From assembly GCA_963693285.1 (NCBI GenBank), contig OY848917.1:9114192-9178191 (forward strand): DNA of 64,000 nucleotides, written 5' to 3'. The DNA is from Xestospongia muta. Taxonomy: Eukaryota > Porifera > Demospongiae > Haplosclerida > Petrosiidae. Below, in pieces: positions 1-64,000 of the stretch; the stretch's first letter is position 1, and every line of letters begins with the position of its first letter. Below the pieces are notes generated by a model. That model was not told the DNA's origin, did no database searches, and was given only the letters and a program-made list of their open reading frames with translations. A program made the translations under genes and the position numbers.

Positions 1-715
1 TGTTGTGCTTATTTCTATAGTACTTGAGTCCAGTTTTACAAATTTACTATATATTATTTAATACCATTGTCTATACTATGGTTATCACTTTATATCAATA
101 TGGAAAAAACAAAAGCCTAACAATAGAAACAAATGCAATAAAAGCATGGACATCTTAAAAATGAATAAAAGGGAATGTTAGGATGGTAACAACAATAAGG
201 AAAGAAACAAGGTAGAAGTGAATGAATGCACAAATCCATACAAACTCACTACATAAGTATCCAAATCTTAAAAAGTTGAGTTAGCTAGGGCTTTTATTGA
301 GCTACAACTTGAATATTATACTGGACTATAGCAAAGGATGTACACTGATGCTAATTGGCTACTTTACTTATTTATTTAGATTCTAAAGCCATGAAATTGA
401 CACAAAAGTATGTCAGAGTTAATTGCAATATACAAATATAAAGGAACGATGCCTTTTTGCTTCATCAGAAATAGATGGCTTAATATAATATAGTATAAGC
501 TAATGAAATGCTATGACTCTGCCATTTTATGAATTATCAAGTTATTATGGATTTATGATTGTCCGTATGACAATACTTTAACAGATAATTAGCTATTAAT
601 TAACATATGAAAATCATTTGATACAGCTGTTAAAAATTGTGACATAAATAAATTCCAAAAAGTACATTTTTAAATACAAATATCTTATTCATTATAGCTG
701 TTAATATATGCAAAC
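1..715. other. AT-rich intergenic stretch
   Basis: No coding frame with splice sites or a recognisable motif is visible on either strand. The short open frame around 630-848 overlaps an inverted-repeat element and is not a gene. Confidence 0.5.
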
Positions 716-716
716 A

Positions 717-976
717 AGCATTTGTGACCTGATTTGCAATAAGGGACCACTTATGGCCAAACATTCGTGACCTGATTTGTAAAAAGGGACTATTGTTAAA
801 ACGCTTTAAAAACAGCTTTGTATACATACAGTTTCTATCTATACACAACTATTCATGGTAACTGTATGCATACAAATCTGCTTTTTGAGGTGTTTTAACA
901 ATGGCCCTTTTTCACAAATCAGGTCACAAATGTTTCAAGAGAAGTGGTCCTTTATTGCAAATCAGGTCACATTTAT
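717..976. mobile_element. Inverted-repeat (MITE-like) element, copy 1
   Basis: The left half carries TGTGACCTGATTTGCAATAA and a second TGACCTGATTTG. The right half carries their reverse complements (CAAATCAGGTCACA near 917 and 958), and the stretch between them also pairs (GTTAAAAC with GTTTTAAC). Related copies lie at 17,396-17,641 and 61,678-61,882, so this is a dispersed family of about 200-260 bp. No coding capacity is visible. Boundaries are approximate and no clear target duplication was found. Confidence 0.75.
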
Positions 977-1685
977 TTAGCAGTTATCTTTGAGCTCTTT
1001 ATGTATAATTTCTAAAAAACATTTGTTTATATCAACCAATTTTATAGTTTGCTAAGCATATGTATACTTAGATAGATATTGTAATTGTCATAACTGCTAT
1101 GAGTTAAACTATGATAAGAACAAACCAACACTATCAATAGTATGGATAGTGTATACTCATTCATAGATTGGAATGTATGATGTTTACATCTAATAAAGTG
1201 GGGTATATTTTTGTGTACACATTATAGTAATCTATTGAACTTTATGCAATTAATATGGGTACATAATAATACATTTACACACTGTTATATATAAGTATAT
1301 ATATGAGGGAGTGCACACTTGTAATGGCTAATTTCATTCATAGTAGTTGTTATGACAGTAAATCTATCTGAGTGTAGCGAATAGTCACATTATTGGTTAA
1401 AACAACCAATCAGTTTTAACAGTGATATATGCATACAATGGGAGAATTCTAAACATTTACATTGATTCTACAATAATTTTCAAACTAAGAACACTGAGCC
1501 TGATTAGACCATTAGACTGATCCAGTGAGTAACTGTTTACCCTATAGGTATTTGAGTAAGGTCAACCATATTTACAATATTGTCCACAAGTAGTATTAGT
1601 CTATTTAAATGGTTTTTTGCTTTTTATAACAGGAAAAGTTTTCAAACTGATGTAATATGAAAAGTATATAAAATTATTTTTAGGC
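977..1685. other. AT-rich intergenic stretch
   Basis: No gene, repeat or motif could be supported here. It contains short TA-rich tracts such as the one near 1,290-1,310. Confidence 0.4.
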
Positions 1686-1826
1686 AGTGTCTACAGGTCC
1701 GGTAAAAAAAGCCATACTTTAATGTGAAATTAATACTATACCTGGACCCTACACCCTAAACACTAGACCCTAAATGTATTAATTTCACATTAAAGTATGG
1801 CTATTTTTAACGGACCTGTAGACACT
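1686..1826. mobile_element. Short MITE with about 50-bp terminal inverted repeats
   Basis: AGTGTCTACAGGTCCG at the left end is matched by CGGACCTGTAGACACT at the right end. Pairing continues through AATGTGAAATTAATA and TATTAATTTCACATT, leaving a loop of about 40 bp that contains CCCTA-like motifs. Length is about 141 bp with no coding capacity. No related copy was found in this window. The target duplication is unclear. Confidence 0.75.
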
Positions 1827-1878
1827 TCATTATTTTTATTCTTTTATTTTGACAGAGTTCAGATATGCAACTTAGTAA

Positions 1879-2067
1879 ACTTACCAAATTCTTCTGTTCC
1901 ATGATAACAGCTTGTATGTAGATGCAAAGACACCAACTAAACGCTATGTTACAGTCCAACAGATATCCAAGGGGCCTGTTATGAGGCTGAAATCTCGTGC
2001 ACTATTTACTGAAATGCTTGAATTCGAAGTTACAAGAAATTACAAGGAAGTCGTGAGACTTTGGACA
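1879..2067 (+). CDS. Open frame of unknown function interrupted by the MULE
   Basis: A frame is open from 1,879 to the transposon insertion point and includes the stretch KTPTKRYVTVQQISKGPV. It runs into the left target-site copy at 2,059-2,067 and would otherwise end just past the target site, where sequence after the right copy (17,260) gives a stop codon within two codons. There is no convincing start codon, so it may be a last exon or a chance frame. No family was recognised. Its interest is as the possible interrupted target of the element next to it. Confidence 0.3.
2059..2067 (+). repeat. Left 9-bp target-site duplication of the MULE
   Basis: CTTTGGACA directly precedes the left terminal inverted repeat. 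The same nine bases directly follow the right terminal repeat at 17,251-17,259. A 9-bp duplication is the usual length for Mutator-like elements. Confidence 0.85.
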
Positions 2068-2108
2068 ACTCTGTTGAAGTTAGCCTCACATTCCCGAGCC
2101 TCACATTC
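2068..2108 (+). repeat. Left terminal inverted repeat of the MULE
   Basis: It begins ACTCTGTTGAAG and holds two copies of GCCTCACATTC, matching the reverse complement of 17,210-17,250. The first five bases differ at three positions between ends; the next 36 bases differ at one. Confidence 0.85.
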
Positions 2109-2932
2109 CTGAGGACAAATATTTGACATTCTTGTGGTTTTGCTGTTGCGTGGGCTTTAATATTATCATTGGGTGGGGCTGGCTAATGTTTGGAAGATTA
2201 AGAAAATATATTTAAATATTTTTATTTTTATTTAAATAAACCAGACAAAGGTGCCTGAGCAATACCAATAACAATATATATTGTTTGTATAACACTGAGA
2301 ATGCATACCAATGCTAGATTGGTTATAATAGAAATAAAAATTAAAGTTAAATATTATAACAATATATGAAACAAAAACATTACAAACAAATACATTTGTA
2401 TGTCAACAGAAACTTAATAAATGAAATAAACATTGAATTTTATCTTCAAAATTATTGCTGCAGAACTCATTTCACTACCTAGGTTGAAACATTAGATATA
2501 ATACTTAAGGTTGGTTGGAAAACAATTTTATCAATCAGAAACATCAAAGAGTGTTAATTTTTATGATCAACAGTTTACAATTAATACAACCAACTGCACA
2601 CTATAATAGGCCAACAATAATAATTTCTATTATTTTTCTTTTTATGCTGGGAGGAGACAACTGTATTCAAAATACATGTAAATATGGTTAATAGGTTTTG
2701 ACTACATTTGAGCTACAAGATACATGAGAATATGATTAATACAATCAACTATACACCTTAATGAATCAACAAAAATAAATGTTGTTACATTTTTAGTTTC
2801 CATTGGACATAAGCACTACACCTATTTCTATAATGGTCTTCACTGCATTTATCTCATTATTTATATGAACATACTTAAGCCTAGAAAGAAACAGCCATGA
2901 TAATACATACAAATGCTTACTACATACTTTAC
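2109..2932. repeat. Left subterminal arm: diverged 142-bp-family copies
   Basis: From about 2,540 to 2,850 the sequence contains two diverged copies of the 142-bp unit seen in the right-arm array, but in reverse complement. Key blocks are ATATGATTAATACAATCAAC, CAACAAAAATAAA, the remnant of the TTTTTGCTGGG block and CTTCACTGCATTT. From 2,109 to 2,540 only AT-rich sequence is seen. Confidence 0.6.
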
Positions 2933-3974
2933 CTGTGACAACCAAAAATTAACTATGGAATCACTTCTCTATTCACTATAGACAATTGTTTTTGAAGCCA
3001 AACTTACTGGGGAGATCCCATGGTAAAGTTATGTTCAGTACTCATTACAATAACACGAATATTACCAATATCAAAAATTGTACCTATATTATTGAATGCA
3101 TTAGAATAAAGATAGATTATGTCACTGCTTACCAATCCTGATCTGTTCCTGATTTTGACAAAAGTAATCTTTTGTTGTAGGGAACACCACACTTGCCTCC
3201 AGAGTCAGTTCCTTTATAGAAATAACTGGAAAGACAGGATACAAAAACAAGTTTATCTAGTTCCCTTACTTACCTTAACTTGGAAAAGTATTTTCGTGAT
3301 TACCAATATATACCATATGTGGTGCTTGAGTAAATATTGGTTGAATTAAATCAAAGAATTCATCCCACTACAAAAGAGAGAATGAAAGTCAGTTTCATAT
3401 TACTTAACACTCATATCTCCAATATGTAATACAAGATCTATCATAGGTATGTCTGATTCAATGAGGCGAGTTATTTGAAGAGAAGGAACTTGTGAATGGA
3501 TTGCTTGAAGACTAACATCACTTGGGATTCACCCATATATTGGAGGGAGAGAGTTCAAATAGATCGTAAAGTATCATATTTTAATTCCAAATGTTATAAT
3601 TTTTATTCCGGCATTTGGATCAGATTTAGGTGGTACTTTAAATGAATAAATTGGACTCCACCCATAATTATCATCACCAAATTGATAATTATACACATGA
3701 TCAGTGTTAGCCTGAAACAAGAATCATGACATCATTAAAATATAATGGACTAACCTGTTCATAGTGACCACATGAAGTACTCCAGAGTCTATGTAGCAGG
3801 AGGTTCACACATGTCACTACCAGAATAGCTTATGACATTTTGTCTATGGTTACATGTGAGTAAAAATGAAATAAATAATATAAGGCGTCATGTATTTTCA
3901 ATTTGATATATGTTGCAAGATTTTGCCACCATTTAGCTTGTGGTTTGTTGGAATCTCGAGTTATCCACATCAAA
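2933..3974 (-). pseudogene. Captured purple acid phosphatase fragment
   Basis: Six exon-like blocks on the minus strand have GT-AG borders: 3,755-3,974, 3,404-3,711, 3,274-3,367, 3,133-3,211, 3,008-3,083 and 2,933-2,975. In order they read LMWITRDSNKPQAKWW and YSGSDMCEPPA (N-terminal Fn3-like domain), NYQFGDDNYGWSPIYSF, LVLHIGDMSV, WDEFFDLIQPIF with the metal-binding IGNHEN motif, TDSGGKCGVPY, and VIVMSTEHNFTMGSPQ. This is the order of plant-type purple acid phosphatases, secreted metallophosphoesterases. Decay is clear: a frameshift and a stop follow CEPPA, the GDxG motif is lost, a stop follows NTFPS, and in the last block a TAG stands where Trp is expected before LIFG. The C-terminal GHxH part is absent. 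It lies inside the transposon, antisense to the transposase, so capture by the element is the simplest explanation. Confidence 0.75.
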
Positions 3975-4119
3975 CTGAAAGTGAAGGAGAAGTAAATCAG
4001 AGAATGATATAGCAAATTAATATTATATTATTAGGTGATTATAAGACTGGCCGTGGATCATGTAAAGGTACTAGGAGAATTACAACAATTGAGTTAATAG
4101 TGTAAACACATTTGTGATC

Positions 4120-4262
4120 ACAAAATATATGTGAATATTAATAATATGATCAACTATACACTTTTATAGCTTAACAAAAATAAATTTTCTAAACTTTTCA
4201 TTTTAGTTGGGTGAGACATCATACCTATTCCTGAAATGGTTTTGACTGCAGTTGATGTAAAT
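4120..4262 (-). repeat. Diverged inverted copy of the 142-bp unit
   Basis: The blocks ATATGTGAATATTAATAATA, ATCAACTATACACTTTTATA, AACAAAAATAAA and TTGACTGCAG align with the reverse complement of the right-arm monomer. Confidence 0.6.
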
Positions 4263-4429
4263 GTGGAAGAGAGCAAGAAATAACAATCTAGTGCATAACA
4301 CATGAGTACACATACACAACACACATACCTATAATTATAATACAGGTATTTGATATGATCTAGTGTTTTCTTCACATCTTGATTATTATTTATTTATTAA
4401 TTAAAGTTACTTGACTTAGTTTTAATGTA

Positions 4430-5880
4430 TGTGTATTGTAGAAGGAATTATCACATTGAACATACCTTCATTTGATTTTACTCCAATTCTTGTCTTTGTT
4501 AAGACACGATAGTGTTAATCCTCAGAGATTCATCGTGACATTAACAGTTCCATTACATGTGCTTATCAACACTACTTCAAATGTAAGCACTTCATTATTG
4601 CTAGCAGGCTTAAATTTGTTGCATCAGTACTATCTGTAAATAGGACGCAATAAGTGTTAATCATCAGGGATTCATCACAACATTAACAATTCTATTGCAT
4701 GTGAATAGGATTAATACAATCAACTAAACACCTTAATAGATCAGCAAAAATAAAATTATCTACATTTTTCATTTTTGCTGGGCAGTGACAACGTATCTAC
4801 TCTTGCAATGGCCTCAACTGCATTTGTACTCACAAAATATATGTGAATATGATTAATACAACCAACAAATACCTTAAGATATCAGCAAAAATAAAAATTT
4901 CGACATATTTGTTTTGCTTGTTGGAGCACCACACCTACTCTTTCCACGGTCTCAACTGTATATATGTATGCAAAATATATGTACTATAGCAAAAATAAAA
5001 GATAGAAGTTAAAATTGAATAAAGGTTTTATTATTGAGATATTAGTATGTATTCTGCAAGGAATCATAACTTTGAACATACCTTCCTTTGATTTTACACT
5101 ATAATTCATGTCTTTGTTAAGACATAATTGTGCTAATCCTCAGAGATTCATTGTGACATTAGCAGTTCCATTACATGTGCTTATCAACACTACTTCAAAT
5201 GTAAGCACTTCATTATTGCAAGCAGGCTTAAAAATGTTGCATCAGTACTATCTGTAAATAGGACACAATAAGTGTTAATCATCAGGGATTCATCACAACA
5301 TTAACAATTCTATTGCATGTGAATAGGATTAATACAATCAACTAAACACCTTAATAGATCAGCAAAAATAAAATTATCTACATTTTTCATTTTTGCTGGG
5401 CAGTGACAACGTATCTACGCTTGCAATGGCCTCAACTGCATTTGTACTCACAAAATATATGTGAATATGATTAATACAACCAACAAATACCTTAAGATAT
5501 CAGCAAAAATAAAAATTTCGACATATTTCTTTTGCTTGTTGGAGCACCACACCTACTCTTTCCACGGTCTCAACTGTATTTATGTATGCAAAATATATGT
5601 ACTATAGCAAAAATAGAAGATAGAAGTTAAAATTGAATAAAGGTTTTATTATTGAGATATTAGTATGTATTCTGCAAGGAATCATAACTTTGAACATACC
5701 TTCCTTTGATTTTACACTATAATTCATGTCTTTGTTAAGACATAATTGTGCTAATCCTCAGAGATTCATCGTGACATTAGCAGTTCCATTGCATGGGCTT
5801 ATTAACACTATTTCAAATTCAAATACTTCATTACTTACAAACAGGTTTAAACTTATTGCATCAGTGCGACTATATATAAG
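4430..5880 (+). repeat. Tandem 617-bp units upstream of the transposase gene
   Basis: Two full units and one partial unit run in tandem, at about 4,430-5,045, 5,046-5,663 and 5,664-5,880. The block GAATAAAGGTTTTATTATTG at 5,017 recurs 618 bp later. The unit boundary TGCAAGGAATCATAAC and the block TCCTCAGAGATTCAT recur in all three. Each full unit holds two inverted copies of the 142-bp family (for example 4,710-4,840 and 4,845-4,975). The third copy ends at the TATA motif in front of the transposase start, so the unit derives from promoter-proximal DNA. Confidence 0.8.
5871..5880 (+). promoter_or_regulatory. Candidate TATA box of the transposase gene
   Basis: TATATATAAG lies about 170 bp before the chosen ATG, with a pyrimidine-rich candidate start region about 20-30 bp downstream. 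The equivalent positions in the two preceding 617-bp units read ATCTGTAAATAG and lack the motif. In such AT-rich DNA a TATA match alone is weak evidence. Confidence 0.35.
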
Positions 5881-6050
5881 TAAGACTGACTTCAGTTGTC
5901 AAGTGCTATTTATTTGAGAAACATTGACAGTGAACTCTTCTATTCTTCGTTTTACGATTATTATTTTTTAAAAAAACTCTGCCATCTATTAGTCAATTTG
6001 GTGCAACAGATCATCTCAACTTCTAAATACAGTGGTTATCTTGTACCACT

Positions 6051-9000
6051 ATGGTTAGAAATGTATGTATATGATTATTAAATTGTTTTTTTTCATTCAG
6101 CCACGTAAAGTCAAGTTCAAAGTTAACAGAGAAGCCCTTATTACCTTTGTCTGTGAAAATGGGTTACCGCCTAGAAAGGCTTCTTGTAAAAAGGATGGGT
6201 ATTGGTACAAGGCAGCAATGGCTGCCTGCAATGAGGTGAAACCATCAACGAAACTAACAAAGGCTGTCAGTAATCACTGGTACAAAAATGTCAGTGATTT
6301 TAGAACAGCCATTATTGATCTAGTAACCCAAAAGGTATGTGTATGATATTAATATTGGTAATACATGGACACAGAAAAACTCGATGGATCTTTATAATAT
6401 TAGATACCCACCTGCCAAGCTTCTCCTATCAGAATTGAAGATATGATAACATCTGATTTTATAATCAAGCACAATATTGGTAAACCAGTAAGTCCACTTG
6501 TGTTTAAAAGTGTGTGGTCATGATATCCACTTTCTATATAGGGCAGTAATACTCATCTTGAGACAACTCAAGCAATCTCTTCTCACCAATGCTTGGATAT
6601 AGTGAGTCATCCTGTAGGCTACACATATGACATATAGATATCTGCTGTACAACAGATCACTCACAATCTTATACCTCCTATACCTGATACTAACCTTCTT
6701 GATAGTGACAATGTCCATGAATCAATTCATGTAAGTGTTGACATCAATATAAAGTTAACCTTTTCAAACCCTTAATGGACAGAATGACATCTCAGCCAAT
6801 GACACATCATCTACTGGCAACTTTAAATCTGTAAGTGTAAACAAATAGGACTATATGTCTTGATAGTCACAATATGTAGACTTATATATTCCAACAAGAC
6901 TCTCTCTCCACCCTCAATGATAGTTATATAATGTCAAAATATTCACCTGATCATTTACAGCCTAACAAATCTGAGTATTATGTTGACTCAATTGACTCTT
7001 CTGCTCCTGACCTTTATTGTATATGCCAGAAACCATACAATGATGAAAGGTATATTTAAAAAAAGTCTAAATAAACACTTAATACTTCCTTTTCAAGCTT
7101 CATGATAATGTGCGACTATTGTGCAGACTTTTTTCATCCTGAATGTGTTGATATCAGCAAGGAACAGGCATTAAGTTGTGCAACATACAAATGTCCTTCT
7201 TGTGTTGAGGCAATGAAAGATGAACTCCTGTATGACGAAGGTGAAACATTAGTAAACACATTATTAACTTACATGTGAATTTATAGACAAGCTTGAAGAG
7301 CAATTGCAACTACTTGGAACACTTGAGTCAACTGAGATGGTAAATGCTAATTGTTATAATGGACTAAAATGAAATGCATCAATTATAATAGAAAAAAGAC
7401 TTACCAACATTTCTTAAAACACCATCCTCGTGGATTGAACAGTCTTTTCAGGTAAGGTACAATGAGGGACGAGAACAAAGTGTTATTCATATTACTTTTG
7501 TTTAGAGTGGAAGTGATGACCAATTCTTCCAAGTATCTATAAATCCTGACAATACGTACAAGTTAACATGGAAACTCTGGGAAAGAATGGGAGGCCTAAA
7601 GAAATCACTTGCTCCTCATTGGAAGAACATCATCCTGCGATTCTTAATGAAAGGAAACTCCTATTGTTCCTTTGCTTTCAAGAGAAAGTGGAGGAAAGCT
7701 CTACATTCTCGTAAAAAGTCATCTGTTGTCTTTCGTTGCAGTGGGCAGTGTACTTTTAAGGACTGTCCAGTCAAATTCACAGCAGAAATTTCTGATTACG
7801 ACATAACATCACCACCATCGCACCTCAATATACGTGTATCATTCTCCAGCAGTATTGTAAATCATGACAGAAAGGAACGAAAGGCAAGACAAATTCAAGA
7901 AGTAGACAGAAAAAAACTGAGAAAAGTTCTTACGTACCAATCACCATCAACTGTTTACAGCACAATCTTTGGATCGATCAAGGCTGAGGAGCTAGAATCA
8001 GGGAAAAGGGATAAAGTTGGCAAAAATCTAAGCACAATTCAAAAAATCTCATCAGAAGCAAACAAGGAGAGAGAGTTCCACTTTGAACTTATTCAATCAC
8101 TAATCAATCTCAGGGATAACATTATTGAAACATCTCCAGCATCTAAAATAAGTGGTTACATTCAGAGAATATGTGCTTATCCATTTAGTTTGATTTGTTT
8201 CACGGAGGAGGGAGTTCGGTTATACCATCATCTGACACCCTCTCAAACTCTATTTCTGGATGCAACTGGAAGTATCATGTCTTTAAAGAACACTGCTTAT
8301 GAGACCACTTCTCCATTATACTACTATTCACTTGTTATTAAACATCCAATTCAAGGGGAACCACCAGTAGCTGTAGCAGAGTTCATCTCAACAGAACATT
8401 CAGTTCTTGCAGTATCACACTTTTTAGAGTCTTTTCGAAGATCGGAAGCACTAATTTATGGTTATGCCAATGTGGTTATGCCCCATACAGTTGTCATCGA
8501 CCGTAGCCTTACATTACTACTGAGCTTTTTGAAAGTGTACAATCAAGAAACACTGTCCGACTATTTGCATCGGTGTTTTCGATTGCTAATGGGTTGTTCA
8601 ACAGAAAATGACTTTAAAAAGACATTCATTCATGCATGCATCTCACATGTAATGAAGAGCATAAGACAAGATCTAAAAAGGAAATGGTAATAAATTCAAT
8701 AACTAATGCTTTATGTATGTATTCCTTGTAGTTTGTCAAAAGAAGCATACAGGTTCACAATGTTCACATTTTCTTCACTTGTTAATGCATGGAGTATACA
8801 ATCTTTCTGTAAACGTCTCCAACTTAGCTATACTTTGTTCTGTTCTCAAAATATAGACGAAAAAGTCAAGTTAGCATACACATCTTTAGAGAAAGTGTTT
8901 ACTACATTGGGAGATGCAGGCCCAAAGGAGAATGAACAACTCGAACCTGAAGAAGAGGGACAAAACAGTATTGAAGATGATGTTGTACGTGACAATAAGG

Positions 9001-9664
9001 AAGAAGAGCGTCTAAACAAATTGGCAAAGAAGCCTTTTTATCCATTTATTATTGGAAAACTTAAGGATGTTTATACAATAACAGACCCTAAGAAGCCAAA
9101 AAATCCCCTCTATAACTCTAGTTGGCAAGATATCATGGAAACCAAATGGATATCACTTATTCCATTATGGACATCTGTCCTAAGAGGTTGAGTTTAATAC
9201 AGACACCATACGTGTGTTTATAACACATTTCTCATAGGAAACATAATGAGATACAAGACTAGTGACAAGAATGATGCTGAACAATTAGAACAATTGGTAA
9301 TGTGACATAAATATGTAGAGTTTTGTAATGACTTTCTTTGTGATTAGGTAATTAATGAAAAAGTGGATAGGACAACTGGATCAGTGGAAGCGTGGAATTT
9401 AATCATAAAACGTCATGACCATCCACAACACCGGCTCAGACCAGACATTTTTATCAAAGAACAATACTCTATATTAATTGGGAGGCAAAGAGCATTTATA
9501 GATAAACTTTCTGCAAAAACCAAGAACACATTGAAGGTGAGTAAGGCTGAGAGTGACTTTAAATACAGTACTGTTTTCAACTACCTATCTGTACATTCAC
9601 CCATCCATCCATCTATCTATCTATATTTATATCTATCTATCTATCTATATAATGTATATATTAC

Positions 9665-9709
<45 letters not shown>

Positions 9710-11141
9710 CATACATAAGAAAAAGAGATCGAAAGAATCCAAACCGTTACAAGAAAAATGGCAAAGAAGATCAAAAAAAAGATTCCATATTTACTAAACA
9801 GTCATCAAAAACCAACCATATTAGCATTTTGGGTCTATCCTTGGAGTAGTGTACAATCAAGAAAAAGTAACTATGACACTTCTGTTTGTAATTTTATAAC
9901 TCACCCATCCTCTACAGTACAATACTGTCAAGAATTGGATACTGAATACTAGGTATTTGACCTTTATAAAAATGATATAGGCAACTTATATCAATGTAGC
10001 TGTTGAGTGGCTAATATAGACAAGGAATCACTAAAGGAGTTTCCAGAGTATTTGAAAGCTGTAATGAGCCATGTTGAGCCAGGTACACAGAACAAACCTA
10101 TGTATTATTTATTCTGTCTGGCATGTGCAGCATGTTGTGTGTGCCAGGCAATCCTATGATTATTTTAAAACAACTTATTAGTTTATAACTAGCTTGGATC
10201 TCTGGTGTTCCATAGTCATAGAAACCCTAACAGACACTCTTGCTACTTATGTAATATTTGTAGCTCTAGTCAGTGTTTGTCTGTGAAGTCAGTACCTTCT
10301 AAAACAGTGATGATTTTTTCAATAATAATCTTGTTTTTTATCAAACATTTACATACACCAGAAATAGATGAACAAGATAATTACATGTCTATTCAAGGTA
10401 CTTAATTTAAGCTATTACCTTTCCATTTTGTATGAACACATTGTTCTATTTAGAAGATCCAAGATGTTCAGGAGCACTAGTACCAACATATTATAATAAA
10501 CCAAATGTACACTGTGATGAGCTCTACAGCAGTGACAGATATTGGGGAGAACAGTTTTTCATAGCCACGTATCCCAACCTTGAAAGAGAAGAAAGCGATG
10601 AGTAAGTTATAATGAGTGAAAGGTAACTATGTTCTATGTTTCCCTTTTTATCAGAAATTGTATATTTACAAGAACCTTCATGAGGTCCACTCTCAAAAAA
10701 CATGAAGTAAGTTTAGTTTAAAACATGTATATAAATTTCTAATATTTAACAGACAACAATAAGACAACTGTACTTGAATGTATGCCACAGTGATTACATC
10801 AAGCATAGGACACTTACGATAAAGAGGTTTAATGACAAATGGCCAATCACTCTGGATGATATGGTAACAATAAATGGCATGCATAATCAAAAAGTGGTTA
10901 TAGTTGCTAGAAGTTGAGCACTATCTAAAGGGAATAGAGAGTGATATAAAGCAGCAACCAATATATTTTCTGTCAGACTTCACAAAAACAATAGTCTGGC
11001 CAGAGGTATTGTCTGTATCAGTCTACTATAATTATTGATTCAAATATATAGGTACTTACTACTCTATTAATGGAGAGGTTTAAAATAAATTACAAAGAAG
11101 CAGTAAAGGCATACTTGTTAAGAGATATGCCATCCTCCTAA
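6051..11141 (+). CDS. PHD-finger MULE-type transposase, 22 exons
   Basis: Exons: 6051-6062, 6101-6334, 6404-6487, 6542-6601, 6638-6730, 6783-6830, 6880-7049, 7098-7240, 7287-7339, 7399-7451, 7508-8686, 8732-9186, 9238-9296, 9348-9540, 9728-9832, 10020-10082, 10362-10397, 10454-10601, 10655-10706, 10753-10863, 10904-11005, 11052-11141. All junctions keep one frame, giving about 1,180 residues. The ATG context is ACCACTATGG. A PHD finger (Zn-binding, chromatin-reader fold) spans residues 224-269 (C224, C226, C239, C242, H247, C250, C266, C269). The transposase core shows D568 (LFLDATG), D648 (VVIDRS), C694-x2-H697 (HACISH) and E895 (TTGSVEAWNLIIK), the DDE order with the C-x2-H motif of the MULE and related superfamilies. 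An acidic insert lies before the Glu. The protein should bind the element's ends and cut and join DNA in the nucleus. The 9,540-10,020 part, beside a (TA)n tract, has weak splice signals and is the least certain. Confidence 0.8.
6880..7240 (+). CDS. Two exons encoding the PHD finger
   Basis: Exons 7 and 8 (6,880-7,049 and 7,098-7,240) split the finger after the second Cys. The spacing is C-x-C-x12-C-x2-C-x4-H-x2-C-x15-C-x2-C, the Cys4-His-Cys3 pattern of PHD fingers. The intron is 48 bp with GT-AG ends and splits a serine codon. PHD fingers usually read histone H3 tails. Here it could direct integration or tether the transposase to chromatin, which is inference. Confidence 0.85.
7508..8686 (+). 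CDS. Main transposase exon (zinc-binding N-part, first DDE residues)
   Basis: This 1,179-bp exon is the largest in the gene. It carries a Cys cluster (FRCSGQCTFKDCPVKF) that may bind zinc and DNA, a basic helical region, and then the first two catalytic Asp motifs LFLDATG and VVIDRS followed by HACISH. The acceptor is taken at TTTAGAG|TGG, because the AG two bases upstream would lead to an early stop. The exon ends at TG|GTAATA, since reading through gives a stop at once and the next exon (from 8,732) restores CLSKEAYRF. Confidence 0.85.
9601..9720 (+). repeat. Intronic microsatellites (CATC/TATC)n and (TA)n
   Basis: CCATCCATC, CTATCTATC runs and an uninterrupted TA tract at about 9,668-9,704 followed by CATACATACATA fill this intron of the transposase gene. 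The acceptor after it lacks a pyrimidine tract, so expansion here may impair splicing. Confidence 0.9.
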
Positions 11142-11206
11142 CTATATTGTTATTTAAAGTTTTCGTATGTACATCAGAAAACATTTTGTAACTATTAAAG
11201 TTCTTC

Positions 11207-14200
11207 AATCAAATGAAAAAATGTTGAAACATTTAATTTTTGCTGAGCTATTAAAGTGTACAGTTGATCGTATTAATCATATTCACATGTATTTTGTAAA
11301 CATAAATGCAGTCGAGACCATTGCAAGAGTAGGTGGGGTGTCTCCACCCAGAAAAAACGAAAAATGTTGAAAAATTTATTTTTGCTGAGTTATTAAAGTG
11401 TACAGTTTATCGAATTTATTACATTCACATGTATTTTCAATAGACAATTGCAGTCGAGACCATTGCAAGAGTAGGTGGGGTGTCTCCACCCAGCAAAAAC
11501 GAAAAATGTTGAAAAATTTATTTTTGCTGAGCGATTAAGGGGTACAGCTGATCGTATTAATCATATTCATATGTATTTTCAAAAGACAAATGCAGTTGAG
11601 ACCATTGCAAGAGTAGGTGGGGTGTCTCCACCCAGCAAAAATGAAAAATGTTGAAAATTTTATTTTTGCTGAGCTGTTAAAGTGTACAGTTGATCGTATT
11701 AATCATATTCACATGTATTTTCAAAAGACAAATGCAGTCGAGACCATTGCAAGAGTAGGTGGGGTGTCTCCACCCAGCAAAAACGAAAAATGTTGAAAAT
11801 TTTATTTTTGCTGAGCTGTTAAAGTATACAGCTGATCGTATTAATCATATTCACATGTATTTTCAAAAGACAAATGCAGTTGAGACCATTGCAAGAGTAG
11901 GTGGGGTGTCTCCACCCAGCAAAAACGAAAAATGTTGAAAAATTTATTTTTGCTGAGCTATTAAGGGGTACAGCTGATCGTATTAATCATATTCACATGT
12001 ATTTTCAAAAGACAAATGCAGTCGAGACCATTGCAAGAGTAGGTGGGGTGTCTCCACCCAGCAAAAACAAAAAATGTTGAAAATTTTATTTTTGCTGAGC
12101 TGTTAAACTGTACAGCTGATCGTATTAATCATATTCATATGTAATTTCTAAAGACAAATGCAGTCGAGACCATTGCAAGAGTAGGTGGGGTGTCTCCGCC
12201 CCGCAAAAACGAAAAATGTTGAAAATTTTATTTTTGCTGAGCTGTTAAAGTGTACAGTTGATCGTATTAATCATATTCACATGTAATTTCAAAAGACAAA
12301 TGCAGTCGAGACCATTGCAAGAGTAGGTGGGGTGTCTCCGCCCAGCAAAAACGAAAAATGTTGAAAATTTTATTTTTGCTGAGCTGTTAAAGTGTACAGT
12401 TGATCGTATTAATCATATTCACATGTATTTTCAAAAGACAAAAGCAGTCGAGACTATTGCAAGAGTAGGTGGGGTGTCTCCGCCCAGCAAAAACGAAAAA
12501 TGTTGAAAATTTTATTTTTGCTGAGCTGTTAAAGTGTACAGCTGATCGTATTAATCATATTCATATGTAATTTCTAAAGACAAATGCAGTTGAGACCATT
12601 GCAAGAGTAGGTGGGGTGTCTCCACCCAGCAAAAACGAAAAATGTTGAAAAATTTATTTTTGCTGAGCTATTAAGGGGTACAGCTGATCGTATTAATCAT
12701 ATTCACATGTATTTTCAAAAGACAAATGCAGTTGAGACCATTGCAAGAGTAGGTGGGGTGTCTCCACCCAGCAAAAACAAAAAATGTTGAAAAATTTATT
12801 TTTGCTGAGCTGTTAAAGTATACAGCTGATCGTATTAATCATATTCACATGTACTTTCAAAAGACAAATGCAGTCGAGACCATTGCAAGAGTAGGTGGGG
12901 TGTCTCCACCCAGCAAAAACAAAAAATGTTGAAAATGTTATTTTTGCTGAGCTGTTAAAGTATACAGCTGATCGTATTAATCATATTCACATGTATTTTC
13001 AAAAGACAAATGCAGTCGAGACCATTGCAAGAGTAGGTGGGGTGTCTCCACCCAGCAAAAACAAAAAATGTTGAAAATGTTATTTTTGCTGAGCTGTTAA
13101 ACTGTACAGCTGATCGTATTAATCATATTCATATGTAATTTCTAAAGACAAATGCAGTCGAGACCATTGCAAGAGTAGGTGGGGTGTCTCCGCCCAGCAA
13201 AAACGAAAAATGTTGAAAATTTTATTTTTGCTGAGCTGTTAAACTGTACAGCTGATCGTATTAATCATATTCATATGTAATTTCTAAAGACAAATGCAGT
13301 CGAGACCATTGCAAGAGTAGGTGGGGTGTCTCCGCCCAGCAAAAACGAAAAATGTTGAAAATTTTATTTTTGCTGAGCTGTTAAAGTGTACAGTTGATCG
13401 TATTAATCATATTCACATGTAATTTCAAAAGACAAAAGCAGTCGAGACTATTGCAAGAGTAGGTGGGGTGTCTCCGCCCAGCAAAAACGAAAAATGTTGA
13501 AAATTTTATTTTTGCTGAGCTGTTAAAGTGTACAGCTGATCGTATTAATCATATTCATATGTAATTTCTAAAGACAAATGCAGTTGAGACCATTGCAAGA
13601 GTAGGTGGGGTGTCTCCACCCAGCAAAAACGAAAAATGTTGAAAAATTTATTTTTGCTGAGCTATTAAGGGGTACAGCTGATCGTATTAATCATATTCAC
13701 ATGTATTTTCAAAAGACAAATGCAGTTGAGACCATTGCAAGAGTAGGTGGGGTGTCTCCACCCAGCAAAAACAAAAAATGTTGAAAAATTTATTTTTGCT
13801 GAGCTGTTAAAGTATACAGCTGATCGTATTAATCATATTCACATGTATTTTCAAAAGACAAATGCAGTCGAGACCATTGCAAGAGTAGGTGGGGTGTCTC
13901 CACCCAGCAAAAACAAAAAATGTGGAAAATTTCATTTTTGCTGAGCTGTTAAACTGTACAGCTGATCGTATTAATCATATTCATATGTAATTTCTAAAGA
14001 CAAATGCAGTCGAGACCATTGCAAGAGTAGGTGGGGTGTCTCCGCCCAGCAAAAACAAAAAATGTGGAAAATTTCATTTTTGCTGAGCTGTTAAACTGTA
14101 CAGCTGATCGTATTAATCATATTCATATGTAATTTCTAAAGACAAATGCAGTCGAGACCATTGCAAGAGTAGGTGGGGTGTCTCCGCCCAGCAAAAACGA

Positions 14201-16402
14201 AAAATGTTGAAAATTTTATTTTTGCTGAGCTGTTAAAGTGTACAGTTGATCGTATTAATTATATTCACATGTAATTTCAAAAGACAAATGCAGTCGAGAC
14301 CATTGCAAGAGTAGGTGGGGTGTCTCCGCCCAGCAAAAACGAAAAATGTTGAAAATTTTATTTTTGCTGAGCTGTTAAAGTGTACAGTTGATCGTATTAA
14401 TCATATTCACATGTAATTTCAAAAGACAAATGCAGTCGAGACCATTGCAAGAGTAGGTGGGGTGTCTCTGCCCAGCAAAAACGAAAAATGTTGAAAATTT
14501 TATTTTTGCTGAGCTGTTAAAGTGTACAGCTGATCGTATTAATCATATTCATATGTAATTTCAAAAGACAAATGCAGTTGAGACCATTGCAAGAGTAGGT
14601 GGGGTGTCTCCACCCAGCAAAAACGAAAAATGTTGAAAAATTTATTTTTGCTGAGCTGTTAAAGTATACAGCTGATCGTATTAATCATATTCACATGTAT
14701 TTTCAAAAGACAAATGCAGTCGAGACCATTGCAAGAGTAGGTGGGGTGTCTCCACCCAGCAAAAACAAAAAATGTTGAAAATTTTATTTTTGCTGAGCTG
14801 TTAAACTGTACAGCTGATCGTATTAATCATATTCATATGTAATTTCTAAAGACAAATGCAGTCGAGACCATTGCAAGAGTAGGTGTGGTGTCTCCACCCA
14901 GCAAAAACGAAAAATGTTGAAAATGTTATTTTTGCTGAGCTGTTAAACTGTACAGCTGATCGTATTAATCATATTCATATGTAATTTCTAAAGACAAATG
15001 CAGTCGAGACCATTGCAAGAGTAGGTGGGGTGTCTCCGCCCAGCAAAAACGAAAAATGTTGAAAATTTTATTTTTGCTGAGCTGTTAAAGTGTACAGCTG
15101 ATCGTATTAATCATATTCATATGTAATTTCAAAAGACAAATGCAGTCGAGACCATTGCAAGAGTAGGTGGGGTGTCTCCGCCCAGCAAAAACGAAAAATG
15201 TTGAAAATTTTATGTTTGCTGAGCTGTTAAAGTGTACAGCTGATCGTATTAATCATATTCACATGTAATTTCTAAAGACAAATGCAGTTGAGACCATTGC
15301 AAGAGTAGGTGGGGTGTCTCCACCCAGCAAAAACGAAAAATGTTGAAAAATTTATTTTTGCTGAGCTATTAAGGGGTACAGCTGATCGTATTAATCATAT
15401 TCATATGTATTTTCAAAAGACAAATGCAGTCGAGACCATTGCAAGAGTAGGTGGGGTGTCTCCACCCAGCAAAAACGAAAAATGTTGAAAAATTTATTTT
15501 TGCTGAGCTATTAAGGGGTACAGCTGATCGTATTAATCATATTCACATGTAATTTCAAAAGACAAATGCAGTTGAGACCATTGCAAGAGTAGGTGGGGTG
15601 TCTCCACCCAGCAAAAACGAAAAATGTTGAAAAATTTATTTTTGCTGAGCTGTTAAAGTATACAGCTGATCGTATTAATCATATTCACATGTATTTTCAA
15701 AAGACAAATGCAGTCGAGACCATTGCAAGAGTAGGTGGGGTGTCTCCGCCCAGCAAAAACAAAAAATGTTGAAAATTTTATTTTTGCTGAGCTGTTAAAC
15801 TGTACAGCTGATCGTATTAATCATATTCATATGTAATTTCTAAAGACAAATGCAGTCGAGACCATTGCAAGAGTAGGTGGGGTGTCTCCGCCCAGCAAAA
15901 ACGAAAAATGTTGAAAAATTTATTTTTGCTGAGCTATTAAGGGGTACAGCTGATCGTATTAATCATATTCACATGTATTTTCAAAAGACAAATGCAGTCG
16001 AGACCATTTCAAGAGTAGGTGGGGTGTCTCCACCCAGCAAAAACGAAAAATGTTGAAAAAATTTATTTTTGCTGAGCTATTAAGGTGTACAGTTGATCGT
16101 AATAATCATATTCACACGTATTTTCAAAAGACAAATGCAGTTGAGACCATTTCAAGAGTAGGTGGGGTGTCTCCACCCAGCAAAAACGAAAAATGTTGAA
16201 AAATTAATTTTTGCAGAGCTGTTAAAGTATACAGCTGATCGTATTAATCATATTCACATGTAATTTCTAAAGACAAATGCAGTCGAGACCATTGCAAGAG
16301 TAGGTGGGGTGTCTCCACCCAGCAAAAACGAAAAATGTTGAAAAATTTATTTTTGCTAACCTATTAAGGTGTACAGTTGATCGTATAAATCATATTCACA
16401 TG
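11207..16402 (+). repeat. Satellite array, about 36 copies of a 142-bp unit (MULE right arm)
   Basis: The block GCAGTCGAGACCATTGCAAG recurs every 141-142 bp from 11,309 to 16,279, about 36 times. Each unit holds TAGGTGGGGTGTCTCCACCC (partly palindromic), AAAACGAAAAATGTTGAAAA, TATTTTTGCTGAGC and TGATCGTATTAATCATATTC. Local variants (ATTTTCAAAAGAC, AATTTCTAAAGAC, GTCTCCGCCC) recur in a pattern. The marker AAAAGCAGTCGAGACTATTG appears twice, 994 bp (seven units) apart, so blocks of units were copied together. The array starts 66 bp after the transposase stop codon. Short open frames inside it are not genes. Confidence 0.95.
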
Positions 16403-17100
16403 TTCTATTTGCTATTAAAATATCTAGACTTAGCTATATTTTGGGGCATGTACGCTTAGTCTAGCATAGCCTGACCCCTCCCACCCTAGGAGAAAGGTCT
16501 GGTCAAACTAATAAACTGATTTGTCTGTGTCCAGATATAAATATCCCATTGAACTACTGCCTCATTGAACAATACTTACCATCCCTCATACTTATTACTA
16601 GGTAGTCCATATAATATAGCAAGGCTATAGTGAAGGCTTGAGGCTATGACTACTTTGTTGAAAATTTTATTTTTATATAAGTCAGCAATATCTATACTCA
16701 CTCAGGATTTAGCATGTATTTCATATTCTTACAATCCTCACAAAGCATTGATCAAACTCATCACAATTGATTAGGAGGTAATGAAACTATCATTTGGCAG
16801 TTGGACGTTCATATCTGGACACCAGAGACAAGTTATCTATTGATTTAAATGAAAATATCTCCTTTGTAGGTGTAGGGATAGATATACGAGTCTCAGGTTA
16901 GTTTTTCGTTTTGTACTAAATCCAGGACTTACCTTTATTTACTCAGTACTTGGAGTGAAACATAGCTGGCACAGCTAACCTGATTGCCATATTCTCAGTT
17001 CATACATTATATACCAAACCTAGAAGTAAGCCAAGGATATTTTCATATTCATATGTAAGCAAATTCAAAACACAAACCTTCTTTCACGTGCAACCACTGC
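16403..17100 (+). other. Right subterminal arm of the MULE, between array and end
   Basis: Mostly non-repetitive. A 100-bp stretch at 16,797-16,896 stays open in one frame (including LSIDLNENISFVGVGIDI) and is followed by a GT donor. This could be a second captured exon, but no family is certain. No transposase-related coding is seen. Confidence 0.4.
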
Positions 17101-17105
17101 TTCCA

Positions 17106-17250
17106 GCCTCACATTCGAGCCTCCAGCCTCACATTCGAGGCTCGAGCCTCACATTCCAAATGATCCAATTGAGTAGGCGTTTGGAATGTCTATGATGTGG
17201 TTTTCTTACGAATGTGAGGCTCAGGAATGTGAGGCTAACTTCAACTACGT
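17106..17250. repeat. Right terminal inverted repeat and GCCTCACATTC motif cluster
   Basis: GCCTCACATTC occurs at 17,106, 17,126 and 17,146 (20-bp spacing) on the plus strand, then twice as its reverse complement (17,210 and 17,225) within the terminal repeat. The motif also occurs twice in the left end. Such iterated subterminal motifs are typical transposase-binding sites; that role is inferred. Confidence 0.8.
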
Positions 17251-17259
17251 CTTTGGACA
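17251..17259 (+). repeat. Right 9-bp target-site duplication of the MULE
   Basis: CTTTGGACA is identical to 2,059-2,067 and lies directly outside the right terminal inverted repeat. Confidence 0.85.
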
Positions 17260-17395
17260 CAATAGATTCTCATTCTCCGGGAACCTTAATTTACTGACGG
17301 GACCGGACCAATGCATGGGCCACTGTAAAATCGATTGCTTGATTTAACCAATATATGGTTAACGCTACACATGTTGCGTGTATGTAGCAAATTCT

Positions 17396-17641
17396 TATTG
17401 TGACCTGATTTGCAAAAAAGGACCACTTGTGTCAAAACATTTGTGACCTGATTTGTGAAAAAAATCAACTGTTAAAACATATCAAACACAGTTTTTTGTA
17501 CATTCAGTTGCTATATATCCATAACTATTCTATATGTATGCAAAACTTTTTTTGATATTTTTTAACAGTGGTTTTTTCACAAATCAGGTCACTAATATTT
17601 TGACAGAAGTTGTCCCTTTTTGCAAATCCAGTCACAATTAT
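17396..17641. mobile_element. Inverted-repeat (MITE-like) element, copy 2
   Basis: TTGTGACCTGATTTGCAAAA at the left pairs with TTTTTGCAAATCCAGTCACAA at the right, and GTGACCTGATTTGTGAAAAA pairs with TTTTTTCACAAATCAGGTCAC. It is the same family as 717-976 and 61,678-61,882. It lies 140 bp outside the MULE. No coding capacity. Confidence 0.8.
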
Positions 17642-18116
17642 TTAATGTAAGTAAACTTCATGTACAGTTTTCATTACTAATGTAGTAAATGTACTATTGA
17701 ATTGACTCTTCATGTCGATAATTATTATTTAGAACTATGGAAATAAGATGCTAAATCAGAGTTGTTACTATGAATTTCACACATACACTATATACAATGT
17801 ATTTTGCAGCAATGCATGCAAACAAACATGTATATGCAACCAAAATGTACATGAATTGATTGAAATCACTATTATATTTTAGCAGTGTATCCATTGAGTG
17901 CCTGAAATTTCTGGAATAAAATTAGGCTAGGCCCCAGAGGAGCAGAATCATATTGAATTAAGGGACTACACCATAGCTGTTGCAATGTACCAGAACTATT
18001 TAAGATTTGATATTATGAATATTTGTGTATTGAATTAAATGTTTTGCTGTATCTTTAGTCTACAATCAATAGAGTGCCATTAACGTTATAGGGACTATAC
18101 TATAAAGAACTAGATA
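17642..18116. other. AT-rich intergenic stretch
   Basis: No gene or repeat could be supported between the MITE and the LTR retrotransposon. Confidence 0.4.
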
Positions 18117-18121
18117 CATAT
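18117..18121 (+). repeat. 5-bp target duplication (CATAT), left
   Basis: CATAT directly precedes the 5' LTR and recurs directly after the 3' LTR at 23,431-23,435, as expected for Ty3/gypsy integration. Confidence 0.85.
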
Positions 18122-18341
18122 TGTAATAACTATATTATGATGTCATAGTGTGGTTTATTAATTTGTGACGTATTTCATATTTAAGCAGTGGTCTCGTGTA
18201 TTATTGTTCAGTTAGAGTTTTGTTGTTATCTTTTGTTATTGCTGGTTGGATTCCTTTGCATTGTGGTTATATCTATATCTCTATATTTATTTCTAAAGAT
18301 AGTTTTATTGTTATTTCCTAATCGGCTGTCAAGTTATTACA
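18122..18341 (+). repeat. 5' LTR (220 bp)
   Basis: Starts TGTAATAACT and ends AGTTATTACA, a perfect 10-bp inverted pair. It matches 23,211-23,430 with about eight substitutions and no length change. Confidence 0.95.
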
Positions 18342-18342
18342 A

Positions 18343-18360
18343 TTGGCGACGAGGGTCAAA
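18343..18360 (+). other. Candidate primer binding site
   Basis: TTGGCGACGAGGGTC follows the 5' LTR after one base. The position and the TTGGCGACGAGG motif are those of tRNA primer sites in many metazoan gypsy elements. Which tRNA it pairs with was not determined. Confidence 0.65.
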
Positions 18361-18365
18361 CCGAA

Positions 18366-19340
18366 ATGGCAGTACGTGGTACGCTATCTGTTTACGATTC
18401 GACTGCTGAGCCATGGACAATTTACGTGGAAAGATTAAACCAGTATTTCATTGCTAACGACGTGGAAGACAGTAGTAAGAAGAGGGCAATTTTGTTAGCA
18501 GTATGTGGTTCAAAAACTTTCCAGCTCATTCGTAGTTTAACAGAAGAGGATCCAACCTCAAAACCATATTACGACCCGAAACCGTCAGTTATAGTGCAAC
18601 GTTATAAATTCAATTCCAGAGTTAGAGGGACAGACGAAAATATTTCAACTTAGGACAGCTGGCAGAACACTGTAACTATAGAAATACCTTGTCTGAAATG
18701 CTACGCGATCGTCTCGTTTGGGGCATCAATCACCCTGCAATTCAGAAGACCCTCTTGGCTGAGAAAGATCTAACACTGAGAAAGCTTTGGATATTGCAAG
18801 GGCATTAGAGGCCGCCGAGAAGGGCACTAAAGATCTTAAAGTGGAAGTCACTCCTCCTGTTAGTTCAAGATATTTTGTGTCTCAAAGTCATTATCGTCGG
18901 CCACCGCTGAAAACGTTAGAATCAACCCGGTCACATAAACCATGCTATAGATGTGGGGGACCTCATCTCTTTTCAACGTGTAAATGCAAGGACTGGGAGT
19001 GCTTTAACTGTAAAAAGAAAGGACACATTGCAAGTGTTTGTAAATCAAAAAAGACCGGTGAGAAGAGTTCCGGTAGAAGAAACGTATCGTCTAAAAGTCA
19101 TTTTGTTACCGAGAAAATTTGTACACACACATGTAATTCAAAGTCTGAAGAATCAGATTCGCCATACACAATGTTCAATGCTAGAAACAGTTCAGTGGAA
19201 CCAACTATTATTAACGTTGTCATAAATGGAGTACCAATCAGTATGGAATTAGATACTGGTGCTTCACTTTCAGTTATCAGTGAGAGTACACATGACCGGA
19301 TAAATAAAGTTTCATCAACTCCGATTGTCAAGTCTACAGT
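18366..19340 (+). pseudogene. gag: gag and protease remnant
   Basis: Starts at ATG 18,366 in good context. The capsid-like part runs to about 18,650, where the frame breaks, continues in another frame (QLAEHCNYRNTLSEML), and shifts again near 18,785. Two CCHC zinc knuckles follow (CYRCGGPHLFSTC and CFNCKKKGHIASVC). The aspartic protease signature LDTGASLSV lies near 19,250. Coding is cut off by the DNA element inserted at 19,341. The knuckles would bind genomic RNA in an intact element. This copy is non-functional. Confidence 0.9.
19332..19340 (+). repeat. 9-bp target duplication of the nested element, left
   Basis: GTCTACAGT borders the nested element here and again at 20,261-20,269. Confidence 0.88.
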
Positions 19341-20260
19341 TAGTCTAGCTAGCTAGACCCTCCTCCGTTTTGATTAGCTGACGGGCGGAGGAGGGTCTAG
19401 AAGCGAACTGGACTTACTGCCCCATTGGAATTCGAATGTGGGGCAGTACCGCAATGTTTACATAGTGGTTATAAACTGTTATTATAATTATTTGCATGTG
19501 ATCCCTGAGTTCTTTATCTCTGTTCTCCTTGCAAATTTGGAAGCTGTTATGCCAAGCTAATATATAACTGAAACCTAGGGACACGTTATTGCCGTACTAA
19601 ATAAATTTGTCAAAGGAAAGTTTTTGATAAAATTAAAATCCAGGTTGTTACTGCCTATAAACTCTTTCAGAGGTCATCCTTTCAAAAAAATGCAAATATC
19701 ATAGGATTTACAAGTTACTTACTAGAAAATGAAAAGAACTAACAAATTATCAGATATATGATATAAATTTTTTCAAATCACTTAATTGTCAAAAAATCAA
19801 AACTTTTAAACTAATATCACTGTTGTTTGTCATAATCTTCCTTGTCCTCCTGGGCTGAAGTATTGGATATATATAGAAGTTGGAGATACAAACAATTTCA
19901 GCGGAGATGACAGATTTTGTTCCCATATATGAAACAGCAACACCTTTTTCATTTAAAGCTTTTCACTGATCTTCCATTAGAACTAGTAAAGGTGAAATAA
20001 CTAATACAAAAAAAATGATGACAGTCGTTAGAAGATGGTTTTTCTCTGCTCATCCTTTTAAGTTTAGGCAATCATGAGTCATTTTTTTAGAGTATAACTC
20101 CACGTGGCAATTATAATAACAGTTTATAACCACTATGTAAACATTGCGGTACTGCCCCACATTCCATACATTCCAATGGGGTAGTAAGCCCAGTTCGCTT
20201 CTAGACTCTCCTCCGCCAGTCAGCTAATCAAAAAGGAGGAGGGTCTAGCTAGCTAGACTA
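19341..20260. mobile_element. 920-bp inverted-repeat element nested in the retrotransposon
   Basis: Ends are perfect inverted repeats starting TAGTCTAGCTAGCTAGACCC. Pairing continues for roughly 150 bp (GGAGGAGGGTCTAGAAGCG, TACTGCCCCATTGGAAT, ATGTTTACATAGTGGTTATA), with small differences. It is flanked by a perfect 9-bp duplication, which suggests a Mutator-type origin. The central 600 bp is AT-rich without a transposase frame, so it is non-autonomous. Its TIR differs from that of the 15.2-kb MULE, so mobilisation by that transposase cannot be assumed. A 295-bp relative is at 47,739-48,033. Confidence 0.93.
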
Positions 20261-23199
20261 GTCTACAGTGGAATTGAAGACATATTTAGGTGAGAGTATT
20301 CCTATTTATTGGTAAAATTAGTGTACTGGTAAAGTACAAAGAGTTCCATGGAGTCTTGCCACTCCTTGTGGTAAAGGGAGCTGGTCCTAACCTTTTGGGT
20401 AGGGATTGGCTTTCCCAAGTTAATGTAAACATAGAGAAAATTTTCAGTCCAGAACCTCCCAGTCCACCACTTAAAGAAATCGTAGAAGAGTATCCTAATG
20501 TATTTTCAGACCAACTGGGATGTCTCAATGGGGCCAAAGTTCACCTCTATGTAAACAAAGAGGCTTGTCCAAAATTTTTTAAGCCAAGACCTGTCCCACT
20601 TGCTTTAAAAGACAAAGTAGGAAAAGAGTTAGATAGATTAGTTGCTGAAGTGATATTATCCCCTGTCCAATTCTCAAAGTGGGCTGCCCCAATAGTTCCC
20701 GTTGTCAAGTGCAATGGTTCAATTAGAATTTGCGGTGACTTTAAGGTTACCATCGTGATAAATCAAGTCTCTCGCTTAGATAGTTATCCCCTGCCAAGAA
20801 TTGAGGAATTGTTTGCAAAACTCTCAGGGGGTAAATATTTCAGTAAGTTGGATTTGTCACAGGCATATCTCCAGTTACCACTTGAAGAAAGTTCTAAAGA
20901 ATTCGTTACCATCAATACCCACAAGGGATTATTTTGCTACAATAGACTACCTTTTGGGTAGCGTCAGCACCTGCTATTTTTCAGCGGTATATTGAAACCC
21001 TACTTCAAAATTGTAAAGGGGTAACTGTATACCTTAACGATATATTAGTCACTGGTTTGTCAGTCAAAAATCATCTCGAGAATCTTAAAGCGGTGCTCAG
21101 CAAACTGGATAAGGCTGGATTGTACCTGAATAAAGATAAATGTAAATTTATGAGGACAAATGTCGAATATTTGGGACGCATCATTGATCGTGAAGGATTA
21201 CACCCATTCGCTGAGAAGGTCCAGGCCATACAAGAAACTCCCAAACCAAAAGATGTGTCTGAACTCAGATCTTTTCTGGGTATAACAAATTACTATGGTA
21301 GATTTCTACCTAACCTGTCATCTAAATTAGTACCCTTTTATGACCTGTTACATAAGGACAGGAAGTGGCAGTTGTCAAGTAAACAGGATGAAGCCTTCAA
21401 ATTAGCCAAGGAAGCTTTACAAACAGACTCATTACTTGTCCATTTCGATGACAAAAAGCCACTAATTTTAACATGTGATGCCTCTCCATATGGTCTTGGA
21501 GCTGTGCTATCACATACAATGGATGATGGCAGTGATCGACCAATTGCTTATGCATCAAGGAGCTTAACAGCTGCTGAGAAGGGTTATGCACAGTTAGAAA
21601 AGGAGGCGTTATCGATTATCTTTGGTATCAAGAAATTCCACAATTATTTGTATGGTCGTAAGTTCATAATTGAATCTTACCACAAACCACTGTTTTTCTT
21701 ATTTAGTGAGAAGAAAGGTATTCCTCAGATGGCCTCCGCTCGTATTCAGAGATGGGCTTTAACACTGAGTGCCTACCAATACACTTCGTCACAAGTCAGG
21801 AACCAAGATTGGTAATGCTGATGGACTTAGTCGATTACCCATACCAGCTAGTATCTCAACAGATTGTCTTCCAGGTGAAATGATAAATTTATTGGAACAA
21901 CTGTTAGAAACAAGTTATGATGCTACAGATATCAAGAAGTTCACCAATACTGACCCAGTTTTATCCACAGTACAAAGATGTATTCTCTCAGGATCAACTG
22001 TTCCTGAGGAGGAAGATTTCAAACCATACAAAACCAGGTAACATGAGCTTTCTGTTTTACAAGGCTGTTTGCTCTGGGGATCAAGAGTTGTAATTCCAAA
22101 AAAGTGTCGTGCTACAGTTCTCAAAGATCTACATGAGATACACCAAGGAGTAAACAAAATGAAGTCTCTGGCAAGGTCTTATGTGTGGTGGCCAAAGATG
22201 GATTACGAAATTGAAGAAATGGTGAAGAAATGTCAAACTTGTCAAGAATTACGCCCAACAGCACCTGCAGCTCCACTACACCCATGGGAGTGGCCTAAGC
22301 AGCCATGGAGTCGAATACACCTAGACTTCGCTTGTCCATTTATGGGATACGTGTTTTCAATCATTATTGATTCGCATTCCAAATGGATTGATGTTCAGCT
22401 AATGTAATCAATATCAGCTAGTAAGACTATTGGAAAACTAAGGATTGTTTTTGCAACATACGGGTTGCCAAGAAAAGTTATTACAGATAACGGACTGACA
22501 TTTACCAGTTCTGAATTCAGGCAGTTTATGGAGGGAAATGGTATCAAACATTCCACTACGTCTCCATACCATCCTTCATCAAATGGTCTGGCAGAGAGAA
22601 CAGTTCAAATGATCAAGAAGGCTCTAAAGAGTGGGAAAGAAGGAAATGTTCAAGAAATGTTGTCAAAGTTTTTGTTTATGTACCGTATCACACCTCATAC
22701 GACAACAGGAGTACCACCATCAGAATTGTTAATGGGTCGCCGTCTTCGATCACGGTTGGATTTATATTATCCAGAAGTCGAAGAAACAGTAGTAAAAGCT
22801 CAGAATAACCAGAAAAGATATCATGACAGTTCTAAGCAGTTGCGGGTATTTTCAGTCGGAGACAATGTGTTGGTTAAAAACTTCAGATCATCCAGTCCAA
22901 AATGGTTAAGTGGCACAGTTGTTAGATCAGGTGATCGTTCGTATATTGTCAAGTTACAGAATGGTTCGACAGTTAGACGACACATTGATCATATTAGAAG
23001 ACAAGAGATTGTTGATCCAGAGATAATAATAAGACGACGTTTTGATAGTGCAACTACAGAAGATCAACAAGATATACAAGTAACCCAATCATCAGAAACT
23101 GATAACATCGAACCAAGTTGTAGTTCGGAACCTGTTGTTCGTCGCTCTGTTCGTCAAAGAAGACCTCCAAACTATTATGGGACTCCTATTTTCTACTAA
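20261..23199 (+). pseudogene. pol: pol remnant: reverse transcriptase, RNase H, integrase
   Basis: Reverse transcriptase runs from about 20,460 (PRPVPLALKDKV, KLDLSQAYLQLPL, LFCYNRLPFG). A one-base frameshift follows near 20,960. The catalytic motif at 21,030-21,041 reads YLND instead of YxDD. RNase H follows (LTCDASPYGLGAVLSH at 21,470), but the usual DHKPL motif reads YHKPL. The frame shifts again near 21,780. In-frame stops lie at 22,039 and 22,405. Integrase shows the HEIH and CQTC zinc pair, HLDFACPF, IDSHSKW, VITDNG and NGLAERTVQ, so the D, D, E residues are present. A C-terminal GPY/F-like region follows (KWLSGTVVRSGDRSY). Removing the nested element would bring the protease and reverse-transcriptase parts back into one frame. 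Confidence 0.92.
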
Positions 23200-23200
23200 G

Positions 23201-23210
23201 AGTGGAGGAA
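23201..23210 (+). other. Polypurine tract
   Basis: AGTGGAGGAA directly precedes the 3' LTR, the position where plus-strand synthesis is primed. Confidence 0.75.
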
Positions 23211-23430
23211 TGTAATAACTATATTATGATGTCATAGTGTGGTTTATTAATTTGTGACGTTTTTCATATTTAAGCAGTGGTCTCATGTATTATTGTTCAG
23301 TTAGAGCTATGTAGTTATCTTTTGTTATTGCTGGTTGGATTCCTTTGCATTGTGGTTATATCTATATCTCTATATTTATTTCTAAAGATAGTTTTATTGT
23401 TGTTTCCTAATTGGTTGTCAAGTTATTACA
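23211..23430 (+). repeat. 3' LTR (220 bp)
   Basis: Matches the 5' LTR apart from about eight substitutions and is followed by the second CATAT. Confidence 0.95.
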
Positions 23431-23611
23431 CATATTAACGTTGAGAAATGTCTGATTGTCTTCTGCTTTTAATTGTCAAGTTTTTATGTTATGCAATTTG
23501 TATGAACTTGGCTACACAAATGTCTCATATAAAACTCTAGTCTGTGGAATGGGACTGTGTCTGTATTGGTTAATTTAAACAATATAAATTATTGTTTTAC
23601 AGATTTTATGG

Positions 23612-23749
23612 GCATGTAGTAAACTCGTTATGATGCAATAAAGTAAACGTGATACTGGTTCATTTACTGATACACTACTGTTTATGCATTAGTAATCAAA
23701 ACAGTGTTATACTTACTGTCTTGCATGATATAATAAGTTTACTACATGC
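23612..23749. mobile_element. Short inverted-repeat element
   Basis: GCATGTAGTAAACTCGTTAT at the left pairs with the end ATAATAAGTTTACTACATGC, with a few mismatches. Total length is about 138 bp. No coding capacity; no target duplication was recognised. Confidence 0.6.
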
Positions 23750-25161
23750 AACCTGTATAACCTGTATATATTAGTTAAATCAAACAATCAATTTTTAGAG
23801 TTGATAGCTAGTTCTTCATATCATTAATGGGCTCATTTAGAACAAACATTTAATTGTGTTGGATTAGTCATATATACACTGATTGAGGAGACTATGCTCC
23901 CAAAAGTGATCCTTTGTCTACCTTAATAATCTTAGTGTACATACTCCTACTGGAGAAAGCATTGTTTCGATAAAATTTGGCAAAGATTGATAAGCACATT
24001 GAATGTTATGTAATATTGGGTGTTTGATGATGACATGTAGTTAGCTCAAATGTCAAACTTTGAATTCAAAGTTTACATAATCCATAATTATGATATCTGA
24101 TATACATTATTAACTAAGTTGTTTTTATATCACATTGAATGTATGAATAAGACTGGAATGGTTCTTAATCTGGTAGTACAGATGGACATATTTTCGCAGC
24201 CAATGAAAGATATTTAGGTAATTAACACCAACAACATAAGTTATTTTACCAATTATCTGCAAAATAAAGTTATAGTTATTACAACATACTTTAAAGACTG
24301 CATATATATAAAGTAAATAAGGAGCTTAGAGTATGATTTTTTTTACAAACCCATAATGGAATATTGTGGCAGTACTAGAGGGAGTCTGTAATCAAGATTG
24401 GAAATAAAACTACTATAATTTATCAAAAAATTATATTTGATATTTAAAATATCAGGACACAGTAACTACATTTAAAATATAAAAATACTAATAACAATAC
24501 TAAATAAAGTTTAAACAGAAAAGATGTTAGCTAAGAAAGTATATAATTTGATAGTATATTAAAATAAAGTTTGATATGTTAGCTAATATTTGTACAGAGC
24601 AGGGATTATGTTAATTTCAGTTTCTAGCTGTTCCACAGTTTTTATAAACTCTCGGGTACTTTGATTCCTATATTTTATTATGTGACAGCTTCTTCACAAC
24701 AATTATAGGACAAGTTTTACAAGCACTATTGTAAAAATTATTAGAAATTAAGTACAAGTTAAATAAAGATTAGAACTAAAGTTATGCAAAATTGGGTGTG
24801 ATTCTAAAACAAATACACACTATATCTGAATATGTTAGTAGGTGCTATTAATAGTGTTGCTGTGTTAATATGTTATCAAATCTACTTGCTAAGATTGGAG
24901 GGGTTTTTATTGCAAAGCTGTGTGGCATTTAAAAGGTATTTCTCATTATAAAATATGAATGCATAATATATTAAGGAAAACTAGTTGAACATGGAGTACT
25001 ACTGTCAAATTTTTATAAGAGTGATACATGTATATGTCCACTCAGTCTAGATATAATTAATAATTAAATAACCAGTTTCAGTGACTACAAAGTATAGTGA
25101 CTATAAGTACAAGAAATTACTAATTTATAAATATGTAAACAGTGATCATATCTTTATGTGA
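23750..25161. other. Intergenic DNA duplicated from the 3' flank of gene C
   Basis: No gene is seen. From about 24,200 the sequence parallels 53,750-55,130: the blocks AATATTGTGGCAGTACTAGA, ACACACTATATCTGAATAT and GTGATCACAGT occur in the same order. This is the 3' flank shared by pseudogene A and gene C. Confidence 0.65.
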
Positions 25162-25366
25162 TCACAGTGAAGTACTAGAAGTAGGTGTGGTCTCACCATC
25201 TACAAAGGAGACAAATCAGTATGAAACAAATATATTTATTATTATTTACCAGGGCAGTGATAATGATAAACATATTGTGAGAATAACTATTAAAATTTAC
25301 TGAAATTTAATAATAATCATGTACAGCAAGCACAATACTACTAAAACACAAAGCAAAATAACTTAC

Positions 25367-25640
25367 CTGGATATTTCTTCAAAAATTGACAGATTTCCAT
25401 AGCTAGTGATCTCTTCTGTAAAGAACCCTCTATGACTTTAATAAGATTGTGCCATGTCACTGGAGTAGGCTTATTGTCCAACCAGCTCTGTAACATCTTG
25501 GACAACTTAACTTGGTCTGAAAAGTTGGAATAGCACAATCCCTCAATAGTGTCTGAATCCAAGTAGATCACCAATCTCTTGCCACTTACTAGTGACAGAA
25601 GAGAGCAACCTTAACATTACATGTTTCTGTGTCTCACTAT
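25367..25640 (-). pseudogene. Death-domain exon of copy A
   Basis: Reads DTIEGLCYSNFSDQVKLSKM and WLDNKPTPVTWHNLIKVIEG, nearly identical to the Death exon of gene C at 55,291-55,569. A 5-base deletion near 25,562 removes codons just before DTIEG and shifts the frame, so the N-terminal half of the domain is out of frame. Splice borders are intact. Confidence 0.85.
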
Positions 25641-26144
25641 CTGTAATAGATTAAGAGTTACAACATGACTAATATTAAAACACAATTTCTATAGAAAAGT
25701 ATTACTAATATGTAAGTGATTTAGTGGAAAATATGTACTAACATGTACAGCATTTCTGTAAATAATAAAACATTAAAAAACTGATTTAAAAAAATCATTT
25801 ATGTTGCAATGCTTTATTAGCACTTTTTATTGACCACAAAATCATGTAATAAAGCACATAACTATTCATTTAAAATTTTGACTTACAAAGTATAGAATTA
25901 AGTGACATAAGGTGCACAGAGGCTTCTGCACTAGATATATGTGCTTCAGGAATAGAATCTAGCATTTAAGAAAACAAAAATAAATAAAATGTTACTATAT
26001 ATGATAAATGAACCCAGAATGACAACAATGACAATGAAGATTGCTTCTAAATAGTTAACTTAAAGATAAGGGCTATATTCACAAACTATGATAACACCAA
26101 TAATTGATGTAAGCTTGGGATAAGGTTATTATTGGAAGACTTAC

Positions 26145-26231
26145 TCTAGTACTCAATTTATACATAGCCAGTCGAAAACTAAGTACAGTGAGTGAATAAA
26201 TGCTGTCAAACTCCTGACACCATAAAAATGC
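26145..26231 (-). other. Possible 87-nt cassette exon (copy A)
   Basis: An AG acceptor and a GTAAGT donor frame 29 open codons (IYSLTVLSFRLAMYKLSTR at the end). A near-identical block at 32,692-32,778 sits in another intron of gene B. The homologous block extends about 60-100 bp beyond the 87 nt, so it may instead be a dispersed repeat. Confidence 0.35.
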
Positions 26232-28987
26232 CTGTATTTATAAAATCTTACTATGTAATAAATGAAGTCAGTCATACACTTACCTTTTAGCCAGCAAAGT
26301 TGCCTCTCATCAATTACTTTAAAAGCAGCTATATCAGTCTCAACTAAACAATTTCCTTATACAACCTTCAACATATTTAAATAAAATGCCATGCAGCTTG
26401 CCATCATCTTTCTGATGTTTCTGTCGACACACTAGAATTGCCACAGGATTCAAATGATCAACATCATATAGCAACAACTCTGTACATATTGACATTGCCT
26501 TTATTATTGCTAGGTGTACTATTGGGCATTCTATTTGAGGGCCAGTGAAGTATACTTCGATGCATTTAAAATTGTCAACTAGGAGGACAGTGCCAAGTAG
26601 ATCTGTTGAATTGAGCTTTACACCATAACGAAGTTGTTTTTTATACGTTAACCAAACCAACCAAAATTTGTGCATTTTTTTCTCTTAAAGCTTTAATTAG
26701 TGATTGCTTTTTCAACTGCTTCTTTACCTTATCATAATTTGTGCCAACTATGACAAAAAGAGGCTTGGAGGCTACAACCATCTTTCCTGTTGATGCAACA
26801 ATATTTTTAGATGACATTATGGAACGTACAAAACTTTCAACCATCTCAAGGTTAGTCATCTTTAATTCACTTGGCTGATGAAGCTTTTTTCCATCAATTG
26901 AATAGAAGAAACTAGGCTTATCAAAAGACCTTCTGTTAACTTAGTAACAATAACATCGATTGCATTACCATGAAGGAAGAACCAAGACACATTAACAAAT
27001 TGAGGTTGACCACCACTATCGAGAAAATGTATCCATGTTGCTTTATGAAGCTGCTCAGATTTTTTTCTCTTTGAAAGAAAGTTGATCGTTTCTTTTAAGT
27101 GAGAAATAGACTCTGTAGAACTTAGCAATTGAGAACTGTCATCTTTTGTAATTTCTGCATTAGATGGAGTAAGCAGTGAGATATCTGGTGAAGAATGACT
27201 ATCAGAGCTTGTTCAGGATTTGTTCCTGTATGTTGTTCATTTGGTTTTGTAACAGGACTGTCTGAGGGTATAGCTTCCTGAGAATGAGGATCAGGATTAC
27301 AAGATTGGGATGTGCAGTAGTTTGCATCACCAACATTTTCGTACTGAGTAAAGGGATAGATGATTTGATAGAAGCATCATTTGACTTTATAATAGTTTGA
27401 TCTGGGGGTACAGCTTGTTGGGAATTGGAATCAAGATCTCGAATGGCATCTGAAAGCATATTTAATAAATCAGCCCCAGTAATAGGTAGCCATATTTTGC
27501 CTTCCTTTTTATCTACTACTCTTTCCACACCACGGATAGGACGGGTAGATATGGCTGTGCTGTGATGTTTTTTTTGGAGCAGACCAATTAAAAAGAAGAC
27601 TCTTGAATGCAGTTTTCCCAACACATGGTGGTCCAAGAAGAACCAATTTCAGACTTGTAATATACACATAGCCTTCATGTAGACCATGTCTAAATATCAC
27701 CCAACATTCTGTAAAAAAGATATTTTCATTACTGCATTGATACATCATTTCTCTTTAAAGACTAAAAGTGTCACTTGCCTAACTATCATGTATCTATAAA
27801 CAACTCATATAATGTGATAATGAACAAAATTATAGTCATCCTAAAATGGTTTGGAAGATACAATACAGTTAAATGCTGACTATAGCTACAAAGATCGGAC
27901 AATTAGTAGCAGAGCCATAGCACTTATATTTAGGATTAATAAAATTCATAGTTAGTTTATGCATCAGTGGTTAAAGGATGCAGTTTATTTTCAAACAATA
28001 TATCTAAATGGAGATGTCAATGAGCAAAATGGACAATTCAAGTTTACATGTACACTATGCAGATACAAATATCCATAAACAAATTGTATTCACAAAACAT
28101 GTCAAAATATATACGTGAAAGGTGACATTGACATAAGTTCATTTCATAAGTTTCATTACTGACTTATACATCTATCTAGCAGTGTTCCTATCTCATTCAT
28201 TCATGCAACCACCATCACATATTCCTTACCTATTTCAATCACTGTCTTTAAAAATTGTTGGTCATTGATGTACTCAAATGGAGTTTTGTTGTTCTAAAAG
28301 GACATACAAATATCTGATTTATAGGTAAATTATTATCAAAATGTAAATTGGCTGTAACGTAAATATATTCTTAACTTGTATTAAAATATTTAAATGATTC
28401 TGTTATCATTTACTTAACACTTTTCTCTTCCAATGAAAACATTTTTCTAATGCAAATCATTTAAATGTAAGATATCCAAGCAATCTGGCTCAATTAAATA
28501 TTAATTTGAACTTTGCAAGTTAGTGTTATATTTACAAGAATGAATTCATTCTGCTCACATTGAGAAAGACCAATAACTCAGTGTTATAACTCTGGCTAGG
28601 AATGAGCTAGAGAGAAATGGTTTGCACCATTCAAAAGGCTTCCAACTCTGTAAATCTTATCGAAAAGTGACATTGCAAACCAGAAATAAAAGATAAAGTT
28701 AACAGCATTTTGTGCATTTTACAAGGACCTAACGCCATGCAAACTTAGCATGTTATTAACAAACGCCCACTCAAGTGTTCTACAGCTTCATCATAAGAGT
28801 TCAGAAACTGTCAAACTTACATTTAATAGTAAAAGTAGGAAAGATTAAGAAGAGACAAAGAACCACAATATAACTCTTAAAAACATTGCAACTATGACAT
28901 CACCAGATCCAAGTTAGGTTAATGGTGTTGTCATTTACCGGATCTTTTATGTCGACTGATGCTTTGTTCTGAAACAATACTTCAAGC

Positions 28988-30062
28988 TGCAATAGAGACC
29001 ATTGGTAAGTACTTAATTCCTTTCAAGACCCATATGCTATCAGTTAAATGATATTGAGGCACTTTGATCTTAACTTAATACCATAATTACTACATAACTC
29101 TAACAATAAGTCATTGCATATGTGGACACCTAATATTATTGTCACTGTATATGAGTTTAATAGCGGCCCATTTTTCTATCTTAGTGAAGTCTGTCATAAT
29201 TGTTGCTTATTGTTTAGATATGCTCTGTGTTGGGAGAAGTAAAATTTGACTTTGGTGAAGACAGTGTTAATATAATTGTAACAAATGAAAGAAAGCCTCA
29301 CTAAACCTTGAATTTTATGATTTTAATTACAAAGCAATATCAATTCTGTTTAAAACATTTCAAGTTATGATCTTACCTGAAATACATATAATCATCATAT
29401 ACTGAGTGATTGTGTAAAGACTAAATATTTTTTTACAAATTAAAAAAGATTAAATTCACAAGATTTGTACTATTGTAATACACCAGTATGCATATGGATG
29501 AATATACATCAAGTGTATATCATGTGTATTAGACAATTACTTAATCACAAATTTATTTGTGTCTGTATACTAAGTCTTGGAATACATATGCTATAATGTT
29601 ACTCTATAACACAAATATATCATATGTGTTTAACAAATGTGTCTGGACTGTATACAATAGTGTGTAAAGCATCTGTATAACAACTTTCTAGTACAATGAT
29701 TGAATCAGTATGAATTAACATAAATGCTGAGAGGAATCCTAATCCACTGTATGTCTTTAGTCTCATTGCCATTGAGTGGGTGAAGTGTGTTTTTGATTGG
29801 TTTACTTTAATACATAGTATTACTAGTTGTTTCATTTATGGAGTCCCATTATTGTAAAGTTATATGTCCTGACTCTTAGGAATTACTCAGAATAGTTTGA
29901 ACTAAATTAATAATGTAAAAGTTAATTTGCCAAACTAAAAACATAAACATTGTAAAGTACACAAGTATTGATTTAGTGTTTATCAAGACCACTACTAAAG
30001 AGATTTCAGCTAAATCTAAATGTGAATAGAGAGTAAATAGAATAAAAACACATTATCATACT
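28988..30062. other. Intergenic stretch between copies A and B
   Basis: Copy A homology stops sharply inside an ankyrin exon at about 28,987, a duplication breakpoint. After that no gene or repeat could be supported up to the stop codon of gene B. Confidence 0.5.
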
Positions 30063-30370
30063 TTAGCTTAGTTTTGACAAGATTTTATCAGCTAAGTCAT
30101 TCCGGTTTAACTTCTCCCTTAAGATATCCACAAATTTAGTCAAAACACAAGCATCGTGCTTGACAAGATCTTTTATTTCATCAAGAATAATATCAAGACG
30201 TTTTTCATTTGAATTCCTACTAGCATCGTCTTTGACTCTCCTGTAAACGTTCTCAGAAATGACCTCCTCTGAAAGCAATTTTCTTGCTAGAGCAATTGGG
30301 TCAATAGATGATTCAACAATAATGTCAGTACACTGAACTAGAGCTTTTCTGGCCACATCACAATCAGAAC
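30063..30370 (-). CDS. Last exon of gene B: CARD-like death-fold domain
   Basis: Codes about 101 residues, including RKALVQCTDIIVESSIDPIA, LARKLLSEEVISENVYRRVK and ACVLTKFVDILREKLNRNDL, then a stop. The pattern of about six amphipathic helices, with spaced Leu/Ile and an F-x2-IL near the end, is that of CARD or related death-fold domains. The exact subfamily cannot be fixed by eye. It occupies the place where copies A and C have a Death domain. The exon is entered in phase 1 after a 1.2-kb intron. Confidence 0.6.
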
Positions 30371-33300
30371 CTGCATATGAAAATTGTTATTAATACAATT
30401 GTATGACAATAGTAAATGCTGACAAACTTCACTATCTACAAAATAAGATAAAGTCACCATGCTCAATTTTAAGGAATAAATGTTAGAACAAGATTTAATA
30501 TAAAAGATATCCATTATAAAGGAAATATCAGTAAAACATATCAAGCAAGCCAAAAGTAAGAATGATAGCGTTGACATCCCAACAGTAGCAATAATTTAAA
30601 AGACCACTGTTTAATATAAAGTATTTCAGTTAGATAGAAAGTTATAGTATATTGTTTGAAAAATGAATGTGCTCACAACAAAGCAATAAACACACACATA
30701 CACAATGTTTGTTTTTCTTTACAACTATATATTGGATGACTATATTTAAGATACACAGTGCATTGCTATAATTCATAATGGTAACATAAAAATATGATTT
30801 ATATACAGATAGGTAGTCAAGCCAGAAATAGCCAATTTAACTGACAATGCACTATATGTAAAACTGTTTTTGAACTAATAGATGCCAAACAAATCTGATC
30901 TTCAGAAATTATGACAACAACAAAATTAGGATAAAGTTTTAGTAAAAATACATAAATTGCATGGATATAACATAAACCTTCTCTATTAACATCTAGTTTT
31001 AACTTTTCAAAGAGATAGATGCAGGTTTTAAATATGTTAATAAAAAACGCTGTGTTAAAACGGTTATTGATTACTATGCTCCTCTAGGACAAGTGTGTCA
31101 TCTTATATTTCAGATGCATATAGATAAGATATTATGTAATAAATAAGTTATGATATAAAAACATAGAAGTTCAAAGTGCTGATGAGGTACTTAGACCCTT
31201 ATAAATTAATACCATGTACTATATGAAAATATAGCACTGACATCAGCAGATATTGGGCTCTGATATTATTTTGAATTTCAAAGTGACATCATAGCCTGCT
31301 TGAAATTTTCCACAACATTTTATAGTCCACCCTGCATCATACTGTATAGTACATATAATATATTTTTTTGTTTTATTTGAAAGCAATCAATGTAAGGAAA
31401 GCAGCAAGCTTTTCTACCATAGCTTACGTCAGATTTGACATCACTAAGTGTCATGCCTGACTCTTTGGGATGTTGTTGATATCAACCATTTATGTGTATG
31501 TACGACAGCATTTTAAAGTTAATATGACATAAGTTACATTGTCTTTTGTTAATGTGTCATAGGTTAAAACACTAGGAGTAACATGACTAATTATTTTTAA
31601 CATACCAAGTAGTTTAGGATCTTGTTCAATAGGAAGAGGATTTAAGGGTAGTGTAGCTATAAAATGAAAAAGGAAAATATAAATAATAATTTCATAAATA
31701 ATTAAATAAACAATTAAATAAACATTTTTGGGTAACCAGAAAAAAACGTCTAGCATAAATAAATCCTTAAAAATGAAGAATATTCTAATGGCAAGATATT
31801 TTTTAAATGAAAAACCACACATTACTTGTTTTCAACCCTTTTTAATATCCACTATTTTGTCCTGCACAGGAAATATTGCCTATCAATGCTTCATGTGTTT
31901 CAGCATTTAAAAAAAACAAAAGTAAATAAAATCTTACTATGTGATAAATGAACTCAGTCATACACTCACCTTTTAGCCAGCAAAGTTGCCTCTCATCAAT
32001 TACTTTAAAGGCAGCTATCTCAGACTCAACTAAACAATTTCCATAAATGCAACCTTCAACATATTTAAATGAAATGCCATGCAGCTTGCCATCATCTTTT
32101 CGATGTTTCTGTCGACAAACTAGAGTTGGCACAGGATTCAACTGATCAACATCATATAGCAACAACTCTGTACATATTGACATTGCCTTTGTTATTGCTA
32201 GGCGTACTATTGGGCATTCTTTTTGAGGGCCAGTGAAGTATACTTCGATGCATTTAAAATTGTCAACTAGGAGGACAGTGCCAAGGAGATCTTTTGAGTT
32301 GAGTTTTACACCATAACGAAGTTGTCTTTCATAGGTACGGGATTCACTGTCAATAGAGAATTGAGGTGTTTCTTGTCTTTGCAACAAAGACACCACAAGA
32401 GCAGGAAACATGCCCTAAAAAATTAACATTTGTGTTATTGTAAGTTCTTCTTAATACTGCATGAGTAGAGATAAGCAAGTATAATTGAGTTATCATAATT
32501 CATTGATATACGATAAGATTGTAGCAAATCACACTTCCTCTATAGTCTGCAATTATGGAGGTAAATGGACAACAATGATAATGAAGATTGCTTTTAAATA
32601 GTTAACTTAAAGATAAGAGCTATATTCACAAACTAAGATAACACCAATAATTGATGTAAGCTTGGGATAAGGCTATTATTGGAAGACTTACTCCAGTACT
32701 CAATTTATACAAAGCCAGTCGAAAACTAAGTACAGTGAGTGAATAAATGCCGTCCAACTGCTGACACCAAGAAAATGCCTGTATTTATATAATGATGTAC
32801 CAACTAAAGACATAGCATAGACTTCTACATATATAAATCTATAAACTAAAGTAAATACTCTAGAAGAAAGGTAACAACATGATATCTGAATAATGACCTG
32901 ATACAATCTTACATATTTTAGAGGTGGTAGAAGTTTCATTATTATTAGAATTAGAATTAGCACATCGCTTACTTTTAACAAATTAATTAACCAATCTAAT
33001 TGTACATAAGGTAACATTATAATATAGGGCATTACCACTTGCTCAGGCCAGTTAGGTGATGACTTGAACACTTTTGACATGTAAGATTTCATATTTAACA
33101 ATTTTCGCATTTTTTGCATATTAACAATGTAATCACTATAATATAATCCTTTTGTCCTGGCATTACTCCTAACACGTCAATTCTTAAGCATCTTGAATCT
33201 CAATATGATAATCTGCTATATATATGTGTGTTTGATACTATTAGCTATTGGTTTATGACATTAGTTAAGAGGCACCTTATAAATAACCATTTGTGACCCA

Positions 33301-36300
33301 AATATTGCTGTGTGCTTTCACTGCTTTGCTCACTGTATTAGGCTTACTACTTTTTTAGCTTCCTACAACTCTATGTGATAAGTTAAAAATAGCTGTAATA
33401 TGGCACAAACACTCAATGATTTTGTTTTACTAAAAGCATATTGTGAAATTTTTGTTAAGAGAATAAACATTACAGATTTTTTAAAAATCATTCTAATTTA
33501 AAGGTTAAATGAATAATACTGAGAGTACCTGACATCTTATAACAAGATAATTGTTTAATTTATGCATGACTTGCTTACTCAATTATACAACAAACATGAC
33601 ACTTAGTCATACCTGAGGGACAACTCTACCACTAAATTCAATAATCATTGGATCACATGATGTAGCAAAGATCAATTTATCCTCATCTGTTAGCTGACTA
33701 GGTGGCAACACAATAGGAAGGAAATAACGGTTTGGAGAGTCTTCTGGAGTAGAGAGAGGAGCAATGATGCAAAGAGAACAAAGTAGCTTTAGAAAATCAT
33801 CTTTAGTGAAGAGTGGAGGTACAAAGGGAAGAGAGAGATCATCAAGCAGAGAATCTTCAAAAATACCATCTTCACGAAGGAGACGTTGGGTCTCTGGTGA
33901 TATAGAGTAACCACCAGGTACTATTTCCTCCATCAAATCCACAAAGGAGACACTGATCAAACAAGAGAGCATGTCCAGAAGAAACTGAGGATCTGTGAAT
34001 ACAACATTTGGTAACACTCTTGGAAAAAATAAAAAAGAACTGAAGGAGTCGAGGTAAACAGCACACTGTAACACTTCGCTTCTATCCATTCCTAATTGAA
34101 AACCAATGTTGTAACATGTCTCCAGTGAGATGATGCCATGTTGCTTTTCCGTAACCTCTGTAACCTCCTCCAAAACACTTATTTCAAACATATACCAACG
34201 TACAGGTATAGGAACACTAAAGGCAATGCCAACTTTAGACGTAATTCGTTCTCGAATGGCAGATGACACTTCTTTTCGACTCCACCAGCAGAGATTATCA
34301 ACAGGAAAGATCACCTCTTGAGAGTTGTCATCATGAAAAATAAAGTGACTTTTAAACTCATGCAGTGTTGACAAAAGTTGTGCATTTTTTTCTCTTAAAG
34401 CTTTAATCAGTGATTGCTTTTTCAACTGCTTCTTTAACTTATCATAATTTGTGCCAACTATGACAAAAAGAGGCTTGGAGGCTACAACCATCTTTCCTAT
34501 TGATGCAACAATATTCTTAGATGACATTACGGAACGTATAAAAGTTTCAATTAGCTCAAGGTTAGTCATCTTTAACTCACTTGGTTGATGAAGCATTTTT
34601 CCATTAAGTGAATAGCAGAAACAAGGCTTATCAAAAAGACTTTCTGTTAACTTGGTAACAATAACATGGATTGCATTACCATGAAGGAAGAACCGAGATA
34701 CATCAGCAAATTGAGGTTGACCACCACTATCAAGGACATGTATCCACGTTGCTTTATGAAGCTGCTCAGATTTTTTCTTTTTTGAAAGAAGGTCAATCAT
34801 TTCTTTTGAGTGAGAAATAGATTCTGTAGAACTTAGCAATTGGGAACTGTCATCTTTTGCAATTTCTGTATGAGATGGAGTAAACAGTGACATGTCTGGT
34901 GAAGAATGACCAATATTCTGAGCTTGTTCAGGATTTGTTTGTGTATACTGTTCACTTGGTTTTGTAACAGGACTGTCTGAGGGTATAGCTTCCTGAGAAT
35001 GAGGATCAGGATTACAAGATTGGGATGTGCAGTAGTTTGCATCACCAACATTTTCGTACTGAGTTAAAGGAATAGATGATTTGATAGAAGCATCATTTGA
35101 CTTTATAATAGTTTGATCTGGGGGTACAGCTTGTTGGGAATTGGAATCAAGATCTCGAATGGCATCTGAAAGCATATTTAATAAATCAGCCCCAGTAATA
35201 GGTAGCCATATTTTGCCTTCCTTTTTATCTGCCACTCTTTCCACACCACGGATAGGACGGGTAGATATGGCTGTGCTGTGATGTTTTTTTGGAGCAGGCC
35301 AATTAAAAAGAAGACTCTTGAATGCTGTTTTCCCAACACATGGTGGTCCAAGAAGAACCAATTTCAGACTTGTAATATACACATAGCCTTCATGTAAACC
35401 ACGTCTAAATATCACCCGGCATTCTGTAAAAAAGATATTGTCATTACTGCATTGATACATCATTTCTCTCTAAAGACTAAAAGTGTCACTTGCCTAACTA
35501 TCATGTATCTATAAACCACTCATGTAATGTGATAATGAACAAAATTATAATCATCCTAAAATGGTTTGAAAGATACAATACAGTTAAATGCTGACTATAG
35601 TTACAAAGATTAGACAATTAGTATCAGTACCATAGCACTTATAGTTAGGATTAATAAAATTCATAGTCGCTTTATGCATCAGTGGTTAAAGGATGCAGTT
35701 TATTTTCAAACAATATATCTCAATGGAGGTATCAATGAGCAAAATGGACAATTCAAGTTTACATGTACACTATGCAGATACAAATATCCATAAACAAATT
35801 GTATTCACAAAACATGTCAAAATACATACGTGAAAGGTGACATTGACATAAGTTCATTTCATAAGTTTCATTACTGACTTATACATCTATCTAGCAGTGT
35901 TCCTATCTCATCCATTCATGCACCCACCATCACATATTCCTTACCTATTTCAATCACTGTCTTTAAAAATTGTTGGTCATTAATGTACTCAAATGGAGTT
36001 TTGTTGTCCTAAAAAGACATACAAATATCTGATTTATAGGTAAATTATTATCAAAATGTAAATTGGCTGTAACGTAAATATATTCTTAACTTGTATTAAA
36101 ATATTTAAATATTTTTGTTATCATTTACTTAACACTTCTCTTCCAATGAAAATGTTTTTCTAATACAAACCATTTGAAATGTAAGATATCAAAGCAATCT
36201 GGCTCAATTAAATATTAATCTGAACTTTGGAAGTTAATATTACATTTACAAGAATTAAATCATTCTGTTCACATTGAGAAAGATCAATAACTCAGTGTTA

Positions 36301-39300
36301 TAACTCTGGCTAGGAATAAGCTAGAGTGGAATGATTTGCACCATTCAAAAGACCTTTCAAGTCTGCAAATCTTATCAAAAAATACATCACTAGACATTTA
36401 GTAACAATGCAAACCAGAAATAACGTATGAAGTTAACAGCATTTTGTGCATTCTAGAATGATCTAAACCCCATGAATACTTAGCATGTTATTAACAAACG
36501 CCCACTCAAGTGTTCTACAGCTTCATCAGAAGAGTTCAGAAACATTCAAACTTACATTTAATAGTAAAAGTAGGAAAGATTAAGAAGAGACAAAGAACCA
36601 CAATATAACTCTTAAAAACATTGCAACTATGACAATGCCAGATCCAAGTTAGTTTAATTGTGTTGTCACTTACCTTATCTTTTATGTCGACTGATGCTTT
36701 GTTCTGAAGCAATACTTCAATCACATCAGCATGTCTCCTCTCAATAGCATAGAATATGGCAGTCTTGCCACCCTAAATAAAGAAGACATCTTTTATTATT
36801 ATATATGTACATATTTTTGAAACTGTTCAACAACCCAATGTGGGAGGGTATACAGTTTGGCACCAATATATTTGTCTGAGCAAACAAAAACAAACATTGA
36901 TAGAGGTGTGAAACCACATTGCTCTCCTACCATTTCATTATAAATAAAATATCAATTGGGTAATTGAAATGTAATTATGGCTACATATTAAGAAAGGAAT
37001 GGAACCCTAACTCTGAATTGACTGTTTGACACTAGCAAGGTTTGATGTTACTGTCTAGAAAATACATGATAACTTTATAGAATATATTATTGCAAGGCAA
37101 ATTATTTATGCTGCACAGCAAGATTTTAAATTGGAACAACCTTTATATTTTGTATTGCACTTCATCACCAATTTTCTATTAGTGAAGTCTGTCATCGTTG
37201 TTGCTTGTTTATAATCATTAACAGTAATGTATGCATCTAAAAGTATATATATTATAGATATGTAATCAAGACAAAAATAGTTAATTCAACTAGCAATGTA
37301 CTGTAAGTATGCCTTTTTCTTAATTGATAGAGGACTAGACAAATCTGATCTCCTTAAGAAACTGTAACAAAGAAGGAATTCAAGTTGACTCTACTTATAA
37401 TGGGTCCATGGTAGAATAATCAATTTAACTGCTCTCCAATTTTTGTTACTTCTTTGTGAATATAATTACAACTCATTAACTGAATTCAAAGCAAATAAAG
37501 TGGCATCTCCAGGAAAGTCGACTTCCAAGCTCAGTACAATAGATACTTTCATTCACTAAAGCATTCAAAATAAGATTTCCAATAGTAGATAGATAAAATC
37601 ATAAGCTTCAATATAAAATAATCCTTCTATTTTTATAGTTATTTGGATAATGACAAGAACAAGACCATATTATACCTACATAGGTAGTGCTACCAACCTT
37701 CTGATATGTGTACATATAAATATGTCCAAAACAATAGAGCTCCCTGGCATACTTACCACACATGAATAAAATCTATCAAGAAGCTAACTAAAGGGCAAGG
37801 TTTATTGGTTTGATAATGGCAAATTTTAGCGAACAACGTCAAATGTGCACTACATAGCAAGAAAATAACCCATTTGTTAACCAAAATTTCATCAACTACA
37901 TTTCAATTGTTGTGTGTGTATTAATGTAATAATATTGGAAATAAGTACCTTAATGTTGAATTTTTAATAGAAAAAATGAATAACAATATATACTAGTAGT
38001 AGTCCACTCTATAGTTAACAAAACTAGCTAAGAACATATTGTTAACTTTCACTCAAAGCAAATTATAAAAACTATTGCTGAATTGTCAATGTTATTATGA
38101 TAGCAAATAAAATTCTGTGCATGAAGATTTAATTTTGTGTTCTTTTGTAGGTCTTTTATTACACATGAATTTAAAATTTTTTTACACAGATACAATTGCA
38201 TAATCAGTTAACAATAAGTTAACACAAGCGAGAATATTGCTTTTGCATTGTAAAAACCTCTTTTGTACAAGTACAAGAAATTTTAAAATAAGAGTACATT
38301 AAAAATGCTAATATCTTTAAGGAGAGAGGAGTTACATTCTTCAGTTATGAAATGTTTCTAACACTACATATCAATAAAGAAATAGATGCTTACTTTATCA
38401 ACGTGGTCAAGATGGGCTCCTCTCTGTGTTAAATTCAAAACGACATCTTTGTGTCCCTTCTTTGTCGCTAGCATAACAGAAGTATATCCCTCCTAAACAC
38501 AAAATAATCAAACCATTAATGTACATAACAAACCAGAATTATAACAGCTATACATTACTTGTACTAGATCAATAGTCATTATGATACAATAGACATATTT
38601 TGCTAAAGTCTTGATCACAGCATTATACATGTAAATATAAAAGTTGACAATATCCAGTAGCAAGGAGGAACACACAGAATGTTTTAGTAAAAGAGAAAAG
38701 CTGGCATCCTTTATAAAGACAAGGTAATCATACCTTTTAACTTTAACAAACACTTTACTCTCATATACAAATAAAGCAAATTTAAAGACTAATTTCTTTA
38801 TCATTACAATACAAGACAAGCATGTGTAAAACTGCTCTCCCAGTTAAGTGATAAACTAACATTCGGGAAGTAAAACAAAATCAACTTATATTTACATCAT
38901 GTCCTTATAAAGGCACAAAGTGTTCTTTAGGTCATCACTGTTAACATTTAACAAAACAAAATAACAAAACACTAACGTTTGTGTATAGAATTGCAAACAA
39001 CCATCAAATTTCTTGAATTACATTACAATAGTTATCATCAATTATGTAAACTAAATTAAGTATATATTTGTAAATCCAGAACTAAATATATTCACACTTG
39101 TACCATGATTAACACCTAACAATAAACAAACGATGTATATTTCAATTTAGTACTATAGTAGCCTGGTATTAATGCCATTAATATCACTGTTACAATCAAT
39201 ATTCATAACAAATTCACTACTACAATACAGTAATACATATAATTAGACATTGTACTACAAAAGATTAAACTTACCATCTATTATAAAGACCACATTCAAA

Positions 39301-42300
39301 AGACCACAACACCATAGAAGTAAAGACAAAAAAACAATCAACAACAATGCATTGAATACATTTGAAAATTATACAACATTATATCATACTTACCTCCTAT
39401 TATATTTCATAGACCACATTCAAAAGGCAAACAATCACAACACCATACAAGTAGAGACAAAAAAATAATATAGTACAAACATCAATTACAACATTGCATT
39501 GAACACACTAACTAATTGTACTTCATTATATCATACTTACCGACTGTTAGAATGTAAAGACCACATTCCAATAACAAAAAAGGACAACACCATAAAAATG
39601 GAGACAAAAATAATATAGCAAAAATAACGTTGCATTGTATCAGGCACAAAACAGCTATGTAGGGATAGCCTGGATTGTCCATTGAAATGTATTCAGAAAC
39701 ACTGAATATCTCACCCAAAACACACCAGAATAATCTCAATATTTTTTCAGTCTTCCTCCCTATGATTATGCCCATATTTGGACTAATATATATATATATA
39801 TATATATATAGGCTAAAGCAATGTTTCTAAGATTACACCAAAACTTAGTGAAAATGCTGAATTGTCCATGTTTCTTTTTTTGCTTGTCCACAACAATAAC
39901 TCAGTAAGTAATAAAGATTTGCCATCACATTCAAAGATGCAGCACAATTTTAAATGAATTATCTGGTTTTGAATTTCACATTTTGAGTGCTTTAGAAATC
40001 AAATCAAGTAAATATTTAGTCATTATGCAATTTTCAGATGACATTAGTAGGACAAGGTGACCAATTGAGTATGTGAGCCTGCCTCTTGTATACTGATTTA
40101 CAATTGTCTCATGATAATTTTCCTGTTTCTTCTTCTTCAATGATGATTTTAGCTTATTAACATTGCTGGCTAAGCTGTACTGAGTTGTGACTTGTTAATA
40201 CGGTGTTGTCGATCATTGTAGAATCTAGAAGAATTATTTATTAAAATTTTCTTGTTGTATTTTAGAGGACCCCCCTGTTGTCCACAACTCATGAAACAAT
40301 TCCAAGCTCCTAGCTAATATCTTGTTATCACTTGTCATATTGAAAATAATTATTATTACTTTATCACAATTTGTGTAAGAACACTTTTGTACCAGTGTTA
40401 TATTCATGAATTCTAAGCCTGAGTATGCTATTATAACAATATAGTACAAACAATAACAATACATTGAATACACTTACAAATTATATAATATTATATCATA
40501 CTTACCTCCTATTATATTATAAAGACCGCGTTCAGAAGAGAAGAAATTGCAATACCATAAAAGTGGAAACAAAAACAATACATTACAAACAAGGGTATTA
40601 CATTCAATACTCTCATAAATTGTGGTACATCAAATCATACTTACCCTCTATTACAATTATTATACAGGCCACATTAAGAAGACAAGAAATCACGACACCA
40701 TAAATACGAAGACAAAAAATAGATATTTTACAAACATTATTACATTCAATGCAGTTATAAATTGCACTACATTGTATCATACTTACCAACTATATTATAA
40801 AGACCACATTCAGAAGGCAAGAAATCACAATACCATAAAAGCAGAGATGAAAAAACAATAATATATTATACACAACAGTATTATATCGAATATAGTTATA
40901 AATTGTAGTATTTATATCATACTTACCAACTATTACATGATAAGACCCCATTTAGAAGACAAGGAATCAAAACACCATAAAAGTGAAGACAAAAAACAAT
41001 AATATTTACAAACAACAGTATTACATTCAATACACATATAAATGTTACTAAATTACATAATACTTACCGACTATTAGATTCCAAAGACCAAATTCATAAT
41101 GCAAGAAATCACAATACCATAAAAGTGGAGACGAAACAAAATTACAGCAGAAAATTCATTTGTAAATTGTATTATATTCATAAAATATTTCTACTATATA
41201 TGTATTACATGTATTTTTGTAAAGTATGACAACTTTATATTTAAGATGATTGAAATTATAAAGTGGACTGTATACTTTTAGGTCATAGCTAATAATAACA
41301 TGTGCACTACCTGACTTTAGTTTATATGCTATCATTGTACATCAATAGAATCATAACATAATATGATGAAAGCATTTTTGAATTTTTACAGAAGCCAGTA
41401 ACTGCCATTTGTAAGTCTTTTCAAAAAGATGACAGGATAACTTCACATGAAGAGGTGTGATTAACATGTAAGCTCACTCAATTTGTTACTGTTGTGCTAC
41501 ATAATTATTTTGTATGCTATACTATCCTAATATCCATGTTAATACTATAATCAAGTATTTTGGTGTATTATCTCATTGTAAATGTAGTACAATCGCAGCA
41601 TATAAATTTGAAAAGTCAGGGACAATATTTGAAGCATTGCAAAAAATGTATTCTCTAATAGTGACCATCAAGTCACAGTTTATAGATTACCAAATTGTAG
41701 AAAAACACTTATTCTTATAATCTAAATTACCTTAGTAGTGATGATGTTGATATCAGCACCATTATCAAGTAATGCTTCCAAAATATCTGGATGTCCTTTG
41801 TAAGCTGCATAATGAAGAGCAGTCCATCCATCCTAATGAAATATAAAATTAGACTATTAACACTCTGTCTTCAACAAACATAACACTCTAATAATGACAA
41901 CACAGGTATCACGCAATGATAATGTTAACTACATATATCTATACTGACATAGTGCATGACTATCATCAACACAAGGTATGACTGTTGTGTATGTACAATA
42001 ATGCTAGTGAAGTAATATTGAGCAACTACATATACATTTGTCTTTTGTATAAGTGTTTGTATTAGTATCAATACCAATTCAATATGTTTCAGTTATACAA
42101 GATGCTTTTGTATATATATAAACAGTGAAACAATCAATTTATGGGATTATTAACAAGACATAAAAACTAAAATTACTTTAAATTGAAACTTATACTATGA
42201 AATGAATAGCTGAGTATCTGAAAACAACTCTAATATGAAGCTCTTTATGTCAATGTATTATTGAAATGTCTGTATGAAAATGCTTATTACAAATAATCAA

Positions 42301-45300
42301 AGGTAATCAAAACTACTAGTAAAACAGGGATGTAAAACATGAACTCGTTCACAACAGCAACAGATGTATCAATGTAACAATAGAAAAAGAACTGATACCA
42401 AAGATAGAAACGATTAGTATTAGCAGTCACAACAACAAAATGAACAATAAGAGCAGAAATACAAAACATCCAAACATTGCATTTAATAACATTCAGAGAA
42501 ATCTGTTTAATTGTATAAGATTTAGGTGTGTTTTACAGACTGAAGAGTTTGTAAATGCCTTTAACTACACATTTGTAGTTAAATGTGTGGTATATTAATG
42601 TACTTTATCTCAGCAGGAACAACATCTTTGTCATAGATAACATAAGTACATCAAGTACATGCAGATTATATTATTTTTATATATATTAATTAATGTTATG
42701 ATAGAAGTATCTCTCCTTAGGTATTCAATAAGAAAAGGTACATGAATAGGAAATTCATTGATAGAATGTTATAATGATACCTTCAATATGTTTCTTATAT
42801 TATGCCATAGCTTTATATAACATTGATGTATTAATAGTGTAATTTATTCTTTTGGAATAATTGTCAGAACAATAAATGACAGCACAAAATAAGAGTGTAT
42901 CATAAATCCCTACCTTTAAGGAGGGAGGAACTACATTATGTCTTCAGTTATAAACAATTCTAATGCTACATATCAACAAAGAAATAGATACTTACTTTGT
43001 TAACAAGGTGTAGATTGGCTCCTCTCTGTATTAAAATCAAAACGACATCTTTGTGTCCCTTCTTTGTTGATAACATGACAGCAGTATATCCCTCCTAAAC
43101 ACAACATAATAAAACTATTAATGTATAACAAAAACAGAATTAAACAGTCATAGATTTTCTGTACTAGATCAATGGTGATTACACTACAAAAGCATATTGT
43201 ATAGACTTTTGATTAGAAGTATTATACACATAATTTAAAATTTGATATTGGCCAGTAATACACTAAATTTCTTAGTAAAGAGAAAAACTGGCATTCCTTG
43301 TAAAGATAATGTAATTTAACAAGCACTTCAACTCTCAAATACAAATCAAAACAGATTTAAAGACTATGTTTTTATAATTATGATACAAGATAAGTACATG
43401 TAAAAGTACTGTTGCAGTTAAAATAATTAACAAACATCAGTCAGGTAAAAACAAATTAATCTATGTTTTTATCATGTCTTTATGAAGGAAGGAAAGCCCA
43501 AAGAGTTTTTTAGATCACCACACTATGTTAACAATTTAAAAAACAATCATAACAAAACATTAACACCTGGGAATTTATTAATTTAGATTTCATAACAGAT
43601 TGTTTCCATTATGATTATAGTGTAGGAGATTTGAGAGTAAGTTGGCATATGTATGTACAGAATAAAATAATCATGTATGTATCAATATTAACAGTTAACT
43701 GTAAACAGTCATACTCATTTCAATTTTAACATCATTGGTAAAATCAGTATTTATTTAAAATACATTACTATGTAAACAAAAAGTATACTTAGGAGTTGTA
43801 TTACAATAAATTAAACTTACCGGCTATTAAATTATAAAAGCCAGATTCAAAAGACAAGAAAAGACAGCGCCATAAAAGTGGAGACATAAGAACAATAATA
43901 TAATACAATCAAAACATTGCCATGAATACACTTATAAAGCATATTACATTATATATTACTTACCCGCTATAAAGACCACATTCAAAAGACAAACAATCGT
44001 AATTTCATAAAAATGGAGACAAGACAATAATATGATACAGACAAAACATTATATTGAATATACTTGCAAATTCTACTATACTTACCGACTATTAAATTAT
44101 AGAAACCACATTCAGAAGACAGGAAATCATAACACCATAAAAGTGAGACAAAAAACACAATAATATAATATGACAAAAAATACATATACAGATACATTTG
44201 AATTACATGTATGTTTATAAATGTAATGGTGACAATGGTAACTTTGTACGAAGAAAATTATTAAAACCGTTCAAATTTATCTAAGAGACTAGTATATGGC
44301 CATTTATAAGTCTTTGAAAAAGATGACGGATAACTTCACATAAAGAGTTGTGATTATTAATCACATCTAAGCTCAATTAATTTATTTCTGTTGAACTACA
44401 TATTTTATATGCTATGCTATCTTAATACTATAATCAAGTACTTTGTTCTATTACCTCATTGTAAAAGTAGTAGAATTTCAGTGTATATTATACTTGATTA
44501 AGTCAAGGAAAATATTTAAAACATTGTAATATTTTCTAATAGTGACTATCTAGTCACAGCTTATACAAAACAAATATGTAGAATAAAAACACATTTATTC
44601 TAATAATTTAAACAACCTCAGCAGTGACGATGTTGATATCAGCACCATTATCAACTAATGCTTCAACAATGTCTGGATGTCCCCTATCAGCTGCATAATG
44701 AAGGGCAGTCCATCCATCCTATTCAAATGTAAAATTAAACTATTAACACTCTGTCTTCAATGCACGTAATAAAATTATCATTCTTATACATGTTAGCAAT
44801 ACATACCTAAATAATACACTCACATAGTGCATGTACAATATGACTGTCAAGGTATGACTGTGGTATATATATAATAATCGGTTGTATTGAGCAACTACAT
44901 ATACATGTACAAGTGTTGTATAGTTATTAATACCAAGTCAATCAGGTCAATTACAAAGTACAAACAAAAATACCCAACCAATTCAAGAGACTATTAACAA
45001 TAGAGTAAATTATTGCTTTAAAGTGAATGGTTGAGTACCTAAAAACGATTTTAATATGAAGTTCCTTACATCACTATATTAATGAGATATCGGTACAGAA
45101 TTGCTGCTTGCAAGTAATTAAATGCAAACATGTAAGGAAGGCATTTAAAATATAAAATTGTTGACAATAGTAGTGGATCCACCAATGTAACAAGTAGTTG
45201 ATATGACTTACAATAATGACTATTGCTAGTAGTCACAACAAAAATATGAACAATAAGAACAGAAGTACAGAAAATCCAAGCCTTACAAGTCTAAGCAATA

Positions 45301-48300
45301 TTGGATTTTGTATAATTACATTCACAGCCATCTATTTTATTTATAAAAGGATTTATTAATAATTTTTTTGGCAGACACAACAGCTTGTAAATCTCTAACT
45401 ACACATGTGTAGTTAAATGTGTGTCATATTACTGTTCTCCAGCTCAGTTGGAGTAACATCTTTGTCATAAACTTAACAATAAATGCATTAATTAATTCAC
45501 TAAACTGCTAAATCAAACAACTATGTAGTGATTTATTGTTCTTTAGTTAACAGAATAGCAAGCAGGCTTATAAATGTGAAAAATCTTTATATTATTCCAT
45601 TAGATTAAAATAACATATTTTATTGCTTAGTTCTTCATAATGATGTAAGATAGAAATATAGTAGTCACTATTACAAGCATACTTATATTTACTGTTTACA
45701 CATATAAATGAGCTATTGAAGTCTCAGGCTACTTCAAAATTTAAATGAGTTGTTACATGATGTAACATAATTATTAACAAGAAACATAGCAATATTAGCT
45801 TAAGCAATGTTGGATAATTATTACTTCAAAATTTTCTGATTTGATCATTAAATTTACTTAAATTAAAAGTCATAATGGCACTGTAGAGACAAACAAGATA
45901 CCTTTTAGTCAACTCTAAAGACAAAAGATAGTACTGATCATATGCATAGGAAATGCTTTTAGACTGATGCTCACATTAATAAAGAGAAACTATATCTAAT
46001 GAAACTAGCTTACCAAGTAATCTCTACTATTTACATCTGCTCCTTTTGAAAGAGCATCTTTTACTCCTGACAAGTCCCCTTTCTTAACTGATTCAACCTA
46101 TGGCAAAAAAGAAATAACCATTTATCTTGTTAATACCATAATTATTATAATTAAACTCAAAAATTTTTTTAAATAAACATCATCAGCAATTTATTAGTCA
46201 ACTTACTCATTATATATAAATTAACTTGATGCTGACATAACATTTAACAACTAATGTTTCCTTAATATTGAAAATGACACAAAAAAGTGCTGATTAATAG
46301 GGTCTTCTCAAATCACTTCAAACTATTTGCTTCAATGCACTTGCAGTAAAAGTAAATCATTTGCAATATACCCGGAGGTCAAAGCATATCATTTAAATTC
46401 ATTGGTTGCCTTTGATAGTCCATTCAACATCAAAATAAAGTTTGCAATTGGACTCACTTCAGTGGTCCAAAATAATTTTAAACTTGACTGTCATTGTTCA
46501 AATTTTAGGAGAAAAATGTTTCTTGCATTAAATTCAAACACATATCGTGCTCCTAATAATTTACATTTAACAAAGCATTAGTCAAAATGCTAGAAATTGC
46601 AATGCCTTTACAGTGCAGGTTTTTACTCTAAACATTCTTGGGTTCAAATATCTATTTTTCTTTTGCTTAGAGAGGTAGAAGAGTTCGTAGATTTTTCCAT
46701 AATTTTTTAATATTAAAATTAACCACTTCTAAGTGAATTTTATTAACCAGAAGCTATAATGCAGCTTCATCCTTCCATGTTATCTTTGCAGATTTGAGAC
46801 AAACCCTTTACTTATAAAATGGTTAATTTTAATATGCACTCCTCTACATCCACCCTCCTCTATGGTTTATTCATAGTAAGTGTGCTAACACAAGACATCA
46901 TATTACATTAACTATGAATTCATGAATATACATATATGTCACTAACAACAAAATGAATAATTTTATCAATTTAATAACAACTCCCATGTGCATATCATAT
47001 ACCATTATTTTTGTACAAGTAAACAGGAAGTTGTGTACTCCTCCCTTTCTTGGTTATATTGTCATGATATTATTTATTAAAAGTCTATTGGAAATTATGG
47101 CTAACATGTTTAACAAAAACCTTCTTTGCATTAATAATCACCAGGATTACAAGTAAGTAGTCAGGACAATAGTTGAATAAGGGTAGCAATTTGATGCTTT
47201 CATAACACGAATCACCTTAAACTGAGATCAACTTTGCTCATAATAGTGGCATTTGTTCTACAGGTATAATTTTGAGGGTTGTGTCAAACTTCAATCAATC
47301 TATAGCATTTTCTTTTCTATGCAAGACTTTATATTGCAAGGTCTTTTTTGGAAAGACTCCAAAAGATCGAGAAAAAAGTTGACAAAAAGTATAGGTTAAC
47401 GTGACGATTAATAAAAAAACAAGCATAAACAAATGCTTATCTTTTGTTAAGTCAGAAGTGCTACAGTGTCAATAAATGTCCAGGCACAGAATTGAAGACA
47501 TTAGCATTAAAAGAGGCTACCACATGAAACTTGTCATATTGTCTAGATCAATATGTACATGTGTTACTTTGATGACTTTCATGTTGTCATTGCTCTTACA
47601 TGCGCAGAGAACTACAATACCATTTGTGTAAAATGTGAAAATATTCAAATGTTGCAAAGCATAAAAGTATATGATACTTAAAACTTTTTCAAGCAGGTTA
47701 AAAATTTAGAACTCTGTTGTCTTGTTTAACTACAGCCATAGTCTAGCGAGCTAGACCCTCCTCCTTTTTGATAAGCTGATGGGCGGAGAAGGGTCTAGAA
47801 GTGAACTAGGCTTACTGCCCCATTGGAATGTATGGAATGTGGGGCAGTAGCGCAATGTTTACATAGTGGTTATAAACTGTTCACTTGAACAGTTGTAATA
47901 AAAGTTTATAATCACTATGTAAACATTGTGGTACTGCCCCACATTCCAATGGGGCAGTAAGCCCAGTTCACTTCTAGACCCTCCTCCGCCCATCAGCTTA
48001 TCAAAAAGGAGGAGGGTCTAGCTCGCTAGACTACTACAGCCTTAGTCAAGCTTGTGAAATAGACAACCTATAACAAGCCCTCTATCATAACAGACTTTGC
48101 AGGGCACATCAAATTTTTAATTCAATGTCAAAAGTACACACATGCATAGAAAATATATCCCAATAAAAGGCTGTCAAATTAACCAAATATTAGAGCATTG
48201 TTTAAATATTGAATTGGTTGTCGAAGGGTTTAGGTTAATGAAATGTGAACGAGCCCACCAGACTATGAGTAAAAATGTCCATTATGCACTTACAAATGTC

Positions 48301-48459
48301 TTATGCTAATGTCTATGAAGTTTCTCACTAAATGCCTGCATGCAGCAAATACCAAACGTGTATTTGTAATATAGGGCATTAGATAATATCTGTTCCTATA
48401 CATATATATATATACACACATACACACACACACAAGTAAGATGAGCTTACCAATGCCAT
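30063..48459 (-). CDS. Gene B: ankyrin-Roc-COR protein with CARD-like C-terminus
   Basis: Twelve coding exons on the minus strand: 48451-48459, 46014-46097, 44617-44718, 42996-43094, 41731-41832, 38394-38492, 36674-36772, 35945-36008, 33613-35423, 31970-32414, 31606-31656, 30063-30370. All phases agree, giving about 1,090 residues. Order: ankyrin repeats (about 4-220; DGWTALHYAA and EGYTAVML alternate), Roc GTPase (P-loop GPPCVGKT at 245-252, DSGGQ at 451, TNYDK near 544), COR (about 570-970), and a C-terminal CARD-like helical domain (about 990-1,090). The layout matches DAPK1 without its kinase. It should act as a cytosolic GTP-regulated scaffold. A Ser/Gln/Pro-rich insert of about 120 residues separates the P-loop region from DSGGQ. 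Introns are large for this window and hold minisatellites and a MITE. The start rests on a 9-nt first exon (ATGGCATTG then GTAAGC), so an upstream alternative is possible. Confidence 0.82.
30371..31605 (-). other. Intron 11 of gene B
   Basis: AT-rich. No Death-domain exon like those of copies A and C was found in it. Open frames here lack splice logic. Confidence 0.5.
31970..32414 (-). CDS. Gene B exon: C-terminal COR region
   Basis: This 445-nt exon starts GMFPALVVSLLQRQETPQF and ends ERQLCWLKG before GTGAGT. It continues the COR domain from the preceding exon in phase 0 and leaves in phase 1. Gene C has an exon of exactly the same length (55,985-56,429), and copy A a broken one. Confidence 0.85.
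32692..32778 (-). other. Possible 87-nt cassette exon in gene B
   Basis: Between the Roc-COR exon and the COR C-terminal exon lie 29 open codons (starting AFSWCQQLDGIYSLTVLSFR) with a CAG acceptor and a GTAAGT donor. The length is a multiple of three and both neighbours are in phase 0, so inclusion would keep the frame. The exon would split the COR domain. A sister block is at 26,145-26,231. It may be a repeat rather than an exon. Confidence 0.35.
33613..35423 (-). CDS. Gene B main exon: Roc GTPase and COR
   Basis: This 1,811-nt exon codes 603 residues. The GTPase motifs are GPPCVGKT (P-loop), DSGGQPQF (G3, DxxG) and VGTNYDK (G4-like; the usual NKxD is altered). COR follows, with RWYMFEISVLEE, LGMDRSEVLQCAVYLDSF and FTDPQFLLDMLS. 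The acceptor TTTTTACAG lies 40 bases inside the open frame, so the frame upstream of it (MMYQCSND) is intron read-through. It is highly similar to 56,972-58,734. Roc-COR pairs act as GTP-dependent dimer switches in LRRK and DAPK1. Confidence 0.9.
36773..38393 (-). other. Intron between ankyrin exons of gene B
   Basis: AT-rich; no further ankyrin exon or repeat could be supported. Confidence 0.5.
39250..41160. repeat. Intronic minisatellite of gene B, units about 130-145 bp
   Basis: ACCATAAAAGTGGAGAC and variants recur at about 39,312, 39,442, 39,588, 40,554, 40,699, 40,830, 40,974 and 41,116, each with AAGACCACATTCA and CATACTTACC nearby. On the gene's strand CTTAC is GTAAG, so each unit carries a donor-like site. 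About 800 bp of non-repeat sequence (39,650-40,440, with a (TA)n run at 39,789) interrupts the array. Confidence 0.8.
43800..44215. repeat. Second intronic minisatellite block of gene B
   Basis: Three units of the same family (GCCATAAAAGTGGAGAC at 43,870 and variants at 44,007 and 44,133). It lies in the intron between the other ankyrin exon pair, consistent with duplication of an intron-exon block. Confidence 0.75.
46098..47738 (-). other. Intron 1 of gene B, distal part
   Basis: Large AT-rich intron. The open frames at 46,327-46,581 and 46,953-47,156 show no family motif and no supporting splice sites. Confidence 0.45.
47739..48033. mobile_element. 295-bp inverted-repeat element in intron 1 of gene B
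   Basis: Nearly a perfect hairpin: TAGTCTAGCGAGCTAGACCC at the left is mirrored by GGGTCTAGCTCGCTAGACTA at the right. Inner blocks TACTGCCCCATTGGAAT and ATGTTTACATAGTGGTTATA match the 920-bp element at 19,341-20,260. Flanks CTACAGCCA and CTACAGCCT form a 9-bp duplication with one mismatch. No coding capacity. Confidence 0.9.
48399..48435. repeat. (TA)n/(CA)n microsatellite
   Basis: TATATATATATACACACATACACACACACACA, just inside intron 1 of gene B. Confidence 0.85.
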
Positions 48460-48479
48460 GAAAACGGCTATTGCTTAGT

Positions 48480-48665
48480 CACCAAGACAGTAAACGCTGT
48501 TACAATCCAACCGATGTCAATGAATCGCTGGAACATAGCGGAAACCTGAGTCGCTTTTAACGAGCATGTGCCGGATATAATGCGCATTCCCGCTCGCTAT
48601 AAAAGGGGGGTGGGCTTGCCCGGAAGAAAGTGATGCCTACCAAAGAGTGAGATGGCGGCAATATT
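48480..48665. promoter_or_regulatory. GC-richer promoter-like region near the start of gene B
   Basis: This is the least AT-rich stretch near gene B. On the plus strand it holds CTATAAAAGGGG (TATA-like, 48,598), CCGGAAG (ETS-like) and GAGATGGCGGCAA (YY1-like). On the minus strand it lies just upstream of the ATG of gene B, where no clear TATA is seen. A plus-strand transcript from here would have only a 12-codon frame (48,653). Confidence 0.4.
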
Positions 48666-48682
48666 CAAACCTAGATATCGTT

Positions 48683-48991
48683 CTAGATAGTAGCTATACC
48701 AACCTGAACAACCCACGCAAAACATCTATAACAGTTGTAATAGGTACAAACACGTGTTATCTCAACTACACGGTTGATTATAATAGATAACAACTTGTAT
48801 TGCTGTATTGAATTATACATGGCAAAATCAAAGATGGCTGACATAAGACCATAGTTGTCTAAATCATATTGCCCAGCAGGAGTTAGAACTTTTCTAACAT
48901 GGTCCAACCTTCTCTTGAACACATTCTTCCCCTCTAGACTGTCAAAGTCGGTCACAAGAGAAAGTCTTACATGTTTTCTACTGTTCGCCAT
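48683..48991 (-). CDS. Small open frame, possible alternative first exon of gene B
   Basis: About 90-100 residues starting MANSRKHVRLSLVTDFDSLE, with FKRRLDHVRKVLTPAGQYDL further on. The ATG is in a good context (+4 G). A donor-like CAG|GTTGGT lies at about 48,706, in phase 0. Exon 2 of gene B (46,014-46,097) is entered in phase 0, so joining would keep the frame and give a longer N-terminus. A TATA-like CATAAAAGGGG lies about 200 bp upstream on this strand. No family was recognised. It could also be an independent small gene. Confidence 0.45.
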   Translation of the reverse strand: MANSRKHVRLSLVTDFDSLEGKNVFKRRLDHVRKVLTPAGQYDLDNYGLMSAIFDFAMYNSIQQYKLLSIIINRVVEITRVCTYYNCYRCFAWVVQVGIATI

Positions 48992-49185
48992 TTGACTACA
49001 GAAACTTACACGTATCCAAAAAAAACGGGAATATCTGCACTGAACATATGCATAATATTATTAAGCAGCTGTCGCAACAGCTACAGGAAGTGCATATTAT
49101 GATGTAAACAGGAAAACAAACACAGCTTCCATTTTTTTGATATTGAAAAGTTTTGTGTGTGCCATTTTGTGGGCAGCCCAGCCCC

Positions 49186-49205
49186 CTTTTATGCTGCGCA
49201 TGCTC
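49186..49205 (-). promoter_or_regulatory. TATA-like site upstream of the 48,991 open frame
   Basis: On the minus strand it reads CATAAAAGGGGGCTGGGC, preceded by AAACGAGCATGCGCAG. The same sequence, inverted, occurs at 48,557-48,615 on the plus strand. Confidence 0.4.
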
Positions 49206-49219
49206 GTTTAAAGGGCGTG

Positions 49220-52200
49220 ATAACTCCAGGAATGCACTAATTCCAATAATTTTACGTCAACAACTTTACCAAAGATAACAAGATAGTTACGTTAGTTAGA
49301 ATGCATTTTATTTTTATTTCTGGAATAAAAAACATTACAGTGTAGACTGTTTATTATTTTTTGACATAGATAAATTGTGCTTTGTAGTGAAATGTAAAAA
49401 TATTTTGGCGTTGTAAAATTGGATACAGCTCACAAAAGGAAAAGATGTAGATGTTGAGTTGCCTGTTTACATGATGACTGTGGTACATATAAGTATTGTC
49501 TGATTAAGGTTAGAGCTAAGAGGTTCAAGCAGGCTCGTATTAACCATAGGTGCTTAATACAAACAAGTATTAAACAAGATGATGAATAAGATCGTACACA
49601 AACAGTAGAAAATGTTATTTTCATTTTTATTTCAATTAGCCTTAATAAGTGGCATAATTATTGAAACAGAAAGATCCTAAACCTGAACAAGTTATCACAC
49701 TGATTATATCAGTAAATGCATTTTTTTTTCAATAGCCATTGGAATTTATGTCACTGTGAAGACTGGAATCCACTTTGACAGATCTCTAAAGAGAAGGTGG
49801 CAGAATGCTTAGATACATGTGGTAGTAATGTCTACAATAATGCATCAACTACAGTTCATTAACCATGTTCTTTACTGTTTAAATGGAACTATTCTTTATG
49901 AAAATAATAGTCCAAACTTTAGCTTTTGTAGAGTTGAGCTTTGTTTCCTCCTTTTGTAGTGTATATAAAATTGGAGGCAGACAGCCTTAACAAAGAATGC
50001 TATTTTAATGTACATCAATAAATATTTGTAGTAACACACTTTCACGCATAGCTGACTGACAGTATGACTTCTTATAAGAAAGCATCCTTTCTTCCCTATT
50101 GTGTTATGGTTCACTTGAAATTAATAGTAGTCCTTTTGTATTATAAAAGTTCTTACTTCAGTTTTTATTTTTATATGGTTTTACGGCCAAAAGAGGGACT
50201 TTTGTCAATCTACGATTCCATTTTCATATTTTACAAGCTCAAACAAGATTAATGATTTAAGAATATAATTTATGTCACAATGCATTGGATGACAGCAAAT
50301 TGTTGGAATATTTTTAATGAATAATAATGTTTTCTTTTCAAATGGGGACATTTTAGTCCACTGAAGAGTCAACACTTAACTAGACTGTTCCTATACAAGA
50401 GAGTGAAGATAATTGTGGTGTTTGTGTATTTAAATATCTAACTATATAATTTTAACTCTTTTGTTTACCTGTAATTTATTGTAATGGTTTTATATATAAA
50501 ACATACACCTCACCTTTACTCCTTTTTATGCCTCAAACTTTAAAGGATTTATTTCCCTCTCAGTTACACTACAAGTAAGTTTGCATGTAATATAACTGAG
50601 AGAGAATTGAGTCCTATGTAGTTTGAGGTTTATACATAGTTCTCAATGGAAGAATAATCATGACACAGTTAGTTTCAGACATCTTCACGCAATTTTTGCC
50701 AATGGCTTGTAACAACATTTTGACCAGTGAGATTGGTAGTAAGATTGCACGGACATTGTTTCATTTTACTTGTATAACTCTTATAAATCAGATGATGCCA
50801 TTGCTAATGAATGACTTTTGAGATATACCATATCTGAGATGTTTTTTGAAGGATACTTTGCTGTAAACAGTATTAGTAGACAGTGCTCATTGGCTAACAG
50901 TCATGACAATATTGAATCATTAGGTCATGCTATATATATAACAATTTTATTTTTATTACTGTTCATGTGTTTTATTATATATAGATATAATAAGTGACTC
51001 TAAAAAACATCATCAGAGCTTTAGTCACTTCTCTCAAAACTCAAAGTATTATTACTTTTCCCTGTATTTAACAGCTTTATAATTCATAATTTTAGTTTTT
51101 TGTAGATTGGAATGTGGACAATTGATATATTGATGTCTGCTTGTATCTGAGCTACCAGATATGAAAGATGACTTCTTTATGTTTGGATTAGCAGTTGATG
51201 TTCTCTTTCTGGAAGTTAGTCATGCCTTTAGAAGTCAATTGAGTTAAAATGTTCATTTAGGTGTATATGAAAGCAACTATATGAGACAAAGAAATGTGAT
51301 TTATGAAGATGCATGTGTGGGTATCTTCGACACTTTTAGCTTTATTACTATATGAAATGTGGCAATGTGATAATTTGGTCTTGTGTTCTAATATGTGGTT
51401 CAAAGTATTATAATTAAAGTGATAATTATCTTATTTAGAGGTGTATAGATTGTAACTATTGAATGTGGAAAAGTATGCATGATTTTTGTCAGGTCATATA
51501 AAATAAAAATTTGTCTGACAATGTTAATGCTTGTACTATATAAAAACAAATTTTATAACTAATATAACAATTATCATATAGAATGACTTGATATTGATAT
51601 GTAGGTTCATTGCATAGATAGACGATTTGATTCATTAATCACTAGGTCAATGGTAGGTGTTGCTATGGATACTAATACCCCAGAAGATTGTTCAACTCTG
51701 ATACGCATAACAGAGGAATGGAGTAGCGAAAATGACAAATGGAAACAGAGCATATGATTGAAATTATTTAAATGATAAAAGTGAGGTAAGAGATTTGTAT
51801 GTAATTAAGAGCAGCTATTTGCTGAGCTAACAGTGATGGACATCACAAGAGGGGTGAAGGAAGCAAGTACCTGGGTTTGACAGTACAATTTGACTGGGTA
51901 CGGTGGTTGAATAACCTCACAACAATGAATAACCACTCACTCCCATAAACCATTTTAGTTACGTACAAACTAGCATCATCTTACTTCTTGGTAGAAGATA
52001 TGAGAGAAAAGACTTCATTTGCTGTTGGTGGCAGGTCAGCTGCAGAGACATAATATAACACACCTCAGAAAGTAGAAGGTCTGTAACATCTGAATCTTAC
52101 TGTGTCTGATTATTGGAAAGCTCCTTTTCAAAGTGTGCATGTTCTATTGTTCACTTACTGCTATAAGCAATGCAAAGAGCCAGAGCATTGCAAATCTTAT

Positions 52201-55129
52201 TCTTCAATTGGCAATGTGGTGAAGCAACTGATGTGCTTTTTTCCTTCAAGAGATACAATTTTTTTTTGTTTCAAGTCATTAACAAACATGGTTTGCTGCA
52301 GTCAATTCAGTTGTTTTATCTTAATTTGAAACTCATTTCTTACATTTCATTTATATTTGGGATTTGTTCAGTAATCATATTAAAGCATGGTTTGGTCACC
52401 TATTTTGACACTGAATGGTCAGCAAATAAAAGTGGCACAGATAGGATTATCTAGCTGGTAGAGCAACCAATTGTATTTAAAAATCATTTTGGGCCTCTCT
52501 ACCAGTAGTGAGTGTAAATGTGATCTAATAATAACCTCAAGGAGTAGTACAAGAATTCTCAATGTTGCAAGCTATGTAATCCACTTACTGATGCAATCAT
52601 GTAAAACCAGCATAAATAGCTTGTGGTTGGATGATGACATGTACAATAATGGAATACTTTTCTGGTCTTTTATAGACTTTCTGTGAGTTGTATTGTTGTC
52701 TGAGAGTCAGTGTAGCCAGAGGTGTACCAAGATGGGACTTGCTTTCCATTGTAATATTAACATTGGTGTCTTGAAAAGTGATAGTAGCTAAGACATCTAC
52801 TATATGTCAAGTCTCAGTGTTTAACATGAATAAACTTATTCTCTCTGTGCTAAAAGAAGAAAGAACAACGTATCTGAGGTCACTCAATAGCAAACATGAA
52901 AATGATGTAGAAATCTCATGATTGCTATATATGATGTACAGACAATATAGATTGTAGAACTGAATCAGAAAATGGATTTAAAGACAATAAAATTGGAATA
53001 TGTAGATCAATGTTTTTCTGTTCTTGGTAATTTTGTTATTCCTCTTACACAACTGATACACAAATGAACTAAGACTATTTCTCTACTCTTAACTACTAAC
53101 ACACAAAAAGCAAACAAATGGATGTACATAAGGAAGTTATCTGAGCTGTGTTAATTATAATTCCTTGATAAACAAAAATATAATGGCTTTGCCTACGTGG
53201 GTCTTACTTTGCAGTTGACCATGAGGCTTAGATTAAAGCAATCATTCATGTAGCTGCCCATATAGAGTAGTGCAGAACAGACATGTGAAAGAATGTTAAT
53301 GAATAGTTTTAGAAGGCACAATTCATAATCTTCATGGTATTAGCAGACAACAACAATTCTTTCATGATACAGAAATGTATATTTGTCTTTTAGTCATTCT
53401 GTCCAGCTCTTCATCCAACTATAACCCTATATATTAACAATATGTATAATTAACTTAACAACATTGAATACATTTGTGTGTCCTGTCTTTTCAATCTTTC
53501 TCCCAATCAATTCATTTGTCCAACCTTATGTATTGCTCAAAAAAATATACAAAATCTATAATATGGTATCATAAATACGATATCTCAAATAGATTAATAA
53601 AATTAATGGGGTTTATCTTTGATATCATATTGAAATGTGCAAATAAAACAGCAATAAACCCGAATGTCTTAATGCTGCCAATTAAAGACTTTTAAGTAAT
53701 TAATATTATCATAGATCAACATAAGAAATTAATATCTTAACAATTATCTCTAACATAAAGTTATAGTTATTACAGTGTATTTGAAACACTACATATATGT
53801 CAAGTAAATAAGGAGCTCAAGCTTACAGAGAGATAGTTTACAGATTCATAATGAAATATTGTGGCAGTACTAGAAGGAGTCTGCAATCAAGATTGGAGTC
53901 AACACTACTGTAATTTATGAAAAAAAATTTAACATTTAAAAAGTCAGGACACAGCAATTACATGTAAGAAATAAAAAAAAACATCAACAATAGTACTAAA
54001 GTAAGGTAAAAACAGAACAGACTTTAGTTGAGAAAAGTAAATAGTTAAAATTAAGAGTATAACAAAAATTCAAAGCTTGATATGTTAGCTAATAGTTTTA
54101 TATTAAACAATGAAAAGTTAGTAGTAAAAATAAACCACGTTCACAAGTTCCACATGTTAGTTTTGATACAGCAACAAAATCTGTCAAAAAATAACATTGT
54201 GTAAAGTTATTATATTTCAAAATACTTTTCTAGTAAGTAATAAAATTAAAGACTAAACTTTCATTATTTTCATAAATAACAAAGCAATATCAGTATTGCA
54301 AGTACATGCATTATTTAAAATTAACAACTTAAAAAGGTGAATGTAAAAGTTGTGAAATACTTACAATTCTAAGACTCAAAACGAAGACGACAATTTTATA
54401 CCTGGCATGTGAATTATGCCAGGCAGTGCCATAATTATTTCAAAACATAATTGTTTTGGAACACATGGTATTTAATTGGTTTTATCATATCATTCTATTG
54501 TTACAGACACTGAAAAGCATAGTAACCAACAAACTAAATTTCCTTCTTTTAAGTGCTACTGTAATCATTGTGACACATTGCAGAAAACTCTCTGTTATTC
54601 ATGTTCTAATATTTTATTGTGACAACAGCTCTTCATTTCAATGATAAGATAACTTTTACAACTACTATTGTAAAAATTGGTAAACCTTGGTACAAAATAA
54701 AAACTTTATAACTAAAATTATGTTAAATTGGGCATAATTACAAACCAAAATTTGCTAAAATAAAAACACACTATATCTGAATATATTAGTAGGTGCAATT
54801 AATAGTGGGGCTAAGTTAATGTGTTATCAAATCTACTTGCTAACATTAGAATTTTCCTTTATTACAAAGCCTTTTGGTATTTATAAGATATTTCTCATTA
54901 TAAATATGAATAGATAATATACTTGAGGAAAATTAGTAAAATAAGATGTACTCTTTGTCAGATGTTTGTAAGGGTGGTGATACATGTATATATCCACTTA
55001 GTCAGAATATGTGTAATAATTATGTAACCAGTTTCAGTGACTACAAAGTGTAGTGGATTGTAAGCACAAGTAAGTACTAATTTATAAATATGATAACAGT
55101 ATTATACCTTTATGTGATCATGATCACAG
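49220..55129. other. Large intergenic stretch between genes B and C
   Basis: No gene was supported. A 98-bp imperfect hairpin lies at 50,531-50,628 (GCCTCAAACTTTAAAGGAT against its inverse). A 30-codon open run with an ATG lies near 51,669 but has no support. From about 53,750 the sequence is the duplicated 3' flank shared with copy A. Confidence 0.5.
50531..50628. repeat. Imperfect hairpin
   Basis: CCTCAAACT, CCCTCTCAGTTA and their complements TAACTGAGAGAG and AGTTTGAGG face each other across about 98 bp. It may be a degenerate MITE. Confidence 0.5.
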
Positions 55130-58100
55130 TTAAGTACTAGAAGTAGGTGTGTTCTCGCCATCTACAAAGCAAATACTTTTATTATTATTTCACATACACA
55201 TATTGTGAGAATAATTGGTTTTGAAACTTAATGATAATCATGTATAATAGCAAGCACAATGGTAGCAAAGCACAAAACATAACAACATACCTGCATGTTC
55301 CTCCAAAAATTGGCATATTTCCATAGCTAGTGATCTCTTCTGTAAAGGACCCTCTATGACTTTAATGAGATTGTACCATGTCACTGGAGTAGGCTTATTG
55401 TCCAACCAGCTCTGTAACATCTTGGACAATTTAACTTGGTCTGAAAAGTTGGAATAGCACAATCCCTCAATAGTGTCTGAATTAACACCAAGTAGATCAC
55501 CAATCTCTTGCCACTTACTCTTCACAGAAGAAAGCAACCTTAACATTACATGTTTCTGTGGCTTGCTAACTGTAATAGATTAAGAATTACAAACACAATG
55601 TTATGACTAAAGTTAGAGCACAATTTCTATAGAAGAGTATTACTAATATGTAAGTGGTTTTAGTGGCAAATATGCACTAACATGTACAGTGTATATGTAA
55701 ATAACAATACATTAAAAAACTAATGATAAAATTATCAAAGATAATGTAATGTTCATTTAAGTTGCAATGCTTTCTTAGTAATTTTATTGACTACATCAAC
55801 ATGTAATAAAATACATCACAATTCATTTAAAACTCTGACTTACAAAGAATAGAATTAGGTGGCATAGATAGCACAGAAGCTTCTGCACTAGAATTAAGTG
55901 CTTCAGGAATAGAATCTAGGATTTAAGAAAACAAGAGTAAATAAAATGTTACTATGTAATACATGAAAATAATCATACACTAACCTTTTAGCCAGCAAAG
56001 TTGCCTTTCATCAATTACTTTAAAAGTAGCTATCTCAGACTCAACTAAGCAATTTCCACAAATGTAACCTTCATCATATTTAATGGATATACCATGCAGC
56101 TTGCCATCATTTTTACGATGATTTTGCTGACAAACCAGTGTTGCCACAGGCTTCAACTGATCAATATCATATAACAACAACTCTGCACATCTTGTCATTG
56201 CTTCGATTATAGCTAGGCGTACTTGTGGGCACTTTGATGAAAAGCCAGTGAAATAAACTTCAATACATTTAAAATTATCTACTAGGAGAACAATGCCAAA
56301 GAGATCTTTTGAGTTGAGCTTAACACCATAACGGAGTTGTCTTTCATAGGTACGGGATTCACTGTCAATAGAGAATTGAGGTGTTTCTTGTCTTTGCAAC
56401 AGAGACACCACAAGAGCAGGAAATATCCCCTAAAAATCAACAATTGTATATCAATGCTCTGTTAGCATTAAGTACAGTCAATAGATGTATGCTGTCCTAG
56501 TTCTGCTGTCATAAAGTGGTTTGTAAATATTACTCTAGTTGTGGTTATAATGTAACAACTAAAGACAAAACTGTCCTTATTTTGAGCTTGTGTGCATTTG
56601 TATAAAATAGAAATCTGTGAAGTCATTAAAGTCATTATCTAAGTTAAAGGTAAAAGTGTGAAATCTAAATACTGCCTTGGTACAATCATATACCTTTAAG
56701 TTTAAAAATCTGAATTAGATGCAATAAGAATATAAAAAATAATGCGATAATAATAAGGTAAAAGTAGTTGTGCTATTTGGCATAAAAACACTTGTTATTT
56801 TTGATTTATTAAATACTTGTAAATCACATGTAAATATGGCAAATAAATCAATAATGCTACTATAAAATGTTAAATGAATAATACTAAGGATAGTTGGCCT
56901 CTTAAATGGACCAATATAGTGGTTTAATGCTTGCTTGCTGATTGTATAACAAACATGACACTTAACCATACCTGAGGGACAACTCTACCACTAAATTCAA
57001 TAATCATTGGATCACATGACGTAGCAAAGATCAATTTATCCTCATCTGTCAGCTGACTAGGTGGCAACACGATAGGAAGGAAATAACGGTTTGGAGAGTC
57101 TTCTGGAGTGGAGAGAGGAGCAATGATGCAAAGAGAGCAAAGTAACTTTAGAAAATCATCTTTAGTGAAGAGTGGAGGTACAAAGGGAAGAGAAAGATCA
57201 TCAAGTAGAGAATCTTCAAATATACCATCTTCACGAAGGAGACGTTGGGTCTCTGGTGATATAGAGCAACCACCAGGTAGTATTTCCTCCATCAAATCTA
57301 CAAAGGAGACACTTATCAAATGAGAGAGCATGTCTAGAAGAAACTGAGGGTCCGTGAATACAACATTCGGCAACACTCTTGGAAAAAATAAAAATGAACT
57401 GAAGGAGTCGAGGTAAACAGCACACTGTAACACTTCACTTCTATCCATTCCTAATTGAAAAGCAATGTCATAACAAGTCTCCAATGAGATGATGCCATGT
57501 TGCATTTCTGTGACCTCTGTAATCTCTTCCAAAACACTTATTTCAAACATATACCAACGTACAGGTATAGGAACACTAAAGGCAATGCCAACTTTAGACA
57601 TAATTCGTTCACGAATGGCAGAGGACACTTTTTTTCGACTCCACCAGCAGAGATTATCAACAGGAAAGATCACCTCTTGAGTGTCATCATCATGAAAAAT
57701 AAATTGATTTTTAAACTCTTGCAGTGCTGACAAAAGCTGTGCATTTTTTTCTCTTAAAGTTTCATCAATTAGAGGTTGCTTTTTTAACTGCTTCTTTAGC
57801 TCATCAAAATAAGAGCCAATTATGACAAAGAGAGGCTTGGAGGCTACAACCATCTTTCCTGTTGATGCAACAATATTTTTAGACGACATTATGGAACGTA
57901 CAAAACTTTCGATTATCTCAAGGTTGGTCATCTTTAACTCACTGGGCTGATGAAGCATTTTTCCATCAAGTGAATAGCAAAACTGAGGCTTATCGAAAAG
58001 ACTTTCTGTTAACCTAGTAACAATAACATGGATTGCATTACCATGAAGGAAAAACCGAGATATATCAGCAAATTGAGGTTGACCACCACTATCGAGAACA

Positions 58101-61100
58101 TGTATCCATGTGGCTTTATGAAGCTGCTTAGATTTTTTGTGATTTAAAAGAAGATCAACCATTTCTTTTGAGTGAGAATTAAATTTTGTAGAGCTCATCA
58201 ATTGCAAGCTGTCATCCTTTACATTTTCCATTTGAGATGGATCAAATGTGGGTATGGATTGCTGAGAATGAATATCATGACTACAAGATTGGGAAATGCT
58301 GTCATTTGGAATTTCCATTGTAGTCACGGATATTGATACTTCTGGTAAAGCATCACCAACATTTTGCTTCTGTATTAAAGGAACAGATGACTTTATAGAA
58401 GGATCATTTGACTTTATAACAGTGTGATCTGGGGGTATAGCTTGTTGGGAATTACGATCAAGATCTCGAATGGCATCTGAAAGCATCTTTAATAAATCAG
58501 GTCGAGTAATAGGTAGCCATATTTTGCCTTCCTTTATATCTGCCACTCTTTCTACACCACGGATAGGACGGGTAGATATCGCTGTGCTGTGGTGCTTTTT
58601 TGGAGCAGGCCAATTAAAAAGAAGACTCTTGAATGCTGTTTTCCCAACACATGGTGGTCCAAGAAGAACTAATTTCAGACTGGTAATAAACACATACCCT
58701 TCATGTAGACCGCGTTTAAACATTACCCGACATTCTATAATAAAAGAGATATTGTGTTTATTTTATTACTGAAATTCATACATCATTAGCTTCTTAGGTA
58801 CTATTTGAAATGGCACTTGCTTATTGATAACTACCTTACATGTGTTTATAGCAACCCACAACCTACTGCTTATCCACACAAATCAAAGTTAATAATAGCT
58901 ACTGTTAATATGATAATGAAAAAGTAACAGTCAAGTTATAAATTTTAAGTTGAAAAACATGTCTATTGACATATTATTCCTGATTTGAGTATAGCAAAGT
59001 TTTATAGAATTTTGGACTTTCATGACTCTACTGATATTGTTTTGAACTATTTAATATCTTTTCATGTCTATTTTCAAATCCATACATGTTCTTAAAAGCT
59101 TTTGCTAGAATACAGACCAATCTTTAAAAGTATTGATAAAGACTCATCATGATGTATTGTAGAATTTAGCAACACCAAGAAATCATTGCAAAGATTGTAA
59201 GAGTGTAAGCTTCATTACACTTTTGGCACTCTCAGCATCAGTATACTCAAACTTTGATGCTTAAATAATGAAGTAACTTATGATAATTGATTTTCACATT
59301 CATTTTCCATATAATTTAGTAAAATAGTAAAAACTTAGTAAATCAGTTACAAGCTATTCTGCTGAATTATCAGAATAAAATCATAGCTTTATGGAGGTAT
59401 CCAGGAGCACAATGCACTTCTTAAATTATGCAAAGAATCTTCATACACATATATTAACTGTACTCACATAACCACATAATGGTTTTGAGATCAACACAAA
59501 TACAATGTACATGAAAATGCATTGACACAGGTTCACTTCATAAGTTTCATTACCCAATTATATATCTACCATGCTTAATTATAATAACATCTATTCCCAT
59601 ATTTTCACACGTTCGTTACCTGTTTCAATGACTGTCTTCAAAAATTGTTTGTTCTCAACGTAGTCAAATGGAGTTTTGCCTTTCTATAAATGATATTATA
59701 ACATAACGATTTAAATACTTTGACACAAGTTAATTTAATTGCAAAAAAGTGTTTGGGCACTAATTTATCTTATTAGTATCAGATAACTGCATACAAATTG
59801 CTATTTGCCACAAATTGTGTGGCATGTATCTGTCATCTACTTAACAATTTTCTAATGAAATCATTTTTATTAAATCTACATCATCTAAAACATGTTATAT
59901 TCAAGCAGACTGGTTCAATGAAGTAATCATTTACCTTAAACCTAGTTTCAATTGCATGTATTAACTTTAGACAATAACTGTAATAATTGCTAAACTTTGT
60001 ACATACTATTCCTGGAATAAAGTTAAATTTTATAGATGTGACTCATAAAAATTAAAATGTTAAATTAATTACATGTTGAATACAAATGTTTTTAATAAGT
60101 TTTACATATACTCTTGGAAGTTACTATTACATTTACAAGACAGAAATCATATTACATTGAAAAGATTAACTATATCTATTACCTACCATATCTTTTATGT
60201 CAAGTGATGCTTTGTTCTGAAGCAATACTTCAATCACGTTAGTGTATTTCTTCTGAATAGCATAAAATATAGCAGTTCTACCATCCTAAAGTAAGAATAT
60301 ATCAATTATCATCATGTATAAACCTGAAATTTACTCAATAAATATATTATTAAGAAGGGAGGGATATACAGTTTGACATCAACATATTAATTATGTTTAA
60401 CTGTTGAAAAAAAGAGCAAATATTTAAGGTACCAAAGTATGATGTCCTCCTACCTGAGGTACAAACTCTGGCACATTTGTCTGGTACTGTTAGTTAGTCA
60501 AGACAATACATTACTATATTTTATTTTATTGTCTGGCATTGTGGTTTATATATGTTATAAAAACTGCACTATATTTTAAAAAAGAGTCTTTTCCCATCAC
60601 AACCTAAAGTTGTTAAAATGGTGTCAGGAGTGTGCAACAGTAAAAAATGGCTGGAGAAAGAATTATCCTGATGAGTGTGGATTCTCCCTCAAAGCTCTCT
60701 TCTTGTACAGATTTTCACTTGTGGTTCATCCATTTCAAGTTATATATTTAGGAATCTAAGGTCCCAGCAGACAAGAAAGCCAAGGAATTACTCTCTCTTC
60801 TGGAGTATGACCTTTTTAGATTGTCGGCCATGTTGGGTACATAGATTCTGATGACTTAATGTTGTTGAAGTTCTGTTCATAAATGCACTTTTATTCTCAA
60901 GGTAGTGAGTTACAGTGGCAGCTTCATTTACAACATGCACTTGGAAGTCAAGATATATCTCTTATAGAATTTACCGGCAAATTAAGGATGATACTGATAG
61001 GGCTTATCACTTGCCCAAGCAACATCAAGAAATTAGTATTAGTCATACCATTTGTGGACCCCCAAACATCAAGAAATTAGTCAAAATCGTTTTATTCGAG

Positions 61101-64000
61101 GAACGTTGCTGCCTACAATACAACTCCATCAAATGCAAGAGATCTATAATTGAATTGGCTCTTAACCTGGCACAGAAATGGTTACTTCAGAGTAAATGTT
61201 CAACTACCAAAGTTCTGACTGTCATAGACAGTGAGGACACTACACACAAACTAATACACTACATTCAATGTATACCATGACCCTATATGTAAGTGACCCT
61301 CATAGTCAAAATAACAGTCTCAACTTCATATTCAATCTATCAAGAAATCAGAGCCAGCTGTATGTTGAAATTGTGATAAATGTGAAATTTGATCTCTGAA
61401 ATGTAACTGCAGATTTCATATAATCTTAGTCAAATAGTTTAAACTAGTGAGGGCTCAAACATGGCCCTCTGCAATGTAACTATAGATTTCATATAATCTT
61501 AGTCAAATAGTTTAAACTAGTGAGGGCTCTAACATGGCCCTCTGCAATGTAACTGTAGATTTCATATAATCTTAGTCAAATAGCTTAAACTAGTGAGGGC
61601 TGATAGCACTGATTAACTATTAGCCAAGATTCACACTTCCTGGAAAATATCAAGATATTACACCAACTCTTCCATCCAAACATTTGTGACCTGATATGTG
61701 AAAAAACCACTGTTAAAACAACTCTAAAACCAGGTTTGTATATATACAGGTGGTATATATGCATAACTATTCTATATGTATGCAAAACTGTTTTTGATCT
61801 GTTTAAACAGTGGTTTTTCACAAATCAGTTCACAAATGTTTTGACAGAAGTGGTCCCTTATGCAAATCAGGTAGGTCACACATTAAAGACTTTGAATCAC
61901 TATCTGTTTGTGAATTTACTGGGTTCTTAGAAACAATGTTTGATGAGGATGTAGCTGAAGGTTTTAGAAGAAACAAGATCAGTGGATCAATCTTTATGTT
62001 AATATCTGAGAGCAAACATAACATAGGTATTATATCAATATAATATCTATGATATGTCTTATTTAATAATTACTATACAATTATTATCAACTATTGTTAC
62101 ATCAGTACTTCCATAGGAGGTACATGCAAATATAATACATTTCTATTTCCAAAGAATTTTAAAGATATTTCAAAGATAAATAAATCATGCTTTGCATCAT
62201 GATCTTCATCACTATGTTTACATGTGCAGCTGAACTGATTATTAAAAAGTCATAAAAACATGAAGTCTTAATTTCTGAATTTGTGTTAAAAAAGCATGAA
62301 AATCAATCACTGCACATATTGTAAAGTAATTACACTTCTTCCCTAATATTATCATGTGGACTTTGTATCCTGTTCTCTTTCCAATATTTAACTTATTGAG
62401 CATATTATTAAAGACAACCATTCAACATTCACAGTATCACTACAATTATAATTAACAACTTTCTTTTTCAAGGAAAATGAACTTCCATTTTATCTTTATC
62501 TATACTGGGCTTGTTGTATACACATAAACACTTACTTTGTCAACAACGTCTAAATTGGCTCCATTCTGTGTTAAAATCAAAACAACATCTTTGTGTCCGT
62601 TCTTTGCTGCTAACGTGACCGGAGTAGATCCCTCCTAAATATATTATAATAACACAACAATACGTACCAAGACAACATATCATAACAGTTGAATTTCATC
62701 TATAGAAACACTGTTGTATGTGTATTCCATCACTATACTAGTAACCTTACAAACTAAGACAACGTTATCATAATAATCACTCTTACACTAAACAAACTAC
62801 TCTTAATAATTTATACAACAGTGACTCATTTTGCCTAGACACATTATATAGGCAAACTATTATAAATATAAATTTGAAAATAGACAGTAGTATATGATCA
62901 TAATAAAAATTACTAATTCTTGGTATTGTAGACAATGAACTTAAACCTTCAAAGAAAAGACTTAAAACAAAATTAAATGCTTATTTATATTTAGATAAAA
63001 TAAATTCAAGAAATTCTTCTTTATCATAATAGCAAAACATATATAATACATTTCTATTTCCAAAGAATTTTAAAGATATTTCAAAGATAAATAAATCATG
63101 CTTTGCATCATGATCTTCATCACTATGTTTACATGTGTAGCTGAACTGATTATTAAAAAGTCATAAAAACATGAAGTCTTAATTTCTGAATTTGTGTTAA
63201 AAAAGCATGAAAATCAATCACTGCACATATTGTAAAGTAATTACACTTCTTCCCTAATATTATCATGTGGACTTTGTATCCTGTCATCTTTCCAATATTT
63301 AACTTATTGAGCATATTATTAAAGACAACCATTCAACATTCACAGTATCACTACAATTATAATTAACAACTTTCTTTTTCAAGGAAAATGAACTTCCATT
63401 TTATCTTTATCTATACTGGGCTTGTTGTATACACATAAACACTTACTTTGTCAACAACGTCTAAATTGGCTCCATTCTGTGTTAAAATCAAAACAACATC
63501 TTTGTGTCCCTTCTTTGCTGCTAACGTGACCGGAGTAGATCCCTCCTAAATATATTATAATAACACAACAATACGTACCAAGACAACATATCATAACAGT
63601 TGAATATCATCTATAGAAACACTGTTGTATGTGTATTCCATCACTATACTAGTAACCTTACAAACTAAGACAACATTATCATAATAATCACTCTTACACT
63701 AAACAAACTACTCTTAATAATTTATACAACAGTGACTCATTTTGCCTAGACACATTATATAGGCAAACTATTATAAATATAAATTTGACAATAAACAGTA
63801 GTATATGATCATAATAAAAATTACTAATTCTTGGTATTGTAGACAATGAACTTAAACCTTCAAAGAAAAGACTTAAAACAAAATTAAATGCTTATTTATA
63901 TTTAGATAAAATAAATTCAAGAAATTCTTCTTTATCATAATAGCAAAACACATATAATACATTTCTATTTCCAATGAATTTTAAAGATATTTCAAAGATA
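55130..64000 (-). CDS. Gene C: ankyrin-Roc-COR-Death protein, 5' end beyond window
   Basis: Minus-strand exons seen: 63447-63545, 62536-62634, 60187-60285, 59620-59683, 56972-58734, 55985-56429, 55844-55915, 55291-55569, 55130-55161; phases agree throughout. Ankyrin repeats (EGSTPVTLAAKNGHKDVV, DGRTAIFYAIQKKY, KGKTPFDYVENKQF) lead into Roc (GPPCVGKT, DSGGQPQF; the G4 region reads IGSYFDE, so the usual NKxD is lost), COR, a Ser-rich linker (DSIPEALNSSAEAS), a Death domain and the tail DGENTPTSST. The N-terminus lies past 64,000. The layout is that of DAPK1 minus kinase, suggesting a cytosolic death-fold adaptor controlled by ankyrin ligands and GTP. The altered G4 motif suggests weak or altered guanine specificity. 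Two ankyrin exons are near-identical tandem copies. Confidence 0.82.
55291..55569 (-). CDS. Gene C Death-domain exon
   Basis: Codes SKPQKHVMLRLLSSVKSKWQ, EIGDLLGVNSDTIEGLCYSN, a W-L-D-N-K-P-T-P-V-T-W segment and LIKVIEGPLQKRSLAMEICQ. The W-x2-IG-x-LLG, the long helix pattern and the W-x2-L helix near the end are typical of Death domains (compare DAPK1, UNC5). The exon is bordered by AG at 55,570 and GTATGT before 55,291. It is intact, unlike its copy in pseudogene A. Confidence 0.85.
55985..56429 (-). CDS. Gene C exon: C-terminal COR region
   Basis: Same length (445 nt), phases and sequence family as 31,970-32,414 of gene B. Starts GIFPALVVSLLQRQ and ends RQLCWLKG. The two differ mainly around the FTGFSSKCPQ segment. 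Confidence 0.85.
56972..58734 (-). CDS. Gene C main exon: Roc GTPase and COR
   Basis: Codes 587 residues. P-loop GPPCVGKT and G3 DSGGQPQF are intact. The G4 position reads VIIGSYFDE instead of the VGTNYDK of gene B. The linker between P-loop and G3 is diverged and shorter than in B, while COR is almost identical (LGMDRSEVLQCAVYLDSF). The acceptor is TTATAG|AATGTCGG. The pattern suggests fast change in the linker and conservation of COR, or gene conversion of COR. Confidence 0.9.
58735..59619 (-). other. Intron of gene C
   Basis: AT-rich, no supported feature. It corresponds to the 27,750-28,220 and 35,424-35,944 introns of copies A and B but is diverged. Confidence 0.5.
60286..61394. other. 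Intron of gene C with an unassigned open frame
   Basis: An open run of about 120 codons on the plus strand at 60,915-61,280 and an overlapping one at 60,883-61,080 have no recognisable motif. The overlap of two frames with similar length suggests decayed coding DNA, perhaps from a mobile element, rather than a gene. Confidence 0.35.
61395..61602 (+). repeat. 73-bp tandem repeat, about three units
   Basis: GATTTCATATAATCTTAGTC recurs at 61,412, 61,485 and 61,558, each followed by AACTAGTGAGGGCT; the first two units continue with ACATGGCCCTCTGC. Confidence 0.9.
61678..61882. mobile_element. Inverted-repeat (MITE-like) element, copy 3
   Basis: ACATTTGTGACCTGATATGT at the left pairs with TTTTCACAAATCAGTTCACAAATG at the right, and AAACCACTGTTAAAACA with GTTTAAACAGTGGTTT. 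The right end keeps the outer arm (GTGGTCCCTTATGCAAATCAG) but the left outer arm is missing, so this copy is truncated. Confidence 0.75.
62131..64000 (-). repeat. 911-bp tandem duplication carrying an ankyrin exon
   Basis: Unit 1 is about 62,131-63,041, unit 2 about 63,042-63,952, and a third starts at about 63,953 and leaves the window. TTCTATTTCCAAAGAATTTT recurs at 62,141 and 63,052, and (as TTCTATTTCCAATGAATTTT) at 63,963. The units differ at only a handful of positions. Each full unit holds one 99-nt ankyrin exon in phase 0, so each copy adds 33 residues to gene C without breaking the frame. Confidence 0.93.

Follow-up and report, generated by a model that had tools for sequence, protein, structure and literature searches.

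An internally deleted, probably Rehavkus-like transposon of the sponge Xestospongia muta and fuller copies with two modifier proteases

Near the left edge of a 64,000-base stretch of the Xestospongia muta genome (C1:9114192-9178191, the whole of which is referred to here as the window), two inverted ends flanked by a direct repeat enclose a transposase gene. An earlier note read this arrangement as an intact-looking Mutator-like transposon of unusual size. The locus raises the question of whether these ends define a real transposon, to which group it belongs, and whether the copy found here is complete.

Results and Discussion

Borders and Ends of the Element

The element proper occupies window 2068-17250, 15,183 bases between two copies of CTTTGGACA, with the following borders.

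2059-2067, no strand assigned: left 9-bp target site duplication CTTTGGACA, an exact match to the right one
2068-2108, plus strand: left terminal inverted repeat of 41 bp, differing from the right one at 4 positions
16404-17209, no strand assigned: right subterminal region, where the short repeat GCCTCACATT occurs at 17106, 17126, and 17146
17210-17250, minus strand: right terminal inverted repeat, 41 bp
17251-17259, no strand assigned: right 9-bp target site duplication CTTTGGACA, an exact match to the left one

The perfect 9-bp direct repeat claimed in the earlier note is borne out by these two copies of CTTTGGACA, and the inverted ends that it described as about 36 bp with one mismatch are recovered when the outer 5 bp are removed from the 41 bp (36 bp, 1 mismatch). 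The outermost 5 bases are unlike at the two ends, ACTCT versus ACGTA; because each version is found again at the same end in other copies, both are part of the element. In a search of the genome (158 Mb, 28 contigs), three other copies are 100% identical to the left end of the window element, their matches starting at base 2068. When the two 200-bp flanks were joined and used as a query, 40 of 984 candidates were scored, and none of these is a paralogue with the flanks uninterrupted; in the same set, each half matches only its own place, apart from a repeat in the outermost part of the right flank. A short repeat in the right flank (window 17400-17460) is present in dozens of places in the genome.

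Family of Copies in the Genome

A 142-base query from the left end has 48 genomic matches. The 21-bp end core, with no more than 2 mismatches, occurs 62 + 58 = 120 times in the genome, and its reversed control 0 + 0 times. The end pairs analyzed (n = 16) comprise 10 two-ended loci of the window family, the window included, and six pairs of a sister family that has the same end core; these are six of at least eight, and a short pair with the core of the window family, at C7:1361111-1361191, was left out. An exact 9-bp duplication flanks 9 of the 16 pairs, a 10-bp duplication flanks one, one has 8 of 9 bases in common, and five have none. When left flanks were set against the right flanks of other pairs, none of the 240 cross pairings agreed within 1 mismatch. 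The window element and its copies are a real multi-copy transposon family. The ends and duplication length of other copies had been named in the earlier note as a test of its reading, and both are confirmed, save for the 10 bp in 1 of 16 pairs.

The smallest copy, with 80 bp, extends hardly beyond its two ends and has the 8-of-9 duplication. At C7:1361111-1361191, two end cores face each other about 80 bases apart and are perhaps another miniature copy. Each close copy compared has some defect (a deletion, a stop, or an inversion), and none was singled out as working.

Exons and Transposase of the Window Copy

The following exons lie between the ends.

6101-6830, plus strand: three open upstream exons (6101-6334, 6656-6730, 6783-6830), the first kept in sister copies
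6899-7240, plus strand: PHD finger exons (6899-7049, 7098-7240; Pfam PHD), kept in sister copies
7287-7451, plus strand: two short exons (7287-7339, 7392-7451), the second kept in sister copies
7506-8686, plus strand: main transposase exon, with a WRKY-like zinc domain followed by an RNase H-like core
8732-9296, plus strand: transposase exons (8732-9186, 9238-9296)
9348-9536, plus strand: exon with the proposed catalytic glutamate in GSVEAWN (codon 9387-9389)
9720-9797, plus strand: last exon, running across the deletion junction described below to a stop codon

Nine exons (6899-9797) join into a single open frame with AG..GT borders, the last ending at the stop and not at a donor; the three upstream exons stand outside this joined frame. 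The unbroken 22-exon frame of the earlier note finds no support, since nine exons join and three more are open upstream, whereas its DDE-type transposase holds: such an exon lies between the ends and is open for 394 codons. Among the close copies, only the window copy has this exon open, and the closest other copy has one stop. Residues Asp252 (8259-8261) and Asp332 (8499-8501) of the main exon are nearly invariant. The GSVEAWN sequence corresponds to GTIEAWN in the sister family, and its glutamate is proposed to be the catalytic residue. The PHD finger matches the Pfam profile with E 2.1e-7 for the second exon by itself and E 8.3e-7 for the spliced model.

The first search of the genome with the transposase gave 2 matches, and a profile search gave 44 at E ≤ 1. 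An AlphaFold2 model (m05a733ea9620, window 7506-8690) has a pLDDT of 90 when built from 44 sequences, compared with 45 from 3 sequences. In this model, the RNase H-like core appears closest to an IS256-type transposase, the nearest fold being that of ISCth4, a member of the IS256 family. This family is the prokaryotic relative of Mutator. A Foldseek comparison of the model with the PDB gave no match at E ≤ 0.001, and a profile search of PDB sequences with the transposase gave 0 matches at E ≤ 1. The sole structure match in a viral library at E ≤ 0.001 is O92526, an uncharacterized protein of Chelonus inanitus bracovirus (E 5.8e-8), which may be a wasp relative of the window transposase. A protein in another public collection (P0004) is 99% identical to the window transposase exon. 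Rfam gave nothing above its cut-offs within the window.

Internal Deletion

The closest copy, C2:6524034-6544026, has 19,975 bases excluding duplications and is 99.2% identical to the window element over the first 7.7 kb. It contains about 3.94 kb of gene region that the window copy lacks, and comparison of the two places the junction as follows.

9782-9784, no strand assigned: deletion junction, a 3-bp microhomology (ATT) common to both sides
9785-11216, plus strand: 3' remainder of the gene region, cut off from the frame, with 98.8% identity to the longest copy

Beyond the junction, the frame stops four codons on, after Phe-His-Ile-Tyr. The 3.94-kb region is present, whole or in part, in seven of the nine other family copies examined and is absent from copy C6a and the 80-bp copy; of the seven, five are flanked by a duplication, in one case of 10 bp and otherwise an exact one of 9 bp. 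As judged from these alignments, the window element derives from a larger one by an internal deletion. The description of the element as intact-looking is therefore not upheld: about 3.94 kb held by a 99.2%-identical copy is missing, and the last exon is cut at the junction.

The exons of the missing region were spliced by hand from the long copy and match Pfam UCH, the ubiquitin-specific protease (USP) domain (E 7.7e-15), and Peptidase_C48, the Ulp1 domain (E 4.6e-7); it is these exons that the window copy has lost. The matches listed from genome searches with the USP and Ulp1 pieces include other copies as well as sister elements but not the window copy.

Satellite Array

Repeats of a 142-bp unit are found on both sides of the gene region.

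2721-2799, minus strand: inverted fragment of the 142-bp unit
4432-5886, no strand assigned: tandem duplication offset by about 617 bp, holding inverted satellite fragments (4694-4958, 5312-5581)
11217-16403, plus strand: 142-bp satellite array of 36.5 units (TRF)

The array of 5.2 kb makes up a third of the element length. The 15.2-kb span given in the earlier note does belong to a defined transposon, but a third of that unusual size is satellite. Other copies contain about 42.5, 31.5, 31.5, 15 + 5, 9, 6, and 3.6 units; on the array side, about 1 unit is present in the old copy C5a, in which TRF lists no array, and the 80-bp copy has none. Among the genome-wide matches listed for the unit, close ones are inside copies or within about 10 kb of ends, and a few at 78-81% identity are elsewhere. 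In the window copy, a satellite has expanded and internal sequence has been deleted, both within a single young family of transposons.

Sister Family and Order of the Domains

The order transposase, USP, Ulp1 is found on one strand between the ends of three sister elements: (i) C7:5613545-5630756 and (ii) C7:6638899-6651816, both with exact 9-bp duplications, and (iii) C1:23529412-23542582, with none. Identity between the two families is about 50% for the transposase, 35% for USP (E ~1e-10, about 137/277 residues), and 51% for Ulp1 (E ~5e-6, about 55/162 residues). By sequence, the order of the three predicted domains is conserved in the two families, and the three may form one gene. In the transposase exon, 44 of the 70 fourfold sites shared between families differ, with a dN of 0.48 and a saturated dS, a divergence that fits long constraint on the transposase; the corresponding USP comparison covers only 45 codons and, among them, 5 fourfold sites. 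The transposase exons L015 and L016 of the sister family are both open and 99% identical, which fits recent movement of that family. A protein in another public collection (P0003) is identical to the sister family's transposase exon. In the long copy of the window family (C2:6524034-6544026), and in no other copy compared, a Ulp1 segment of about 1 kb (L042 580-1600, about C2:6533579-6534599) is inverted, its borders sharing 7 bases; the segment has the opposite orientation in C3a, C1b, C7a, C1c, C5a, and C3b, two of these six being partial.

Classification and Alternative Explanations

Duplications of hAT and P elements are 8 bp long, and that of Kolobok is TTAA. The duplications found here, 9 bp in 9 of the 11 pairs showing any, do not fit hAT or P elements by length, nor Kolobok with its TTAA. 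In our assessment, the window element is very probably a Rehavkus-like relative of Mutator, a deleted copy whose fuller copies have a conserved pair of USP and Ulp1; it is called Rehavkus-like because of shared features. The features given for Rehavkus in the available part of PMC6446971 are a duplication of 9 bp, short inverted ends with a repeat length of 26-400 bp, a PHD finger, and a minisatellite before the 3' end. The corresponding features found here are exact 9-bp duplications in 9 of 16 pairs, inverted repeats of 41 bp with 4 mismatches, a PHD finger in the transposase protein (E 8.3e-7 on the spliced model), and, in the window family, a minisatellite of 142 bp x 36.5 before the 3' inverted repeat. 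Satellite units within inverted termini are also a likeness to Rehavkus-1_TC of the flour beetle (9.5 kb; Repbase group), which has a 164-bp satellite there according to the part of PMC10218199 available. The hosts differ: by the available part of PMC6446971, very few Rehavkus elements are known, from insects and annelids only, whereas the host here is a sponge. The fuller copies also contain USP and Ulp1, of which the available parts of PMC6446971 and PMC10218199 make no mention for Rehavkus; in the open-licence literature, we found no Rehavkus element with USP or Ulp1 and none from a sponge.

The Mutator-like assignment of the earlier note agrees with the duplication length, which falls within the 8-11 bp range of Mutator-like elements (MULEs) (PMC6446971, in part), and the nearest fold to the transposase model, ISCth4, would also suit a canonical MULE that is merely large. 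We regard this as improbable, as none of the 44 family members matches the Pfam MULE profile at E ≤ 1, compared with 150 matches in the same genome at E ≤ 0.001, and the PHD finger and minisatellite are what set Rehavkus apart from MULEs in the available text of PMC6446971. The transposase is thus not a canonical MULE transposase by profile, and its features fit the Rehavkus side group. The size difference could be read in reverse, with the window copy as the ancestral intact form and the 3.94 kb as an insertion (gene capture) in other copies, and the only open 394-codon transposase exon among close copies is indeed the window's, the nearest other copy having one stop. Such a capture is highly improbable: the region is held, whole or in part, by seven of nine other copies examined, USP and likewise Ulp1 follow the transposase in the sister family too, and it is precisely at the junction that the open frame of the window's last exon is interrupted. 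Some pairs are broken or nested, as the five of 16 pairs without duplication indicate, and a similar picture could in principle arise by chance from two ends that do not belong together, or from insertions nested in one another, the 9-bp repeat being accidental. The end order, internal order, and 9-bp length are, however, common to several independent loci with differing duplicated sequences, and none of the 240 cross pairings matched. The consistency of the 9-bp length over many loci refutes this explanation, to which we give practically no weight.

Proposed Mechanism and Comparison with Other Systems

In the mechanism that we propose for this Rehavkus-like element, a PHD-finger DDE transposase, presumed to be catalytically active, would recognize the ends ACTCTGTTGAAGTTAGC, probably through the WRKY-like zinc domain and the repeated GCCTCACATT motifs, and would excise the element and insert it with a 9-bp stagger (cut-and-paste). 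Downstream of the transposase, the fuller copies encode two predicted proteases, one ubiquitin-specific and the other an Ulp1-type SUMO protease, and these may counter ubiquitin or SUMO marks set by the host. The window copy lost both in a single deletion of about 3.94 kb, for which microhomology end joining is the simplest explanation, and would consequently need help in trans to move again. Mobilization of deleted copies in trans is supported by copies C7a and C3b, which have exact duplications without the main transposase exon.

Canonical MULEs, including plant Kaonashi and Vandal, share the duplication length, and some carry Ulp1 (PMC13317346, in part), with hydra and lancelet also cited (PMC2836005, in part). 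The window family differs in a transposase missed by the MULE profile, the PHD finger, the satellite, and USP alongside Ulp1. Ginger1 resembles it in a transposase with a C-terminal Ulp1 or OTU protease, and PHD in one case, but the available part of PMC2836005 states OTU or Ulp1, never both. Its transposase is of the Gypsy-integrase type, and its proteases are of classes other than USP; a transposase of another type is on record with a USP-type domain (PMC2836005, PMC13317346, both in part). Helitrons with VTD deubiquitinases also encode a deubiquitinase, suggested to help in overcoming a limit on transposon inheritance, but they are rolling-circle elements with a different deubiquitinase class, and the available part of PMC9741609 does not mention a SUMO protease. 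Tetris and foldback elements of Drosophila likewise contain tandem repeats that seed satellites; Tetris is apparently non-autonomous, with no transposase described in the available part of PMC4079207. No animal element combining USP with Ulp1 came up in a search of the open-licence literature.

We tentatively suggest, as a possible interpretation, an undescribed animal lineage whose transposase gene, of the Mutator/IS256 type and with a PHD finger, precedes a deubiquitinase and a SUMO protease, in an order kept over about 50% transposase divergence; the two enzymes would serve to remove ubiquitin and SUMO from the transposase or from host proteins of silencing or repair. That both families, diverged as they are, keep two modifier proteases of unlike class next to each other suggests that removal of the two modifiers aids transposition, and near-identical sister copies in one genome make the role of the proteases testable. 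Whether Rehavkus counts as a MULE bears on the group's place of origin (PMC6446971, in part); a sponge member would shift the lineage toward the animal base and add sequences for the MULE/Rehavkus tree.

Neighboring Features of the Window

Just right of the element, window 18303-23199 (plus strand) contains open frames like those of a Ty3/gypsy-type retrotransposon, split over several frames, a reading based on zinc knuckle, reverse transcriptase, and integrase motifs recognized by eye. Related reading frames are repeated at window 26340-27648, 31842-35469, and 55238-58762 (minus strand). Among the 120 of 329 matches listed for a neighboring gene, the only relatives with names are two Amphimedon queenslandica proteins at 42-43% identity. 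One 620-residue frame of the repeated set has relatives in A. queenslandica, two of them named Death-domain proteins.
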